From contig CAJXLT010000003.1 in NCBI GenBank assembly GCA_913056365.1, positions 62,001-126,000 of the forward strand: a stretch of 64,000 bases of DNA, read 5' to 3'. Shown here piece after piece: positions 1-64,000 of this stretch (positions within the stretch are counted from its first letter, which is position 1; every line of letters starts with the position of its first letter). The position numbers were made by a program, and so were the translations under genes. This DNA is from an uncultured Paenibacillaceae bacterium (lineage in GTDB: Bacteria > Bacillota > Bacilli > Paenibacillales > K13). Below the pieces are notes generated by a model. The model ran no database searches, had not been told where the DNA came from, and saw only the letters and a program-made list of their open reading frames with translations.

Positions 1-2
1 AC

Positions 3-398
3 TTGCAAATTATCGCATCGCAGACAGGTGACTTCACTCGTGCCAAGGGGAAGGAAGTTATGCAGTCGTTCCTGCAGGCGCATGATGATATCGATGTGCT
101 GTATGCACATAACGATGATATGGGACTCGGCGCGATCCAAGCGATTGAAGCGGCAGGTCTCGTACCAGGCGAAGACATCAAGATTATTACGGTGGACGCA
201 GTTAAGGACGGCATGATCGCGGCATCCGAAGGGAAGATCAACTTCATCGTTGAATGCAATCCGTTGCTCGGTCCGCAGCTGATGCAAGCTGTAGAGGACG
301 TATTGGCAGGCAAGGAGATTGATAAGCGAATCGTTACAGAGGAGACGACGTTTACGTCCGAAGAAGCCAAGGCAGCATTGCCGGATCGCAAGTACTAA
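3..398 (+). CDS. ytfQ: Sugar ABC transporter substrate-binding protein, C-terminal part (YtfQ-like)
   Basis: This is the C-terminal 131 residues of a periplasmic-binding-protein-like sugar binder; the start lies left of the window. Visible family features are the AKGKEVMQSF helix, the YAHNDDM ligand-pocket segment and VECNPLLGP near the end. They match my recollection of the E. coli galactofuranose-binding protein YtfQ (a known family similarity). It sits directly upstream of the transporter ATPase and permeases, separated by a hairpin terminator. That arrangement usually lets the binding protein be made in excess. A full-length paralogue is encoded at 4195-5283. The exact sugar cannot be told from the sequence. 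Confidence 0.85.
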   Translation: MQIIASQTGDFTRAKGKEVMQSFLQAHDDIDVLYAHNDDMGLGAIQAIEAAGLVPGEDIKIITVDAVKDGMIAASEGKINFIVECNPLLGPQLMQAVEDVLAGKEIDKRIVTEETTFTSEEAKAALPDRKY

Positions 399-433
399 GT
401 TGCTCAGCAACTGATTGGCACAATTGAGGAAGG

Positions 434-473
434 AAGCCACCCCACCTGCCAAGGATAGGCGGGGTGGCTTTTT
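434..473 (+). terminator. Intra-operon hairpin terminator or attenuator
   Basis: A perfect 10-bp stem (AAGCCACCCC at 434-443 with GGGGTGGCTT at 461-470) is followed by a short T run. It lies between the binding-protein gene and the ATPase gene of one transporter, so partial read-through is likely and would favour binding-protein production. Confidence 0.75.
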
Positions 474-499
474 CACTTCATCGGAGGAGAGAGGCTAAC

Positions 500-2014
500 A
501 TGGGAGAAAACCGTCCGATATTGCAGATGTCCGGGATTCATAAGCGATTCCCGGGCGTTATTGCATTGAACAACGTCGATTTCCGAATGTATCCGGGAGA
601 GGTTCATGCGCTGATGGGGGAGAATGGTGCGGGCAAGTCAACGCTAATCAAGGTGCTGACAGGCGTGTATGCAATCGATGGGGGTACGGTCGACCTCGAT
701 GGAGCCCCGATCACCGTCGGCAGTCCGCTGGAAGCTCAGGAGCATGGCATCAGTACGGTGTATCAGGAAGTTAATCTGTGTCCGAATTTGACAGTCGCGG
801 AGAACATCTTCATCGGCAGAGAACCGCGTCGGTTCGGGAAGATTCAATGGAAGGAGCTGAACCGGAGGGCAGAGCGCTTGCTTGCAGAGCGTCTGAACCT
901 GAACATCGATGTAACCCGGACATTGGATTCGTATTCCGTGGCGATTCAGCAGCTTGTCGCGATCGCGCGTGCGTTGAACGTGTCCGCTAAGGTTCTCATA
1001 TTGGATGAACCGACGTCTAGCTTGGACCAGGGTGAGGTTCAGGAGTTGTTCGCGGTTATGCGCAAGTTGAAGGAACAAGGCTTGGGGATCTTGTTCGTGA
1101 CGCACTTTCTCGATCAAGTATACGAGATTACGGATCGGATCACAGTTCTTCGCAATGGAGAACTCGTGGGCGAATTTATGACGAAGGAGCTTCCCCGGAT
1201 GGATCTCGTGCTCCATATGATTGGCAAGGACTTGGAGCTGCTAGCCGACCTGCCTGCATCTGACTTCGGTCAAGCAGGGGAGGCGTCCGGCGAGACGTTC
1301 TTGAAGGTGACTGGGCTAGGCCGCCAAGGATCGATTGAGCCGTTCGACTTCATGATCCAGCGCGGGGAAGTAGTCGGGTTCGCGGGTCTTCTCGGATCGG
1401 GCAGAACCGAAGCAGCCCGCTTGCTGTTCGGCGCTGATCGGGCCGACCAAGGGCAATGGCAAGCAGCAGGCGGCGGCAAGGTGGACTCGCCTAGACAGGC
1501 AATCCGCCGCGGCATTGCCTTCTGCTCGGAGAATCGGAAGACAGAAGGGATCATCGAGGATCTGACTATTCGCGAGAACATCATTCTGGCGATGCAAGCG
1601 CATCGCGGGTGGTTCAAGTCGATCCCGCGCAAGCGGCAGGAGGCCATCGCGGACGAATATATCGAGACGCTCAACATTAATCCGCCGAACCCCGAGCAGC
1701 TTATCAAGAACTTAAGCGGAGGCAACCAACAGAAGGTGTTGTTGGCCCGCTGGCTGCTGATGGAGCCGAACTTGTTAATCTTGGATGAGCCGACGAGAGG
1801 CATTGACGTCGGGGCGAAGGCGGAAATTCAGAAATTAGTGCTTGCATTGGCGAAGAAGGGGATGGCAGTCCTCTTCATCTCCTCAGAGATGGAAGAGGTG
1901 CTGCGCGTCAGCGATCGCATCGTCGTGCTGCGAGACAGGCAGATAGTGCGGCAGATGACAGGCGAGGATATCCATCACCACAATGTCATGCAAGCGATAG
2001 CGGGGGAGAACTAG
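500..2014 (+). CDS. ytfR: Sugar ABC transporter ATP-binding protein, two ATPase domains (YtfR/RbsA-like)
   Basis: A 504-residue duplicated ABC ATPase that powers import of a sugar. The N-terminal domain has Walker A GENGAGKST and Walker B LILDEPTSSLD. The C-terminal domain has the degenerate Walker A GLLGSGRTEA, the signature LSGGNQQKV and Walker B LILDEPTRGID. Two unequal domains are normal for the RbsA/MglA/YtfR group. I chose ATG 500 because GGAGGAGAG at 483-491 precedes it; upstream in-frame codons lie inside the terminator. The permease gene follows after 3 bp. Family assignment is firm; the galactofuranose-type substrate is only inferred from the YtfQ-like binding protein. Confidence 0.93.
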   Translation: MGENRPILQMSGIHKRFPGVIALNNVDFRMYPGEVHALMGENGAGKSTLIKVLTGVYAIDGGTVDLDGAPITVGSPLEAQEHGISTVYQEVNLCPNLTVAENIFIGREPRRFGKIQWKELNRRAERLLAERLNLNIDVTRTLDSYSVAIQQLVAIARALNVSAKVLILDEPTSSLDQGEVQELFAVMRKLKEQGLGILFVTHFLDQVYEITDRITVLRNGELVGEFMTKELPRMDLVLHMIGKDLELLADLPASDFGQAGEASGETFLKVTGLGRQGSIEPFDFMIQRGEVVGFAGLLGSGRTEAARLLFGADRADQGQWQAAGGGKVDSPRQAIRRGIAFCSENRKTEGIIEDLTIRENIILAMQAHRGWFKSIPRKRQEAIADEYIETLNINPPNPEQLIKNLSGGNQQKVLLARWLLMEPNLLILDEPTRGIDVGAKAEIQKLVLALAKKGMAVLFISSEMEEVLRVSDRIVVLRDRQIVRQMTGEDIHHHNVMQAIAGEN

Positions 2015-2017
2015 ACG

Positions 2018-3058
2018 ATGATGATGCGCATATCGAAACACCATTTGTTCTGGCCTTTAACCGTTCTGGCGGGGCTATTCGTATTTAACTTACTGTATGA
2101 TCCAGGCTTCTTCGCGATACGGGTGCAGGGCGGACATCTGTACGGCAGCTTGATCGACATATTGAACTATGGTTCTCCGCTCATTCTGGTGGCGATCGGC
2201 ATGACACTCGTCATCGCGACAGCAGGCATCGACTTGTCTGTAGGCTCCATCGTCGCAATAGCCGGTGCGATTGCCTGCCTCTTAATTAGCAGAGGTGAGG
2301 ATCAGCATTCCCTTGCATTGTTCGCCGTTGCGGTGGCAGCTTCGATCGGCATTGCACTCGTGCTTGGACTGTGGAACGGGCTATTAGTTTCCGGTATTGG
2401 CATTCAGCCGATCGTCGCTACACTCATTCTGATGGTAACGGGAAGGGGGATCGCGCAGCTCGTCACCGGCGGGCAGATTATAACGGTATCCAGTGACCCG
2501 TATAGCTTCCTCGGAGCCGGCTGGTTCCTGATGCTGCCGTTCTCCATCTTCATCGTTGGCTTCGTCTTCGTCATTGCGGTGCTCATGACCCGCAAGACGG
2601 CGCTCGGCATGTTCATCGAATCGGTCGGCGGCAATCCGACAGCCAGCAGACTTGCCGGGATTCGCTCGAAGTCGGTGCTGCTTGCGGTCTATGCGTTCTG
2701 CGCAATCTGCGCAGGTATTGCGGGATTGCTTCTGAGCTCGAACGTATCTAGCGCTGACGGCAATAACGCTGGTCTCTGGTACGAGCTGGACGCCATTCTT
2801 GCCGTCGTCATCGGCGGTACTTCGCTTGCTGGAGGGCGCTTTTTCTTGGCTGGGACAGTTGTCGGCGCGCTCATCATACAGACGCTGACGACGACGATAT
2901 ATACGATCGGCGTTCCACCGGAAATTACCTTAGTCGTGAAGGCGATCGTCGTGTTCGCTGTCTGTCTGATTCAATCCGAATCGTTCCGCAGCACGATCGT
3001 ACACCGTTGGAAGACACGGCGATATCCAGCTGAGAGAGAGGTGACGCGCGGTGTTTAG
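2018..3058 (+). CDS. ytfT: Sugar ABC transporter permease (YtfT-like)
   Basis: A 346-residue polytopic membrane protein of the RbsC/AraH/YtfT permease family (BPD_transp_2). The family motif AIGMTLVIATAGIDLSVGS is visible near residues 66-84, as is AVVIGGTSLAGG near the C-terminus. Three consecutive ATG codons (2018, 2021, 2024) follow a GGGGGAG element, so the exact start is uncertain by two residues. It overlaps the next permease gene by 8 nt, indicating translational coupling. It probably forms a heterodimeric channel with the product of 3051-4013. Confidence 0.9.
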   Translation: MMMRISKHHLFWPLTVLAGLFVFNLLYDPGFFAIRVQGGHLYGSLIDILNYGSPLILVAIGMTLVIATAGIDLSVGSIVAIAGAIACLLISRGEDQHSLALFAVAVAASIGIALVLGLWNGLLVSGIGIQPIVATLILMVTGRGIAQLVTGGQIITVSSDPYSFLGAGWFLMLPFSIFIVGFVFVIAVLMTRKTALGMFIESVGGNPTASRLAGIRSKSVLLAVYAFCAICAGIAGLLLSSNVSSADGNNAGLWYELDAILAVVIGGTSLAGGRFFLAGTVVGALIIQTLTTTIYTIGVPPEITLVVKAIVVFAVCLIQSESFRSTIVHRWKTRRYPAEREVTRGV

Positions 3059-4013
3059 ACGTAAGTATATTCCTATCTTCATCACAGTCGGACTGTTCGC
3101 CTTGATCTTCGCGCTTGGTTCATTCCGCTACACAGGCTTCTTCTCGACTCAGGTGTTGTTCAACCTGCTGATTGACAATGCATTCTTATTGATTGTCGCG
3201 ATCGGTATGACCTTCGTCATCGTCTCGGGCGGGATCGATCTGTCCGTCGGTTCGATGGTGGCACTGACGACGATGCTGTCGGCAAGCTTGCTGCAGGAAG
3301 GCTTATCGCCTGCACTCGTTATTCCATTCGTGCTGCTGGCAGGCTTTCTATTCGGCGCGGGTATGGGGGCAGTCATCCACTATTTCAACATTCAGCCGTT
3401 CATTGTCACGCTCGCCGGGATGTTCTTGGCAAGAGGCTTATGCTATGTGATCAGCATCAATACGATTACGATTAACGACAAGTTCTATCAGAGCATCGCA
3501 TTGACCAAAATTTACTTGGGTGATTCCTTCATCTCGATCAGCGTCATTCTTGCGCTCGCCACTTTGTTGCTTGCCGTTTACTTGGCGCACTATACCCGAT
3601 TTGGGCGCAATACGTATGCAGTCGGGGGCAATGAGCAATCTGCCTTGCTAATGGGATTGCCGGTTGCTAGAACGAAGGTGCTCATCTATGGCTTCAGCGG
3701 CTTCTGCTCGGCGATGGGCGGGGTTGTGTTCACCTTCTATATGCTGTCGGGATATGGGCTGCATGCAGTCGGCTTGGAGCTTGATGCCATCGCTGCTGTC
3801 GTCATCGGCGGCGCGTTGTTGACCGGAGGTGTCGGCTATGTCGTGGGCACGTTCTTCGGTGTCATGATTCAAGGCGTCATCCAGACGATCATTACGTTCG
3901 AAGGAACATTGAGCTCATGGTGGACCAAAATCGTGATCGGCATGCTCCTGTTCCTGTTCATCGTGCTGCAGCGCGTTCTCGGAGCGAGAGCCGGGAGCAG
4001 TCAAACCCGATAA
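3051..4013 (+). CDS. yjfF: Sugar ABC transporter permease (YjfF-like)
   Basis: A 320-residue permease paralogous to the preceding one. It carries AIGMTFVIVSGGIDLSVGS and AVVIGGALLTGG, the conserved loops of this permease family. The GTG start at 3051 lies inside the end of the upstream gene (8-nt overlap) and is served by GAGAGAGGTG at 3033-3042. Two different permeases with one double ATPase is the known YtfQRT-YjfF arrangement. No terminator is obvious after it; the next gene encodes a second binding protein, so the transcript may continue. Confidence 0.9.
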   Translation: MFRRKYIPIFITVGLFALIFALGSFRYTGFFSTQVLFNLLIDNAFLLIVAIGMTFVIVSGGIDLSVGSMVALTTMLSASLLQEGLSPALVIPFVLLAGFLFGAGMGAVIHYFNIQPFIVTLAGMFLARGLCYVISINTITINDKFYQSIALTKIYLGDSFISISVILALATLLLAVYLAHYTRFGRNTYAVGGNEQSALLMGLPVARTKVLIYGFSGFCSAMGGVVFTFYMLSGYGLHAVGLELDAIAAVVIGGALLTGGVGYVVGTFFGVMIQGVIQTIITFEGTLSSWWTKIVIGMLLFLFIVLQRVLGARAGSSQTR

Positions 4014-4067
4014 CAGAACCACTGGATGGAAAACATACGGCATGCAGGATGAAGATATTGTACAATG

Positions 4068-4137
4068 AATAGCAAGAACGAGGATGGCTGGGTGTCAATT
4101 GTCCAATAGCAAGAACGAGAATGATCGGGCGTCAATG
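4068..4137 (+). repeat. Imperfect tandem duplication, 37-nt period
   Basis: A unit beginning AATAGCAAGAACGAG occurs at 4068-4100 and 4105-4137, with five mismatches over 33 positions, all transitions. It lies in the leader of the second sugar-binding protein gene. No function is evident. Confidence 0.7.
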
Positions 4138-4194
4138 CTGAACTATGCGATAATCGATCTATTGTGTAGCAGAATGAAGCGGGGTACAGGGAAG

Positions 4195-5283
4195 ATGCGT
4201 TGGCAAAAGAAAGAAAAGAGGGGCGGGATTCGTGTGCGATGGACGTATAGACTAGGTATGTGCATAGGGATGATTGTGGTGTTATGCAGTCTGGCTGCAT
4301 GCGACTCGCCTAACTCAACCGCGCTGCCCATTGCCTCAGATACGAACGGTCATGTCGTGTCTCCGTCCAAGCTAGTGCTGGAGGATACAGAGCTGGAGGA
4401 ACGGCAGATTGTGCTAGGTTATTCACAGCTCGGCTCCGAGAGCGATTGGCGCAAGGCGAATACCCGCTCCATTCAGGAAGCGGCGAAGGAAGCCGGGATC
4501 GAATTGCTGTTCGAGAATGCGGAGCAATCCCAAGCGAAGCAGTTCGAGGCGATCCGCCGATTTATCGAGCAGGATGTCGACGTCATCGCCGTCTCTCCCG
4601 TCATCGAATCCGGATGGGAATCGATCCTGTTGGAAGCGAAGGAAGCAGGCATTCCCGTAATCTTATCCGACCGTTCGGTCGATGTGAGCGATACTTCCTT
4701 GTACGTGACGACGATCGGCTCAGATTTCTATGAAGAAGGGCAAAAAGCTGGCAAGTACGTATTGGACAAAGTGCGGAACGAGCCAGGTGCGATCAAGATC
4801 GTAGAATTGCAAGGCACACTGGGCTCCTCTCCATCGATCGAACGCGGCAACGGATTTCGCGATGTGATCCAAGCGCGGGTTGATCTGGAGATCATCGCAT
4901 CCGAGTCAGCAGATTTCACCTTGGCGAAGGGCAAGCAAGTGATGGATGCGTTCTTGAAGGAGCATGGTGGTGAGATTGACGTACTGTATGCGCATAATGA
5001 CGATATGGCGCTCGGCGCGATTGAAGCGATCGAAGCGTACGGACTTCGTCCGGGCAAGGATATGATTATTATATCGGTAGACGGCACGCGGCGAGCATTC
5101 CACAAGATGGTCGAAGGGAAGATCAATGCTGTCGTCGAATGCAACCCGTTGCTAGGTCCGATCCTGATGCAAGCGGTCAGTGAGATCATCTCGGGACGAA
5201 GCCTGCCGAAGCAAATCGTCTCTCCAGAAAGTGTGTTTACCGAAGCGCTGGCAGAGAAGGAAATTGCCAATCGGCAATATTGA
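4195..5283 (+). CDS. Sugar-binding lipoprotein of ABC transporter, second copy (YtfQ-like)
   Basis: A periplasmic-binding-protein-like sugar binder of about 362 residues, anchored as a lipoprotein. The signal peptide ends in the lipobox LAAC. The mature part has the family segments AHNDDMALGAIEAIEA and VECNPLLGP, paralogous to the partial protein at 3-398. The start is uncertain. ATG 4195 gives a long basic n-region; GTG 4234 has a better ribosome site (GAGGGGCGGG, about 7 nt away) and still encodes a full signal peptide. It may serve the same permeases with another ligand, or act as a sensor partner; that is inference. Confidence 0.88.
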   Translation: MRWQKKEKRGGIRVRWTYRLGMCIGMIVVLCSLAACDSPNSTALPIASDTNGHVVSPSKLVLEDTELEERQIVLGYSQLGSESDWRKANTRSIQEAAKEAGIELLFENAEQSQAKQFEAIRRFIEQDVDVIAVSPVIESGWESILLEAKEAGIPVILSDRSVDVSDTSLYVTTIGSDFYEEGQKAGKYVLDKVRNEPGAIKIVELQGTLGSSPSIERGNGFRDVIQARVDLEIIASESADFTLAKGKQVMDAFLKEHGGEIDVLYAHNDDMALGAIEAIEAYGLRPGKDMIIISVDGTRRAFHKMVEGKINAVVECNPLLGPILMQAVSEIISGRSLPKQIVSPESVFTEALAEKEIANRQY

Positions 5284-5335
5284 CCTTGTCTGATAGAATA
5301 CAAGTATACACACTAGAGTAAGGGAGACTATGGAC

Positions 5336-6514
5336 ATGCTAGGAAACACAGAACTCGATCAGCTCAAGCGTACATTAAGAGCGAGCATTGACCACAATGA
5401 AATAGCAGGTGCGAATCTGATGATTGTGAAGGACGGGCAAGAGATCTTCTATCATGAAGACGGATTGGCTGACCGCGAAGCGGGGCTACCTATTCAGCGG
5501 GATTCGATCTTCCGGATGTACTCGATGACCAAGCCAGTGACAGCCGCTGCGGTCATGATCCTGATGGAACGCGGACAGATTGATCTGTTCGAGCCGGTGA
5601 GCCGTTACTTGCAAGGCTTCTGCAATCAGATGGTCGGGATCGGCGACCAGTTAGTGCCGGTGAAGCGGGAGATGAGTGTGAAGGACTTGCTCTCGATGAC
5701 GTCAGGCTTAGTCTACGGCGGATACGATAGAGCCGGTCGGGAGACAGAAGAGCTGCTGCAAGAGATTGAGAGCAGGATGCTCGGCGAGTCGCCGCTTGGC
5801 ACAGTAGAAGCGATGAATCGCTTGGGTCAATGCGCGTTACAGTTCCACCCAGGCGAGACTTGGGCATACGGGACTTCCGCCGATGTATTAGGCGCTGTCG
5901 TCGAAGCAGTAAGCGGGAAGCGGTACGGCGAATTTCTTCGCGAGGAATTGTTCGAGCCGCTCGGCATGAAGGACACCGGCTTCTGGTTGCCGGAGGCGAA
6001 GCGAGATCGGCTGGCCAAGGTTTATGCCGATGACGGGCAAGGTGGATTAGCCCTGTTCAATGGCAATCATCTTGGCGTGAGTCATCAGATGGACAGAGAT
6101 CCGGCATTCGAGTCAGGAGGAGCGGGCTTGGTGTCGACGATCGATGACTATGCACAATTCGCCAAGATGCTCTTGAACCAGGGAAGCTTGGGCGACGTTC
6201 AGATTCTTCGACCGGCAACGGTTGATTACTTGACGTCGTCTGAACTGAATGCGGAGCAGCAGCAAAGCTTCAACGAGTGGCACGAGATGTCCGGTCATAG
6301 CTACGGGAACTTAATGCGTGTGATGTCCGACCGCAGTCAAGCGGGCATCCTATGCAGCCCCGGGGAATACGGCTGGGACGGCTGGCTTGGCTGCTACTTC
6401 GCCAATTGTCCGAGGGAAGATCTAACCTTCCTGTTCATGATGCAGAAGAAGGATTCCGGCACAACAGTCATCACCCGCAAGCTGCGCAATATTGTGCTTA
6501 GTTCTTGTCATTGA
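5336..6514 (+). CDS. Serine beta-lactamase-like hydrolase (class C / esterase EstB family)
   Basis: A cytoplasmic serine hydrolase of about 392 residues in the beta-lactamase (PF00144) fold. The nucleophile motif SMTK (SxxK) lies near residue 64 and the second motif YGTS near 175, followed by ADVLGAVVEAVSG as in class C enzymes. There is no signal peptide, so it is more likely an esterase or D-aminopeptidase-type enzyme than a secreted beta-lactamase. AGGGAG at 5321-5326 is 9 nt from ATG 5336 and only 3 nt from ATG 5330, so 5336 is preferred. It follows the sugar-transport genes by about 50 bp and may belong to their operon. The substrate is unknown. Confidence 0.85.
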   Translation: MLGNTELDQLKRTLRASIDHNEIAGANLMIVKDGQEIFYHEDGLADREAGLPIQRDSIFRMYSMTKPVTAAAVMILMERGQIDLFEPVSRYLQGFCNQMVGIGDQLVPVKREMSVKDLLSMTSGLVYGGYDRAGRETEELLQEIESRMLGESPLGTVEAMNRLGQCALQFHPGETWAYGTSADVLGAVVEAVSGKRYGEFLREELFEPLGMKDTGFWLPEAKRDRLAKVYADDGQGGLALFNGNHLGVSHQMDRDPAFESGGAGLVSTIDDYAQFAKMLLNQGSLGDVQILRPATVDYLTSSELNAEQQQSFNEWHEMSGHSYGNLMRVMSDRSQAGILCSPGEYGWDGWLGCYFANCPREDLTFLFMMQKKDSGTTVITRKLRNIVLSSCH

Positions 6515-6522
6515 CAATGCTA

Positions 6523-6558
6523 GTTAGCAGCTCCTTCCTATCGGAAGGAGCTGCTAAC
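6523..6558 (+). terminator. Strong hairpin after the hydrolase gene
   Basis: A perfect 16-bp stem (GTTAGCAGCTCCTTCC with its complement at 6543-6558) and a 4-nt loop, starting 9 nt after the stop codon. There is no T run after it, so it may stabilise the 3' end or act as an unusual terminator. Confidence 0.6.
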
Positions 6559-6581
6559 GCAAGTTGCGTTGTATGGTTGCG

Positions 6582-6612
6582 CTGCTCACGACTGCTATGT
6601 CATCGTGAGCAG
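6582..6612. repeat. Second inverted repeat in the 6515-6834 intergenic stretch
   Basis: CTGCTCACGA at 6582-6591 and its exact complement at 6603-6612 form a 10-bp stem with an 11-nt loop. There is no T run. Apart from this and the hairpin at 6523, the 320-bp gap shows only AT-rich, promoter-like sequence (TATACT near 6764) before the SLH gene. Confidence 0.45.
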
Positions 6613-6834
6613 TTATCATGATTTCCTCAACCGACAATCCAGTTCAACGTTTCATCCCCCCCTTCCTATCCACATCCTGACTGCCTCAATGATTGATTTC
6701 ACTGACTATCGCAATAACATCGAATGTTCCGTTGCGGAGAATTTGCCTAGTGACGGTTGGTATACTCTATCTACTTTATTGTATGCAATGTTTCTTTCAT
6801 AACGAGAAACATGAAATGGAGGAGAAGAGTGTAT

Positions 6835-9800
6835 ATGTATCAACTTGACCGTCAATTCTACCGCAAGTTCATTTGGGTACTGGCGGCGCTGCTGCTATGG
6901 CCAGGTATGCCATTGGCAGGCACCGCATCAGTTGTACAAGCTGCATCGGCAGAATGGACAAGCATAGGGAGTCCGAACTTTTCAACAAGCCAGGCTTATT
7001 ACACGAATATCGCACTGGACAGCAGCAATCGGCCTTATATTGTGTTTTACGATTTGGCTCAAGCAGGCAAGACAACGGTGATGAAATGGAACGGCTTAAC
7101 CTGGGAAGTTGTAGGAAGCGCAGGGTTTTCCGCGGGAAGTGTGTCCGCCACCGGAATCGCTCTGGACAGCAGTGACACTCCCTATGTCATGTATAAGGAT
7201 TTGGGCAACGGCAGAACGACAGTAATGAAATATGATGGAGTGAACTGGATAGGGGTAGGAGCCGCTGGCTTCTCTGCAGGTATTGTCTCTGATCCGAGTC
7301 TTGTGCTAGATAGCCATGATACCCCCTATGTCGTCTATCAAGACGAAGGCAATGGAAATAAGGCGACGGTGATGAAATACGACGGTGCGAGCTGGACGGA
7401 GGTGGGAGCTGCGGGCTTTACCGAGGGAACCGCGTCTGACGTAAGCATCGCCATGGCAAGCGATGATACCCCCTATGTCGTCTATCAAGACGGAGACAAC
7501 GGAAATAAGGCGACGATGATGAAATACGACGGTGCGAGCTGGACGGAGGTGGGAGCTGCGGGCTTTACTGCAGGAACCGCGTCAGAAATGAATGTCGCCA
7601 TGGCAAGCGATGATACGCCGTATGTCGTATATACAGACGGAGGCAATGGAAATAAGGCGACGGTGATGAAATACGACGGGGACTGGACTGAGGTGGGGAC
7701 AGCAGGCTTCTCTCAGGGAAGCGTACATTTTGCGGATATTGCGCTAGACAGCGGGGACACGCCCTACGTTGTGTATATAGACGACTTCAATAGCGGCAAG
7801 GCGACGGTAATGACCTATGACGGATCAGTCTGGGGCATTGCGGGGCAAGCGGGATTTTCCGCAAATCAGGCGTACTTCACAACGATTGCTATTGACGCGA
7901 ATGATACGCCGTATGTTGCCTATTCGGACTTATCGGCTAATGTCATGTCACTGCATACAGCCTACACGGTTACGTATGACGAGAATGGAAGCACGGGAGG
8001 GACTGTGCCGAACGACAGCAGCTTGTATGCGGAAGGCACATCGGTCGTAGTAGCAGACAACACGGGAAGCCTTGTGAGAACGGGTCATATGTTTGAACAA
8101 TGGAATACGCAAGCAGACGGCAATGGGACCGATTATGCTCCTGGTGATGCAATGCTTATCGGTTCTGCCGATATAACCTTGTACGCGAAGTGGGTCGCGA
8201 ACCAATACACGGTAAGCTTCGAGAGCAACGGGGGCACTGCGGTAAGCAGCCAATCTGTCGATTATGGCGAGTATGCCGTCGAACCTGCATCGCCCAGGAA
8301 GGCGGGCTACAGCTTTGCGGGGTGGTACGCCGATGTAGGATTGACGATTCCTTATAGCTTCGCGGATGCAATCCAAGAAGATGCGGTGTTGCATGCGAAG
8401 TGGAATTCCAGCGGATTTACCAATCCGTCTAATTTAACTGCGGACCCTGGAGATAGACAGGTTACTTTACAATGGGACACCGTTACAGGGGCGACATACT
8501 ACCATATCTACCGAGGAATGGCGTCTGGCAATTATAGCGGAATACCGGCTATCACGGTTACGGACGCAACCTACCAACTAACAGGTCTGGTCAATGGTTT
8601 TACGTATTATTTTGCGGTCACTGCCGAGGGTGCGGCGGGAGAAAGCGGCTACTCCAACGAAGTAGCAGCATCGCCGCAGGCGGCGGTCGCGCCTGCCAGG
8701 AAGAAATGGAGACATATAGGAGATCCGAGCTTCTCGACAAGTCAGGCTTATTATACAGACCTTGCATTGGACAGTCACAATACGCCCTATATTGTGTTTT
8801 ACGATTTGGATCATACCGGTAAGGCAACAGTGATGAAATATAATGGTACGGCATGGGAGATTGTAGGAGCGGCAGGCTTTAGCGCAGGAACCGTGGCCGA
8901 TACAAGCATCGCGCTCGATAGCAGCGATACGCCTTATGTCGTGTATCAAGATGGAGGCAGCGGCGGTAAAGCGACAGTGATGAAATACGACGGAGCAAAC
9001 TGGACGGAAGTGGGAGCAGCGGGCTTCTCGACAGGCAGCGCAACGGATACGAGCCTTGCAATCGCTAGTGATGATACGCTATATGTCGCCTATGCAGATG
9101 GAGGCAGTAGTGGTAAAGCGACGGTGATGAAATACGACGGAGCAAACTGGACGGAAGTGGGAGCAGCGGGCTTCTCGACAGGCAGCGTGTCGGATATGAG
9201 CTTTGCAATCGCTAGTGATGATACGCTATATGTCGCCTATGCAGATGGAGGCAACAGCGGTAAGGCGACAGTGATGAAATACGACGGAGTGAACTGGATA
9301 GAGGTGGGAGCAGCGGGCTTCTCGACAGGCAGTGTGTCGGATACGAGCCTTGCGGTCGATCATGTCGGTGCGCTGTATGTCGTCTATCAAGATGGCAGTA
9401 ACGGAAATAAGGCGACAGTGATGAAATATAACGGCACGGCATGGGAGAGTGTAGGAGCGAAAGGATTTAGCGCAGGAGCCGTGTCCGATACGGACATCGC
9501 GATTACCAGCGATCACACACTTTATGTGGTCTATGGCGATGCCGTCAATGCCGGGAAGGCTACCGTAATGACCTATGACGGAACAAGCTGGAATGTTGCG
9601 GGAGCAGTGGGCTTGTCTGCAGATGCTTCCTATTATACAAGCATTGTTCTGGACAGCCGCGACACGCCCTATGTCGTATATTCGGCCTTATCGGCCAATG
9701 TCCAGGTACTGAAGCCCGTGTATACGATTGACTATGACGGCAACGGCAGTACCGGCGGTGTGGCTCCGACAGACAGCTCATTCTATTGGGCAGGCGAGCC

Positions 9801-11517
9801 GGCAACGGTAGCGGCCAATTCAGGGAACCTTGCTAGAACAGGCTATACGTTCGAGAGTTGGAATACACAAGCAGACGGCAATGGAACGGATTATGCCGCA
9901 GGCGCTGTGTTCATTATGGGAGAGGCAGACGTGACACTGTACGCGAAGTGGAGCGCGAACCAATATACGGTGAGCTTCGAGAGCAACGGAGGAACGGAAG
10001 TATTCGCGCAGACGGTTCGGTATAATGAGGAAGCGACAGAGCCATCTGCGCCGGAGAAGGCGGGGCATACATTTGGTGGATGGTATGAGGATGAGGGGCT
10101 AACATCCGCTTACGACTTCGCCGATGCGATTACGGCTGATCTGACCTTGTATGCGAAGTGGCAGAGAGATAATAACAATCGTCCATCTCGAAATTCGGAT
10201 GATGATTCCTACAGTGAGACGATTCCTGTTCGTGTAGAATCAGGCTCGGAGGATGGATCAGTGAAGATTGTCACGACCTTGACAATTAGCCGGACGACGG
10301 ATGCGGATGGACAACATAGAGATGAAACAACATTCACGCCGGAAGCGGCAGCCAGAACAGTGGAACAGCTTGAGGCAGCCGGCTCTGCTTCTGCCAAATT
10401 CGTAGTCTCGGATGAGCAAGATGAAATCGCGGTCTTCCAGATGAACATTCCGCAGGCTTCCGCAGAGCATCTAGCTGCCAGCCACATTAGCCTGGAGATA
10501 GCGACTGCCCATGCACATATTCATGTTCCAAGTGCGTCTCTACAGGAGGTTCAAGAAGATATCTACTTCCGCATTGTGCCGATCAGGCAGGAGAATGAAC
10601 GGAAGGAAGCAGAGCAACGGGCTGTAACAGATCCGATTGTGCGATTAGCTGTGGGTAGTCACAATGGCGATATTCAAATAGCAAGTAAACCGATCACAAT
10701 CGAGACCAATATACAGAACAGAGAGATGGAGCTGGTGCTGCCGCTTCATGATGACTCCTTGCGAGATGATCAGCTCCGTAACCTGGGTGTGTTCATAGAA
10801 CACAGTGACGGCACGAAACAATTTATCAAGGGTGAGATCGTCGCTTATGATGACACGGGAAGACAAGGGATTCGCTTCTCTGTTGACCGATTCAGCACCT
10901 TTATTGTCTTGCATGCGGACGGGTTGCATCAGGACTTGTCGCCTGACCCAACAGCAGACAACTTGCATGCACCGTACATCACGGGCTATCCAGATGGTAC
11001 CTTCGGTCCGGATAAGCAGTTGACCCGCGCGGAGATGGCAGTCATATTCAGCCGGATATTCGAACATGAACAACCGTTGGAAGCAGCTGCTGCGGGTGAT
11101 GGAACAGTGCGCCACTGGGCGGAGGATGCAATCGCTCAAGTGCTGGCGGCAGGGCTGATGAGCGGCTATGCCGACGGCAGCTTCAGACCAGACCAAGCGA
11201 TAACCCGCGCGGAGATGGCCAGTATTGCGGCGCGGCTGACAGATCCTCTTCCGCAAGTAAACGGAAGTTTTACAGACATCAACGGACACTGGGCGAGAGA
11301 AGCTATTGATAAAGTGAAGTCGGCTGGAGTGATTAGCGGTTATGAGGATGGCAGTTTCAGGCCGGACGAAGCCGTCACCCGCGCCGAGGCTGTCATCATG
11401 ATCAATCGCTTGACGGGAAGGAGCCCGTTAAGCGGTGCGAAGCCACAGTGGAAGGACGTCTTGCAGGAGCATTGGGCGTATGAACATATTCAGGCAGCTT
11501 CCATCCAACAGGAGTAA
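6835..11517 (+). CDS. Giant S-layer-anchored protein with two seven-bladed beta-propellers
   Basis: A secreted cell-wall protein of 1560 residues. ATG 6835 is 10 nt after GGAGGAG (6818-6824) and gives a signal peptide ending near VQAASA. Order of parts: seven roughly 49-residue repeats (about 40-375) with the pattern DTPYVVYxD...KATVMKYDG...WTEVG; two Listeria-Bacteroides (Flg_new) repeats with TLYAKW; a fibronectin type III-like domain (about 523-617); seven more propeller repeats (about 623-960); two more Flg_new repeats; a linker with an acidic NRPSRNSDDDSYSE stretch; and three SLH domains (about 1378-1548) with TRAEM motifs. Seven repeats per block fits two propellers. SLH domains bind pyruvylated secondary cell-wall polymer. 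Probable adhesin or surface binder; ligand unknown. Confidence 0.88.
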   Translation: MYQLDRQFYRKFIWVLAALLLWPGMPLAGTASVVQAASAEWTSIGSPNFSTSQAYYTNIALDSSNRPYIVFYDLAQAGKTTVMKWNGLTWEVVGSAGFSAGSVSATGIALDSSDTPYVMYKDLGNGRTTVMKYDGVNWIGVGAAGFSAGIVSDPSLVLDSHDTPYVVYQDEGNGNKATVMKYDGASWTEVGAAGFTEGTASDVSIAMASDDTPYVVYQDGDNGNKATMMKYDGASWTEVGAAGFTAGTASEMNVAMASDDTPYVVYTDGGNGNKATVMKYDGDWTEVGTAGFSQGSVHFADIALDSGDTPYVVYIDDFNSGKATVMTYDGSVWGIAGQAGFSANQAYFTTIAIDANDTPYVAYSDLSANVMSLHTAYTVTYDENGSTGGTVPNDSSLYAEGTSVVVADNTGSLVRTGHMFEQWNTQADGNGTDYAPGDAMLIGSADITLYAKWVANQYTVSFESNGGTAVSSQSVDYGEYAVEPASPRKAGYSFAGWYADVGLTIPYSFADAIQEDAVLHAKWNSSGFTNPSNLTADPGDRQVTLQWDTVTGATYYHIYRGMASGNYSGIPAITVTDATYQLTGLVNGFTYYFAVTAEGAAGESGYSNEVAASPQAAVAPARKKWRHIGDPSFSTSQAYYTDLALDSHNTPYIVFYDLDHTGKATVMKYNGTAWEIVGAAGFSAGTVADTSIALDSSDTPYVVYQDGGSGGKATVMKYDGANWTEVGAAGFSTGSATDTSLAIASDDTLYVAYADGGSSGKATVMKYDGANWTEVGAAGFSTGSVSDMSFAIASDDTLYVAYADGGNSGKATVMKYDGVNWIEVGAAGFSTGSVSDTSLAVDHVGALYVVYQDGSNGNKATVMKYNGTAWESVGAKGFSAGAVSDTDIAITSDHTLYVVYGDAVNAGKATVMTYDGTSWNVAGAVGLSADASYYTSIVLDSRDTPYVVYSALSANVQVLKPVYTIDYDGNGSTGGVAPTDSSFYWAGEPATVAANSGNLARTGYTFESWNTQADGNGTDYAAGAVFIMGEADVTLYAKWSANQYTVSFESNGGTEVFAQTVRYNEEATEPSAPEKAGHTFGGWYEDEGLTSAYDFADAITADLTLYAKWQRDNNNRPSRNSDDDSYSETIPVRVESGSEDGSVKIVTTLTISRTTDADGQHRDETTFTPEAAARTVEQLEAAGSASAKFVVSDEQDEIAVFQMNIPQASAEHLAASHISLEIATAHAHIHVPSASLQEVQEDIYFRIVPIRQENERKEAEQRAVTDPIVRLAVGSHNGDIQIASKPITIETNIQNREMELVLPLHDDSLRDDQLRNLGVFIEHSDGTKQFIKGEIVAYDDTGRQGIRFSVDRFSTFIVLHADGLHQDLSPDPTADNLHAPYITGYPDGTFGPDKQLTRAEMAVIFSRIFEHEQPLEAAAAGDGTVRHWAEDAIAQVLAAGLMSGYADGSFRPDQAITRAEMASIAARLTDPLPQVNGSFTDINGHWAREAIDKVKSAGVISGYEDGSFRPDEAVTRAEAVIMINRLTGRSPLSGAKPQWKDVLQEHWAYEHIQAASIQQE
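6970..7953 (+). repeat. Tandem 147-bp repeats, propeller block 1
   Basis: Seven in-frame units of about 147 bp, each encoding a roughly 49-residue blade. Units 3-5 (about 7264-7710) are nearly identical in DNA, which suggests recent expansion or homogenisation. Confidence 0.8.
8722..9715 (+). repeat. Tandem 147-bp repeats, propeller block 2
   Basis: A second run of seven in-frame 147-bp units in the same gene. Units 2-4 (about 8980-9340) share long identical stretches such as GCAGCGGGCTTCTCGACAGG. The block resembles block 1, pointing to duplication of a whole propeller with its Flg_new repeats. Confidence 0.8.
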
Positions 11518-11615
11518 CTAGAGAGGGACAGGGACTCGCTCGTTCCAAGTTCAGAATGAAGGATAGTAAACAAGCAGCAGGGGATATCTATCTAGTCGCG
11601 AATCTTATTGAGTAC

Positions 11616-11648
11616 AAGGGATTCCGGTTGGTCCGGATTTCCCCCTTT
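11616..11648 (+). terminator. Possible terminator after the giant SLH gene
   Basis: AAGGGATTCCGG is followed after 4 nt by CCGGATTTCCC, forming an imperfect stem with a weak CCTTT tail. It is the only structure in the 158-bp gap before the hybrid kinase gene. Confidence 0.35.
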
Positions 11649-11675
11649 GCTCTGCATGAAAGATAGAAGGAGTTC

Positions 11676-14600
11676 ATGAACTTGCAGAATGTAACGAACA
11701 AGAAGAGATTGCTTGTGTCTCTCTGCGTCCTGTCTCTTGTTGCCTGGTTCATGCATACGCAGCATGCTGCCGCTCTCGAAGAGCAAGTCCCCTCTGCCGT
11801 GCAGGGAGAGTTGGATTTGACGAATTGGGATTTCGAAAGCGATGGCACGGTCAGGCTTAGTGGAGAATGGGAATTTTATTGGAAGCAACTTCTGGATGCC
11901 GATGACTTCGCCCATACATCCGAATCTAGGCAAGCGATCATTGCAGAGGTTCCTAATGTTTGGTCCAATTATGAAGTCAATGAGGTCCCGCTGCCGGGTC
12001 AAGGGTACGCGACATATCGACTTAGAGTCAAATCCCATCCCGACCAGCATGAATTCGCGCTGAAGATTCCCACTCTCTCTACATCTTGCAAAGTGATGAT
12101 AGATGATCAGGTCGTAGCTGAATGCGGGTATGTAGCCACGGATGAGGAAAGCGCGGATGCCGCTTACTCGCCGCAAATCGTCATGTTCCAAGCCAATGCG
12201 GATCAGTTTGATCTCATTGTGCAGATTTCCAACTATATGTATAACAGCGGCGGCATGTGGTATGCGCTGGACATGGGTACCGAGAGTCAAATGACGGCAT
12301 ACCACGATATTGGACTCGGCATTGATATGATGATGATGGGTACGTTTCTTTTTATGGGTATTTATCATATCTTTATTTATTTTCAACGGCGTAGTCTACG
12401 GACGGCCATATTGTTCGGTGTCGGTTGTTTGATTGGTGCTGCCCGATTATGGTTGAGCGGGGAAATCTTTGTGTTGAAACTGTTCCCCGATCTAAGCATT
12501 CCTGTGCTGACGATGTTGAGCTATCTGACTTATTACGGTGGAATCATGTTGTTTGTTCTGTACTTGCGCGATCTGTATCCCCATGAAGTATCCAGACGGA
12601 TGACGGGAATTGTGACGGGGGTCTCGTGCCTGTTCATCTTGACAGTACTCGTAACTCCGCTTCCATTCTATACGGAGATGATCATCTACTATCACTTCTT
12701 CATGTTTCTAGTTAGTATGGCATTAATCCGAATCGTGTGGCTTGCGGTGAAGCGGAGAAGAGATGGCGCGCGCTTGCAATGCTTTGGCATCTTTTTTTTC
12801 ATCCTGACGTTCGTTGTGGATATTGCGGTTAATGCTTTTTATGTGTCAGCTGCAGTTCATCACACCTTGTTTATTTATTTGCTCAACCGGCAGATGGTGT
12901 TAATCGGATTGTTCGTGCTTGTTTTTGTCCAGGCGATTATATTATCCCGCCGCTATTCCAGAGCGTTCCATACCATCGAGGAAATGTCGCACAAGCTGCT
13001 TGCGCAAGACAAGCTGAAGGATGAATTCTTAATGAACACCTCGCACGAGTTTATAACCCCGCTGCATGGAATCATGAATATCTCTCAGTCCATGATGGAA
13101 GGTGCAGAGGGGAAATTGAATGCCGCGCAAAAGGAAAATATGTCGATTATCGTATCTGTCACGCGCGGTTTGACGAATCTCGTATCGGACATTCTGGATT
13201 TTTCCAAGTTGAAAAACAACGAAATTGAACTTCACAAGCGCCAGGTATCGTTGCAAGCCGTTATGCAAGTGAATATGGAAGTGTTTCGTTATTTTATCGA
13301 AGATAAGCCGCTTCACCTTCACAACATGATTCCGGATGATTTGCCCGCCGTCTACGCGGATGAGAACAGGTTACAGCAAATTTTGTATAATCTGATTGGC
13401 AATGCGATCAAATTCACGGAGCAAGGCAGCATTGTTATATCTGCCGAATGTAAGGGAGAGCTTGTAGAAGTTCACGTTACGGATACAGGGATTGGTATTC
13501 CCGCAGACAAGCAGGAGCTGATCTTTCAGTCGTTTGAGCAAGTGGGTGCGGCGGTTTCCAGAGAATACGGGGGGACAGGTCTCGGGTTATCCATTACTAA
13601 GAAGCTGGTTGAATTAAATGGAGGGCAATTGCAGGTAGATTCCAAATGGGGAGAAGGTTCTACCTTCACCTTCACGTTGCCCGTCAGCAGGAATGGAGAG
13701 GCGGATCAGGTCAGAAGTCACTTCTCACATCATCGCGTGCCGGATTCGGTTCGTCAGCCGCGTGATAGGGTGTATGAGCAAACCAGCTATCAGAATACGA
13801 TCTTGTCAGTCGATGACGATCCGACGAATCAGCAGGTAATTAAGAATGTGCTGGCGCAAGAACCATATCGCATCCTGACTGCGAGTCATGGCGAGGAAGC
13901 ATTGGCTATGCTGGACGGTGAAGATAAAATTGATCTGGTCATTCTCGATGTCATGATGCCAGGGATGACAGGATATGAGGTAGCGAGGCATATCCGCAAG
14001 AGACGTACGCTGACTGATCTTCCGATCTTGCTCGTGACCGTCAAGCATGCTCCCGAGGATCTGTTGGGCGGATTTGCAGCGGGTGCCAATGATTTTTTGG
14101 CCAAACCGTTCCATTCCCATGAGCTGAGAGCAAGGGTGCGGACATTATTGGAGCTGAGAAATTCAGTCGAACAGGCCATCCAATTGGAAATGAACTTCCT
14201 GCGGGCGCAGATTAAACCGCATTTTCTGTATAATGCGCTGAGCACTATTATCGGGATTTGCCCGAGAGACCCTAAGAAAGCCAGTCAACTGTTGAAAAAG
14301 TTAAGTCATTATTTGAGAAGCAGCTTTGATTTTCAAAACAAAGAAACGTTCATCCCGATTCAGAGTGAGCTGGAGCTGCTGGAATCGTATGTCATGATCG
14401 AGAAAGCGCGGTTTAAGGAACGATTGCGAATAAAACTCGATGTGGACGAATCGATCGATGCAATGCTGCCGCCGCTAAGCATTCAGCCGCTTGTCGAGAA
14501 TGCGATTCGGCACGGTGTGATGAAACGAATCGAAGGGGGAACGGTCAAGGTTTCGGTTGCACATACGGGAGACGGCATACGCATCTCTGTTGAGGATGAC

Positions 14601-14795
14601 GGGGTCGGTATGTCAGAGGACAAGCTTGCCGGGCTGCTGTCGATTGAACAAGACAACAGAGGAGTAGGGATTATCAATATTCACCAGAGACTTATGCGGA
14701 TTTATGGAACCGGTCTGGAGATCGAAAGTTCAGAAGGGCAAGGGACGAAGGTAGTCTTCAATCTTTCGTCCAAGAACAAGGGGGGCGCTGACTAG
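11676..14795 (+). CDS. Hybrid sensor kinase with two kinase modules and a receiver
   Basis: A 1039-residue membrane sensor. A signal-anchor is followed by a galactose-binding-like extracytoplasmic domain and seven membrane helices (7TMR-DISM type, about residues 210-420). Next come HisKA with the phospho-acceptor box SHEFITPLHGI (His457) and a first ATPase domain (DTGIGIP, GGTGLGLSI). A receiver follows with VDDD and LDVMMPG (Asp758). Last is a second, LytS/YesM-type kinase module with QIKPHFLYNAL (His849), PLVENAIRHG and DDGVGM. AAGGAG precedes ATG 11676. Its stop codon overlaps the start of the response regulator by one base, so the two form a unit. Two kinase chemistries in one chain are unusual; the signal is unknown. 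Confidence 0.9.
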   Translation: MNLQNVTNKKRLLVSLCVLSLVAWFMHTQHAAALEEQVPSAVQGELDLTNWDFESDGTVRLSGEWEFYWKQLLDADDFAHTSESRQAIIAEVPNVWSNYEVNEVPLPGQGYATYRLRVKSHPDQHEFALKIPTLSTSCKVMIDDQVVAECGYVATDEESADAAYSPQIVMFQANADQFDLIVQISNYMYNSGGMWYALDMGTESQMTAYHDIGLGIDMMMMGTFLFMGIYHIFIYFQRRSLRTAILFGVGCLIGAARLWLSGEIFVLKLFPDLSIPVLTMLSYLTYYGGIMLFVLYLRDLYPHEVSRRMTGIVTGVSCLFILTVLVTPLPFYTEMIIYYHFFMFLVSMALIRIVWLAVKRRRDGARLQCFGIFFFILTFVVDIAVNAFYVSAAVHHTLFIYLLNRQMVLIGLFVLVFVQAIILSRRYSRAFHTIEEMSHKLLAQDKLKDEFLMNTSHEFITPLHGIMNISQSMMEGAEGKLNAAQKENMSIIVSVTRGLTNLVSDILDFSKLKNNEIELHKRQVSLQAVMQVNMEVFRYFIEDKPLHLHNMIPDDLPAVYADENRLQQILYNLIGNAIKFTEQGSIVISAECKGELVEVHVTDTGIGIPADKQELIFQSFEQVGAAVSREYGGTGLGLSITKKLVELNGGQLQVDSKWGEGSTFTFTLPVSRNGEADQVRSHFSHHRVPDSVRQPRDRVYEQTSYQNTILSVDDDPTNQQVIKNVLAQEPYRILTASHGEEALAMLDGEDKIDLVILDVMMPGMTGYEVARHIRKRRTLTDLPILLVTVKHAPEDLLGGFAAGANDFLAKPFHSHELRARVRTLLELRNSVEQAIQLEMNFLRAQIKPHFLYNALSTIIGICPRDPKKASQLLKKLSHYLRSSFDFQNKETFIPIQSELELLESYVMIEKARFKERLRIKLDVDESIDAMLPPLSIQPLVENAIRHGVMKRIEGGTVKVSVAHTGDGIRISVEDDGVGMSEDKLAGLLSIEQDNRGVGIINIHQRLMRIYGTGLEIESSEGQGTKVVFNLSSKNKGGAD

Positions 14796-15910
14796 TGATT
14801 AACGTTATGATCGTAGATGACGAAGACAGTGCGCTGGATGCGCTGGAAGATGAATTGAATGAGATTGATGCTGTTCGCATAGTCGGGAAGTTTACCAGCC
14901 CCATGGAAGCACTGCAGCAGGTAGGAAGTCTGCATGTGGATATGGTGTTTCTCGATATCGAGATGCCGGGGATAGACGGGCTGGCGCTGGCCGATCAGAT
15001 GTTGCAGAACGATCAGTCTGTGGATGTCGTCTTTACTACGGCGTACGATCAGTATGCGGTCGAAGCGTTTGAAGTGAACGCGCTTGATTACATATTGAAG
15101 CCTGTCATGCAGGAGCGATTGCTCAAATCCTTCAACAAATGGATGGCCAAACACAAGAGCACAGATAGCTTCCATCGCGAACCAGCATGTCGGATAGCCA
15201 CCTTGGGGACGTTTCAGCTAATGATTACGACGGAAAAGGAAACGGAACAAACTGTAAAATGGCGGACGAACAAAGCAAGAGAACTGTTTGCCTATTTCGT
15301 CCATCAGCGGGGACAGGACGTGCACAAGTCCGATATGATTATCGATATTTGGCCGGAATATGATAGGGAGCGCGCGATTGCTCACCTGCATACAGGTGTC
15401 TATTATATTCGCAAGATGATCAAGCAGTATCGATTAGAGCATTGTATGACGGTTTACTATGCCAATGACTATTACCGGTTCGATATGCAAGGCGTATCCT
15501 TGGATATGGATAACCTTGTGTGTATCGCCAGCATGCGTGAATGCATTCAACACGATAATATCGAGCAGTATGAACAAGCGGCAGCTCTATACTGCGGACC
15601 CTATATGGGCAATCATGATTATCCTTGGTCCGTGATTGAGCGCCAGAAGCTGGAGCTGGACTATCTGGAACTGGTGAGCAAGCTGTCCGAGTATTACGAG
15701 AGCACGCAACGTTATCAAGATGCCATCGAGCTGTTGCAGCGCGGATTGGAACATAATCCTTGGCAGGAGGAACTGCATGAGCTGCTAATGGACATATACA
15801 ACATAACCGGAAATCATACAGCTCGGGAGGAACATTACCGTCGGATGAAGGAAATGTTCCGAGAAGAGCTGGGAATTGAGCCGAAAGTCTCGGCGCAAAG
15901 TGAATGTTGA
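14795..15910 (+). CDS. Response regulator with SARP-type DNA-binding and BTAD domains
   Basis: A 371-residue transcription regulator partnered with the hybrid kinase. The receiver (1-120) has VDDED, the phospho-acceptor FLDIEMPG (Asp54), TTAYD and LKPV. It is followed by a winged-helix domain (about 130-230, KARELFAYFVHQRGQ) and a bacterial transcriptional activation domain rich in tetratricopeptide-like helices (about 240-365). GTG 14795 overlaps the kinase stop by one base, with a GGGGGG element upstream. Receiver-BTAD fusions are common in Paenibacillaceae. BTAD/SARP proteins are known to bind direct repeats spaced 11 bp; such repeats occur at 29653, 34212 and 38317. Confidence 0.88.
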   Translation: MINVMIVDDEDSALDALEDELNEIDAVRIVGKFTSPMEALQQVGSLHVDMVFLDIEMPGIDGLALADQMLQNDQSVDVVFTTAYDQYAVEAFEVNALDYILKPVMQERLLKSFNKWMAKHKSTDSFHREPACRIATLGTFQLMITTEKETEQTVKWRTNKARELFAYFVHQRGQDVHKSDMIIDIWPEYDRERAIAHLHTGVYYIRKMIKQYRLEHCMTVYYANDYYRFDMQGVSLDMDNLVCIASMRECIQHDNIEQYEQAAALYCGPYMGNHDYPWSVIERQKLELDYLELVSKLSEYYESTQRYQDAIELLQRGLEHNPWQEELHELLMDIYNITGNHTAREEHYRRMKEMFREELGIEPKVSAQSEC

Positions 15911-15952
15911 CTACAGATGACGATTCTCTATGGAGTCATGAAATCTGCTAGG

Positions 15953-18541
15953 CTACTCCAGCAACCGCAGCTCCTGCACGGCATGCAGGGCCTGTGTGCG
16001 AGAGGATACAGCAAGCTTCTCATACACGCGCGATAGATACACGCGCACTGTTCCCGGAGACAAGGCAAGCTCTGCGGCAATTTCCTTGTTGGTCGCTCCT
16101 TGCTTCAGTAGGCGCAGCAGGTTCAATTCACTATGGCTCAGCGGTTCGGCCAGTGCCGATACGTGGCTTACCTGAGGCTTCTCGTCGCAGGGGAACAGTC
16201 CGAGCAGCTTACGTGCGTACTCACTGATCGTGTCAGTTGCCGGAAGCTTGGCAGGCTCTGTCATCTGGATCTGCAAATAATGCTTTAATAATGCTTTCAT
16301 GGCGGACCCTTCATCGAGAAAGCTTCGTATGTAGCCGTTCTGATGCCCAAGCGTCAACGCGTCGTGGAGTGGGAGCAAAGCGCTGTCCCGCCAGCCGCGT
16401 TGGTCTTCCAACAAGGCCTGTAGTATAGAAATTTCCACGATGCTAGAGATGAGCTGCTCTCTCTCGGCTTGAGGCTTCATTAGCTCCAGCAAGCGAAGGG
16501 CTTCTCTCTCCTTGCGCTGCTTACCGAGCAGCCGGACGAATGCCAGATACATATATTCTTGGTCGAAGGAAGGCTTGTCCTTGGCGGTCAGACCAAGCTT
16601 ATTTGCTGTTTTCTTGGCTAGTGCGGCTTGTCCGTCATGCAGATAGAGTCGGATTTGGAACGCTTGTAGCAGTCGAAGCCAGCGGTCATCGGTCGTAGCC
16701 TGTATAGCATTCTGAATACAGTCGTGTGCTAGATGGAGACGGTTGTCAGCCACATACAGGCGTGCTTGCGTAATCGCCAAGGGAATGGACAAGCCTGGAA
16801 CTTGCATCGACATACATGCGTGTTCGACTTCTCCCAGCAGCTCGTGGCTGCGGTCCAGCTGGTTCCATTCGTAATAGCCCTCGCACATCGATTGCTTCAC
16901 ATACAAGGTAATGAGCGACTGTGCCCAACCGCGGGATTCGAGAATCCCGGTGAACATGCGCCCGATCGCTTCCGTGGCATCGGAGAGCACGCCCTTGAGC
17001 CCTAACGGCATGCGCCTCACCAGAGGCTCGGTCAAGTTGTAATTATAGTTATAGAACATCGCATCCTCAGGCAGAATCTGATCCACTGATCCCTCAACAA
17101 ATGCAAACCATTTCTCAAAGTTACCGCTCAGAAACATCAGGTTGGAGCGAACGAACAGTATGCCACTTTGCAGCTTTCCGTTGCGATTCGGTTCATTGCT
17201 TGCAGCTCCGATTCGTTCGACCTCGTCCAGTAATCGATCAGCTTCCTGTAATTCCCCTGTCAGCACCAGCACGAAGGCATATAAGAGGGACAGCTCGGGC
17301 GTAAGTACAGCCTCGGTCGGAAGACGTCGGAACCAGTGCAGTACAGTGTCATGCTCTCCTCGGTGAAGAACCTCAGGAATATATGCTGTCATGTATGTGT
17401 GCACCAGATTCATATCTTGCGCTTCGAGCGCATGATGAATCGCCTCGTCCATCAGGCCGTGGGCGGCGAAGCTCTTGCTTGCCAATCGGTTAGCGCGCAG
17501 CCATTGCTGAGGATCGTTCCTCTTCACTAACCCTTGCAGGAACTGTGCGAACAGATGGTGGTAGCGGAACCACATGTTCCGGTCATCGAGCGGTACCAAG
17601 AATAGATTCAACCGTTTCACTTCTTCCAGCAGCAGCTGGCTGTTGGAACGCCCTGTGGCCATATCGGCGATAGGTGCATTCATCTTAGCAAACACGGATG
17701 TATCCAGCAAGAACGGGTATAGCTCAGCTGGTAGTTTGTCGATCACTTCATGAAATAGAAAATCAGCAACGTCCCGATGGTCTCCATTCATCTCTGAGAT
17801 ATAGCGGTCGTAGTTGGTTTCGGAACGAAGGGAGTGGCTCACCAGCTGCAGCCCGGCAGCCCAGCCTTCTGTTCGCAATCGCAGCTGCTCGATTTGACGG
17901 GAGGACAGTCGGATTCCGGCAGTACTTGTGCAAAACTGCTCTGTTTCCTCTATGGTGAACTGCATCTGCTGCATATCGAGGCCGTTATGTTCGTTATGGG
18001 CAATCCATTTGGCCACAGAGAAGGGCAGCTCACTACGTGAGGACAGAATCATATGAACACCCTGCGGCAAGTAATCGATGAAATAAGCAAGACTCTCATG
18101 GATGCGCCTATCGTGGATGACGTGAACATCATCCAATAAGATGACGATACGTTCTGGAAGCGTAAATAGTTCGTTAAGGAACGAGTCGAGAAACGTGTAC
18201 ATGGACAGGTTCGGCATAGCTTGGGCGAGCGATAAGATGCGCTCGCGGTTGGAATCAGGAAGAACGGGAGCTGCTGCGTGTGCAAGATATCGCCAAAATC
18301 GGATCGTGTCATTATCCAACTCGTCTAGCGCAAGCCAGGCACAAGGTATTTGACAGACATGTGCCCACTGGGTCAACAGCGTCGTCTTGCCGAATCCAGC
18401 CGGAGCAGATACGAATGTGAGCCGGCCATGCTGCCCCTCTGTGAGAGAATCGAGCAGCCGACTGCGCGGAATAAGGGAGTCCTTCGGATTGGGAAGGGTG
18501 ATTTTAGTTTTCAGAATAGCTGTATGAGTGTGATCGATCAT
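15953..18541 (-). CDS. MalT-like LuxR family ATP-dependent transcription activator
   Basis: An 862-residue STAND-type regulator. It has an N-terminal NTPase with Walker A SAPAGFGKTTLL (about residues 45-56) and Walker B VILLDDVH, a long helical repeat region, and a C-terminal LuxR helix-turn-helix (KEIAAELALSPGTVRVYLS). MalT-type proteins are switched on by a small ligand plus ATP. ATG 18541 is chosen because GAGGAAC lies 4 nt upstream and the protein begins like family members (MIDHTHTAILKTKI); the longer frame upstream is unsupported. It converges with the BTAD regulator gene and diverges from the next SLH gene, a possible target. The ligand cannot be deduced. Confidence 0.9.
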   Translation of the reverse strand: MIDHTHTAILKTKITLPNPKDSLIPRSRLLDSLTEGQHGRLTFVSAPAGFGKTTLLTQWAHVCQIPCAWLALDELDNDTIRFWRYLAHAAAPVLPDSNRERILSLAQAMPNLSMYTFLDSFLNELFTLPERIVILLDDVHVIHDRRIHESLAYFIDYLPQGVHMILSSRSELPFSVAKWIAHNEHNGLDMQQMQFTIEETEQFCTSTAGIRLSSRQIEQLRLRTEGWAAGLQLVSHSLRSETNYDRYISEMNGDHRDVADFLFHEVIDKLPAELYPFLLDTSVFAKMNAPIADMATGRSNSQLLLEEVKRLNLFLVPLDDRNMWFRYHHLFAQFLQGLVKRNDPQQWLRANRLASKSFAAHGLMDEAIHHALEAQDMNLVHTYMTAYIPEVLHRGEHDTVLHWFRRLPTEAVLTPELSLLYAFVLVLTGELQEADRLLDEVERIGAASNEPNRNGKLQSGILFVRSNLMFLSGNFEKWFAFVEGSVDQILPEDAMFYNYNYNLTEPLVRRMPLGLKGVLSDATEAIGRMFTGILESRGWAQSLITLYVKQSMCEGYYEWNQLDRSHELLGEVEHACMSMQVPGLSIPLAITQARLYVADNRLHLAHDCIQNAIQATTDDRWLRLLQAFQIRLYLHDGQAALAKKTANKLGLTAKDKPSFDQEYMYLAFVRLLGKQRKEREALRLLELMKPQAEREQLISSIVEISILQALLEDQRGWRDSALLPLHDALTLGHQNGYIRSFLDEGSAMKALLKHYLQIQMTEPAKLPATDTISEYARKLLGLFPCDEKPQVSHVSALAEPLSHSELNLLRLLKQGATNKEIAAELALSPGTVRVYLSRVYEKLAVSSRTQALHAVQELRLLE

Positions 18542-18686
18542 GAGTTCCTCACATGGATGTAATAGTCTATATTTGTTGGACGATAGATGGAATCTACGAA
18601 ATATCGTGCTCGGCGTCTGGCTTGTAAACTGCTGTCGTGCTGCCATCTTGTCTGTTGTACAAACGGGCTAGTCGGGCTTACTGGCT

Positions 18687-18871
18687 CAAATTCCTGCGAA
18701 CGTGCAGGCTTTGATAGCGCTGTAGCGCAAATTTCACGAAATTCCTGCGAATCTGCATTTTTCAAATCACGGAAGAGCTGTATCCAGCCAATTGGACATT
18801 GAAAGGATGTATGATCGCAGGTTTTAGGCTGATATGGGCTGTCTTCGAATGAACACCTGCACATTTGCATC
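18687..18871 (+). repeat. Dispersed palindromic element, copy 1 (diverged)
   Basis: One copy of a roughly 185-nt imperfect palindrome found five times in the window. Four core modules are visible: TTCCTGCGAACGTGCAGG (18691-18708), CCTGCGAATCTGCA (18744), AGGATGTATGATCGCAGG (18804) and CCTGCACATTTGCAT (18856). Modules 3 and 4 are inverted relative to 1 and 2. It lies between the divergent MalT-like and SLH genes; the rest of this 525-bp gap is AT-rich promoter-like sequence. Confidence 0.75.
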
Positions 18872-18979
18872 TATTCATCCTTCTCACCGAACGTCACCTA
18901 ACGCTCATCAGAAGTAGATCATAGTAGCGTAGTAGGCTCAACATCTTTCTATCATTTATTATACAAAAAAGTAGAACAA

Positions 18980-19011
18980 TTAACATTCGTCAATATTATG
19001 CTGAATGTTAA
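18980..19011. promoter_or_regulatory. Inverted repeat, candidate operator of the second SLH gene
   Basis: TTAACATTC (18980-18988) and GAATGTTAA (19003-19011) are exact complements separated by 14 nt, about 55 bp before the SLH start. The arrangement suits a dimeric regulator; the MalT-like protein encoded divergently is one candidate. No binding data exist. Confidence 0.4.
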
Positions 19012-19066
19012 CAAGTTAATATGGAGGGTGCGAACGTGTAATGAGAAACGGAGAGTGAACAGAACG

Positions 19067-22000
19067 ATGAAGAACCTTATACGGCTTCCATTTATGATTG
19101 TAATAGCTTGCTGTATAACGCTAGTGATCGGCATGCCCGGCATTCCAGGACTCGCGAATCCGCAAGTAGCACATGCCAGCACTGCCATGAACTTGTATTT
19201 TGCGATGGAACGTCATTCCTATAGCGTATATCAGAAGAGTCTGTCGGATGCATCTGAATCACAGGTGATTTTCCAATCAGATAGTTGGGGTGAACCAACC
19301 GCGATCGCAGTGGATGAAGAGAATGGTTACATCTACTATGCGGCTAATCAATCAACGATTTACAAGATGAAGCAGGATACCTTGGCAGTTGTCGATACGT
19401 ATAGCAATGAACATCGAATCACCTATATGTCCTTCGATCCTGTCCGCAACAAGCTTTACTTTACGGAAACTGCTGCTGGCACGGAACCTGGAACGATGAT
19501 TACGCGAATCAAAGTGCTCGATCTTGCCGATCGCTCGATTACGACGCTATATTCGACGCCAGAGAATGGTTTGGCTTTTATTTTTGGTCTCGCAACTGAT
19601 CCGGATGGCGGTCATATGTATTTCTATAAGAATGATTACGACCTTATGGAGTCCGGCATTTATCGTATGGATATAAGTGGAGCGGGCTTGATGCGGCTTG
19701 TCTCTAATGTTGGTTCTGTAGAGAGTATCGCATTGGATACATCGACCGACACCATGTATTATTCAGATGAACAATCTATTCGCGTTGCGAGCTTATCTAC
19801 TGGAGAGGTGCAAGCTTCTGCTTATTATTCGGGGTCTGACTGGATTACGAAAATAGCCAGAGATGCAAGCACCGGAACGATTTATTTCAGTACGAACGAT
19901 AGCATGACGATGACAGGTCGTATTTATCGCGTGTTGTCCAGTAGTGAGGCGGAACAAGTTGTTCCGAATGAGGGCTATGTGAATGATCTGGTGATTGCCG
20001 AAGCACCGCTTACTTACACGATGGAACCGATCAGCGATCAGACGCTGACGCCGTTGGCGGCGGGGTACGCGTCCGGGATGCAAGAGGCGAAGAGCGTGAC
20101 GATTACGCGCATCGGCACAGGCGTGTTGGCCAATGTGCAAGCGAGCCTGAGTGGAGCGAATGCGTCCGCGTTCGTCTTGACGCAGCCCGCAAGTCAGATA
20201 GACGGAACAGGTTCCACGTTCACAGTGAAGGCGAAGGACGAGCTGTCAGCGGGGACGTATACGGCGACGGTGACGATCACAGCAGATCATATGGAGCCCG
20301 TAAGCTTCGATGTGACGCAGGTGGTGCATTCGTACACAATCGCGCCGATCAGCGATCAGACACTGACGGAGCTAGTAGCCGGATACGCGTCTGGGACGCA
20401 AGAGGCGAAGAGCGTGACGATTACGCGCATCGGCACAGGCGTGTTGGCCAATGTGCAAGCGAGTCTGAGCGGAGCGGATGCGACGGCGTTCGAATTGACG
20501 CAACCCGCCGGCACGATAGATGGCGCGGGGTCAACGTTCACGGTGATGGCGAAGGACGAGCTGTCAGCGGGGACGTATACGGCGACGGTAACGATCACAG
20601 CAGATCATATGGAGCCCGTGAGCTTTGAAGTGACGCAAGTCGTACATTCGTACACGATCGCGCCGATTAGCGATCAGACACTGACGCCGTTGGCGGCGGG
20701 ATACGCGTCGGGCACGCAAGAGACGAAGAGCGTGGTGATCACGCGCACCGGCACAGGTGTGTTGGCCAATGTAGAAGCCAGCCTTAGCGGGACGCATGCG
20801 TCCGCGTTCGCCTTGACGCAGCCCGCAGGCACGATAGATGGCGCGGGGTCAACGTTCACGGTGAAGGCGAAGGACGAGCTGTCAGCGGGGACGTACACAG
20901 CGACGGTGACGATCACGGCAGATCATATGGAGCCTGTGAGCTTCGAAGTGACGCAGGTGGTGCAGCCATCGGCGGAGGCAAGATTGAACGGACTGCATAT
21001 TACGGCAGGGACACTCTCGCCTGTCTTTGATCCGGATGTCACGACATATCGTGTCGATGTTCCTTATGCGACCGACAGCCTCACAGTTGTGGCGTCTACA
21101 TACGATGCCAAAGCCGCCTATGCGATCTACAATGGTGGTGCTGTTGTGACGGGACCGGCAGCCGAATTGAAGGTAGGAGATAATCGACTGGAAGTGAAGG
21201 TGACGGCGGAAGATGGTGTTTCGACGCAGACTTATACGATCGATGTAGCGCGTGCGCCATCGAGCAATGCGGCTATTCATACCTTGAACCTGCAGGGCAT
21301 TACGTTGCATGAGACGGTAACCGCCAATGTGTACCAATATACGGCTACGGTATCGAATGCGGTGTATGCCACTTATGTGCAAGCGATCCCGATGGACGTC
21401 CATGCATCGATCAGTAGCATGACCGTTAACGGGGAACCGGCAAGCAATCCGATCGCACTGTCCGTAGGTTCGAATATTATTGCGGTTGAGATTGTGGCAC
21501 AGGATGATGTGAGCAGGCAGACTTATACAGTTACCGTCACGCGGGAAGCGTCCGGGAATGCTCAGTTGGGCAGCCTGTCTATTAATCAGGGCACGATGTT
21601 CCCTGTATTTGACCCGTCTAGCTATGCCTATCATGCGGATGTCCCCTACGCAACAGAGGCTGTAAGTGTTACCGCTTCCGTCTACCACGATAGTGCTCGG
21701 TTGAAGATTAACGGTCAACTGCAAGGTAGCGGTTCTCTGGTATGGGTTCCATTGAAGGTAGGCAATAACCTTGTGAAGGTTGAAGTTGTGGCAGAGGATG
21801 GCATCCATTCGGCGAATTATACGCTTACGATTCGGCGGGCAGCCAGCAGCAATGCCGATCTCAAGGGACTCACACTTTCCGAGGGAACGTTGTCTCCGGC
21901 TTTCGCCGCGGATCATCTGACGTACGAAGCAACCGTGCCTTATACGGTGTCGCAAGTAACGGTAACAGCATCGGTGTATGATCCTAATGCCGCTATAAAG

Positions 22001-23482
22001 GTAAATGGACTATTAGTGGTGAGTGGGGCTTCGACAGCTCCAATGGAGCTTGCAGTCGGCACGAATACGATTGTTGTAGAAGCGATAGCACAGGATGGGA
22101 TGTCGGCAAAGTCTTATCAAATCAGTGTAACGCGATCCCCGCAGCCTAGTTCACCTGATCCTGATCCAGAAGAACCTGCGCCTGAACCTGATCGTGGACA
22201 ATCAACCTCCACATCTGACAATACAGAGTGGGATCTGGGAAGCAGAACGGGTTTATTCGTAAATGGTATGTACATGGATCAGTTTGCAATGATCACGACC
22301 ACACACGAAGATGGGATTCTGTTCACGGTCGAAGCGGACCTCCTGATCGCCCAGTTGGAACAGGTGAAAGAGCAAGCGGTTGTGCGCATTGCTGTGGATC
22401 AAATCGCAGATAAAGTGTCTGTGGCGTTGACTGGCGATGTGGTGAAGGTCATGGAGAATCAACATGCTGTTCTGCTCATCCAAACCATTAACGGCAGCTA
22501 CAGGCTGCCTGCGGCGCAAATTTCTATTGATCAACGATCCGGGCAATTTGGGCAGGCAGCGCTTGCGGATGTCGTCGTTCATATCAGCATCGCCAAGAGC
22601 GACAAGGATATGGTTAGGATGTTAGACAGTGTGGCGAAGGAAATGGGATTAACCGTTCAAGCCCCGCCAGTGGACTTCGCGGTAACGGCTGCTTATAGAG
22701 GCGCAACAGTGGAAGTAGACAGGTTCAGCAGCTATGTTCAACGGGAAATACCGATTCCGACAGCTGCGGATGTTGACGGTGCCATGACCGCTGTCGTTCT
22801 GGAGGACGACGGGCAGCTGCGACACGTGCCTACGTATCGGACGGTCCGCGATGGGAAGATGGTTGCGGTCGTCCACAGCATGACCAACAGTACCTATGCC
22901 TTAATAACGAACTCGATTACATTCGCTGACACCGAAGGTCATTGGAGCCAGGCAGCGGTGAACGATTTGGCATCCAGACTAATCGTAAGCGGTACGGAGC
23001 AGCATCGCTTCCAGCCTAACGCTGCCATTACACGCGCAGAGTTTGCCGCGATTCTGGCACGGGCGCTGGGACTGCCTGTTGATGAACAGGAAGCCTTGTT
23101 CCAAGATGTGAAGCCGCACGATTGGTACGCCGGAGCGGTTGCTGCAGCGAAGGCATACGGTCTTATTCAAGGGTATGAAGACGACACCTTCCGTCCAGCG
23201 CAAACCATCACCCGCGAAGAAGCTATGGTCATGATCTCGAAGGCGATGCACTTGACGGGGGTGGCTATGATTGCCGAGAATGCGCCGGAAGAGCGGCTGT
23301 CCACATTCTCCGACGGTTCACAAGTCCAGCCATGGGCTGAGCAGGCGGTAGCTTCCGCGATCCAATACGGTCTGGTTAGCGGGATGAATGGAGAGCTGCG
23401 GCCGTCTGCCGACATCACCAGAGCAGAAACTGCCTCCATCATCCAGCGTTTGCTAGCTAAATCAGGCTTGATCGACGAATAA
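19067..23482 (+). CDS. S-layer-anchored surface protein with YWTD-like propeller and tandem Ig-like repeats
   Basis: A secreted protein of about 1471 residues. ATG 19067 begins a signal peptide (MKNLIRLPFMIVIACC... to VAHAST); its ribosome site is weak (GGAGAG, 12 nt away). Order: a propeller-like region with YYAANQST, KLYFTE and YRMDISGAG (about 30-310); three nearly identical 106-residue repeats (YTIAPISDQTL...); four cadherin-like beta-sandwich domains (SPVFDPDVTTY pattern); a proline/acidic hinge; a conserved pre-SLH module shared with protein 30205 (KVMEN, NGSYRLPA, REIPIP); and three SLH domains with TRAEFAAI, TREEAMVM and TRAETASI. Probable structural or adhesive wall protein. Confidence 0.87.
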   Translation: MKNLIRLPFMIVIACCITLVIGMPGIPGLANPQVAHASTAMNLYFAMERHSYSVYQKSLSDASESQVIFQSDSWGEPTAIAVDEENGYIYYAANQSTIYKMKQDTLAVVDTYSNEHRITYMSFDPVRNKLYFTETAAGTEPGTMITRIKVLDLADRSITTLYSTPENGLAFIFGLATDPDGGHMYFYKNDYDLMESGIYRMDISGAGLMRLVSNVGSVESIALDTSTDTMYYSDEQSIRVASLSTGEVQASAYYSGSDWITKIARDASTGTIYFSTNDSMTMTGRIYRVLSSSEAEQVVPNEGYVNDLVIAEAPLTYTMEPISDQTLTPLAAGYASGMQEAKSVTITRIGTGVLANVQASLSGANASAFVLTQPASQIDGTGSTFTVKAKDELSAGTYTATVTITADHMEPVSFDVTQVVHSYTIAPISDQTLTELVAGYASGTQEAKSVTITRIGTGVLANVQASLSGADATAFELTQPAGTIDGAGSTFTVMAKDELSAGTYTATVTITADHMEPVSFEVTQVVHSYTIAPISDQTLTPLAAGYASGTQETKSVVITRTGTGVLANVEASLSGTHASAFALTQPAGTIDGAGSTFTVKAKDELSAGTYTATVTITADHMEPVSFEVTQVVQPSAEARLNGLHITAGTLSPVFDPDVTTYRVDVPYATDSLTVVASTYDAKAAYAIYNGGAVVTGPAAELKVGDNRLEVKVTAEDGVSTQTYTIDVARAPSSNAAIHTLNLQGITLHETVTANVYQYTATVSNAVYATYVQAIPMDVHASISSMTVNGEPASNPIALSVGSNIIAVEIVAQDDVSRQTYTVTVTREASGNAQLGSLSINQGTMFPVFDPSSYAYHADVPYATEAVSVTASVYHDSARLKINGQLQGSGSLVWVPLKVGNNLVKVEVVAEDGIHSANYTLTIRRAASSNADLKGLTLSEGTLSPAFAADHLTYEATVPYTVSQVTVTASVYDPNAAIKVNGLLVVSGASTAPMELAVGTNTIVVEAIAQDGMSAKSYQISVTRSPQPSSPDPDPEEPAPEPDRGQSTSTSDNTEWDLGSRTGLFVNGMYMDQFAMITTTHEDGILFTVEADLLIAQLEQVKEQAVVRIAVDQIADKVSVALTGDVVKVMENQHAVLLIQTINGSYRLPAAQISIDQRSGQFGQAALADVVVHISIAKSDKDMVRMLDSVAKEMGLTVQAPPVDFAVTAAYRGATVEVDRFSSYVQREIPIPTAADVDGAMTAVVLEDDGQLRHVPTYRTVRDGKMVAVVHSMTNSTYALITNSITFADTEGHWSQAAVNDLASRLIVSGTEQHRFQPNAAITRAEFAAILARALGLPVDEQEALFQDVKPHDWYAGAVAAAKAYGLIQGYEDDTFRPAQTITREEAMVMISKAMHLTGVAMIAENAPEERLSTFSDGSQVQPWAEQAVASAIQYGLVSGMNGELRPSADITRAETASIIQRLLAKSGLIDE
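20015..20968 (+). repeat. Three 318-bp tandem repeats inside the second SLH gene
   Basis: Units start at 20015, 20333 and 20651. They share long identical stretches, for example AAGGACGAGCTGTCAGCGGG in all three. High DNA identity in otherwise diverged coding sequence implies recent duplication or gene conversion. Confidence 0.85.
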
Positions 23483-23493
23483 CACGTTAATGG

Positions 23494-23535
23494 AAGAAGC
23501 TGTCTCATAGGTCATTGACCTGGAGACAGCTTCTT
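23494..23535 (+). terminator. Terminator-like hairpin after the second SLH gene
   Basis: AAGAAGCTGTCTC at 23494-23506 pairs perfectly with GAGACAGCTTCTT at 23523-23535 (13 bp, 16-nt loop), 11 nt after the stop codon. Confidence 0.65.
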
Positions 23536-23669
23536 ACGTGTGAAGGCATGGTTCTACGATCACTGTTGATCTATGTGGTGAGCCGAGACAGTTATTTGTA
23601 AACGTTACTACGCGGGTGAATGATTTCGATCTGAGACATCTTCATAATTTCCGAGTTGATTATAAAATT

Positions 23670-23855
23670 GAATCCATAGTGCAGGCTTTTCATCCCAAAC
23701 GTCCCCGAAAGTGGCGAATACCTGCGATTGTACATCCTTATGAAGCACAGACTGCCTAATCGGATCAATATCCGTATGCCAAGATGCAGAATCGCAGCAA
23801 TTTTGGTAACTCGCCTTTTCTGTGCACTCCAAGCCTGCACATTTGCAGTAATTCT
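23670..23855 (-). repeat. Dispersed palindromic element, copy 2
   Basis: Modules: GTGCAGGCTTTT (23679), GCGAATACCTGCGATTGTAC (23714), AAGATGCAGAATCGCAG (23780) and AAGCCTGCACATTTGCAG (23831). The TACATCCTTATGAAGCAC segment is in the left half, so this copy is opposite to those at 47.7 and 48.95 kb. It fills most of the 508-bp gap between the convergent SLH gene and the methionine-rich protein gene; the remainder holds the terminator and nothing else I recognise. Confidence 0.8.
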
Positions 23856-23990
23856 CACTTTACTTCATGAACAACGGGCAAATAGTAACGGAAAATCGCA
23901 TATAGGTTCGATATCCCTCCTATTGGACTTTTTGTGTGAACAATCGTACGAAGTTAGCAGAAGGTGATCCAGTTGAATGATCGTGCCGGA

Positions 23991-24569
23991 CTATTTCTGC
24001 ATGAAGTACATATCCACGAAATCCTGCGTAACGTACACATGCCCCATTTTCACCATCGGCATATGTTCAAGCTGCATAGTTTCGCCGTTCAACATGAACG
24101 AATCGCTGCCCATCGTCCACGTGACTTCGAGCATATTGTTCATCTTGGTATCCATATCGTCAGTCATGCTCATCTCTGTATGCATGTCCATGCCGTCCAT
24201 GTTAGCATCCTCATTCATCATCATGTCCATGTCATCGCTCATGGCCGGATCGGTCATGTCATCGGACATCCCGCCAAGGGACTTCTTCAGCATAACGGTT
24301 TTGGACATGGCGTCATAGCTTACAGTGAACCCCATCGTTTCCGCAGTATCACGCAAGCGAACCCATTGCATCCCGTCAACCATCATGCTTTGCCCATCGG
24401 TCTCCATCATCATATCGTCTGTCATCATGTCGTCCATCATCATGTCACCCATCTTGTGCATGTCCATCTCATCCATCATCATGTCGTTCATGGCAAATGC
24501 GGCACTCGCAGGGAGTAGTAGGCTTAGGGCGGTAACTCCTGCGGCAATTGATTTTTTCCAACTTCTCAT
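23991..24569 (-). CDS. Methionine/aspartate-rich exported protein, split copper-amine-oxidase-N-like domain
   Basis: A secreted 192-residue protein; by my count about 45 residues are methionine, and there is no cysteine. The signal peptide (MRSWKKSIAAGVTALSLL to SAAFA) is followed by MMMDEMDMHKMGD-type runs, then WVRLRDTAETMGFTVSYD, a second Met/Asp run, and a C-terminal part with FMLNGETMQLEHMPM. The two folded pieces resemble the halves of a stalk domain (Cu_amine_oxidN1) interrupted by the Met-rich insert. Met-rich clusters are known copper(I) ligands, so metal binding is plausible but inferred. It lies downstream of an OmpR-type two-component system in the same direction. GAGGAGGCG serves ATG 24569 but is masked by a leader stem. 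Confidence 0.75.
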   Translation of the reverse strand: MRSWKKSIAAGVTALSLLLPASAAFAMNDMMMDEMDMHKMGDMMMDDMMTDDMMMETDGQSMMVDGMQWVRLRDTAETMGFTVSYDAMSKTVMLKKSLGGMSDDMTDPAMSDDMDMMMNEDANMDGMDMHTEMSMTDDMDTKMNNMLEVTWTMGSDSFMLNGETMQLEHMPMVKMGHVYVTQDFVDMYFMQK

Positions 24570-24574
24570 TTCTT

Positions 24575-24634
24575 GTAACGCCTCCTCGTGATTTCGTATT
24601 CCTTACATGATTTACTGTAAGCAAGAGGCGTTAC
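24575..24634 (-). promoter_or_regulatory. Leader hairpin predicted to mask the ribosome site of the Met-rich protein
   Basis: In the transcript (minus strand) GUAACGCCUC (from 24634-24625) is exactly complementary to GAGGCGUUAC (24584-24575). The latter overlaps the Shine-Dalgarno GAGGAGGCG and ends 5 nt before AUG. Inside lies a second pair, CUUACA/UGUAAG (24621-24616 and 24607-24602). This nested structure would hide the ribosome site, and CUCGU/ACGAG offers an alternative pairing. It suggests RNA-level control of translation. Seen directly as complementarity; the folding is inference. Confidence 0.55.
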
Positions 24635-24663
24635 GAGAACCTAAAGAAAAGATTAACAAACTA

Positions 24664-25713
24664 TTAAATCACAGCCGCTTCTTGCGCTGTCGGCAACGTA
24701 ATGCGGAAGATGCTGCCGCCGCCTTTGCCGCTCTCCACAGTGATCGTTCCGCCGTGCAGCTCCAAGATCGATTTGCAGATGGCTAACCCGAGACCGGCCC
24801 CTCCGCTGCGCCGATTGCGCGACTTATCCATACGGTAAAAGCGATCAAATATTCGTTCTTGCTCAGCTAGGTTTATGCCTTCTCCTTCATCCCGTACTGC
24901 AATGGCGATCCAACTGCCCAGAGATTCGGCTGTGATCTGAATGCATCCTTCTTCAGGAGAATACTGGATGGCGTTATGCAATAAATTGTTCAGCACGCGT
25001 TGAATTTCGAAAGGCATCACTTGCACAGGCGGCAGGTTGTCGGGAATGGAAGTGAGAATGTTCAGTCCCTTCGATTCAAGGAGGAAGCTTTGACTTTGCA
25101 GTGTGTCAACAATTAGTGTATCAATCGGGTAGGGCACGGGCTGGAAGGCGATGGCATCTGCATCCAATCTGGATAGCTGGAATAAGTCGTTGATTAGTTG
25201 GCTAAGTCGTGTGGTTTCGTGTTGTATGGTGTGCAAATAGCGTTGGAACGTCTCCTCATCCGTGATTACGCGATCCTGCAATGCTTCTACATAAGATTGA
25301 ATAGAAGCAAGTGGTGTCCGAAGATCGTGGGAGATGTTAGCGACAAGTTCTTTCCTCGATGCTTCCGATTGCCGCAACGTACGGATACTGTGGTCGAGCT
25401 GCGCCCGCATCGTATTAAATTGCCGGGCCAGCTGCTTGAATTCAGCGGGACCGACCTGCGGAACTTCCCCTGCAAAATCTCCTTGCGCCATCTTCTCGCT
25501 GGAATCGCTCAAGTTACGGACGGATCGAACGATCGGACGGATGACAATCGCATGAACTATGACTGAGATCAACGCAGCTATGCAAGTGACAGCCATCAAT
25601 AGCATGACCTCGAACCAGGTTAGCAGCATGCCTTGATATATAAGAAACAAGCTTAATAGGATCGCACCGATACTCACGAGATTGGACAGAAATAAATAGG
25701 TTCTCAACCTCAT
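24664..25713 (-). CDS. Sensor histidine kinase with minimal extracytoplasmic loop
   Basis: A 349-residue OmpR-class kinase. Two membrane helices (about 8-28 and 34-56) are joined by only a few residues, so it probably senses within or at the membrane rather than through an outer domain. Then come HAMP (VIRPIVRSVRNL...), HisKA with SHDLRTPLASIQ (His129) and an ATPase domain with NNLLHNAIQYS, DEGEGI and GGAGLGLAI. GAGGAGGG lies 7 nt before ATG 25713. The response regulator gene ends 3 nt upstream, so they are one transcript. It may control the Met-rich protein gene downstream; that link is inferred from position. Confidence 0.92.
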   Translation of the reverse strand: MRLRTYLFLSNLVSIGAILLSLFLIYQGMLLTWFEVMLLMAVTCIAALISVIVHAIVIRPIVRSVRNLSDSSEKMAQGDFAGEVPQVGPAEFKQLARQFNTMRAQLDHSIRTLRQSEASRKELVANISHDLRTPLASIQSYVEALQDRVITDEETFQRYLHTIQHETTRLSQLINDLFQLSRLDADAIAFQPVPYPIDTLIVDTLQSQSFLLESKGLNILTSIPDNLPPVQVMPFEIQRVLNNLLHNAIQYSPEEGCIQITAESLGSWIAIAVRDEGEGINLAEQERIFDRFYRMDKSRNRRSGGAGLGLAICKSILELHGGTITVESGKGGGSIFRITLPTAQEAAVI

Positions 25714-25716
25714 CCA

Positions 25717-26424
25717 TCAGCCCTCCTCTTGAAATTTATAGCCTACGCCCCATACGGTTTTGATCCACTGCGGCTCGGAGGGGACAGGCTCGATCTTCTC
25801 GCGCAGTCTTCGAATATGGACCGTCACGGTGGTCGTATCTCCGAAGTAGTCCATGTCCCACACTTGATTCAAGATTTGATGTCTGGAGAAGACCTGTCCC
25901 GGATGGGAGGCGAGCAAGACCAGTACCTCGAATTCTTTGACAGTCAATTCTATAGTCATGCCGTTGACAAGCACAGATCGCCTCGGCATATCAATCTCCA
26001 AGCCCGGATAACGAATTATGGAGTGAGAATCGATCGTCTCTACATCGGACCTCTCTTGCATATGGAATCGGCGCAGCACGGCCTTGACACGGAGGACAAG
26101 TTCCCGTGGGCTGAACGGCTTGGTCATATAATCATCCGCGCCTAAGGTCAGTCCGAGCAGCCGATCGGCTTCTTCGCCTCTGGCTGTCAGCATAATGATC
26201 GGAATGTCTTGGACCTGTCGAATCGTTTCGCAAATTTCCCAACCGTCAATATGCGGGAGCATCACATCCAATATAACTAGATGAGGCTGTTCGGACTGCC
26301 ACAGTCGAAGCGCGGTCTCTCCATCATGGGCTTGCAGTGTCTCATAACCTTCGCGTTGCAAATAACGGCAGCATACGTCTGTAATGTTGGTCTCATCATC
26401 GACGATCAGCAGCTTGTTTGCCAT
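25717..26424 (-). CDS. OmpR-family response regulator
   Basis: A 235-residue two-domain regulator. The receiver has IVDDE, the phospho-acceptor VILDVMLP (Asp53), MLTARGEEAD and MTKPFSPREL. The C-terminal winged helix (about 135-232) has ELTVKEFEVLVLLASHPGQV and TVTVHIRRLREKIE. It forms a two-component system with the kinase immediately downstream. A GGTGG-rich weak ribosome site precedes ATG 26424. The signal is unknown; the Met-rich exported protein in the same direction hints at metal or envelope stress. Confidence 0.92.
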   Translation of the reverse strand: MANKLLIVDDETNITDVCCRYLQREGYETLQAHDGETALRLWQSEQPHLVILDVMLPHIDGWEICETIRQVQDIPIIMLTARGEEADRLLGLTLGADDYMTKPFSPRELVLRVKAVLRRFHMQERSDVETIDSHSIIRYPGLEIDMPRRSVLVNGMTIELTVKEFEVLVLLASHPGQVFSRHQILNQVWDMDYFGDTTTVTVHIRRLREKIEPVPSEPQWIKTVWGVGYKFQEEG

Positions 26425-26633
26425 TAACCCACCACCCTATTCCGCAAAAAGCGTATCACTTAATGCTATTGTAGCTATAAATCATTACAAAAACATTAAA
26501 AAGAAGGAACGGCTTTGTGAAGCGTGCATGCGGATAGCAGGTAAAGAGAGACATGCAATAAAGGAAAATCTGAAATTTGTCGAATATGATAAAATAGGAC
26601 TAGGACTAACTTCGCGTACATGGGGGCAGAAAC

Positions 26634-28448
26634 TTGGATCTGAGAATGGGTATGTTCTTTATTTTGCTAGTGGCTACAACGCTCATGCTAATCATTGCCT
26701 ATTTATCATACCGAAGAAGACGACAGGACGAAGGCAAATACGGCGCTTTGGTCATGCTTGCTGTTGCGTTCTATTCGTGCGGCTATGCGTTCGAAATTAT
26801 TAGCCCTAATCTAGAGCAGGCGAAGTTCTGGCTGAAGGTTCAATATATCGGGATTCCGTTCATTACGACCTTCTGGCTCCTCTTGGTCATCAGCTATACC
26901 GGACATCGGTCCTTATTGAAGAAAAAGAAGATGTTGCTGTTGTTGTTTGCCGTCCCGTTGGCAACATTCATCTTGCAGTTTACGAATGACAGCCACCATC
27001 TCTTCTACCGTGATATTGTGTTCAACCTGGACGATACGGTGCTCTCTGGTCTCATTCTAAGTAAAGGACCTTTCTACTGGGTACACATCGTCTATCTATA
27101 CACAGAAGCAGTAGTCGGAATCAGCTTGTTTGCACGGATGTATATGAAGGCTATTCCTATCGTTCGCAGGCAAGTGATGATGCTATTCTTGGGTGTCGCA
27201 GCGCCATGGATATGCAACATTGTCTATCTCACTTCGTATGACTGGTTGAATCTGGACTTGACCCCGTTCGGCTTCGTATTGACTGGCTTCATCTATCTGT
27301 GGGGAATTTATCGGCTCAATCTTCTTCGACTCGTTCCTGTTGCTTACCAGAAGGTGTTCGAGACGATGCATGATGGCGTCATTATTCTTGACTATGATCG
27401 TAATTTGTCGCATGTGAATGATGCGGCCAGAGCGATATTCGAAGAGTTGAGCGCATGGGATGGTCAAGTCATATCGATTCGAGCCTTTCTGTCCTCCCAC
27501 CCGGATCTGCTGGCGAAGGTTGAAGATGTTGCTGAGCATAGTGAAAGCCGTATTACTCTCCACACGAGTGAAGGGACAAGCCACTATCATGTCAAGATTT
27601 CTACTATTTATGACAAGTCGCAGATGATTCTCGGGAAAGTATTGATCTTGAACAATGTTACACAATCGATTCAGTATCAGGAAGAGCTGTTGGCTACTGC
27701 GAATCAGCTGGAGGAGCTGCATGCCTTCAAGGATAAGGCGTTCGCTATCGTCACCCACGATATCCGTGATCCGCTCGCGATGCTGGTCAATCTGACGGAT
27801 ATTATCGAAGGAGATTTCGTGGATGTTGACAAGGAAGAATCGCGTATCTTCCAAGAGATGAACAAGAAGGTCAAGGATACATACTGGCTGGTGGACAATA
27901 TGCTGAATTGGTTCCGCAGTCAGAAGGGGAAGGTATACTTTCGCCCGCTTGTATGGGAGCTGGAACCGATTGTGCGCCAGTCCGTTCAAGCGGTACACCA
28001 TCGCATCACGATGAAACACATTCAAATGTCAGTAGAAGTTCAAGCAGATGCGAAGGTGTATGCAGACAAGGATATGGTAGAGATGATCGTAAGGAATCTG
28101 CTGTTCAATGCAGTCAAATATACGGATACAGGCGGCCAAATCCGCATCCATGCACAGCATACGGAGACGAGTGTGACCATTTCCGTTCGGGACTCCGGTA
28201 TCGGTGTCGATCGGGATGTTGGCAAATCATTGTTCGACGATATGCAGCAGAGCTCTTCACAAGGAACAGAAGGTGAGCCCGGTGCTGGTCTCGGCCTGTA
28301 CTTGTGCGGGAAGTTCGTTCGTCTGCATGGCGGCGACATCTGGTATGAGTCGGAACTAGGGAGAGGCAGCACGTTCTTCTTCACTCTCCCTATGCACGAA
28401 GCGGCAGCAGATTCACAGCGCACGTGGCGGGAGGTTGATGAAGGATGA
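26634..28448 (+). CDS. Sensor histidine kinase with 7TM N-terminus and PAS domain
   Basis: A 604-residue kinase. Seven or so membrane helices (about 4-225, histidine-kinase N-terminal 7TM type) precede a PAS-like domain (about 235-345, VFETMHDGVIILDYD), HisKA with VTHDIRDPLAMLVNL (His375) and an ATPase domain (NLLFNAVKYT, DSGIGVD, GAGLGLYLCG). TTG 26634 is chosen because GGGGG lies 7 nt upstream; ATG 26646 is an alternative. The stop overlaps the regulator's ATG by 4 nt (ATGA), so the two are coupled. The short DI(R)DPL box is a known HisKA variant. The 209-bp gap upstream shows no clear operator. Confidence 0.9.
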   Translation: MDLRMGMFFILLVATTLMLIIAYLSYRRRRQDEGKYGALVMLAVAFYSCGYAFEIISPNLEQAKFWLKVQYIGIPFITTFWLLLVISYTGHRSLLKKKKMLLLLFAVPLATFILQFTNDSHHLFYRDIVFNLDDTVLSGLILSKGPFYWVHIVYLYTEAVVGISLFARMYMKAIPIVRRQVMMLFLGVAAPWICNIVYLTSYDWLNLDLTPFGFVLTGFIYLWGIYRLNLLRLVPVAYQKVFETMHDGVIILDYDRNLSHVNDAARAIFEELSAWDGQVISIRAFLSSHPDLLAKVEDVAEHSESRITLHTSEGTSHYHVKISTIYDKSQMILGKVLILNNVTQSIQYQEELLATANQLEELHAFKDKAFAIVTHDIRDPLAMLVNLTDIIEGDFVDVDKEESRIFQEMNKKVKDTYWLVDNMLNWFRSQKGKVYFRPLVWELEPIVRQSVQAVHHRITMKHIQMSVEVQADAKVYADKDMVEMIVRNLLFNAVKYTDTGGQIRIHAQHTETSVTISVRDSGIGVDRDVGKSLFDDMQQSSSQGTEGEPGAGLGLYLCGKFVRLHGGDIWYESELGRGSTFFFTLPMHEAAADSQRTWREVDEG

Positions 28449-29563
28449 AGGTCATTGTCATCGATGATGAGAAGGCGATGCATTATATTATGAACAAGAT
28501 GCTTGGCAAATTTTCGGATGTTGACGTTGTCGGCTGCTTCGGGGATACTCCTTCTGCGATACAATATCTGGATGAGCACGAAGTGCATGTAGCTTATGTC
28601 GACATCAGCATGCCGGGGGAAACCGGCATCCAGTTCGCTGAACGGATAGCACAGCTGAAGCCAGAACTGCATATTGTCTTCGTCACCTCCCATGATGAAT
28701 ATGCGCTGCATGCGTTCGAGCTTGCCGCACTTGATTATATGATGAAGCCCGTCAATCTCGAACGTCTGGGAACTTCGGTGGAGCGGGCAAGGGCGCTGTT
28801 TCACTCTCAGGAGACCGCCGCTGCGGAGTCAGACTCTAATCCCGTGCGCATATACGCACTTGGCGGCTTGGAAGTTCAGACCGCACATGGCAATGTGAAA
28901 TGGATCTCCCGCAAAAGTGCAGAGTTGTTCGGTTATCTGCTTCTGCATCGGGGCAGAGTGGTTTCCCGTGTCAGGATTATTGCCGACGTATTCGGCGACA
29001 TGCCGCCAAGCAATGCGGAGAAGTATCTGAATACGTCTATCTATCATCTTCGCAAAGCACTGGAACCGCACGGACTGAAGTCGATCATACAATCGGATAG
29101 TGAGGGCTATCGGCTGCAGCTTGCGGACGCATGTATAGATGTTGTCGAATTCGAGGGAAATGTGAAACGTCTGGCGCAGATTGATTCTTCCAATCTGGAG
29201 GAGGCTCTGGAGTCAGAGACGCAGTATGTCGGGGATTTGTTCGGCGAGCGCGGGTTCGGGTGGGCGTTGAATGAGGTGGAGCGGCTGTCCGCTCTATACA
29301 CAGATTTTGTTAAAAAACTGGCGAATGTGCTACTAGAACAGCACGAGGAAGATGCAGCCATTCGCACGCTGAATAAGTTGTTCAACCGTAATGAATTGGA
29401 CGAGGAGACAGTCAGATTGCTGCTTCAAGCCTATGCGGCTAAGCAAGATCAAGAGTCGTTGGAGGCATTATACCAACGGCACGTCACCGTATTGCGTGAA
29501 GAGTTGGATATTGAACCAGCGAAGGAGCTCGAAGCGCTCTATGCCAAGCTATTGGCACAGTGA
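28445..29563 (+). CDS. Response regulator with SARP-type DNA-binding and BTAD domains (second copy)
   Basis: A 372-residue paralogue of the regulator at 14795. The receiver has IDDEK, AYVDISMPG (Asp53), VTSHDEYAL and MMKPVNLE. The winged helix (about 135-230) contains RKSAELFGYLLLHRG, and the BTAD region runs to about residue 370. ATG 28445 lies in the kinase stop overlap. It ends at a strong terminator, after which come TCTTTTA boxes and a receiver-only gene. SARP-type proteins recognise direct repeats 11 bp apart, so this protein is the leading candidate to bind those boxes. Confidence 0.88.
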   Translation: MKVIVIDDEKAMHYIMNKMLGKFSDVDVVGCFGDTPSAIQYLDEHEVHVAYVDISMPGETGIQFAERIAQLKPELHIVFVTSHDEYALHAFELAALDYMMKPVNLERLGTSVERARALFHSQETAAAESDSNPVRIYALGGLEVQTAHGNVKWISRKSAELFGYLLLHRGRVVSRVRIIADVFGDMPPSNAEKYLNTSIYHLRKALEPHGLKSIIQSDSEGYRLQLADACIDVVEFEGNVKRLAQIDSSNLEEALESETQYVGDLFGERGFGWALNEVERLSALYTDFVKKLANVLLEQHEEDAAIRTLNKLFNRNELDEETVRLLLQAYAAKQDQESLEALYQRHVTVLREELDIEPAKELEALYAKLLAQ

Positions 29564-29604
29564 TCTGTTCGGAGACAACCGTATAGCTGCTACATATATC
29601 TGTG

Positions 29605-29634
29605 ACCCGCGGGGCTAATAGCCGCGCGGGTTTT
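29605..29634 (+). terminator. Rho-independent terminator after the kinase/BTAD regulator pair
   Basis: ACCCGCGGGGCT and AGCCGCGCGGGT form a 12-bp stem with one mismatch and a 3-nt loop, followed by TTTT. Close relatives occur at 34142 and 38266. Confidence 0.85.
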
Positions 29635-29652
29635 GGCGTTTATTCGTGTCTA

Positions 29653-29687
29653 TCTTTTATTTTTCTTTTATTGGCATTATGTACAAT
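29653..29687 (+). promoter_or_regulatory. SARP-type promoter: two TCTTTTA boxes 11 bp apart plus -10
   Basis: TCTTTTA at 29653-29659 and 29664-29670 (11-bp period) is followed 11 nt later by the -10 TACAAT at 29682-29687. No good -35 is present; the boxes take its place. This matches the known layout of SARP-activated promoters. The same layout recurs at 34212 and 38317. Confidence 0.6.
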
Positions 29688-29730
29688 GACATCACTGGTC
29701 GATCCAAGGAAAGGGGGCGGCTCCCATAGC

Positions 29731-30120
29731 GTGTTGAAATTGTTGCTGCTGGAGGATCAATCTGCAGATCAGGAGGCTGTTGAACGCATCATCCGGTCCC
29801 TCCCCGATGTGCAATGGTTGGGGGCTTACGCCAATCCGCAGGAAGCATTGGCCGAAGCGGATCGGAATAGACCGGACATCGTCATTGCTGCTATAGAGCT
29901 TGCAGACATGAACGGCCTTGCATTCACGAGTAAGCTACAAGCGATACATCCGTCAGTGCGTGTGATTGTTGCTGCCCACAGCGGCGATTATGCCAGAGAA
30001 GCTTATGACGCGGGGGCGAGAGGGTATCTGATCAAGCCGATTGATCCGAACAGCTTGATGAAAGTGTTAGGCACAGTCTCAACGCTAAAGGAGTGTTCGA
30101 ATATGAATAAATTGGAATAA
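29731..30120 (+). CDS. Stand-alone receiver protein lacking the phospho-acceptor aspartate
   Basis: A 129-residue receiver-only protein. It keeps the acidic pair (LLLLEDQ), the helix NRPDIVIAA, the NG turn (DMNGL) and the conserved lysine (GYLIKPID). The residue aligned with the phospho-acceptor is Ala54 (VIAAIELADMNG, where LDIxMPxxNG is usual). It therefore should not be phosphorylated in the normal way; such pseudo-receivers are known to act by binding ligands or partners. The GTG start at 29731 is set by comparison with related starts at 34282 and 38389 (MLK...); the ribosome site GGGGG is 14 nt away. It precedes the frameshifted SLH lipoprotein gene and may be co-transcribed with it. Confidence 0.75.
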   Translation: MLKLLLLEDQSADQEAVERIIRSLPDVQWLGAYANPQEALAEADRNRPDIVIAAIELADMNGLAFTSKLQAIHPSVRVIVAAHSGDYAREAYDAGARGYLIKPIDPNSLMKVLGTVSTLKECSNMNKLE

Positions 30121-30204
30121 GTAGCATCTTTTTATGAAGAAGTTATCTGTAAATCTGGCACTGCCGGCGTCCTGACAAAAACAAAGCATAAGGAGTGAAG
30201 AAAG

Positions 30205-33200
30205 TTGTTGCGTCGTATGAAAAAGTATTTTTTGCCTCTGAGTATCCTGTCGGTGATCATTTTCTTAAGCGGATGTATTGTACAATTAAGTAGTTTAGAC
30301 ATTTTGCTGACGGAGCCGTTGAATGCCGGGGAAGAAATCCATCTTCGATTTTCTGACGGGAGCCCGGATTCTTCATATTCAGACCCCGCACCAGATCAAG
30401 CCTGTATTACAAATCCAGGTGTCAATTGTAAAAGAATTTATGTAACTAGTATCCCCACCGGAAAAACCATTGTGGGCGCCTATATTACCGACAACAATGT
30501 AAGCTGGGTTCCGTCTTACGCATATGCAACCAATGGTCGTGTGGTAGAGGCTTCAGCGATTCATGATTCCAAACCCGAAATTCCCGCGCAATATTATCAA
30601 CTGGCATCAGTTGAACCTTCGGATGTGGAAGACTATAGCAAGGTTACGTTCAATATCCATGGCATGAACAACAGCGATGCCTTGGCATTAGTCGACGGAA
30701 GAACGGAAGTATTTGCTCTTGCAAGCGCTGTGACATTTTATAATTATGATGAGATGGACACGAACCCCCAATCTGAATCACTGGATTCCATCGAAGGAGG
30801 TTTTTCCTCATTCACAACGGATGGCCAGGTCGTGTTTCTGATGAAAACGGAAGGGCTAGAACTGGAGCAATTGACATTGCATTCAGGCCCAACCCTATTA
30901 CAAGAGCTGCCGGAGGAGGTACACGTAACCTACAATGGAAATGGTGCTGAAGACTCAGTTCCGAGTGACAGCAACGCATATTTTCCGGGTATAGAAGATA
31001 CGGTAGAAGTGTTAGGAGTAGGAGGTATGACAAAGACGGGGCACTCGTTCACGGGCTGGAATGCGACGGGAACCGTTAGCGAAGCGGTATATGAGGAAGG
31101 GGATACCTTCACGATTTCAGAGGATACCACTTTGTATGCAGTATGGACACCGAAGCAGTTTAAGGTGACGTATAACGGCAATGGCGATGACGGAACAGGA
31201 ACCGTGCCATCGGCAGTCACGGAAGATTATGGTTCAGCCGTAACCGTGTCAGGGAACACAGGCAATCTGGCCAAAGAGAACTACTCGTTCGCAGGCTGGA
31301 ATACGGCAGCGAACGGCAGCGGGGACAGTTTCTCCGCAGGATCAAGCTTCACGATCCCGGCAGCGGATACTACGCTGTATGCACAATGGGAGCCCAATGA
31401 GTATACGGTGACGTATAACGGCAATGGCGATGACGGTACAGGAGCCGTACCGTCGGCAGTCACGGAAGATTATGGTTCAGCCGTAACATTGTCAGGGAAT
31501 ACAGGCAATCTGGTCAAAGAGGGCTACTCGTTCGCAGGCTGGAATACGGCAGCGAACGGCAGCGGAACAAGTTACAATACCGGTGCTAGCTTCACCATTC
31601 CGGCAGCGGACACCACACTGTATGCCCAATGGACAATCAATGAGTATACGGTGACATATAACGGCAATGGCGATGACGGTACAGGGACCGTGCCATCGGC
31701 AGTTACGGAGGATTATGGATCAGCCGTAACCGTGTCAGGGAACACAGGCAATTTGGTCAAAGAGGGCTACTCGTTCGCAGGTTGGAATACGGCAGCGAAC
31801 GGCAGCGGAACAAGTTACAATACCGGTGCTAGCTTCACCATTCCGGCAGCGGATACCACACTGTATGCGCAGTGGAATAGCGGCAATGCGATGCTTGGAG
31901 ATTTGTCCGTCAGTCCGGGAACATTGGACTTCAATCCATCGGATTTGAACTATACGGTGGATGTGGGGAATAATATCGCAAAAGTCGACATCTTCATCAC
32001 AAAAGGTGATCCGACCCAAACACTGATGGTAACCGACGCAGCCTTTCAGTCAGTGACGGATAGCGTGTACCATTATGAGTTATCCAATCTTGTAGTGGGC
32101 GAAAATCCGTTGCAAATTCAGGTTTCAGCGCAAGACGGCACACAGAATGATTACAATCTGACCATACAACGACTCAGCAATAATGCTGATCTAAGCGGGT
32201 TGACGCTGTCGAATGGCACGATGGTCCCAGTTTTTGCGGACTCGGAAACATCCTATACAACAGAGGTCTCGAACCATGTGGACCGTTTGACGATCACACC
32301 GACATTCGCGGATGTGGACGCCAGCGCTACGGTGAGCATAAACGGCGGGACAGCCGCACCGCTCACGGACGGAACTGAGAGCGGGGAATTGGCGTTGGAT
32401 GTGGGCGTCAACACGATTGCGATTGCGGTTACCGCAGAAGACGGCACACCCAAAACCTACACGATTGCTGTGACGCGGGAAGGAAGCGGCAACGCTGATT
32501 TAAGCGGCTTGACGCTTTCAAACGGTACGCTGACCCCGGCGTTTGCAGCCTCGGAACCGTCGTATACAGCGGAGGTAAGGAACAGCGTTCGCAGCCTGAC
32601 CATCACGGCGATGCTCGCCGATGTGAACGCTAGCGCCACGGTGAGCGTGAATGGCGGGACAGTCGATCCGCTCACGGCCGGAACCGCGAGTGGAGAATTG
32701 TCATTGAATGTGGGCGTCAATTCGATTGAAGTATTAGTAACTGCGCAAGACAGCACTACGACCAAAACCTACACGATTGAAGTGACACGAGCACGCTCCT
32801 CTGGCGGAAGCTCTGGAGGCAATCCGAGCGGTGGAGCACCATCTGGACCAGCACCAACGGACCAGAACGAATCCGACCTCGATGTGACGATTGACGGTGA
32901 AACGGAGCAAGCGATAGCAACAGCAACCGCTTCTGAGCAGGAGGGACAGGCCGTGCTGACCGTGATCGTGGATGCAGCGAAGCTGACAGAACGTTTGACG
33001 AGTGCAGCCGATCAGCCTGTGGTGACCATACCTGTTGCCGCAACCACGGACAAAGTGATGGTTGCCCTTACAGGCGAAACAGTCAAAGTAATGGAGAACA
33101 AGCAAGCGACGTTGGATGTTCGAACACCGAACGGCAGCTACACGCTTCCGGCATCGGAAGTAGCTATCGAACAGCTTGCCGAACAGCTTGGGGCAGGTAC

Positions 33201-34120
33201 GGCGTTGGAGAATATCACCGTTCACGTTGACATTGCGAAGAGCGGCAGCGCGACAGTAGAGCTGCTGGAAAGCGCAGCGAACGAAGGACAATTTACAGTT
33301 GTCGTACCGCCTGTAGATTTCACCGTAACGGCTGAATTCAACGAGAAGGCAGCACAAGTCACGAAGTTCAACGCTTTCGTCGAACGCGAGATCCCGATTC
33401 CGAACGGCGTAGATGCCAACATGATTACAGCGGCCGTCGTGTTGAACGAAGACGGCTCGACCCGTTCCGTGCCGATGAAGATTGTGACGCGTGACGGCGT
33501 TTCCTATGCGGTCATCAACAGTTTGACGAACAGTACGTATGCGATAGTCTCCTATCCGGTCGCATTCCATGATGTCGCGAACCATTGGGCGAAGGATGCT
33601 GTGAACAATATGGGTTCGCGTATGGTTATCAGCGGCTTCGAAGATGGGAAATTCCAACCGGATCAAGCGATTACCCGTGCGGAATTTGCAGCGATCATCA
33701 TACACGGACTAGGCTTGAAGCCGGAACAAGGTGCAAGCAGCTTCTCGGATGTGATGGCAACCGCATGGTACCATGATGCAGTGAACACCGCAGCAGCGCA
33801 CGGCCTGATCATTCGAAGACGACACCTTCCGTCCGAATGACAAGATTACCCGCGAGCAGGCGATGGTCATTGTCGCCAAGGCGATGGCGATTGCCGAGCT
33901 GGAAGGAAAGTCTGCCGAACAGTCGGCAGCAGCCATTCTTCAATCCTTCACAGACGCAGCGCATGTGTCAAGCTGGGCTGAGAGAGGTGTGGCAGACAGT
34001 GTGCAAGCAGGCATAGTATCGGGAAGAGGCAGTAATGCTTTGGCACCGCAAGATTCCATGACCAGAGCAGAGGTAGCGGTTATCGTAGAACGATTGCTGA
34101 AGACAGCTGGACTTATATAA
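30205..34120 (+). pseudogene. SLH lipoprotein with Flg_new and beta-sandwich repeats, frameshifted near its C-terminus
   Basis: TTG 30205 is 9 nt after AAGGAG and starts a lipoprotein signal (MLRRMKKYFLPLSILSVI then LSGC). Order: a unique domain (about 30-230); four Flg_new repeats, three of them nearly identical; three cadherin-like beta-sandwich domains (LTLSNGT pattern); a Gly/Ser linker; the pre-SLH module also found in protein 19067; then SLH domains. The first frame stops at 33840. The second SLH domain breaks at about 33812, where GLI is followed by one stray base and then FEDDTFRPNDKITREQ in a shifted frame running to 34120. Compared with the first SLH (ATCAGCGGCTTCGAA), five bases are missing. 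The truncated product would keep about one and a half SLH domains. Confidence 0.8.
31168..31896 (+). repeat. Three 243-bp tandem repeats encoding Flg_new domains
   Basis: Units start near 31168, 31411 and 31654, each with AACGGCAATGGCGATGACGG. A diverged fourth unit precedes them (about 30924-31150). The high identity implies recent amplification. Confidence 0.85.
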
Positions 34121-34141
34121 CGGAAGACTATATTTCACATC

Positions 34142-34176
34142 CACAACCCGCGAGGCTAACAGCCGCGCGGGTTGTG
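34142..34176 (+). terminator. Terminator after the SLH lipoprotein gene
   Basis: CACAACCCGCGAGGCT and AGCCGCGCGGGTTGTG make a 16-bp stem with one mismatch and a 3-nt loop. It is related in sequence to the terminator at 29605 and, like it, stands before a TCTTTTA-box promoter. Confidence 0.75.
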
Positions 34177-34211
34177 TCGTGGTATGTGAGTCAATTGAGC
34201 TCGTACTGCGT

Positions 34212-34245
34212 TCTTTTATTACTCTTTACCCGCGATCTGTACAAT
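34212..34245 (+). promoter_or_regulatory. SARP-type promoter, second copy
   Basis: TCTTTTA at 34212-34218 and TCTTTAC at 34223-34229 (11-bp period), with TACAAT at 34240-34245, 10 nt downstream. It now drives only a gene remnant. Confidence 0.55.
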
Positions 34246-34281
34246 GAATGACAATCGTAGAGAGGGGGAGGCTTCCATAGC

Positions 34282-34330
34282 ATGTTGAAGTTGTTATTGC
34301 TGAGGAACAGCCTACATTGCCTGTACCCCG
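34282..34330 (+). pseudogene. Remnant of a receiver-only gene
   Basis: ATG 34282 begins MLKLLLL, as in the receiver at 29731, and the leader GAGGGGGAGGCTTCCATAG matches that gene's leader. After seven codons one base is missing relative to that gene. Homology stops, and the reading frame runs into the dispersed palindromic element. This looks like a decayed duplicate whose body was lost, possibly at the time the element arrived. Confidence 0.6.
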
Positions 34331-34348
34331 GAAGCGACTATCACGCCG

Positions 34349-34545
34349 ACACAGAAATTCCTGCGATCATGCATCTTTTTCCACCCAAACCGGCCCTAAA
34401 ATGGCAAATACCTGCGGATATACATCCTTATGAAGCTCAGAATGCCTGATCAAGTGAATTTCCGTATGCAAAGATGCATATTCGCAGGCATTCTGGAAAA
34501 TCGCCTCTGCTGCGCCCTCCAAGCCTGCACATTTGCAGGACTTGC
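34349..34545 (-). repeat. Dispersed palindromic element, copy 3
   Basis: Modules: ATTCCTGCGATCATGCATC (34357), ATACCTGCGGATATACATCC (34408), AAGATGCATATTCGCAGGCA (34471) and AAGCCTGCACATTTGCAGGA (34521). It has the same orientation as copy 2. It begins right after the receiver-gene remnant. Confidence 0.8.
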
Positions 34546-34594
34546 TTGCACATAGGGTATGCACGCAGGCTGCCGAAGCGAATGCCTGCAACTC

Positions 34595-34730
34595 GGAAGC
34601 GTCCATACACGCTAGCACAGAAATGCCTGCTTTTATGCATCCTTTCCCCAAAAACCTGATTGAGAGTAGCGAAGCCCTGCAATCGGGGTCAGCGCCTTAT
34701 GAGATGAACACCAACTGCAGGAATTCTCGC
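34595..34730 (-). repeat. Partial copy of the dispersed palindromic element
   Basis: CGGAAGCG followed by GCACAGAAATGCCTGC and ATGCATCCTTTCC (34595-34648) repeats the start of copy 3 together with its flank (34330-34385). It then degenerates, ending near CTGCAGGAATTC. It appears to be a second, decayed insertion or a local duplication. Confidence 0.55.
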
Positions 34731-34795
34731 TTCATACCAAGTGCGTTAGCAGAACATGAAGTAGGCGATCAAGCAAAAAAACTGGAGTCACCCTG

Positions 34796-34859
34796 TTGAC
34801 AATAAAGTGTATGAAGGGTATAGTACACTTACAGTGTATGAACCACTTAGTACATACAC
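34796..34859 (+). promoter_or_regulatory. Sigma-A promoter with two GntR-type operators
   Basis: TTGACA (34796-34801), a 17-bp spacer and TATAGT (34819-34824) form a near-consensus promoter. AGTGTA-N12-TACACT (34806-34829) overlaps the -10, and GTGTATG-N12-CATACAC (34834-34859) lies just after the expected start point. Both have the same 12-nt spacing, as expected for two dimers of one repressor, most likely the GntR protein encoded next. Confidence 0.8.
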
Positions 34860-34889
34860 GCGAACAAGCGAAGGTGAGGGTTGGGACAT

Positions 34890-35282
34890 ATGAATGTTGC
34901 ATTCAATAACCGGGACCCGATCTACTTGCAGGTCGTGCGCTATTTCAAGGCCGAGATAGCCGCAGGCAGGCTGGAGGCGGGGGAGGAAATCCCGTCGCGC
35001 AGAGAGCTGGCCGCGCTGCTGAAGATTAATCCCAATACCGCGCAAAGGAGTTATAAGGAGATGGAGGAACAAGGCTTGATTGTGACGGCAGGCAATTCCC
35101 CAAGCCGCATTACGAGGGACGAAGGGATATTGAAATCAATCAGGCAGGAGTTGATCAACGAAGCGGTTGATTCATTCCTAGCATCGATTCAGGGAATAGA
35201 TATTCCAACAGATGAATTGCTTGATACCATTCGAGACAGATATGGCGCGGAACGTGCGAAGAGTCAGGAGGATCAGAAGTGA
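34890..35282 (+). CDS. GntR family (YtrA-type) transcription repressor
   Basis: A 130-residue regulator. The winged helix-turn-helix (about 8-75) has PIYLQVVRYFKAEIAAG, IPSRRELAALLKINPNTAQR and MEEQGLIVT, followed by a short helical dimerisation tail of the YtrA subgroup. ATG 34890 is preferred over TTG 34881 because GGTGAGGG (34873-34880) is correctly spaced only for the former. Its TGA overlaps the ABC ATPase GTG by 4 nt. It probably represses its own operon through the two inverted repeats upstream. YtrA-type regulators respond to cell-wall antibiotics in Bacillus (known for the family); the inducer here is unknown. Confidence 0.9.
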   Translation: MNVAFNNRDPIYLQVVRYFKAEIAAGRLEAGEEIPSRRELAALLKINPNTAQRSYKEMEEQGLIVTAGNSPSRITRDEGILKSIRQELINEAVDSFLASIQGIDIPTDELLDTIRDRYGAERAKSQEDQK

Positions 35283-35968
35283 TTGACGTACAGCATATAA
35301 CGAAGAACTACGGTCGCAGGAAAGTGTTGAGAGATATTTCGTTCACAGCGGATAAGGGAACGATCACTTGTCTAATCGGCATTAACGGTGCAGGCAAGTC
35401 TACGATATTGAAGGGCATCATGGGATTGGTTCCGCTCAGCAGCGGTACAGTCACAGTCGACGGGACGCCTATGCAGCCGAAGCTCTATGAGAAGCTGGCC
35501 TTCATTCCGGATACGGTGACGATGCCGCCGCGTATGAAGATTCGGGACGCGCTGACGTTCATGCAGGACTTCTACGTGCGATGGAATGAGGAGCGGGCGA
35601 GAGAGCTTATGAAATTTTTCAAGCTGGACCCAAGTGACCGCGTATCGGATCTGTCGAAGGGCAACGGCGCGAAGCTGAACCTGCTGCTCGGGTTGTCGCT
35701 GGATGCGGACTACGTGTTGATGGATGAACCGTTCTCCGGGATCGACATGTTCAGCCGTGAGCAGATTGTCAATGTGTTCACCAGCCATCTGATGGATGAT
35801 CGCGGGGTCATAATTACGACGCATGAAATTCAGGATGTGGAGCATCTCATTGACAAGGCCGTGCTGCTGCATGACGGCAACGTGTTGAAGGAGATTCAGG
35901 TAGAAGACGTTCGCTTGCAAGAAGGGAAATCAGTCGTTGACGTGATGAGAGAGGTGTACCAGCCATGA
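35279..35968 (+). CDS. ABC transporter ATP-binding protein (YtrB-like)
   Basis: A 229-residue single ATPase. Walker A is GINGAGKST (about 37-45), the signature is the variant LSKGNGAKLNL, Walker B is YVLMDEPFSGID and the switch is TTHEIQDVEHL. The GTG start overlaps the GntR stop (GTGA). It works with the membrane protein encoded next, probably as an exporter or bacitracin-type detoxification or regulatory transporter. Confidence 0.92.
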   Translation: MIDVQHITKNYGRRKVLRDISFTADKGTITCLIGINGAGKSTILKGIMGLVPLSSGTVTVDGTPMQPKLYEKLAFIPDTVTMPPRMKIRDALTFMQDFYVRWNEERARELMKFFKLDPSDRVSDLSKGNGAKLNLLLGLSLDADYVLMDEPFSGIDMFSREQIVNVFTSHLMDDRGVIITTHEIQDVEHLIDKAVLLHDGNVLKEIQVEDVRLQEGKSVVDVMREVYQP

Positions 35969-36798
35969 ACCAGTACTGGAAGCTTGTCTATTATGAATTT
36001 GGCCGTCTGCGCAATCTGTACTTTACTTTATTGGCGGGAACGCTGCTGCTGCAAGTTGGGGGATTGATCTGGCATGTGCAGAGCAGAGTGAGTCGTATCC
36101 GTGAAACGATGGAGGAGCAAGCGCTGACAGCGGTAGAATATGTGCAGAAATTTGGATATACGGGGTTCGATGATTATGCGGAGCGGAGTATGTTCTTCAT
36201 GGGTCCGATCGCATTCTGCATCGCCGCTTTGCTGCTCTACGTCTTCCTCATCTGGTACCGCGATTGGTGGGGGAAGAATATGTTCATCTACCGGCTTATG
36301 ATGCTACCGCATTCACGGATGTACTTGTATAGCGCCAAGCTGTCTGTCATTTTGCTGTCTGTATTAGGGCTTGTTGGATTTCAACTCATTCTGCTGTCGG
36401 TTCAACTTAACGTCTACGACTGGTTGATGCCGGATGCATTCAGGCAATCGATGGCATTGAATGAAGTGATCATGATACACCCTTTACTGGAAATGCTTAT
36501 TCCGACTACGTTCTTGGTGTTTGTGCTTTCCTATGCAGCAGGAGCGGCGGGTGTGATTCTCGTCTTCACCGCGATTCTGATGGAACGAAGCTTTCGGTGG
36601 AAAGGGATTGTGGCAGGCATCGTCTACTGCATAACAGCTGTGACCGTATTCCTGCTGCCGATCATTGTGTACATTCCGAATGAGCAGTACTTCTACCCGA
36701 TTGAGGTGTTCTGGATGCTTGTAGGTACAGGGTTATTGGTCACGGTCATATCGGTGTGGCTGAGTGCCTATCTATTGCGAAACAAGGTGAGCGTATGA
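35965..36798 (+). CDS. ABC transporter membrane protein
   Basis: A 277-residue protein with about six hydrophobic segments (starting near 18, 80, 125, 170, 205 and 245), an ABC-2-like topology. ATG 35965 overlaps the ATPase stop by 4 nt. It shows no sequence motif that would identify the cargo. Context makes it the permease of the GntR-controlled transporter. Confidence 0.8.
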   Translation: MNQYWKLVYYEFGRLRNLYFTLLAGTLLLQVGGLIWHVQSRVSRIRETMEEQALTAVEYVQKFGYTGFDDYAERSMFFMGPIAFCIAALLLYVFLIWYRDWWGKNMFIYRLMMLPHSRMYLYSAKLSVILLSVLGLVGFQLILLSVQLNVYDWLMPDAFRQSMALNEVIMIHPLLEMLIPTTFLVFVLSYAAGAAGVILVFTAILMERSFRWKGIVAGIVYCITAVTVFLLPIIVYIPNEQYFYPIEVFWMLVGTGLLVTVISVWLSAYLLRNKVSV

Positions 36799-36821
36799 GT
36801 GCGACAAGGAGGATCGGGAGT

Positions 36822-38024
36822 ATGAGTATGAAACGTTTTTGGTTGCAAATTGCTATTGTCATTCTGATCGTAGCCAGTATTGGAACCTATTATATACGAG
36901 GAACGTCAAGTCATCTGCCAGAATTCGCGCTGGTCCCGAAGCAAGGTGATGCTGAAGCAGCGGAAGGTGTGCTTGTGGAAGGTTTATATCGTCAGACGAG
37001 GTATTCGCCTTCAGTTGACATTCATGTGGATGGAAGCAAGTATGCGAGTGAGCGTTCATTCCTCGAGAGCTTAGATCCTTACTACTGGTCAAGTGGAGAA
37101 GTAGGGCAGCTGGCGAGGGAGTATCGTTCCTTCATGCGCGGCAAGCGTGCGGATCAGAGCTTCTACCAGGATGAGCAGGTAGTAGTCTATGCCGGGCTGG
37201 ACGAGGTGCGCGTGGATGGGCGATGGGAAAGTCAATTCGATATTGCCATATTGAATAAGCAGGACGAGCAGACGATGGAATACGAGGTGCGGGTCCCGGA
37301 CACGAGCGGATATGTATTGGATGAATATTTGTACCCTTATGTCCTGGATGTACAAGTGTACGGCGATGAGCTCGTTATCGTTGTAGCGGCTCGGAACTAC
37401 GACACCGATGATACGGAATACCGCCGTTATAGTCTTGCGTTAGCGAGCGGAGAGATATTGAGCGATGAGCAGCTTCAGTTCCCGTTGGAGGAAGGGGAGC
37501 ATGTGCAGCGAGTATGGGAAACCAAGTTCACGCAAGCTGCATCATACAATGTGTTCTATACAGTGTTCGACGATGAGGAGAGTGGCGGTACGGACTATGG
37601 ACAGTTCATGCGCTACGACCTAGAGTCAGGTCAGATGGATGCGCTGGAGTCCCCGGTCATCGATGAATTTCTGGAATGGCAGACGAGTGAGAATAATATG
37701 CGTGCACAGATCGACGGAGATCGATTAATGCTAACAGAGGTTGGCGGGCAGCATGTGCGCGTGCTGGATTATGACTTGTCTGCAGACCAAGGGACCGTGC
37801 ATCAGATCGAGGCTGCCCATGTGATACATTCGCACATCGCTGACGATCGTATCTATATGCTGATACAGGAAGATCCAGCTTCACCTGCATCCGTGCATGT
37901 CGTGCATCTGCCTACAGGAGAAGTGCTATTCGAAGGTGCGATTGAAGTGAAGGACTCTAAGGCAGAATCGGCTGAGGCGATGCAGAAGCTGGTACTCGAC
38001 AGCATCTCCTTGTTAGAGCCATGA
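36822..38024 (+). CDS. Membrane-anchored extracytoplasmic protein of the GntR/ABC operon
   Basis: A 400-residue protein with one N-terminal membrane segment (KRFWLQIAIVILIVAS) and a large outside domain rich in beta-strand-like Asp/Tyr segments. I do not recognise a family. ATG 36822 is 9 nt after AAGGAGG (36806-36812). An upstream in-frame ATG at 36795, overlapping the permease stop, is an alternative that would add nine residues. The outside domain probably works with the transporter, as extracytoplasmic partners do in YtrBCDE-type systems. The next gene overlaps its stop by 4 nt. Confidence 0.75.
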   Translation: MSMKRFWLQIAIVILIVASIGTYYIRGTSSHLPEFALVPKQGDAEAAEGVLVEGLYRQTRYSPSVDIHVDGSKYASERSFLESLDPYYWSSGEVGQLAREYRSFMRGKRADQSFYQDEQVVVYAGLDEVRVDGRWESQFDIAILNKQDEQTMEYEVRVPDTSGYVLDEYLYPYVLDVQVYGDELVIVVAARNYDTDDTEYRRYSLALASGEILSDEQLQFPLEEGEHVQRVWETKFTQAASYNVFYTVFDDEESGGTDYGQFMRYDLESGQMDALESPVIDEFLEWQTSENNMRAQIDGDRLMLTEVGGQHVRVLDYDLSADQGTVHQIEAAHVIHSHIADDRIYMLIQEDPASPASVHVVHLPTGEVLFEGAIEVKDSKAESAEAMQKLVLDSISLLEP

Positions 38025-38257
38025 CGCTGGAACAACTGTCTGCGAGCTTGAAGGAATACGAAGTGTATTGCTACCGCATCGCTTACTACTTCTTGGAACA
38101 GGAGAGTGCTGCGATGGCAGCAGCACAAGGCGCCTTGCTGGAGCTCGGGGAAGACAGGCGATTTTTCCAGCAATCCTCAGAGGAGCGCCGAACAAGGGCG
38201 AAGCAGGCAGCGATGAAGCATGCGCTGAGAAGCTACGCAGATGCTATAGCTGAATAG
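38021..38257 (+). CDS. Small sigma-70 region 2-like protein
   Basis: A 78-residue protein. The segment YCYRIAYYFLEQESAAMAAA followed by ALLEL resembles the start of ECF sigma region 2, but the rest of region 2 and all of region 4 are absent. ATG 38021 overlaps the preceding stop (ATGA), so it is translated with the transporter operon. It could be a sigma remnant or a small partner of RNA polymerase; both are speculation. A terminator follows at 38266. Confidence 0.6.
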   Translation: MTLEQLSASLKEYEVYCYRIAYYFLEQESAAMAAAQGALLELGEDRRFFQQSSEERRTRAKQAAMKHALRSYADAIAE

Positions 38258-38265
38258 AGTGGATG

Positions 38266-38300
38266 ACAACCCGTGAGGCCGAGTGCCGCACGGGTTTTGT
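38266..38300 (+). terminator. Terminator of the GntR/ABC operon
   Basis: ACAACCCGTGAGGC pairs with GCCGCACGGGTTTTGT across a short loop and has a TTTTGT end. It is related to the terminators at 29605 and 34142, and again stands just before TCTTTTA boxes. Confidence 0.75.
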
Positions 38301-38316
38301 CTGTCTGTGGAGGTAT

Positions 38317-38351
38317 TCTTTTATTCTTCTTTTATCGGTCATCGCTACACT
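38317..38351 (+). promoter_or_regulatory. SARP-type promoter, third copy
   Basis: TCTTTTA at 38317-38323 and 38328-38334 (11-bp period), then TACACT at 38346-38351, 11 nt downstream. It drives the LuxR-type pseudo-receiver gene. Confidence 0.6.
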
Positions 38352-38388
38352 GGTATTCATAAGACTGCTGACTATAGGAGGAGATCAT

Positions 38389-38973
38389 ATGCTCAAAGCT
38401 ATTATCGTGGATTGTAATGAAGTATCGGCTCAACGGATGAAGAACAAGCTTGCCTCGAACGGTGAAATCGAAGTTTGCGACATATTCATGAACCTGCAGA
38501 CAGCGAATGCCTATGTCAACAAGTCCGGACAAGTACAGCTGGCATTCCTGAACCTCACGGCACCGGACATTAACGGCATGGGTATTTCCCAGCTGCTTCA
38601 TGAACACCATGCTGCCATCAATGTGATGTTTGTCACGACGTATGATAACTATGCAGCGCAAGCTTATGATATAGACGCTGCGAATTACTTGATGAAGTCG
38701 ATCCTTGAACAACAGATGATCCGCGCGTCTGACAAGAGAAGCAACCAGCAAGCAGAGGAATGCCGCATCCAATACGAAACACTCACCCAGAAGGAAGTAG
38801 AGGTTGTGCAATGTATGACAACTGGCTTGTCTAACAAGGAAATTGCTGAGGAACTGTATGTTTCGGTCGAGACAGTAAAGTCGCATCTCAAGAATGTGTA
38901 CCGCAAGCTGGATGTCAATAATCGCATCCAAGTATTGCAACGTGCCAATCAGTTGAAGATTCTTCGAATCTGA
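38389..38973 (+). CDS. LuxR-type response regulator with defective receiver
   Basis: A 194-residue regulator. The receiver (1-115) has IIVDCNE, where two acidic residues are usual, and AFLNLTAPDING, where Asn55 replaces the phospho-acceptor aspartate; the threonine (FVTTYD) and lysine (YLMKS) remain. The C-terminal LuxR helix-turn-helix (about 130-190) is intact: LTQKEVEVVQ, NKEIAEELYVSVETVKSH. It probably acts without phosphorylation. GGAGGAG precedes ATG 38389. The stop abuts the stop of the convergent gene with no spacer. It shares its leader type with the receiver-only gene at 29731 and the remnant at 34282. Confidence 0.87.
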   Translation: MLKAIIVDCNEVSAQRMKNKLASNGEIEVCDIFMNLQTANAYVNKSGQVQLAFLNLTAPDINGMGISQLLHEHHAAINVMFVTTYDNYAAQAYDIDAANYLMKSILEQQMIRASDKRSNQQAEECRIQYETLTQKEVEVVQCMTTGLSNKEIAEELYVSVETVKSHLKNVYRKLDVNNRIQVLQRANQLKILRI

Positions 38974-39255
38974 TTATGTCAGGAAATAAATCAAGATCAT
39001 CATAAACCAGCCATATGGCAGCAAGGTCCACGAGAACGATGTGCGGTGCTTTCCGCTCGCATAGGCGGTCCAGCTCTTCCAAGAGCCTGCGATCACGCTG
39101 ATCAAATACCCGATAAGGAGGAAGAAATAAAGCGATGCTATCTCACCTGAGAATCCCCACATGATGACGAAGATTGCCAGTGCAGCAAGATGAAACAATT
39201 GGCTGGTGATGAGCCAGAGCAATAGCAATGTTCTAGTTGTTGCCGACTTAATCAT
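38974..39255 (-). CDS. Small membrane protein next to AIM24 gene
   Basis: A 93-residue protein with three hydrophobic segments ([20 protein letters not shown], then [14 protein letters not shown] and [16 protein letters not shown]). ATG 39255 overlaps the end of the upstream AIM24 gene by 8 nt and follows GGAGATGGAG, which also encodes the AIM24 C-terminus. The family is not recognised. Translational coupling suggests a joint role with AIM24. Confidence 0.7.
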
Positions 39256-40030
39256 CTCCATCTCCATCGAAATCATCATCCCCACCGGAACTACTGCTGC
39301 CATTGCTGCGCATTCCGGATGCCGAGATAATACGGTCTGCGAGACGGCTGAACGGAAGCGATTGCGTCCATACTGTGCCGGGTCCGCGCAAGGTCGCGAA
39401 GAACAGTCCTTCCCCGCCGAAGAAGGCGGATTTGATGCCACGCACTCGTTCGATGTCGTATTCGACCTGTTGCGTCATCGCCACCAGGCAGCCTGTATCG
39501 ACCCGGATGAGCTCCCCAGGCTGCAGTTCACGTTCTATAATTGTTCCGCCTGCATGAAGGAACGCAATGCCGTCTCCTTCTACCTTCTGCATGATGAAGC
39601 CTTCTCCGCCGAAGAAGCCCGCCCCCAGCTTGCGCTGGAATGCGATGCCGAGCGAAACTCCTTTGGCCGCGCACAGAAATGACTCCTTCTGACAGATGAT
39701 CCTCCCGTCCAGTTCGCTTAGATCCATCGGGATGACGGACCCGGGATAAGGTGCGGCGAATGCAACCTTCTTCTTCCCATGTCCTTCGTGGGTGAATACG
39801 GTCATGAACAAGCTTTCACCTGCTAATAGTCGCTTGCCAGCACCTAGCAGCTTACCCATCAATCCCTTGCTTGCGCTTCCATCTCCGAAGATCGTCTCCA
39901 TCTTGATGCTGTCATCCATCATCATGAAGGCCCCGGCCTCGGCTATCACACTCTCATTCGGATCTAGTTCAATCTCTACACACTGCATATCGTTGCCGTG
40001 TATCTGATAATCAATCTCATGCGCGTTCAT
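39248..40030 (-). CDS. AIM24 / TIGR00266 family protein
   Basis: A 260-residue member of the AIM24 family, with a double-barrel beta fold related to the tryptophan-RNA-binding attenuation protein. Typical segments are the start [47 protein letters not shown] and [13 protein letters not shown]-like text near the end. An acidic tail ([12 protein letters not shown]) closes it. ATG 40030 is set by GAGAGGGG 6 nt upstream. The molecular function of bacterial members is not established. Divergent from the lipoprotein gene at 40239. Confidence 0.85.
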
Positions 40031-40101
40031 ACGAATTCCCCTCTCACAATGAGATGCGACATATTTCGATGTTCTCACTATAGAACATGTGCGATCACAA
40101 C

Positions 40102-40125
40102 AAAATCCCCCGATCGGGGGATTTT
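40102..40125. promoter_or_regulatory. 24-bp perfect palindrome between divergent genes
   Basis: AAAATCCCCC-GATC-GGGGGATTTT reads the same on both strands. It resembles a bidirectional terminator, but it lies between two divergently transcribed genes, so it may be an attenuator for either transcript or an operator. Confidence 0.6.
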
Positions 40126-40238
40126 CAATTCGACCAGATCGTCATACAGTGGTAATGCGCAATATGTCGAAAGTTGATGTTGGATGTCAATGCTGAATGC
40201 GTAGAATACGAATAGATTCCAGGGAGGAACGAGCAACA

Positions 40239-40895
40239 ATGAGAAAACAAATGAAAGTATGGTTGCAACTAAGTGTGGCTGTATTGCTGGTGCTGTCGCT
40301 TGCTGCATGCGGCGGGGAAACGAATCAGTCAGGCGGCAATAACGCGTCTGAAAGCACGGGTGAGCAACAAACTAACAGTGGCAATAATAGCGAAGCAGCA
40401 GACAATAACGAAGCAGAGGAAGTTGTGCCGGAAGGATTCGTAACGTACACGGATGACACGCATGATATCTATGTATACCATCCGGAAGATTGGACAGTGA
40501 AGGAAGTCGACGAAACGACTTTCGGATTCGTGTCTCCCAAGGCTAGTGAAGAGGATCCCTTCATGGAAAATGTCGGTATTCAAATCATCGATCTGAGCGG
40601 CCATTCCATCACATTGGAAGAATACGGCCAGTTGTTGATCGATCAAGCGACGAGCGATGTTGCGGATTTTGAACTGCTCTCATCGGAGCTTGTTCCGGGC
40701 GATGGGGATTACGTCGATTCGTATTATATCGAGTACGACGGAACGCAGAACGGATTGCCAATGGCCTATGATACGACATTGATGATCGATGGCGACAGAG
40801 GATTCATCCTCACGTACACGGCGGAACAGGACAACTTCGATCAATATGTGGATATAGCTAACCAGATCATGGACTCCTTTACCTTTTATAATTAA
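40239..40895 (+). CDS. Lipoprotein with PsbP-like domain
   Basis: A 218-residue lipoprotein. The signal ends in the lipobox LAACGG, followed by a low-complexity Asn/Ser/Glu linker and a roughly 150-residue domain with DIYVYHPEDWTVKE near its start and DSFTFYN at its end. The pattern fits the PsbP/DcrB-like fold seen in many Firmicute lipoproteins; function unknown. AGGGAGG is 11 nt before ATG 40239. A second lipoprotein gene follows after 29 bp, probably in one transcript. Confidence 0.8.
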   Translation: MRKQMKVWLQLSVAVLLVLSLAACGGETNQSGGNNASESTGEQQTNSGNNSEAADNNEAEEVVPEGFVTYTDDTHDIYVYHPEDWTVKEVDETTFGFVSPKASEEDPFMENVGIQIIDLSGHSITLEEYGQLLIDQATSDVADFELLSSELVPGDGDYVDSYYIEYDGTQNGLPMAYDTTLMIDGDRGFILTYTAEQDNFDQYVDIANQIMDSFTFYN

Positions 40896-40924
40896 ATGAA
40901 AACTGAGAATCGAGGGGAACAGCT

Positions 40925-41332
40925 ATGAGGAATGCGCCTCTACTATTGTTATGTGTCATGGTTGTCAGCATGTTAGCCGCCTGCAGCTTCACGACCGCTA
41001 ATTATTCTGATCTGCATATGGCATCCGAGATCGATGCGGACAATAATCCGCTGACAATTACAGATACGTTCTCGGCAGATTCACCTGTCATCTATGTAAC
41101 GGGATCGATGAATAATGCCCCGGAGGGGACGATGATCGCAGCGGAATGGATCTATGCGGAAGAGAACCCTCCTACATTCATTGATGTGGCCGAGCTTGAG
41201 GTTAATGAGATTTCATCCAGCTTTCACTTCAGTATGACCAGGCCGGATAACGGCTGGCCTGCCGGTGAGTATGAGGTGAATCTGTATATTGACGATGAAC
41301 TTGCAGAGACGTTGAGCTTTACGGTGGAATAA
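40925..41332 (+). CDS. Small lipoprotein
   Basis: A 135-residue lipoprotein with lipobox LAAC and a single beta-rich domain (VIYVTGSMNNAPEGT, WPAGEYEVNLYIDD), resembling an Ig-like or carbohydrate-module fold. GAGGGGAA precedes ATG 40925. No family can be named. It is the last gene before a bidirectional terminator. Confidence 0.78.
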   Translation: MRNAPLLLLCVMVVSMLAACSFTTANYSDLHMASEIDADNNPLTITDTFSADSPVIYVTGSMNNAPEGTMIAAEWIYAEENPPTFIDVAELEVNEISSSFHFSMTRPDNGWPAGEYEVNLYIDDELAETLSFTVE

Positions 41333-41364
41333 GCAGAGATGAGAAATCCGCATAGACCGATATG

Positions 41365-41404
41365 AAGCTGTTCACAAGTCTTCCATAGACTTGCGGACAG
41401 CTTT
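41365..41404. terminator. Bidirectional terminator between convergent genes
   Basis: AAGCTGTTCACAAGTCT and AGACTTGCGGACAGCTT form a 17-bp stem with two G-U pairs and a 5-nt loop. They separate the lipoprotein gene (+) from the LysR gene (-). Confidence 0.75.
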
Positions 41405-41413
41405 GTTCATCTT

Positions 41414-42313
41414 CTAGAACGACTGTGCCAGATGGGGAACGACACGATCCAGGAAGATGTGCATGGCGGGACTGATGAGCTTGTTCTTCATACTGATTAG
41501 GTATAGCCTCCGGTTGAAGGTGCATGCGGGAATCTCGTGTGTCTGGAGCTGGCCTTCCTCCTTCTCGCGCTTGACCATGCTGGCGGACAGGACGGCGAAG
41601 CCGATTCGCTGCTTGACTGCCTCCTTCATCGCTTCTGAGCCGGATACCTCCATGACGGTGGTGAGCGATACCTTGTGCTGCTCCGCCCATTCATCCAGCA
41701 GCTTCCGACTGACCGACCCTACCTCATGGGAGATGAAAGGGTGACCGGTTAGATGCTGCGGCTCCAAGTGAGGCAACGAAGAGAATGGATGCTCGGGATA
41801 GAAGACGATAACCAGATCATCCGAGCGCAATGGTTGCACGTGGAGATCCTTATCGGTGTATTCCACCTGGGTAATGATACCGAAGTCGAGCTCGAATTGG
41901 ATCACTTTCTCTATAATCGTCGGCGCAGGCTTCACATCTACTACGATGGACAGATCGGGATAAGCTTGTCTCAGCTCAGCCAGATAGGATGGCAAGATGT
42001 AGGTAGCCGGTGTATGGGTACTGCCGATCGACAGCCGAGCTCCGCGCAGTTCCTTGAACGCGCCCATCCATGATTCAATCTCCTCTGTTTGCGAGACGAT
42101 ATTCCCTGCATAATGATAGAGCACCCTGCCCGCTTCTGTCAGCTTGATCATATGATACGATTTCGTGACGAACAAGGGAACACCGAGTTCTTCTTGCAGC
42201 TTGTTCAGATGGAAGGTGACGGTCGGCTGGCGGATGCCAAGCTCATTGGCTACTAGGTAGAGCTTCTGTAGCTTCACGGTTAGGACGAATACTTTCAATT
42301 GTTGGATGTTCAT
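41414..42313 (-). CDS. LysR family transcription regulator
   Basis: A 299-residue regulator. The N-terminal helix-turn-helix has MNIQQLKVFVLTVKLQKLYLV-type text (about 1-60, VANELGIRQPTVTFHLNKLQEEL). A periplasmic-binding-protein-like effector domain (about 90-290) follows. GGAGGTG lies directly before ATG 42313. It is divergent from the iron-type transporter operon and probably controls it, the classical LysR arrangement. The 168-bp gap between them holds AT-rich sequence with CGTATTTTACG as a possible half-palindromic site. The effector is unknown. Confidence 0.9.
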   Translation of the reverse strand: MNIQQLKVFVLTVKLQKLYLVANELGIRQPTVTFHLNKLQEELGVPLFVTKSYHMIKLTEAGRVLYHYAGNIVSQTEEIESWMGAFKELRGARLSIGSTHTPATYILPSYLAELRQAYPDLSIVVDVKPAPTIIEKVIQFELDFGIITQVEYTDKDLHVQPLRSDDLVIVFYPEHPFSSLPHLEPQHLTGHPFISHEVGSVSRKLLDEWAEQHKVSLTTVMEVSGSEAMKEAVKQRIGFAVLSASMVKREKEEGQLQTHEIPACTFNRRLYLISMKNKLISPAMHIFLDRVVPHLAQSF

Positions 42314-42481
42314 GCTCCCACCTCCATAGACTCAATATATCATTGCCCATATTTCATAGATACTATTTAATGCGTATTTTACGTAATCCTAATATTTCTC
42401 TGATGAATGGCTAGTAGAGTAGGTACTAGGCAGAGCGGCAAGCTCCTGCACACTTATTCAGGCAAATGGAGGAACTTAGCA

Positions 42482-43633
42482 ATGAGAAACCGAAGAGCAG
42501 CATGGATTATGGTTATCGCGCTATCATTCGTACTAATCGTAACCGGGTGTGGTGCCGGGAACACATCAACTGTAGATGAAGGAGCAGCATCGAACACAAC
42601 AGGGGATGAAGGAGTTGCGTCCAACACATCCGCTGTTGATGCGGCTAATTCCCAAAATGACGCAAGTGCAGAACAAGAGAGTTCAGAGGACGCGTTCGAT
42701 CCAGGTGCAACGATCACGTTGTACGGCAATGACTTCGTCGATGAGATCGCACCGAAATTTACAGAGGATACAGGCTACGAGATGGAAGCTGTTCACTATG
42801 GCGGCGGTGCAGCATTGGCCAAGATTGAAGCGGAACAAGGCAATCCGCAGTGGGATGTGCTCATGATGGACGGACATGGATCAATTCGTAACCTGGCGGA
42901 CAGAGGGTTTCTGCTGACGGATTGGGTGCCGGACAACATAGGGAATTTGAATGAATATGGTCAATCATTAGTACCTGAAGATAATGCCTATACGCCAATG
43001 GGGATTCACGCTTCGGCGCTGATCGCTTACAATACGACAATATTAAATGAAGATACTGTTCCGACAACTTGGGAGGAATTCTTCGCCTACGAAGGTCCGG
43101 TCGGGCATGCGGATCCAGCTGTTGCCGCACCAGCTTACCCATTGGTCTCGTCCTTCTTCGAGATGTGGGGTGTCGAAGAAGCGAAGGAGCTGTATACGAA
43201 GCGATTCGAGGACGGTCTCTATGTGTACCCGAAGAACGGACCAGTCAGCAAAGCTCTCATTAGTGGAGAAATTCATATCGCTGCGCTGCAGGAGCACAAT
43301 GCTTATCAGCTCATGCTCGACGGCGAGCCGGTACAAGCGATCTGGCCGGATGAAGGCGCACCGGGCAGCCTGCGGGTCATTGCGATTAATAAGCATTCTG
43401 ACAATCTCGAAGCGGCCAAGGCATTCGTAGAATATATGCTGGAGCCGGAGACGCAAAGCTTCTTGACATCCATGAATGAGACGAATTCCAGCTTCTTCAC
43501 ACCATTGAGCGAAGGTGCATCGATGCGGCAGGAACGGAGACAAGACGGTACATTCCTGCTGCCTTCTGCGGAATGGGCGGCTGAGCATGAGACAGACATT
43601 AAAACTTGGTTCGCAGACCGCAATGTGAATTAG
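42482..43633 (+). CDS. ABC transporter substrate-binding lipoprotein (FbpA/AfuA type)
   Basis: A 383-residue lipoprotein. Lipobox VTGC is followed by an acidic/Ala-rich linker and a type-1/6 solute-binding domain beginning ATITLYGNDFVDEIAPKFTE. AYNTTILNEDTVPTTWEEFF and AAKAFVEYMLEPETQ are typical of the Fe(III)/2-aminoethylphosphonate group. ATG 42482 is 9 nt after GGAGG. The first gene of a five-gene coupled operon. The substrate could be ferric iron or a phosphorylated small molecule; the phosphatase and CYTH genes downstream favour the latter (inference). Confidence 0.87.
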   Translation: MRNRRAAWIMVIALSFVLIVTGCGAGNTSTVDEGAASNTTGDEGVASNTSAVDAANSQNDASAEQESSEDAFDPGATITLYGNDFVDEIAPKFTEDTGYEMEAVHYGGGAALAKIEAEQGNPQWDVLMMDGHGSIRNLADRGFLLTDWVPDNIGNLNEYGQSLVPEDNAYTPMGIHASALIAYNTTILNEDTVPTTWEEFFAYEGPVGHADPAVAAPAYPLVSSFFEMWGVEEAKELYTKRFEDGLYVYPKNGPVSKALISGEIHIAALQEHNAYQLMLDGEPVQAIWPDEGAPGSLRVIAINKHSDNLEAAKAFVEYMLEPETQSFLTSMNETNSSFFTPLSEGASMRQERRQDGTFLLPSAEWAAEHETDIKTWFADRNVN

Positions 43634-43646
43634 GAGTGTATACAAG

Positions 43647-45434
43647 ATGAGAATGACGGATGGACGACTGGGAGGGGGCGTCACCCTCTTCCTCTTTCTT
43701 TTTATCCTGCTGCCTCTGTTCGCGGTCATGCTCAATGCCGTTGTTCCGGGAATATTCTTCGGCGATGCGGCGTTCAATGGCTTCGGGATCGTGCTGGAAA
43801 TGTTCGAGCGTCCGTTGTGGTATGTTTCGCTGAAAAATTCGGTCTTGCTCGGATTAGGCTCGGCATGTGTCGGCACGATATTGGGCGGTATGCTCGCTAC
43901 GATGCGTGCGAAGTGGGAATATGCGCTTGGTCGATGGCTGGACGTCTCGGTCTGGGCGTTGCTCATCGCCCCGTCCTTCATGATTGCCCAAGGCTGGGTG
44001 CTGTTCGCCAGTGCGGACGGGCTCGCAGACAGCTGGTTCGGATGGGATTGGGTGAGTACGCTAGTGTTCCAACCAGGCGGACTTATCGTCATCATGGGGC
44101 TGACGAAGTTTCCACTTGCCTATTTGGCGATCTTGGCGGCGATGGAATGGAATGCCGATTCGTATAAAAATGCGGCGAGACTGTCCGGTGCGCGTCCATG
44201 GACGTTGTGGCGGACGATTGAGCTTCCGCTAGTATTGCCTGCTTATTTGGCAGGCTGGACACTCGTATTTATCGATACGATCGGCGATTTCGGGCTGCCT
44301 GCTGCGCTAGCGACGGTGTACCGCTTCCCGACATTGCCGTATTCGATCTACTCAGCAATTAATCAGTCACCTGTTCGGTTCGACATGGCGGGTGTGCTTG
44401 CCTTTTACCTCGTGCTTATTCTGATCGCGGCCATGGGGATTCTGGTGTATGCGATTCGTCGTTCAAGAGTTGATTTCCTGACAGGACGCGCCTCCCGTCA
44501 GGTGAGACAGAAGCCGCAGCGAAGCTGGCTAGTGAATGGGTTTACGGGATTGATGCTGCTGCTCACTATTGGCATTCCGATCGGAACGAGCTCAGCGGTG
44601 TCCTTCATGGCGCGGCTTGGCGAAGGATTCAGCTGGAGCAACTTCACCCTAGCGCATTATGCTGCCGTATGGAGCGGCGGCAACAAGCTCGATCACGCGC
44701 AGCTGTCGATTCTCGAAGGACTCGGCCATTCTCTGCTTATTGCAGGTAGCTGTGCACTGATCAGCATGGTCGTCGGCTTCGTAGTCGCGTATGTGCTCAC
44801 GTTTACGGATTTTCGTCTCAAAGGTGCAATCCAGCTTATAACGGTAGTGTCATTGGCAGTGCCCGGCGTCATTCTCGGTATCGGATATATCTTCATTTGG
44901 AACCAGAAGTGGCTGGAGCCGATCGGCTTGCATCTGTACGGCGAGCCATCACTGCTCGTGCTAGCAGCTGTAGCAGGAGCGATTCCGTATGCGGTCCGTG
45001 TGCAACTCGGCGCATTTGCGAACTTGTCTCCCTCGCTGCTGAAGGCAGCTTCTGTACAAGGTGCGGGGTCGCTGACTAGAATGCGTACCATTCTGCTGCC
45101 GATCATCAAGAATACGCTGCTGATCGCAACGCTCGCCGCATTCGGCACTAGCGTGTTCGACCTCGCAACTGCGGCGATGCTGCAGCCGCCGAACTTCACA
45201 TTAATGCCGCTCGTCATAGATGAAGCGTTCGAATTCGCTCAATACGGCTATGCTACAGCAGCATCAGTATTAGGCGGCGGCGCGGTTGTGCTGATGATTC
45301 TCGCTATACAAGCTGTTGGCAAAGGGTTATTCAGCGCAGCAGAGCGACGACGCAGGAAAGGAGAATTGTCGAATGAAGCCTATATTGGAAGTGAATCAAG
45401 TACACAAGGCGTTCGGTTCAACGAATATTCTTAA
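43647..45434 (+). CDS. ABC transporter permease, fused two-module (FbpB type)
   Basis: A 595-residue protein with about 12 membrane helices and two binding-protein-dependent permease modules (about 40-280 and 320-560). The EAA-like loops are AARLSGARPWTLWRTIELP and AASVQGAGSLTRMRTILLP. AGGAG lies 10 nt before ATG 43647. Its last 62 nt overlap the ATPase gene in another frame, giving a polar C-terminal tail (GSESSTQGVRFNEYS). It forms the channel for the binding protein at 42482. Confidence 0.92.
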   Translation: MRMTDGRLGGGVTLFLFLFILLPLFAVMLNAVVPGIFFGDAAFNGFGIVLEMFERPLWYVSLKNSVLLGLGSACVGTILGGMLATMRAKWEYALGRWLDVSVWALLIAPSFMIAQGWVLFASADGLADSWFGWDWVSTLVFQPGGLIVIMGLTKFPLAYLAILAAMEWNADSYKNAARLSGARPWTLWRTIELPLVLPAYLAGWTLVFIDTIGDFGLPAALATVYRFPTLPYSIYSAINQSPVRFDMAGVLAFYLVLILIAAMGILVYAIRRSRVDFLTGRASRQVRQKPQRSWLVNGFTGLMLLLTIGIPIGTSSAVSFMARLGEGFSWSNFTLAHYAAVWSGGNKLDHAQLSILEGLGHSLLIAGSCALISMVVGFVVAYVLTFTDFRLKGAIQLITVVSLAVPGVILGIGYIFIWNQKWLEPIGLHLYGEPSLLVLAAVAGAIPYAVRVQLGAFANLSPSLLKAASVQGAGSLTRMRTILLPIIKNTLLIATLAAFGTSVFDLATAAMLQPPNFTLMPLVIDEAFEFAQYGYATAASVLGGGAVVLMILAIQAVGKGLFSAAERRRRKGELSNEAYIGSESSTQGVRFNEYS

Positions 45435-46515
45435 CGGCATCTCCTTCCGTATGGAAGAAGGGGAGCGCATCTGTCTGCTCGGACCGTCTGGATGTGGCAA
45501 ATCTACATTGCTTCAGCTCGTCGCTGGATTGCTGCCGACCGATGACGGTGAAATCATAATGGATGGCGTAAAGGTGAGCGGACGCGGTTCGTCTGTCGCA
45601 CCGGAATCGCGACCGGTTAATATGGTGTTTCAGGATTACGCCCTATGGCCGCACATGTCAGTTCGTGAGAACATCGCTTACGGGATGAAGCGGCGGAAGG
45701 TTGCTGCGGCGGAGCGTGAAGCAAGGCTAGCTTCCTTAGCGAAGCTGCTTCAGCTGGAAGGGTTGCTCAGTCGGGTTCCTGCTGAGCTGTCCGGCGGTCA
45801 GCAGCAGCGTGTCGGCATCGCCAGAGCCTTGGCTACCGAGCCGCGCATACTTCTGATGGATGAGCCGCTGTCCAATCTCGATGTGAAGCTGAGAGCGGAG
45901 ATGCGCAACGAGCTTGCAGCCATGCTCAGCGAACTATCGATCACGACCTTGTATGTGACACATGACCTGATGGAAGCCTTCGCGCTCGCTGATCGCATAC
46001 TCGTGCTGCATGGCGGGGCGATTGAACAAATTGCCGCACCGCGCGACATGTATGAAGCGCCAGCTACACCCTGGGTGGCAGAACTGATGGGCTATCACAA
46101 TCGATTGACAGGTACAGTCGTTGCGCTGGAAGGGGATGAGGCTGTCATCCAATGCGGTGATCAGAAGATTAGGGGTATGCTCTCTGCCGATCCGGGATGC
46201 CAGCCCGCATTAGATAGCCAAGCTGCGGTCATGCTACACATGGAATCGCTGCGGCTTGCTGCGGTCGAGGAAGATGCTGCGGTGGATATATCGGCGGCGA
46301 ATGCAGGTAATTTGCTGTGTGTCATTGTGCGACGCGCGATATACGAGGGCGAGCGCTGGCGTTGCTTGCTGGCAACGCGTGATGGACAATTGCTGGAAGG
46401 CTTCCTGAGCGAAGCGCCCGAATTGGGCAGCGAGGTGGCGGTAGTGATGCCTTGTCACCGTACACGGGTATACGCGCTGGAGCCAAGTCGGCAACTGGCT
46501 GGAGCAGCCACATGA
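45373..46515 (+). CDS. ABC transporter ATP-binding protein (FbpC/PotA type)
   Basis: A 380-residue importer ATPase with Walker A GPSGCGKST, signature LSGGQQQRVGIARAL, Walker B ILLMDEPLSNLD and switch VTHDLMEAF. A TOBE-like C-terminal regulatory region (about 240-370) follows. ATG 45373 is 9 nt after AAAGGAG and lies within the permease gene. Its stop overlaps the phosphatase start (ATGA). Confidence 0.92.
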   Translation: MKPILEVNQVHKAFGSTNILNGISFRMEEGERICLLGPSGCGKSTLLQLVAGLLPTDDGEIIMDGVKVSGRGSSVAPESRPVNMVFQDYALWPHMSVRENIAYGMKRRKVAAAEREARLASLAKLLQLEGLLSRVPAELSGGQQQRVGIARALATEPRILLMDEPLSNLDVKLRAEMRNELAAMLSELSITTLYVTHDLMEAFALADRILVLHGGAIEQIAAPRDMYEAPATPWVAELMGYHNRLTGTVVALEGDEAVIQCGDQKIRGMLSADPGCQPALDSQAAVMLHMESLRLAAVEEDAAVDISAANAGNLLCVIVRRAIYEGERWRCLLATRDGQLLEGFLSEAPELGSEVAVVMPCHRTRVYALEPSRQLAGAAT

Positions 46516-47156
46516 CTACTCGGCGCATACTGGCAGTTTCCGACATACACGGCTACGGTCATCTGCTGAAGAAGCTGCTAGAGCATGCCGGCTATCGTCC
46601 TGGCGAGGATCGCCTCTACTTGCTCGGAGACTACGTGAACAAGGGACCGGATTCCGTAGGAACGCTCCGCTATGTAGAGACGCTTTGCAAGCAGGGGGCG
46701 ACTGCTCTGTTAGGCAACAACGAGCTTCAATGGATGCAGAGCCGAGAGCGGGAGATCGTACCTTGGCACAGCTTCCTGCACACATTGCCGCTCTGGGCAG
46801 AAGATGGCCCTTATATTTTCGTCCATGCCGGGGTGCGGCCAGGAGTGCCGATGAAGCAGCAGCAGCTTGAGGATCTGACAGACATCGACAGAGAGGTTGT
46901 TGTCCGCACCGTGATGCCAGATCGTACGATCGTGTTCGGACACAGCCCCACATTCCGGCTTGGTGCAGAACCCGGCTTCGTCTGGCAAGCACATGGGAAG
47001 CTAGGGATCGACACCGGCGCAGGTCATGGGCTGTGTCTATCGTTAGTAGACTTGAACGCAGGAATCGTGTATGCCAGTCATACGCATGAGGAAGCCGAGG
47101 TTCGTAAGTATGCTATTCCGTTGACCGAAGGGGGAAAGCGCTATGTTGGAAATTGA
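46512..47156 (+). CDS. Metallophosphoesterase (PPP-type serine/threonine phosphatase family)
   Basis: A 214-residue cytosolic phosphatase. Metal-binding motifs are in order: VSDIHGYG (DxHG), GDYVNKGPDS (GDxxxxG), GNNE (GNHE variant), FVHAGVRPG and FGHSP. Length and motifs fit the PrpE/ApaH-like small phosphatases, which split phosphoproteins or dinucleoside polyphosphates. The conserved histidine of GNHE is replaced by Asn, which may change activity. It is coupled by ATGA overlap to the transporter ATPase and overlaps the CYTH gene by 14 nt. Confidence 0.88.
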   Translation: MTTRRILAVSDIHGYGHLLKKLLEHAGYRPGEDRLYLLGDYVNKGPDSVGTLRYVETLCKQGATALLGNNELQWMQSREREIVPWHSFLHTLPLWAEDGPYIFVHAGVRPGVPMKQQQLEDLTDIDREVVVRTVMPDRTIVFGHSPTFRLGAEPGFVWQAHGKLGIDTGAGHGLCLSLVDLNAGIVYASHTHEEAEVRKYAIPLTEGGKRYVGN

Positions 47157-47634
47157 ACGTAAATTTGTGCTGAATGCTTATCCTGATCAACAGTTGGCGG
47201 ACGGGAGGCTGCACCTACTCTCGCGCCATCGGATTGAGCAAACATACCTAGCCGTAACAGAGAATCAGGAGCTTCGCGTGCGCAGATGGACCGATCTGAC
47301 GAACGGCGAACAAGCCTACACACATACCTTCAAGCAGCGAAACGGTCGGGTCCGCGAGGAAAGCGAGCATGAGATCACACAGCAATTGTACGAACAGCTG
47401 ATGAGGAATGTGCGGTTGCAGCCACTGATCAAGGTGCGTACACGCTGCCAGCTGCCAGAAGGATTGAGCATCGATATCGATCACTACGAGCACCTGTCAT
47501 TAGTAGTGGCAGAGATCGAATTTCCGAGCGTTGCAGAAGCGGACGCTTACCGCCCTGCGTTTTGGCTCGGTGAAGACGTAACCGGCAGCAAGCTGTACAG
47601 CAACAGAGAGCTGTGGAAGCAGTTGCAAGAATAG
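47143..47634 (+). CDS. CYTH domain protein (triphosphate tunnel metalloenzyme)
   Basis: A 163-residue CYTH protein starting MLEIERKF, the ExExK signature (Glu3, Glu5, Lys7) that holds the triphosphate and metal. RVRRWT, KQRNGRVREESE-like and IDIDHYEHL/VVAEIEF segments build the tunnel. The family includes tripolyphosphatases, thiamine-triphosphatases and class IV adenylate cyclases. AAGGGGG is 8 nt before ATG 47143. Last gene of the transporter operon; together with the phosphatase it points to polyphosphate or nucleotide chemistry linked to uptake. Confidence 0.9.
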   Translation: MLEIERKFVLNAYPDQQLADGRLHLLSRHRIEQTYLAVTENQELRVRRWTDLTNGEQAYTHTFKQRNGRVREESEHEITQQLYEQLMRNVRLQPLIKVRTRCQLPEGLSIDIDHYEHLSLVVAEIEFPSVAEADAYRPAFWLGEDVTGSKLYSNRELWKQLQE

Positions 47635-47702
47635 AGGCGGATGCGGTTGCTTGCTTCCGCGGGTCGGCGACGAGCGGGATCGGCTGGGGAGCAGGATCGG
47701 GG

Positions 47703-47893
47703 GATTTCCTGCAAATATGCAGGCTTGGAGTGTGCAGCAGAGGTGATTTCCCGAATTGCCTGCGATAGTGCATCTTTGGTTTCGGAAATTCGCCCGTTGA
47801 GGCGGTCTGTGCTTCAAAAGGATGTATATCCGCAGGTATTCGGCGCATCAGGGTCGATTTGGGAGGGAAAGCCTGCACGATCGCAGGAATTTC
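47703..47893 (+). repeat. Dispersed palindromic element, copy 4
   Basis: Modules: TTTCCTGCAAATATGCAGG (47705), GCCTGCGATAGTGCATCTTT (47758), AGGATGTATATCCGCAGG (47819) and AAGCCTGCACGATCGCAGG (47869). The first and last, and the two middle ones, are inverted pairs. It lies 69 bp after the CYTH gene. The following 165 bp (47894-48058) shows nothing I recognise. Confidence 0.85.
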
Positions 47894-48058
47894 CATGCAG
47901 GTGTGAATGCTACCCCTAAGTCTAGACTCGCGTCATTTGATATTCACATCATCCATGACTATTCAACATCCAATTACTTCATGTAGACCTAGTACCGCTC
48001 CTCACTCATGTCCGATACACTTGCATAGTTACCTCGCATAGTCCTGCTAGAGTACGTG

Positions 48059-48106
48059 AACACCTTGATCCACATGCGCTTCATGTGTGGATCAAGGTGT
48101 TTGTTT
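48059..48106 (+). terminator. Strong terminator left of the CRISPR array
   Basis: AACACCTTGATCCACAT pairs with ATGTGTGGATCAAGGTGTT (one small bulge), followed by TGTTTTAT. It would end a rightward transcript from the CYTH operon. The 140 bp from there to the first repeat has no recognisable feature. Confidence 0.75.
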
Positions 48107-48245
48107 TATGTAAGAGGTAGGGTGTATGGGGCAACGGATTAGTGTGCAAAAAAGTCACTGTTGTTTCGTATAAAAAACAGTTCGTTTTTCAGGTAAATAC
48201 GCAATGAACACGCTTCAGGATTCGGTCAGTATTACTATGACCAGT

Positions 48246-48742
48246 GTTTTAATTCACGCACTCACGTAGAGTGCGACTTCTGTTCCTCCGCCTGCTCCTC
48301 TGCCCACTTATCATTTCAGTCCGCGCACTCACACAGAGTGCGACAAACGCTCCCAAATTGGCATGCAAAAGACGATGTGATTTCAATCCACGCACTCACG
48401 CAGAGTGCGACGGGGATGATGGCGGCAGTGGGTGTGATGCATGCGAATTTCAATCCACGCACTCACGTAGAGTGCGACTCGGGGTCCACGGTTTATATCG
48501 TAGGAGCGGCATTATTTCAATCCACGCACTCACGTAGAGTGCGACGAAATAGCGCGGCATATCGTGAAATACAACAGAATTTCAATCCACGCACTCACGT
48601 AGAGTGCGACCACTACGCCCGTCTTTATCCCTGCCCAAGCGGCAATTTCAATCCACGCACTCACGTAGAGTGCGACCGAGGATGCCGGTCAAAAGCCTTT
48701 TTGGGCGTATATTTCAATCCACGCACTCACGTAGAGTGCGAC
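48246..48742 (-). CRISPR. CRISPR array, eight repeats, type I-C-like, without cas genes
   Basis: Eight 32-nt repeats start at 48246, 48313, 48380, 48447, 48514, 48579, 48645 and 48711. On the plus strand they run from ATTTCAATCCACGCAC to GTAGAGTGCGAC, with an internal GCACTC/GAGTGC stem. The seven spacers are 35, 35, 35, 35, 33, 34 and 34 nt. The complement ends in GTGGATTGAAAT, the known 3' end of type I-C repeats, so the array should be transcribed leftward from a leader at its right. Repeats 1-3 carry 3, 4 and 1 mismatches, while 4-8 are identical, which marks the left end as the old, leader-distal end. No cas gene lies in the window. Confidence 0.95.
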
Positions 48743-48948
48743 AGCGAATATTACTTAATATTTTACAATAGTGTTCGAGAAAATCCAATATTCATATGCT
48801 TTTCAAGGAAATTTGATCGTATTGATTTGTTCGGTGTAGGATTTTTATGGAACGTTTCCAGTTTATATGTAATATCGTGGTGCGAACCTCCTAGGGATTT
48901 TATGTTCACTTAGGGTTCGCACCTAGTTCTATATGATAGGAAATGGAA
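48743..48948 (-). promoter_or_regulatory. CRISPR leader
   Basis: AT-rich sequence without a gene, next to the least mutated repeat. It contains a 10-bp perfect inverted repeat, GGTGCGAACC (48879-48888) and GGTTCGCACC (48914-48923), around a 25-nt loop. From memory, such a GTGCGAA palindrome is common in leaders next to type I-C arrays. An apparently intact leader suggests the array could still be transcribed, or even extended if Cas1-Cas2 are supplied from elsewhere. Confidence 0.7.
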
Positions 48949-48950
48949 AT

Positions 48951-49135
48951 TTGCTGCAAATATGCAGGCTTGAAGCATGCCGAAGGCGAGTTTTCCGAAT
49001 TGCCTGCGAATGTGCATCTTTGCTTATGGAAAATCGCCCGTTGAGGGGATTCGTGCTTCAAAAGGATGTATAATCGCAGGTATTTGCCACTTCAGGGCCA
49101 GTTTGAGCGGGAAAGCCTGCATGATCGCAGGAATC
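48951..49135 (+). repeat. Dispersed palindromic element, copy 5
   Basis: Modules: TTGCTGCAAATATGCAGG (48951), TGCCTGCGAATGTGCATCTT (49001), AGGATGTATAATCGCAGG (49063) and AAGCCTGCATGATCGCAGG (49113). It begins directly after the CRISPR leader, where the cas operon would be expected, and ends about 100 bp before the end of the peroxidase gene. The intervening 49136-49232 is GC-rich and featureless. Confidence 0.85.
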
Positions 49136-49232
49136 TTCGTGTCTGCGTGCCTGCCGCCCCCTCCAGCGCCGCCCCGGCGCTCGCCTCGCACTAGCGCCCA
49201 CCCCGCACCGTCGCGCCCAACCCAACTGCCGC

Positions 49233-49784
49233 TTACACGGCAAGTTGTTCTTCGATGCTGCGGGCAAGCTCGTCCATGTCGTCAGTCGGTTCGAAGCGCT
49301 TGACGACGTGGCCGTTGCGGTCGATCAGGAACTTGGTGAAGTTCCACTTGATCGTGTCGCCGACGAGCCATTCCGGGTTCTTGTCGGTTATCATCATCTT
49401 GAGCAGCTTCTCATTGACGTTGGCATCGTCGAAGCCTCTGAACGGCGCCGCCTTCCTAAGATGATCGAACAATGGATGCGCACCGGAGCCGTTGACTTCT
49501 ATCTTCGATAGGATGGGGAACTTCACGCCATAGTTGAGCTGACAAAAGGCTTGCGCTTCCTCATTCGTGCCTGGCTCTTGTTCGCCGAATTGGTTGCAGG
49601 GGAAGCCGAGGAACTCAATGCCGGACTCGTGATATTGTTCGTACAGGCGCTGCAGATCGCTAAATTGCGGTGTGAACGCACATTTGCTAGCGGTGTTCAT
49701 GATCAGAACGGGCTTGCCCTCGTATTCGTATAGCGGCATTCGCGTCCCATTGGATTTGCGAACGTTGAAGTCGTAGATGCTCAT
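49233..49784 (-). CDS. Glutathione peroxidase family (thiol peroxidase)
   Basis: A 183-residue peroxidase. The catalytic cysteine lies in NTASKCAFTPQF, the glutamine in FLGFPCNQFGEQEPG and the tryptophan-asparagine in IKWNFTKFLID. FPCNQF also carries the family's usual second cysteine. Bacterial members usually use thioredoxin to reduce hydroperoxides. ATG 49784 is 9 nt after AAAGGAG; the upstream in-frame ATG is less well placed. A monocistronic gene divergent from the dioxygenase gene. It borders the CRISPR region. Confidence 0.93.
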   Translation of the reverse strand: MSIYDFNVRKSNGTRMPLYEYEGKPVLIMNTASKCAFTPQFSDLQRLYEQYHESGIEFLGFPCNQFGEQEPGTNEEAQAFCQLNYGVKFPILSKIEVNGSGAHPLFDHLRKAAPFRGFDDANVNEKLLKMMITDKNPEWLVGDTIKWNFTKFLIDRNGHVVKRFEPTDDMDELARSIEEQLAV

Positions 49785-49936
49785 CGTTTCTCTCTCCTTT
49801 TCAGACAATTTGTCTTGCATCTAGTATAGAGAGGAATGGGGGAAAGGTAAAGCCAGCACCATGAACTTTAATTTCTTGGGTAAACGCTATAGTTCCTACA
49901 ATGAAAGCGGTCAGATAAGTATGCTACCATATGAAA

Positions 49937-49951
49937 ATGTAATCGCTTACA
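49937..49951 (+). promoter_or_regulatory. Catabolite-responsive element (cre) before the dioxygenase gene
   Basis: ATGTAATCGCTTACA fits the published cre consensus WTGNAANCGNWNNCW at every position and is nearly palindromic. It lies 56 bp before the dioxygenase start, suggesting CcpA control by carbon source. Confidence 0.6.
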
Positions 49952-50006
49952 GACGATGAATCTAGTTTAGAGATTCCGCATTTCATTCGCATCAGGAGGG
50001 ATGGGT

Positions 50007-50894
50007 ATGGCTTACAATGTGCTCACGGAGGAACAGGTACAGCAGTTCATGGAACGCGGTTGGGTCAAGCTGGAGCAGGCTTTCGCAGAAGAGGATGCGT
50101 TGGCAGCGCAGGATTATGTATGGCGTCAGCTCGGTTTGCGGGGGATTAAGAAGGAAGATCCGTCTACATGGACGGAACCGATTGTACATATTCGAGAGAA
50201 CTATGCTTCTGAGGAGTTTAATCGCTGCAACACGGAGCGCTTCGTAGGAGCAATCGAGGATTTGATCGGCGAAGGTCGTTATGCGTTGAAGGGCAAAATT
50301 GTGATGTGGGGCTGGTGGCCGGTTAATTTCTTCGAGGGCGGTGACGCTCCGTGGGACGTTCCTGCTAAGGGCTGGCACTATGACGGCCAACAATTCCATC
50401 ATTTCATTAATAGTCCGGATCAAGGTTTACTGTGTATCCCGCTATTCTCGGAGATTCGCCCTCAAGGCGGAGGGACTTTATTAGCTGAAGGGACCCATCA
50501 TATTGTAGCCAAAGTGTTGCAGGAACACCCGGAAGGTCTGTCTCATCCAGAAGCGCTTAAGAAATCTGCTCAAGCACATCCGTGGCTGGCAGAGCTGACT
50601 GGAGCGGCACCACCTTCTGGAGAGGATCGCATTATGAAATTCATGCATGAAGCTTACCAAGACCCGGCAGGCTTCGAGCTGCGCGTCATAGAGACAACGG
50701 GCAAGCCGGGTGATGTGATGCTGTGCCATCCGTTCGTGTACCATTCTCGATCTTACAATACTTTGCGCATTCCGCGCTTTATGTGCAATCGGACCACACC
50801 ATTGAAGGAGCCTATGAATCTGAATCGTACGAGTGAAGAGGACTACTCGCCGTTAGAGTGCAGTATCCGGCAATCTCTCGCTCGGTATGCGTAA
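50007..50894 (+). CDS. Phytanoyl-CoA dioxygenase (PhyH) family protein
   Basis: A 295-residue Fe(II)/2-oxoglutarate-dependent oxygenase. The iron ligands are in GWHYDGQQ (HxD) and the distal histidine in MLCHPFVYHSRSYN. ATG 50007 is 6 nt after AGGAGGG (49994-50000); the ATG at 50001 directly touches that site and is less likely. PhyH members in Firmicutes hydroxylate varied small molecules, so the substrate is not predictable. A cre site upstream suggests catabolite control. Confidence 0.88.
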   Translation: MAYNVLTEEQVQQFMERGWVKLEQAFAEEDALAAQDYVWRQLGLRGIKKEDPSTWTEPIVHIRENYASEEFNRCNTERFVGAIEDLIGEGRYALKGKIVMWGWWPVNFFEGGDAPWDVPAKGWHYDGQQFHHFINSPDQGLLCIPLFSEIRPQGGGTLLAEGTHHIVAKVLQEHPEGLSHPEALKKSAQAHPWLAELTGAAPPSGEDRIMKFMHEAYQDPAGFELRVIETTGKPGDVMLCHPFVYHSRSYNTLRIPRFMCNRTTPLKEPMNLNRTSEEDYSPLECSIRQSLARYA

Positions 50895-51116
50895 CAGTAA
50901 CTATGAAAAGATAGACGAAATGAGCGGCAGTTGCGGTGTGCTGTGAATGATGACTTGGACACACATCCGTTGTGCAATCTGCGAACCGATCCCTGGCTCT
51001 TGCGAGTTAGGGATTGTCTGCGTGCTGGGGCAGTGATAGACCGGTTGCAAACTATGTTACAATGGAGCCGATGCAGGACGTGGAATGGATTTTGTAAACG
51101 CAAGGGAGTTGTGCAC

Positions 51117-51659
51117 ATGAGTAAAATATGGATTGTCCTTCTCGGTATCGGCTTGCTGACTGCTTGCGGCGGTTCATCCTTCGAACCGGGTGTGTATAGT
51201 ATGGAGGACATGTGTGTCGTTCAGGTAGAGACTGAGGAACAAATCTGCTACGGCATGACTCAATCGGAGATTGACGCTGTACTTGGCGAAGGGACGGAAG
51301 GCTCGTTAGGCTGGATGGAGTACGATGGCGGAGCGACGATTGCTTATCGGGATGGTGTGGCAGCTGGGCTCATGCTTGATCGTTCGTCGGCAGACAAGTA
51401 CCGAACGGCGCGAGGAGCAGAGGTCGGGATGAGCAAGCAGGAGATTAAGCTTCTGTACGGGGATAATCCAGCAAGCGAGCACGCGGATAACAATCTCGAT
51501 TATTACTATGACAGCGAGGAAGATCAGGCTCTGGAGCAGCTGCCGCGCAAATCGCAGGAAGAGATGATGGATATCTATGTGTTCTCGTTTTTGCAATTAG
51601 GTGATGGTGCTGACCGGATTATGCTGTTGGATGCGCGAATGGCGATGTATTTCGAATAA
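51117..51659 (+). CDS. Lipoprotein of unknown function
   Basis: A 180-residue lipoprotein with signal MSKIWIVLLGIGLLTAC and a domain containing ICYGMTQSEIDAVLGEG and EVGMSKQEIKLLYGDNPAS. This is a repeated motif like the SmpA/BamE-type G-M-T/S-xx-E-V pattern, though that is only a resemblance. AGGGAG is 8 nt before ATG 51117. TTACAAT near 51057 may be its -10. A terminator follows. The 222-bp gap upstream holds nothing else recognised. Confidence 0.75.
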   Translation: MSKIWIVLLGIGLLTACGGSSFEPGVYSMEDMCVVQVETEEQICYGMTQSEIDAVLGEGTEGSLGWMEYDGGATIAYRDGVAAGLMLDRSSADKYRTARGAEVGMSKQEIKLLYGDNPASEHADNNLDYYYDSEEDQALEQLPRKSQEEMMDIYVFSFLQLGDGADRIMLLDARMAMYFE

Positions 51660-51665
51660 GTTTAG

Positions 51666-51708
51666 AGGCTCCCACTTATGGTGAATAACTATGTGTGGGA
51701 GCCTTTTC
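51666..51708 (+). terminator. Terminator after the lipoprotein gene
   Basis: AGGCTCCCAC (51666-51675) pairs perfectly with GTGGGAGCCT (51695-51704), followed by TTTCC. Confidence 0.8.
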
Positions 51709-51837
51709 CTTGTAGCGTTACAAGCAGCGCACAGCAGTCTAATCCGCATTGACAGCTAAGGCAGGTGTATGTGACAATAAAAGCACTCATATTATGAACA
51801 TTGTTCCATATAATGAACAAACGCGGGAGGGAGTATC

Positions 51838-54009
51838 TTGAATAAATATGTACAAGCCGCACAATTGCAAGTAGATGCAGCACTCTATCAGTTCGTGCAA
51901 GCAGAAGTGTTGCCGGGCAGCGGTGTAGATGGAGAGCAGTTTTGGACAGATTTCGCCGCATTGGTGAAGGATCTGGCCCCACGCAACAAGCAGCTGCTGG
52001 CGAAGCGGGACGAGCTGCAGCAGACGATACATGATTGGCATAAGCAGCATTCCGATGCGGATGCGCAGCTATACAAAGCATTCTTGCGGGAAATTGGCTA
52101 CTTGGAGCAGGAAGCGGAAGATTTCACGATCACGACGGATCAGGTAGACAGTGAAATTACGGAGCAAGCCGGACCGCAGCTAGTCGTGCCGGTGAACAAT
52201 GCACGCTATGCGCTCAATGCTGCTAATGCACGCTGGGGCAGCTTGTATGACGCGCTATACGGCACGGATGCGATTACGGAGGCGGACGGGGCAGAGCTAA
52301 CGTCCGCCTACAATGCGAAGCGCGGCGCGAAGGTGATTGCCTTCGCCCGTCAATTCCTAGACCAGTCGGCTCCACTGACTGCAGGCTCCCATGCTCATGC
52401 GGTACAATATACAGTCCAAGACGGCAAGCTTGCTGTGAAGCTGGCGAACGGCTCTGTCGTAGGACTGTCTGACACTTCGAAGTTCGCGGGGTACCAGGGC
52501 GAGCCGGATGCGCCGAGCGCGCTGCTGCTGCGCAACAACGGTCTTCTTATAGAGGTGCAGTTCGACAGGCAGCATCCGATCGGCAAGGTGGACGCCGCAG
52601 GGGTGAAGGATCTGCTCATGGAGGCGGCACTGACGACGATTATCGACTGCGAGGATTCCGTAGCGGCTGTAGATGCCGAAGACAAGGTTCTCGTCTACCG
52701 CAATTGGCTCGGCTTGATGAAGGGCGATCTTGCCGCTACCTTCCGCAAGGGCAACACGGAGATGACACGCACGCTTCAACCGGACCGCTCCTATACGGAC
52801 GCTTCTGGCAAGGATTTCAGCTTACCCGGTCGTTCATTGCTGTTCGTGCGGAATGTCGGTCATCTGATGACGACGGACGCGATTCTGGACAGTGAAGGGC
52901 AGGAAATTCCGGAAGGCATTATGGATGCCGTCATTACGAGTCTGATCGCCAAGCATGATCTGCTGAATAACGGCAGCTTCCGCAATTCGAGGGAAGGCTC
53001 TATCTATATCGTGAAGCCGAAGATGCATGGCTCTGAGGAAACAGCCTTCGCCAACACTTTGTTCGATCGGGTGGAGGATATGCTTGGACTAAACCGACAC
53101 ACGTTGAAAATTGGGGTTATGGACGAGGAGCGCCGCACGTCGTTGAATCTGAAGGCGTGTATCGAGCAGGTGAAGGAGCGTGTTGTGTTCATCAATACCG
53201 GCTTCTTGGATCGAACGGGTGATGAGATGCATACATCATTGGAAGCGGGTCCGATGATTCGCAAGCATGAGATGAAGAACTCGACTTGGCTGCAAGCCTA
53301 TGAGCAGTCGAATGTCAGCATCGGTCTGTCGGTCGGACTTCAGGGGCGTGCACAGATCGGCAAGGGAATGTGGGCGATGCCGGACTTGATGAACGAGATG
53401 CTGAAGCAGAAGATCGGTCAGCTGAAGGCCGGCTGCAATACTGCCTGGGTGCCGTCTCCTACGGCTGCTGTACTGCATGCGCTGCACTATCATCAGACGA
53501 ATGTGAAGCAAGTGCAGGATGAGCTGAAGAAGCAGCCGCGGAATTTCACGGACGCCATCTTAGCGATTCCTGTCGAGGTCAATCCGCACTGGTCGGCAGA
53601 TGAGATTCAGCAGGAGCTGGATAACAATGCGCAGGGCATTCTGGGCTATGTGGTGCGTTGGATCGATCAGGGAATCGGCTGCTCGAAGGTGCCGGACATT
53701 AACGATGTCGGGCTGATGGAGGACCGTGCCACGCTGCGCATATCGAGTCAGCATATGGCGAACTGGCTGCATCATGGTATCTGTACCGAAGAGCAGGTTA
53801 TGGCAACGATGAAGCGTATGGCGAAGGTCGTCGATGAACAAAATGCCGCAGATCCTGCCTATACGCCGATGGCCGCAGACTATGACGGTTCGGTAGCATT
53901 CCAGGCGGCCTGCGAGCTGGTTCTGCAAGGATACGAACAGCCGAACGGCTATACAGAGCCGATTCTGCACCGCAGACGCAAGGAGAAGAAGCGTATATCC
54001 GAACAATGA
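51838..54009 (+). CDS. glcB: Malate synthase G
   Basis: A 723-residue enzyme condensing glyoxylate with acetyl-CoA to malate in the glyoxylate route; the length fits isoform G. Family segments are [15 protein letters not shown] (acid residues), [20 protein letters not shown]-type substrate loop, [28 protein letters not shown] and [17 protein letters not shown] 51838 is supported by GGGAGGGAG just upstream. TTATGAACA and TAATGAACA repeats about 45 and 25 bp before the start may be regulatory. It stands alone, without isocitrate lyase nearby. Confidence 0.96.
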
Positions 54010-54112
54010 TGAGGCAGAGAGATTCGTAAATTGCTAGATAGGCGTATGCCCCCGAATGGGTCTGGAATGGAATGGCTCGCTCGTATGCACGCATGAACAG
54101 AATAATAACGAA

Positions 54113-54147
54113 CAGGCTGTCTTCCTGTCTATTCATGATGGGGAGAC
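54113..54147 (+). terminator. Terminator after malate synthase
   Basis: AGGCTGTCTTCC pairs with GGGGAGACAGCCT (one mismatch), followed by TTATTT. It lies between malate synthase and the sensor kinase gene. Confidence 0.75.
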
Positions 54148-54238
54148 AGCCTTTATTTGTCCTACAACATGTACGGCACATTGTGGTAAAATTGGGGCAG
54201 GAAGTCAAGTAGATAGAAGGGAAGGGGGATATATTCTG

Positions 54239-56272
54239 ATGATGATGAACCGAATACGAGTGATCCCTCTTGCTCTATTGCTGCTTGCTGTACTCGCAAT
54301 ATCTGCGACAAGCATACAGTCGGTACTGGCAACGCCTGCAGAGAAGGAAGCAGACAGCACTTCACTCGACGGGTCATGGGACATGTATTGGAATGTGTTG
54401 CTTATGCCGGAGCAGATCGATGACAGTATGCAGCAGCCTGTACCGACGCACATGCCGACGGCTTGGCAGGAGCTACGTACGGATGGAGAGGCGCTGCCAC
54501 GGTTCGGGCACGCTACCTATCGCAAGCGAATTCAGGTTCCCCCGCAAGATGTTGGCGAGAGCAAGGCGATCTATATAGAAGCGATCGGGAGCGCTTATCG
54601 CATATGGGTGGATGGTCGAGAATTTCCTGGTATGGGCATGGTTGGCCGCCATGTGGATGAGGAAGTGCCGAAGCTCGGCAGCCGCATCATCACATTCATC
54701 CCGAAGCAGGACACAGTGGAGATCGTCATCCAAGTGTCCAATTATTCATTCCGCGAAGGCGGCATAATAGGCGAGCTTGCCTACGGCGATGTAGCAGATA
54801 TGCAGGATTTGCTGCTTGATCAGGCGTTTGTCGACTTGTTCTTCGCCGGAGGATTCGTTCTAATTGGGCTGTATTATCTCATTCTATATGCGGCACGCAG
54901 GAAGGATGAATCCAAGCTAATTATTGGCGGTTTGATGCTGCTAGTCGCGATCCGACTTCTATTATTGAACGAATATGTCACCTATTATGTCGTGCCATCC
55001 GCAGATTGGCAATGGATGGTCAAAATCGAATACTTGGCGGAAGTTGGTGCTCTGTACCTAGCAAGTGTATTGATGAAGACACTGTATCCGAAGGAAGTTC
55101 ATCCGCTGATGCTCCGCGTTACCTATATATGCGCGGCTCTGCTCGGTGTATATGTGTTGTTAGCACCTGTGCGGATATTCACTAGTACAATGGTTGTCCA
55201 TGCAGCGGTTATTTCCGCTATTCTGCTCTATTTCATGTTCTTCGTAGGCATGCTTGCAGTGATGCGCAAGCGAGAAGGGGCAAGAATCAATCTGTTCGGC
55301 CTGCTTATTGTCGTGATCGGGATTGCGAATGACGCGCTATACCATACGAAGCTGCTTCACACGGTGGAGATACTGGAATATTGCATTCTCCTATTCGTCC
55401 TGCTTCAAGCTGTCATTATCTCCTATCGTTATGCACTGCTGCAACACACATTGGAATCGAAGGTAGCAGAGCGAACGAGAGAGCTTCATAGGAAAAATGA
55501 GGAGTTGGCGCAGCTGCAGGCAGCGCGAACCAAGATGCTTGCCAACATAGCCCATGACTTAGGTTCGCCGATTGCAGGTATCCAGACATACTTGCAGCTG
55601 ATGGAGCAAGGCATGCTTCGCCACACTAACAGCGAGACGTGGAGGCCGATGCTGGACAAGTCAGAATCGATCAAGCGATTAGTAGGCGAGCTGTTCGAGC
55701 TGTCCAAGCTGGAATCTGGAGAGATGCGCTTTCAATACGAGACCGTAGAAGTCCGAAGCCTGATTGCAGATGTGTATCAGACGTATGCGCCGGATTTGGA
55801 CCGGCAGCAGAAGGAATTACAGATCCATCGGTTAGCAACACTATGGAATGGCAAGCAGGCGCAAGTACGGATAGATCGCTTCCAACTCATGAGAGTTTTC
55901 CAAAATTTCATCGACAATGCAACCAAGTTCAGTCCTAGCGGAACACCGATTCGACTGAATGCTTTCATACAGAGGAGTGCGCAATCAGAGCCGCTTACGG
56001 ATGCGATTCGTGTGGAAATTGTCGACTGCGGTTCAGGAATAGCGAAGGATGATTTGCCGCATGTGTTCCAGCGCTTTTACAAGAAGCAGGAGGGCAATGC
56101 CAGCGGGAGCGGAATCGGCTTGGCTATTGCGAAGGAGATTATAGAGCAGCATGGCGGCACAGTAGGTGTGGACAGCTTGTTGGATGAAGGAAGTACATTT
56201 TACTTCGTCCTGCCGCTTCTCTCTACTGAAACTGCCGCTCTAGGTATTGAACCGCTTCGCGGCGATTCCTGA
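54239..56272 (+). CDS. Sensor histidine kinase, 7TMR-DISM type
   Basis: A 677-residue kinase related in its sensor part to the hybrid kinase at 11676. A signal anchor is followed by a galactose-binding-like outer domain (LDGSWDMYWNVLL, HATYRKRIQVPP), seven membrane helices (about 205-415), HisKA with NIAHDLGSPIAGIQ (His439) and an ATPase domain with DNATKFS, DCGSGIAKDD and GSGIGLAIAKEI. The start is one of three consecutive ATGs (54239-54247) after AAGGGGG. The gene ends 50 nt inside the convergent NarL-type regulator gene, which may be its partner, although HisKA kinases rarely pair with NarL proteins. Signal unknown. Confidence 0.9.
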   Translation: MMMNRIRVIPLALLLLAVLAISATSIQSVLATPAEKEADSTSLDGSWDMYWNVLLMPEQIDDSMQQPVPTHMPTAWQELRTDGEALPRFGHATYRKRIQVPPQDVGESKAIYIEAIGSAYRIWVDGREFPGMGMVGRHVDEEVPKLGSRIITFIPKQDTVEIVIQVSNYSFREGGIIGELAYGDVADMQDLLLDQAFVDLFFAGGFVLIGLYYLILYAARRKDESKLIIGGLMLLVAIRLLLLNEYVTYYVVPSADWQWMVKIEYLAEVGALYLASVLMKTLYPKEVHPLMLRVTYICAALLGVYVLLAPVRIFTSTMVVHAAVISAILLYFMFFVGMLAVMRKREGARINLFGLLIVVIGIANDALYHTKLLHTVEILEYCILLFVLLQAVIISYRYALLQHTLESKVAERTRELHRKNEELAQLQAARTKMLANIAHDLGSPIAGIQTYLQLMEQGMLRHTNSETWRPMLDKSESIKRLVGELFELSKLESGEMRFQYETVEVRSLIADVYQTYAPDLDRQQKELQIHRLATLWNGKQAQVRIDRFQLMRVFQNFIDNATKFSPSGTPIRLNAFIQRSAQSEPLTDAIRVEIVDCGSGIAKDDLPHVFQRFYKKQEGNASGSGIGLAIAKEIIEQHGGTVGVDSLLDEGSTFYFVLPLLSTETAALGIEPLRGDS

Positions 56273-56885
56273 CGCCTAGTTTGTCATAGAGCACAGTTAA
56301 GTAATTCTTAATCGTACCCTCGGTTACGAACATCCTCTCCGCTATCTCCTTGTTCGTGAGCCGGTTCAGCAGCATCGGTAGCAGCTCCTGTTCTTTAGCG
56401 GACAGGTAGTGGCTTTCGGCAAAGGTGTGAAGGGCCATCCGCTTCAGTGAGGGGTCCTTCCTCGCAATGTATTGGACAAGCTTGGTCGCCACCTCCGCAG
56501 GGAGGAAGTATTCCCCGTTCGCCGCATCGCGCAATGCTTGCAGCAGCTTGCGGAAATCCATCCCTTTCAACAAATAACCAGTTGCTCCGCTCGCTAATGC
56601 TTCGACAATATACGCTTCATCATTAAACGTCGTCAATACAATAATAATACCCTCGTATTGGTGCGCCCTCAACTGCTGAATGCAGGTAATTCCGTTCATG
56701 ACGGGCATTTGTATATCGATAAGCACCAGATCAGGCTTGTGAAGCATGATCTGTCTCAGTGCGTCCTGACCGTTATCCGCGGTCCCGACTAATTCCATAT
56801 CTGGAGTATTGCGAATGGCGATCGATAAGCTGTCGCGAATCAGCGCATCGTCTTCTGCCATGAAGATGGTAAGCTTGCCGCTCAT
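56223..56885 (-). CDS. NarL/LuxR-family response regulator
   Basis: A 220-residue regulator. The receiver has MAEDD, VLIDIQMPVMNG (Asp57), LTTFND and YLLKGMDF. The LuxR helix-turn-helix (about 155-215) has LTNKEIAERMFVTEGTIKNYL. GGGGAGAACG precedes ATG 56885. Its 3' end overlaps the convergent kinase gene by 50 nt, so the two mRNAs would be complementary there. It is divergent from the exopolysaccharide cluster across a 446-bp region and could control it (inference). Confidence 0.92.
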   Translation of the reverse strand: MSGKLTIFMAEDDALIRDSLSIAIRNTPDMELVGTADNGQDALRQIMLHKPDLVLIDIQMPVMNGITCIQQLRAHQYEGIIIVLTTFNDEAYIVEALASGATGYLLKGMDFRKLLQALRDAANGEYFLPAEVATKLVQYIARKDPSLKRMALHTFAESHYLSAKEQELLPMLLNRLTNKEIAERMFVTEGTIKNYLTVLYDKLGVRNRREAVQYLERQFQ

Positions 56886-57331
56886 CGTTCTCCCCCTATC
56901 TTATTTGACGCTACACGAGCTAGGACTGTAGACAGTCCATCTATCTCGAATTGCAAATATGTCGGATGATCGCACTTCATGACCAAATGTCACTGTGACA
57001 AGCGCAGGTATTATGGTTAACTAGTAGTATAGAGTGCTCAGGCATGAGGTTTGTAGAGAAGTGTCTAATTGTATAGAAATTGTATAGAATACCTCGCTAT
57101 ACTAGTGACTGTGGAACTAGTAAGTGTCGAACTTCTCTCATCATACCGTGAGTATCATAAACCATGCAACATCCCGAATACGGGGTTAGGCTATGGGATG
57201 AGTTTCACCTGTTGGGGATAACGTTGTAACAATTTGCATACTCAGTCAGCCTTGAATCAGCGAACAGCATACAACTAGAATGTCAGCAGAGATAGAGCTA
57301 CGCTATTAATAGGGAAGCAAGGGTGATGGTT
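56886..57331. other. Long divergent regulatory region
   Basis: This 446-bp gap holds no gene. It contains a 13-bp perfect palindrome, TGTCACTGTGACA (56988-57000). It also has a tandem ATTGTATAGAA pair (57068-57089) with -10-like TATAGAAT, and a region at about 57160-57220 with short complementary segments (CATCCC/GGGATG). A long 5' leader before a PilZ gene could host an RNA switch, but I do not recognise a known class. Confidence 0.45.
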
Positions 57332-57715
57332 ATGAATATGAGTCGCAGGAACGAAACGTTTCGCTACGAATTCGGAGAACCGTTGGCAGGGAAGTTCCGA
57401 TTAACTGAGATAGATGGGAACAAGCTAGAGAGCCGCATGGGGGAGATGGAAGTGCAGGACATTAGCCTGCAAGGCATGAAGGTAACGATGCCCCTAGATT
57501 TACCAGTCAGGGAGAAAGCCATTAATGGCTTGTTCTATGTTACGATTGCTTCTGCGGACTATACAATTCCGGGCAAATTCATATGGCGTAAGCCTAAGGT
57601 GAATGAGTACCAATATGGTATCCATCTGCAATGTGACAATGCTATGAAGAATGCACTGTTATCAGGGCTGAAGTCCCATGCGAAGTCGAACCTTACTGAG
57701 AAATCAGACTCATAA
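57332..57715 (+). CDS. PilZ domain protein
   Basis: A 127-residue single-domain protein with the cyclic-di-GMP-binding signature of PilZ proteins: an N-terminal SRRNETFR arginine motif and VQDISLQGMKV (D-x-S-x-x-G). A beta-barrel core follows (PGKFIWRKPKVNEYQYGIHL). Several in-frame starts exist (57323 GTG, 57326, 57332, 57338); 57332 fits AAGGGTGA best. It is the first gene before the exopolysaccharide genes and likely reports second-messenger levels to them. Confidence 0.8.
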   Translation: MNMSRRNETFRYEFGEPLAGKFRLTEIDGNKLESRMGEMEVQDISLQGMKVTMPLDLPVREKAINGLFYVTIASADYTIPGKFIWRKPKVNEYQYGIHLQCDNAMKNALLSGLKSHAKSNLTEKSDS

Positions 57716-57812
57716 TTGGCAGTCAACAACGTACGAGAGCAGGAGATCCGCGAGGGGCAGATCCCTGTTTTTTCATTTGCCTATGCATATAGAGAGAAGG
57801 AGAAGCTGGATA

Positions 57813-59318
57813 ATGCGCAACCAACAAGCTCGAGTATTCCGCAGGTCGGTCTTAATGCTGACAGTCGTTGCAATGGCTGGCTTGGCTGTACTTGTATGGA
57901 CGGGATGGCTGTCGCTTGGCACGCATTCATCGGAGGAAGCCGTATCGTCAGCTGACGAATCTGTGCCTGCTATGGGAGTGCCCTCAGAATTGTCATCTGA
58001 AGAACGAAGTTTAGCCATTGATACTATCTTCACTTCGCAGAAGCAGATGGCCTTGACCTTCAACGGATTGGCGGACATGGAGACGATGACTAGCTTGCTG
58101 CATGAATTAGATAAGCACGACATACGCGCGACATTCTTCCTGCCGGGAATGCGTGTAGCGGAGGAACCAGACTTGGTAGAGAAGATCGTGCAGGCAGGAC
58201 ATGAGATTGCGAATAATACGCTCGATCAGCAGGATATGAGCGAGTGGCCGATTGCCGACATCTACGAGGACCTCCGCTTGACGAATGAGCTGATCGAGCG
58301 CGAGGTTGGCATACAGCCTCGATATGTGCGTTCGCGATCCGGTGATTACACCGATGATCTGAGACGAGCTGCCGAGGCGCTGGGCATGGAGGCAGTAGTC
58401 GGCTACAGCATTAACCCGCGAGACCGTGATGGCAAGAGCGCAGCGGAAATCGGGGCTTATGTGGACAGGTATATGCGCAGGGGAGCAGTCGTGCTGCTGC
58501 ATACGAATCTTAATCCCGAGATTGTGGATGCGATCGCCTATATTGCCGATGCTGCAACGCACAAGGGGTATTCATTCGTCCCGATTGGACAATTGCGAGA
58601 GAATGGCACGGTGTACAAGCCGTTGGAGGAGATACCAGGATTCGATGCGGCCCAGATGAATCCGGATTATGCGGATAGGACCTATACGCTTATCGAAAGT
58701 ATACCGAACGGGAAGAAGGAAATTGCTATGACCTTCGATGATTGGGGAAGTGAAGACACGATCAATGCCGTTCTTGACATCCTGGACGACTACGACTTGA
58801 AGTGTACCTTCTTCCTCGTCGGTGAAGGTGTGGAGAAGAATCCGAACCTCGCCCGAGCGATACTGGATGACGGTCATGAGATCGCCAATCATACGTACAG
58901 CCATAAGGTAGTGACGACTCTGTCACCGAAGGAGTTGCAGGAAGAAGTGGTGAAGGGCCATCAAGCGCTGACAGAGGCGCTGCAAGAACCGCCTCTGATG
59001 ATATTCCGGCCGCCGACAGGCGTGTTCGATGACACCGCAGCCCGAATCATTGCCGCCACAGGATATCAGATGATTGTGAATTATGATGTGGACCCAATGG
59101 ACTGGGACGCTGCGCACAGTGCAGAGGATATTACGAATACAATCTTGGAACAGACCGTAGACGGGAGTATCATACTTCTTCATATACTTGACGATAAACA
59201 TACTATAGAAGCTTTGCCGAATGTTATAGAAGGCTTGCAGGCCGAAGGGTATTCATTCGTAAAGGTAACGGAGCTCATGGAATATATGTCAGGCAATGAG
59301 AGGATATTGGAGCAATGA
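57813..59318 (+). CDS. Tandem NodB-type polysaccharide deacetylase, first domain degenerate
   Basis: A 501-residue membrane-anchored protein (RRSVLMLTVVAMAGLAVLVW). Two NodB-like domains: residues about 70-270 and 295-490. The second is canonical, with AMTFDDWG, HEIANHTYSH, FRPPTG and ILLHIL. The first has LTFNGLA instead of TFDDG and HEIANNTLDQ without the second histidine, so its metal site looks lost. AAGGAG is 10 nt before ATG 57813. It overlaps the dehydrogenase gene by 4 nt. It probably removes acetyl groups from an N-acetylated exopolysaccharide or peptidoglycan outside the membrane. Confidence 0.88.
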   Translation: MRNQQARVFRRSVLMLTVVAMAGLAVLVWTGWLSLGTHSSEEAVSSADESVPAMGVPSELSSEERSLAIDTIFTSQKQMALTFNGLADMETMTSLLHELDKHDIRATFFLPGMRVAEEPDLVEKIVQAGHEIANNTLDQQDMSEWPIADIYEDLRLTNELIEREVGIQPRYVRSRSGDYTDDLRRAAEALGMEAVVGYSINPRDRDGKSAAEIGAYVDRYMRRGAVVLLHTNLNPEIVDAIAYIADAATHKGYSFVPIGQLRENGTVYKPLEEIPGFDAAQMNPDYADRTYTLIESIPNGKKEIAMTFDDWGSEDTINAVLDILDDYDLKCTFFLVGEGVEKNPNLARAILDDGHEIANHTYSHKVVTTLSPKELQEEVVKGHQALTEALQEPPLMIFRPPTGVFDDTAARIIAATGYQMIVNYDVDPMDWDAAHSAEDITNTILEQTVDGSIILLHILDDKHTIEALPNVIEGLQAEGYSFVKVTELMEYMSGNERILEQ

Positions 59319-60631
59319 GTCAGATGATACAGCGACTGCAGGCGGGGGATGCCAAACTAGCCGTAATCGGACTTGGGTATGTGGGGTTGCCGCTGGCCCT
59401 GGCTTTTGCACAGCATATGTCGGTTATTGGTTTCGATGTGAATCGTAGCAAGGTAGAGCGTTATCGGAACGGCAAGGACGTAACCGGCAGCATGGGCGAT
59501 GCCGCACTGCGAGATTGCCTCGTTGACTTTACAGCCGATGAGGAGCGGCTTGCGGAAGCGGATGTGTATATTGTTGCTGTGCCTACGCCGATACGGAGCG
59601 GCAATGTGCCGGACCTGCGTTATGTGCAGAGTGCAAGCCGTCAGATCGGCATGCGAATGAACCGCGGTGCACTGGTCATCTACGAATCGACGGTGTATCC
59701 AGGGGTGACAGAAGAGATCTGCATCCCCATATTGGAGCATGAGTCTGGGCTACGCTGTGGAGTAGATTTCAAGGTCGGGTATTCGCCGGAGCGCATCAAT
59801 CCGGGCGATCCTGATCATGAGCTGACGACGATCACGAAGGTCGTATCCGGCTGTGACGAAGATGCTTTATCCATAGCGGCTGCGCTGTATGAGATCATTA
59901 TCGAGGCCGGGGTATACCGAGCGGAAAGCATTCAAGTGGCGGAAGCTGCCAAGGTCATTGAGAATGCGCAACGAGACATCAACATCGCATTCATGAACGA
60001 GTTGTCCATGTTGTTCCACCGCATGGGTCTGGACACGCAGCAGGTGCTGCAGGCGGCTGCTACCAAGTGGAACTTCCTGAATTTCCGTCCGGGTCTCGTC
60101 GGCGGTCATTGTATCGGCATTGACCCCTACTACTTGACATACAAGGCGGAAGACAGGGGCTATCGGTCGCGGATCATCTTGGCAGGAAGGCATATCAATG
60201 ACGGCATGGGCGTCTATGTCGCTCAGCAGGTCATGAAGCAGCTCGTTCGATTGAAACTGGACATGGAGCATGCCCGTATAGCCATCCTTGGCTTGACCTA
60301 CAAGGAGAATTGCTCAGATATTCGCAATAGCAAGGTCAAGGACATCATTCGCGAATTAGCCGAATATGGCATTACGCCGGCAGTCGTCGATCCGTTGGCA
60401 GATGAGGAGGAGGTAGCGGCCGAGTATGAGATCGGCCTGTCGAAGCTAACAGATCTTTATGACGTGAATGCGGTCATTGTAGCTGTGCCTCATGCTGCAT
60501 TTCAGGCGCTCACTGTTGAGGATTTCGACAAGATGTTCGACCAGAACGAAGCGAAGTTAATGGTGGATGTGCGAGGCATATACGCCAAGGAGACTTATGC
60601 AGAGCGTCATATTCACTATTGGCGTTTGTAG
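59315..60631 (+). CDS. Nucleotide-sugar 6-dehydrogenase (UDP-GlcNAc/GalNAc type)
   Basis: A 438-residue NAD-dependent enzyme of the UDP-glucose/GDP-mannose dehydrogenase family. The Rossmann motif is VIGLGYVGLPLALAFA. The central part has YSPERINPGD and TKVVSGCD, and the catalytic cysteine is in GGHCIGIDPYYL. The latter, together with AEDRGYRSRIIL, is typical of the branch acting on N-acetylhexosamines (WbpA/TviB-like), but UDP-glucose cannot be excluded. It would supply a uronic-acid donor to the glycosyltransferase downstream. ATG 59315 overlaps the previous stop (ATGA). Confidence 0.92.
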   Translation: MSQMIQRLQAGDAKLAVIGLGYVGLPLALAFAQHMSVIGFDVNRSKVERYRNGKDVTGSMGDAALRDCLVDFTADEERLAEADVYIVAVPTPIRSGNVPDLRYVQSASRQIGMRMNRGALVIYESTVYPGVTEEICIPILEHESGLRCGVDFKVGYSPERINPGDPDHELTTITKVVSGCDEDALSIAAALYEIIIEAGVYRAESIQVAEAAKVIENAQRDINIAFMNELSMLFHRMGLDTQQVLQAAATKWNFLNFRPGLVGGHCIGIDPYYLTYKAEDRGYRSRIILAGRHINDGMGVYVAQQVMKQLVRLKLDMEHARIAILGLTYKENCSDIRNSKVKDIIRELAEYGITPAVVDPLADEEEVAAEYEIGLSKLTDLYDVNAVIVAVPHAAFQALTVEDFDKMFDQNEAKLMVDVRGIYAKETYAERHIHYWRL

Positions 60632-60648
60632 TGGATAGGAGTCGTTTC

Positions 60649-62691
60649 ATGTTCAGCTTATGGAAGAAGAAACCGACGTCTGACGTGGAAGAGAAACTGA
60701 CAATGCCTCGGCAGGACCGGCGACCATTGACCTATGTGCCGGACCCGGAGAACGTGCGGATGAAGACGGACCGGCGAGGCTTGCCTGACAGCGGTGATGC
60801 CAATGCCGGCGATGTGGACAGGCTTCGCTTGTTAAGTCTGCGCTATGAGGCTGATTTCGAGGTGACGTTATATCCGCGCGGGCGGAGCCGCAAGAAGAAG
60901 GCTGCCCGGCAGGCGAGAGCGGTCGATATTTCCTCCACAGGCATGCTGGTTGAATTGGCGGACGGTGAGGATCGTCCCTTCCTGATCGGACAGGTGATGA
61001 CTACCCGCTTCCGCATCCCGCCGGGCACGATGCCAGAAGGCTTCGAACATACAGTGAATACCAATGTGCGGGTTGTGCGCAAGTTCACGCGCGAGGACGG
61101 CGAATTAGCGAGACAAATGGTCGCCTTCCAATTCACGAAGCCGCTAACCGATTACTTCAAGCGCAAGCGGTGGGGAGTTTCCATCTATACAGCAAGCACG
61201 CTGCTGTTCATCGCGGTGTTGTTCATTATGCTGATGCGTGTGCAGAGTATTATTTATTTCCAATATCATTATATGCTGTATCTGTACAGCTTGATTGCAG
61301 CAGCGTTCTTACTGTCGCGCTACTTGTTCGGCGCGTTGTACCGAGAAGTGCCGATTAATCCGGCATTTACGCCGGGCGTATCGATCATTATTCCTTGCTT
61401 CAACGAGAAGGAGTGGATTCATCGCACCATTATTAGCTGCATGAATCAGGATTATCCGGTCGAACAGCTCGAGGTGATCGTCGTTGACGATTGCTCGACC
61501 GATGGTTCAGCTCACGAAATTCGCAGAGTTATCGAGATGATTCACGAGCGAGCGGATCGTTATGCGACCAGAGATCGGCTGTCCTGTCACATCATGACGG
61601 AGAACGGTGGGAAGCGGGAAGCACTAGTTCAAGGCGTGAAGCGCGCCAAGCATGATCTGATTGTCTTCGTCGACTCGGACAGCTTCCTCGAGCCGACGGC
61701 TATTCGCCATCTCGTCCAACCGTTCCAAGATCCGCGTATGGGTGGTGTATCCGGGCGTACCGAAGTGGAGAACAAATATACGAACTTTTATACGAAGATG
61801 CAGACCGTGCGCTATTATATTGCGTTCCGCATTATGAAGGCTGCCGAGTCGTACTTCGACTGCGTCACCTGTCTCTCCGGACCGCTGTCTTGCTACAGGA
61901 AGAGCCTGATCACGAAGCATGCTGATGCTTGGCTTACCCAGCGGTTCCTTGGCCATCCGGCAACGTTCGGCGATGATCGGAGCATGACTAACTATGTGCT
62001 GCAGACCCATCGCACTGGCTACCAAGACAGCGCAATATGCTCGACGATCGTTCCTTCCTCGCGGAAGGTGTTCCTGAAGCAGCAGATGCGCTGGAAGCGT
62101 TCGTGGCTGCGAGAGTCGCTGCGCGCAGGCGGATTCATCTGGAAGAAGGAGCCGTTCATGGCGTTCTTCTTCTATATCGGATTAATCGTTCCTATCGCAG
62201 CTCCGGTCGTCGTCCTCTACAATCTTGTGTACACACCGGTTCGGCATGGGATTTTTCCCGGCACGTTCTTGATCGGGTTGTTCATGATGGCGATGTTGAT
62301 GAGCCTGGCTCATCTCTTCTTCAAGCGCAGCCGCTTGTGGCTGTTCGGAGTAGTATTCTGCGTATTCTATGAATTGGTGCTGCTGTGGCAGATGCCTGTC
62401 GCTTGGGTCACCTTCTGGAAATCGACCTGGGGCACAAGAGAGACACCGCAAGATATCGAAGCGCGGGAACGGAAGGAAGCTCGCAGCAAGAAAGGCTGGA
62501 GGTTCTGGTTGCCTGGGAAGTCCAGGGCAGTCTCCGCTGCGCGCTTGTCAGGAGCTGCAGGATATGCGGGTGAAGAGCTGTCTCGAATGAGAACGTACGG
62601 AGGCAAGGGGCTTCTAGGATCGCGCAAGTCCAAGAAGTCTCGGAAGGCTAGCAGGCAGTCAGATAGTGGCGGTATAAGCTTGCATGATTAA
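60649..62691 (+). CDS. Membrane glycosyltransferase family 2 with N-terminal PilZ domain
   Basis: A 680-residue processive polysaccharide synthase. The PilZ domain (about 60-170) has an arginine-rich start (RSRKKKAARQARAV) and VDISSTGM (DxSxxG). Two membrane helices follow, then the GT2 domain (about 245-480) with VSIIIPCFNEKEW, VVDDCSTDGS, FVDSDSF and the QQMRWKRSWLR acceptor motif as in cellulose, hyaluronan and PgaC synthases. More helices and a basic tail follow. GGAG lies 7 nt before ATG 60649. PilZ placed before the catalytic domain is unlike BcsA, where it follows. Likely activated by cyclic-di-GMP to make and export the polymer. Confidence 0.9.
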   Translation: MFSLWKKKPTSDVEEKLTMPRQDRRPLTYVPDPENVRMKTDRRGLPDSGDANAGDVDRLRLLSLRYEADFEVTLYPRGRSRKKKAARQARAVDISSTGMLVELADGEDRPFLIGQVMTTRFRIPPGTMPEGFEHTVNTNVRVVRKFTREDGELARQMVAFQFTKPLTDYFKRKRWGVSIYTASTLLFIAVLFIMLMRVQSIIYFQYHYMLYLYSLIAAAFLLSRYLFGALYREVPINPAFTPGVSIIIPCFNEKEWIHRTIISCMNQDYPVEQLEVIVVDDCSTDGSAHEIRRVIEMIHERADRYATRDRLSCHIMTENGGKREALVQGVKRAKHDLIVFVDSDSFLEPTAIRHLVQPFQDPRMGGVSGRTEVENKYTNFYTKMQTVRYYIAFRIMKAAESYFDCVTCLSGPLSCYRKSLITKHADAWLTQRFLGHPATFGDDRSMTNYVLQTHRTGYQDSAICSTIVPSSRKVFLKQQMRWKRSWLRESLRAGGFIWKKEPFMAFFFYIGLIVPIAAPVVVLYNLVYTPVRHGIFPGTFLIGLFMMAMLMSLAHLFFKRSRLWLFGVVFCVFYELVLLWQMPVAWVTFWKSTWGTRETPQDIEARERKEARSKKGWRFWLPGKSRAVSAARLSGAAGYAGEELSRMRTYGGKGLLGSRKSKKSRKASRQSDSGGISLHD

Positions 62692-62712
62692 GGGATTGTG
62701 AAGGGATTGCGA

Positions 62713-64000
62713 ATGAGGAACAAGCCAAGAGATCTGAATGTTCGGCGCAAAAATCGAAGAAAAGTAGTCCGCACAATCCTGCAGATTGCCGTCATGATCT
62801 GGGTTGTCTGGCTTATCGTGCAAGCGTTGCATCATGTGCGTCCGTATGTGGAGCCGGACCGGACTGCGTGGACGAATGAACAGGGGTTTATTGCGCTGTC
62901 CTACTTCGGAGTAGGTCGGACCGGGACTGCCAAGCTGGTGGACAATGAGCAGCTGGAGGAGCATCTTCAGACTCTGCATGCTGCGGGTTATGTAACGATT
63001 GCCCAACAGGACATTGTGGACTACTATGAGCAGGGCAAGCCGTTGCCGGATCAAGCGCTGTTCCTAGCCTTCGAGGATGGGCGCAACGATTCGGCGCTGT
63101 ACGCTCAGCCGATCTTGGAGAAGCTTGGGTACCGGGCGACCGTCATGACGTATGCGAACAAGATGGAAAATCATGAACGCAAATTTCTTCGCCCGAAAGA
63201 TCTGCATAAGATGCTGAAGTCTGGTTACTGGGAGCTTGGCACGAACGGATTTCGGCTGTCGTATATTAATATTTTTGATTATGAAGGACGCTTCATGGAT
63301 ACGCTCAGCGACAGCGAGATGAAGGAACAGCAGAATATTGAGAAAATTGCTTATTACAATCACTATTTGATGGATTTTATTCGCGACGAGCAGATGATTC
63401 CAGTGGAGAATCGCACCGAAATGTTCGCACGGATTGATCTTGATTATACGTTGTTGGAGCAAGCTTATACGGACATATTCGGGTATGTGCCCGATGTGTA
63501 TATGATTATGCACGCCAATACGATCTACGGGGGCATGAACCGGCTCGTAGAAGAAGCGAACGTGCGTCAGATTGAGCGGCTGTTCCCGATGCACTTCAAC
63601 AGAGAGGGCAGCGCCTACAATATAAGGGCGGATCATCCCTACAACTTGACGCGCTTGCAGGTAGCGCCGTATTGGTATACGAATCATCTGCTCATGAAGA
63701 TTCAGAACGATACAGGCGAATCGGTCTCCTTCGTAACGGGAGATGAGGAACGCGCAGCTGATTGGGAGATTGTGCGCGGCGCCGCGCAATTTATAGACGA
63801 ACGTATCGTGCTCACTTCTCCCCCTGGAGGAACAGGCAGGATGATTCTGACAGACAGCGACACTTCTGGAGACATTCGGTTGCAGACAGAATTGGCCGGT
63901 AATGTGGTAGGCAGACAGACGGTATATGTTCGCTATGATAAGGGACGGGATGCATTCGTGCGGGTGCGCTTGCAGGACAATCGGCTCATTGTAGAACAGA
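62713..64000 (+). CDS. Polysaccharide deacetylase-like membrane protein, 3' end outside window
   Basis: An open frame from ATG 62713 (GAAGGGA 6 nt upstream) to the window edge, at least 429 residues. One N-terminal membrane helix (QIAVMIWVVWLIVQAL) precedes a NodB-like domain containing ALFLAFEDGRNDSALYA (FEDG in place of TFDDG), LEKLGYRATVMTYANK and YWELGTNGFRLSYI. The metal-binding H-x3-H motif is not obvious, so activity may be altered. A beta-rich region follows (TGRMILTDSDTSGD). It is the fifth gene of the exopolysaccharide cluster, 21 nt after the synthase gene. Confidence 0.82.
   Translation, partial: MRNKPRDLNVRRKNRRKVVRTILQIAVMIWVVWLIVQALHHVRPYVEPDRTAWTNEQGFIALSYFGVGRTGTAKLVDNEQLEEHLQTLHAAGYVTIAQQDIVDYYEQGKPLPDQALFLAFEDGRNDSALYAQPILEKLGYRATVMTYANKMENHERKFLRPKDLHKMLKSGYWELGTNGFRLSYINIFDYEGRFMDTLSDSEMKEQQNIEKIAYYNHYLMDFIRDEQMIPVENRTEMFARIDLDYTLLEQAYTDIFGYVPDVYMIMHANTIYGGMNRLVEEANVRQIERLFPMHFNREGSAYNIRADHPYNLTRLQVAPYWYTNHLLMKIQNDTGESVSFVTGDEERAADWEIVRGAAQFIDERIVLTSPPGGTGRMILTDSDTSGDIRLQTELAGNVVGRQTVYVRYDKGRDAFVRVRLQDNRLIVEQ

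Follow-up and report, generated by a model that had tools for sequence, protein, structure and literature searches.

The window, i.e., the whole stretch of 64,000 nucleotides from an uncultured Paenibacillaceae bacterium that was analysed, contains a gene pair for a two-component system followed by three promoter-like sites (P1, P2, and P3). Genes and their products are referred to by their first coordinate. The features of this locus are:

26634–28448, plus strand: sensor histidine kinase (Pfam HisKA_7TM, PAS, and HATPase_c), the presumed partner of 28445
28445–29563, plus strand: response regulator with receiver, OmpR-type winged helix-turn-helix (wHTH), and BTAD domains, i.e., a receiver-SARP (Pfam), proposed activator of P1 and P3
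29605–29631, plus strand: terminator-like hairpin 3′ of the regulator gene (sequence)
29653–29659, plus strand: P1 box 1, TCTTTTA (pattern scan; TCTTTTA also in the related genome G001)
29664–29670, plus strand: P1 box 2, TCTTTTA, 11 bp after box 1 (same basis)
29682–29687, plus strand: P1 −10 hexamer TACAAT, 11 bp after box 2
29731 (approximate start)–30120, plus strand: receiver-only protein in which Ala replaces the phospho-accepting Asp (Pfam on 29734–30120; translation)
30205–33840, plus strand: large surface protein with SLH, Listeria-Bacteroides-repeat, and cadherin-like domains (Pfam), proposed main target of P1
34146–34172, plus strand: terminator-like hairpin upstream of P2 (sequence)
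34212–34245, plus strand: P2, a decayed duplicate of P1 (box 2 TCTTTAC, spacer 10, TACAAT at 34240–34245) before a receiver-gene remnant
38269–38295, plus strand: terminator-like hairpin upstream of P3 (sequence)
38317–38334, plus strand: P3 boxes 1 and 2, TCTTTTA-N4-TCTTTTA (exact pattern match)
38346–38351, plus strand: P3 −10 hexamer TACACT, 11 bp after box 2
38389–38973, plus strand: LuxR-type regulator whose phospho-acceptor position is Asn (Pfam, translation), proposed target of P3

Past the surface-protein gene, a further SLH repeat was seen in a different frame (33863–34120).

A pattern scan of the window showed exact TCTTTTA-N4-TCTTTTA at 29653 and 38317 and a variant with two mismatches in the second box at 34212, in agreement with the 11-bp-period repeats described in the initial annotation. 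The distance from box 2 to TACAAT or TACACT, given there as 10–11 nt, was measured to be 11, 10, and 11 bp for P1, P2, and P3, respectively. Box 1 starts 21 (P1), 39 (P2), and 21 nt (P3) after terminators of a related ACCCGNGNGGC...GCCGCNCGGGT form, which with up to three mismatches was found only at these three places in the window (0.00 expected from shuffles), in agreement with the related ACCCG/CGGGT terminators of the initial annotation. Of the three promoters claimed, only P1 and P3 stood as exact examples. P2 was rejected as a third independent one: its box 2 is damaged, its receiver gene is a remnant, and over 172 bp it showed 68.6% identity to the segment of P1. Because it is a decayed duplicate of the latter, P2 adds no independent evidence.

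The strict form TCTTTYA-N4-TCTTTYA-N11-TANNNT had exactly three exact matches in the 4.65 Mb genome: P1 and P3, both less than 9 kb from 28445, and C13:98015, which lies beside another receiver-BTAD regulator (C13) and precedes a secreted-protein gene divergent from this second histidine kinase/receiver-BTAD operon. Scoring with two or three mismatches gave no excess over controls in the window or in the strain's own genome and was abandoned. With three mismatches allowed, the repeat was unremarkable in the window (5 observed vs. 3.05 expected); genome-wide, the strict form with up to two mismatches occurred 11 times vs. 7 in the reversed control. Because such tolerant scoring showed no enrichment, the strict spaced form was adopted; the signal resides in the exact spaced form and not in the mismatch-tolerant repeat. 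In the genome-wide scan that had been suggested for this repeat, the strict form is rare and regulator-linked, and the repeat with up to two mismatches (35 matches) fell below the reversed pattern (71 matches). As only three exact sites are present, a genome-wide regulon in this strain was rejected. The defined regulon envisaged earlier is, in this genome, very small and comprises P1, P3, and perhaps the C13 sites, P2 being decayed.

In 28445, Pfam Trans_reg_C and BTAD domains follow each other in the order typical of SARPs (wHTH, then BTAD). Residues 127–370 match the SARP module of AfsR (profile E-value 1.1e-10), and a Foldseek search with the predicted structure (pLDDT 88.8, pTM 0.62) gave 8hvr and 8k60 (AfsR) and 2fez and 2ff4 (EmbR) as best matches, the six best PDB matches all being AfsR or EmbR; the predicted fold is thus that of a SARP module. 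The phospho-acceptor Asp53 is invariant in an alignment of 23 and the kinase gene 26634 is adjacent, as in a two-component system. The additional BTAD domain of about 120 residues distinguishes 28445 from OmpR/PhoB-type proteins, in which receiver and wHTH form the whole protein, while the N-terminal receiver, the host phylum Bacillota, and the apparent secreted-protein targets distinguish it from the receiver-less actinomycete activators of secondary metabolism.

The distance to the −10 depends on the register chosen: it is 11 bp from the end of the heptamer and 8 bp from the end of an 11-bp unit that includes the conserved T..G after the heptamer. For SARPs, PMC10936776 gives 8 bp between the 3′ repeat and the −10. 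A TTGACA-like −35 at 16–18 bp with at least four of six matches was found in none of 58 distinct sites, a poverty partly set by the search pattern because the −35 window overlaps the boxes.

Loci chosen solely for encoding a receiver-wHTH-BTAD regulator were searched for direct repeats followed by a −10, counted by period. From 80 loci, 37 regulator loci were used, one partial match (L095) was dropped, and the 42 other receiver loci (L099–L140), mostly receiver-only matches and partly from Bacteroidetes (L101 matches residues 1–276), served as control. Period 11 gave 29 clusters in 18 of the 37 loci, compared to 3–11 clusters at periods 8–10 and 12–16. The corresponding numbers were 14 vs. 0–6 in 23 held-out loci, whose regulators came from genomes with other loci already seen, and 23 vs. 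1–8 in 37 loci of distant paralogues (28–36% identical). The latter were the best 37 of the 58 regulators that remained from 109 after 51, at an identity of 37% or more, had been classed as close. Clusters were tallied per strand, so that some repeats (e.g., L243, L245) were counted twice, at every period. Direct repeats with the 11-bp period of SARP promoters were enriched in all three sets, and the control showed no enrichment at period 11 (16 vs. 9–22). When no −10 was required, period 11 had 138 matches in 19 loci, and periods 12, 18, 21, and 22 were also raised (46–68 matches in 11–13 loci); with the −10 required, period 11 stood out. A box model with up to one mismatch detected 21 sites, all with spacing 11, in 18 of the 37 loci vs. 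one in reversed loci; it was derived from the same 37 loci, and the held-out and paralogue sets are the less circular tests.

Among 26 genomes, 37 of 63 exact sites had a close regulator homologue no more than 10 kb away (0.41 expected). Of the exact sites, 16 of 36 with TCTTTYA and 10 of 27 with TTTGTCA lay more than 10 kb from any close homologue; with one mismatch, one of 14 TTTGTCA sites lay within 10 kb. No site was found within 10 kb of 17 of the 51 close homologues. Among the held-out regulators, 11 of 23 had a site with up to one mismatch (0.26 expected) and 12 had none within 10 kb. The 296 genomes of the order contained 92 exact sites vs. 8 in the reversed control, 88 of them in genomes carrying a close 28445 homologue. 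The regulator was present in 47 of 51 site-bearing genomes (Fisher 1e-26); as the genomes are related this value is not phylogeny-free, and a count by genus, with labels read off the genome listings, was therefore added (4e-6). Its absence from the remaining four of 51 may be overstated, because six candidates per genome were scored. An exact TCTTTYA site was missing in 37 of 84 regulator-bearing genomes.

The orthologues of 28445 in G001 (80% identity), P. campinasensis (L094), and C. lubricantis (L061) have an operator at the same place as P1. Its boxes, TCTTTCA in the latter two, are retained while linker and upstream flank diverge. At an E-value of 1e-60, G001 contained the 28445 orthologue alone, and its single exact site is the counterpart of P1. 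A clear orthologue of the P3 gene was not found in G001, and box conservation was read at P1. Across genomes, 32 of 41 distinct first genes after sites begin like secreted proteins; by appearance, the genes led by the sites would mostly encode secreted proteins, usually large surface proteins.

On a regulator tree of 45 rows, 23 of them labelled by box type from the box model (rows with two mismatches, L064, L070, L076, and L090, included), operator type required two changes, compared to at least four in 300 shuffles. Judged by sequence, the operator tracks the regulator clade, and several box types coexist in a single genome. No single recognition-helix residue accounting for box type was found; a code in which Thr after LNT corresponds to TTTGTCA and Ala or Ser to TCTTTYA fitted the first 45 regulators and was then dropped, as L226 and L233 have Thr and yet TCTTTYA boxes.

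Taken as a reading of sequence data, P1 and P3 are quite probably promoters that depend on activation by the two-component system 26634/28445 through tandem 11-bp boxes. The kinase 26634 would phosphorylate the receiver of 28445, and two SARP modules (OmpR-type wHTH and BTAD) would bind head to tail to two 11-bp units (TTCTTTTATTN). In the TTCTTTTATTN register, the units would end 8 bp before the −10, where a −35 would be read but is absent, and the SARP modules of 28445 may hold RNA polymerase at P1 and P3, as AfsR does. The system would thereby turn on its own cluster, namely the receiver-only protein and the large SLH surface protein from P1 and the LuxR-type regulator from P3.

The initial annotation had one or both BTAD regulators of the window, 14795 and 28445, activate these promoters. 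The underlying idea of a receiver-BTAD regulator working through SARP-like 11-bp repeats is strongly supported by the co-occurrence across genomes, with 28445 as the sole regulator indicated. Activation by 14795, a receiver-BTAD protein within the same window, is the least probable of the readings considered: it falls in a separate, weakly placed branch together with C11, whose regulator adjoins CTGTTCA/TTGTTCA boxes, and relatives of its type adjoin boxes other than TCTTTYA. Near 14795, the genome-wide exact scan showed no exact TCTTTYA site, and no period-11 repeat with N11 and a −10 was found with up to one mismatch. The operators could also be genuine and be used here by the paralogous C13 regulator, or by both regulators through cross-talk. 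Pairs of TCTTTCA-N4-TCTTTCA follow the C13 regulator gene and also occur in the promoter of the divergent secreted-protein gene, and, both clades using TCTTTYA, the C13 regulator could bind such boxes as well. However, 28445 directly precedes P1, its three orthologues keep the operator position, and G001 combines the 28445 orthologue only with a P1 counterpart as sole site, which makes this explanation unlikely.

Binding of the boxes by PhoP or another global regulator of the OmpR/PhoB type, whose wHTH class also uses tandem repeats, is considerably less likely still. The TTTGTCA boxes resemble the E. coli PHO box motif, given as CTGTCAT in PMC4415409, and common sites of AfsR and PhoP in Streptomyces are described in PMC10972967, but the sites studied here co-occur and co-locate with receiver-BTAD regulators, their type tracks the clade of these regulators, and most of the first genes look like genes for secreted proteins. 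It is slightly more improbable again that the likeness of P1, P2, and P3 is a mere residue of terminator-promoter duplication with no regulatory role. Related terminators before all three and the duplication of the P1 segment in P2 fit such an origin, which accounts for P2 but not for P1 and P3, since other species retain the boxes and many other regulator loci show an excess of period-11 repeats.

The preferred reading, activation by 28445, resembles SARP systems (AfsR, ActII-ORF4, DnrI, and, by fold, EmbR) in the order of OmpR-type wHTH and BTAD, in direct repeats of 11-bp period that cover the spacer of poor promoters, and in AfsR and EmbR being the nearest folds to the 28445 model. In contrast to SARPs, which the SARP papers examined present as activators of actinomycetes that act mainly on antibiotic genes, the module is here fused to a phospho-receiver, paired with a 7TM histidine kinase, and found in Bacillota; its apparent targets are mostly secreted surface proteins instead of antibiotic clusters, and the boxes vary between clades. 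Receiver, wHTH, tandem head-to-tail boxes, and the likeness of TTTGTCA to CTGTCAT are shared with OmpR/PhoB regulators and the PHO box, whereas the regulators studied here carry BTAD, are often encoded beside their own sites, and coexist with several box types in one genome.

The same design, with operators varying by clade, occurs across Paenibacillaceae. Tentatively, this family may possess an expanded set of receiver-SARP two-component switches, insulated and several in each genome. Every clade would use an 11-bp-repeat operator of its own (TCTTTYA, TTTGTCA, TTGTTCA, TTGTAGA, TTGTCCA, TTGTATA, and others) at one fixed distance to the −10, each switch would control a separate set of large surface proteins, and paralogues of the receiver-only or pseudo-receiver kind within the regulon would act as feedback decoys. 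If true, the surface proteins would form a sensor-coupled wardrobe with a readable operator code. Dozens of related genomes show this pairing of regulator and DNA tag, which has the look of a widespread, testable gene switch, and because the operators are short, strict, and regulator-linked, the sequences of dozens of genomes may reveal their regulons. SARP-type promoter recognition, of a regulator kind best known from antibiotic-producing Streptomyces, thus appears in Bacillota, in a large family of paralogues that combine it with a phospho-receiver and are linked to giant surface proteins. How SARP wHTH domains choose DNA could be followed along this natural series.

Exact 11-bp-period repeats of TCTTTTA were found at the promoters P1 and P3 and a variant at P2, at the positions reported in the initial annotation, and the related terminators at these promoters were confirmed as the only three of their form in the window. 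The features are as follows:

26634: HK gene, 5′ of P1 (HisKA_7TM, PAS, HATPase_c)
28445: regulator gene, 5′ of P1 (receiver, Trans_reg_C, BTAD)
29653: P1, TCTTTTA-tttt-TCTTTTA-N11-TACAAT, exact repeat
34212: P2, TCTTTTA-ttac-TCTTTAC-N10-TACAAT, variant repeat
38317: P3, TCTTTTA-ttct-TCTTTTA-N11-TACACT, exact repeat

The claim of three such promoters held for P1 and P3 only, since P2 proved to be an old copy of the P1 segment: the two match at 68.6% over 172 bp, box 2 of P2 is damaged, and P2 is followed by the remnant of a receiver gene. P1 is followed by a receiver-only gene and a gene whose 1211-aa surface protein contains repeats of the SLH, Listeria-Bacteroides and cadherin-like types, and a LuxR-type regulator gene lies 3′ of P3. 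Both receivers under P1 and P3 (29731–30120 and 38389–38973) lack the phospho-accepting Asp, with Ala in P1 and Asn in P3; in regulator 28445, Asp53 was invariant in an alignment of 23. Within 30205–34120 the SLH gene stops at 33840, and an extra SLH repeat at 33863–34120 is in a different frame, which is a frameshift or a sequencing error.

Scanned genome-wide, the repeat that had been proposed to mark a regulon was not enriched when loosely scored, with nothing above chance either in the window (5 found, 3.05 expected) or in the genome (35 compared to 71 for the reversed pattern), whereas the strict form TCTTTYA-N4-TCTTTYA-N11-TANNNT had exactly three matches in 4.65 Mb: P1, P3 and C13:98015. 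With up to two mismatches there were 11 matches compared to 7 in the control. The C13 contig carries one of nine BTAD matches in this genome and presents the same picture as P1, an HK/regulator operon with box pairs. One TCTTTCA-N4-TCTTTCA pair lies directly 3′ of the regulator stop, its best -10 being TATTAT, not at N11; the second pair, with N11 and TAGAGT, precedes a divergent secreted-protein gene. A paralogue of 28445 on contig C7 (L043, about 8200–9330) has a stop inside the receiver, leaving a 238-aa open frame, and appears broken.

The 11-bp period was also detected by a sequence-blind search, in which any 7-mer repeated in intergenic DNA and followed by TANNNT after 11 bp was accepted; clusters were counted per strand, so that some repeats were counted twice at every period. 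In 37 loci chosen solely for encoding a receiver-wHTH-BTAD protein, period 11 gave 29 clusters in 18 loci with at most one mismatch, compared to 3–11 at periods 8–10 and 12–16 (Poisson against their mean, 1.3e-10), and 6 compared to 0–1 without mismatches. The corresponding figures were 14 clusters in 8 loci compared to 0–6 for 23 previously unused loci of close homologues (at least 37% identity; 8e-6), and 23 clusters in 18 loci compared to 1–8 for 37 loci of distant paralogues (28–36% identity; 2.5e-9). Around 42 other receivers, period 11 gave 16 clusters compared to 9–22 (0.52).

Pairs of TYTKTYA placed 10–12 bp from TANNNT, with at most one mismatch, gave 21 sites in 18 of the 37 loci from which this box was itself derived, compared to 1 in the reversed loci, and the spacing was 11 bp in all 21. 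In whole genomes, again with at most one mismatch, TCTTTYA had 55 matches (7 reversed) in one set of 13 and TTTGTCA 41 (8 reversed) in another set of 13. Co-location with regulators, a partly circular count, was found for 37 of 63 exact matches of the two boxes within 10 kb of a close homologue (0.41 expected), for 11 of 19 (TCTTTYA) and 1 of 14 (TTTGTCA) of the 33 one-mismatch matches, and for 34 of 51 close regulators with a site of at most one mismatch within 10 kb. Among regulators not used for reading the boxes, 11 of 23 had a site (0.26 expected).

Across 296 genomes of the order, 92 exact TCTTTYA sites were found compared to 8 reversed. Genomes with a close homologue held 88 of these 92 and made up 47 of the 51 site-bearing genomes; among 84 genomes that encode the regulator, 37 were without such a site. 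Of the 92 sites, 38 had a listed homologue within 10 kb (0.43 expected), as had 27 of 73 after removal of nine previously used genomes. By genus, 17 of 19 with a site also had the regulator, which was present in 23 of 48 (p 4e-6).

The P1 operator was found to be conserved in relatives. G001, a genome of the same genus with a regulator 80% identical to 28445, has the same two heptamers between terminator and receiver gene, while the linker, upstream flank and -10 are changed; TCTTTCA pairs occupy the equivalent place beside the 62–63% identical regulators of P. campinasensis (L094) and C. lubricantis (L061). On a tree of 45 regulators, the box types (13 rows TCTTTYA, 10 TTTGTCA, as labelled by the report's author) needed two changes, compared to at least four (mean 7.7) in 300 shufflings of the labels. 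Operator type followed the regulator on this tree; no single regulator residue explaining box choice was found. Distant paralogues adjoin pairs of TTGTTCA, TTGTCCA, TTGTAGA, TTGTCTA, TTGTATA or TTTGCGA in the same geometry, some with one mismatch, and the remaining repeats in their list look like chance. In the source genome, CTGTTCA/TTGTTCA belongs to the C11 regulator, and on C24 two copies of TTGTAGA lie 5′ of the regulator encoded there. NTGTNNA pairs with N11-TANNNT gave 5 matches in this genome compared to 4 in the control, and three of the five are true repeats: those beside the C11 and C24 BTAD regulators and one at 57069–57103 in the window. The latter, TTGTATAgaaaTTGTATA-N11-TATACT, has the same 11-bp geometry with a different heptamer and lies about 220 bp 5′ of a PilZ, polysaccharide deacetylase, UDP-sugar dehydrogenase and PilZ-glycosyltransferase run (57323–62691). 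Longer tandem arrays, with roughly four to six units of 11 bp compared to two at P1, were seen in L079 (4122–4160), L081 (4080–4110) and L084 (1626–1680, minus strand), 5′ of the kinase gene and directed away from it.

Residues 127–370 of the regulator matched AfsR in a profile comparison (8hvr, E 1.1e-10), and the six best PDB matches of its AlphaFold2 model (pLDDT 88.8, pTM 0.62) were AfsR and EmbR. The AfsR paper PMC10936776 describes SARP promoters as having poor -35 and -10 elements and repeats spaced by 11 or 22 bp, of which the 3′ one lies 8 bp from the -10; the 22-bp box covers the spacer and has its centre at -29.5. None of 58 distinct sites had at least four of six TTGACA matches at 16–18 bp, compared to 13% of shuffles, the search pattern fixing part of the region scored. 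Positions left free in the search also repeat with period 11, a T flanking each heptamer on both sides, and many sites of the TCTTTYA set have TGN 5′ of the -10. If the unit is read as TTCTTTTATTN, 8 bp remain up to the -10, as at SARP promoters, a value that depends on the register chosen. From the AfsR-like match and fold, the 11-bp period and the poor -35, we propose that a phosphorylated regulator dimer would replace the -35 element and activate transcription; phosphorylation, binding, direction of effect and signal are what we infer here. The system would work like a SARP but differs from classical ones in its own receiver, host group and targets, and is therefore counted as a SARP variant. 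A literature search, mostly outside subscription papers, found no description of operators for receiver-BTAD regulators in Bacillota; the accessible text of PMC10663231 gives BTAD in 0.6% of natural-product-cluster response regulators and shows no operators for them.

A crude signal-peptide pattern was present at the start of 32 of 41 distinct first genes behind the sites (46 loci with a gene). A Pfam scan of nine full first-gene proteins detected SLH, GLUG, RCC1, Shr-like HID, Big and Listeria-Bacteroides repeats among them, besides a GGDEF/HD protein in L087. First genes in L070, L071, L203 and L213 were receiver-only or truncated regulator copies; at P1 and P3 they are regulators, the large surface protein being the second gene at P1. 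In L164, L171 and L182 the first gene encodes a small, conserved and apparently PpiC-like protein, about 220–265 bp 3′ of sites with TAAACT or TAAAGT as -10; two of these sites adjoin regulators in genome G007, and the third, in G012, is separated from a regulator by 72 kb. A dispersed intergenic repeat about 200 bp long, in which CCTGCGAA..TGCA motifs occur in both orientations, was observed near surface-protein genes at 18650–18960, 23640–23940 and 34330–34700 in the window and at 10660–10930 in L041.
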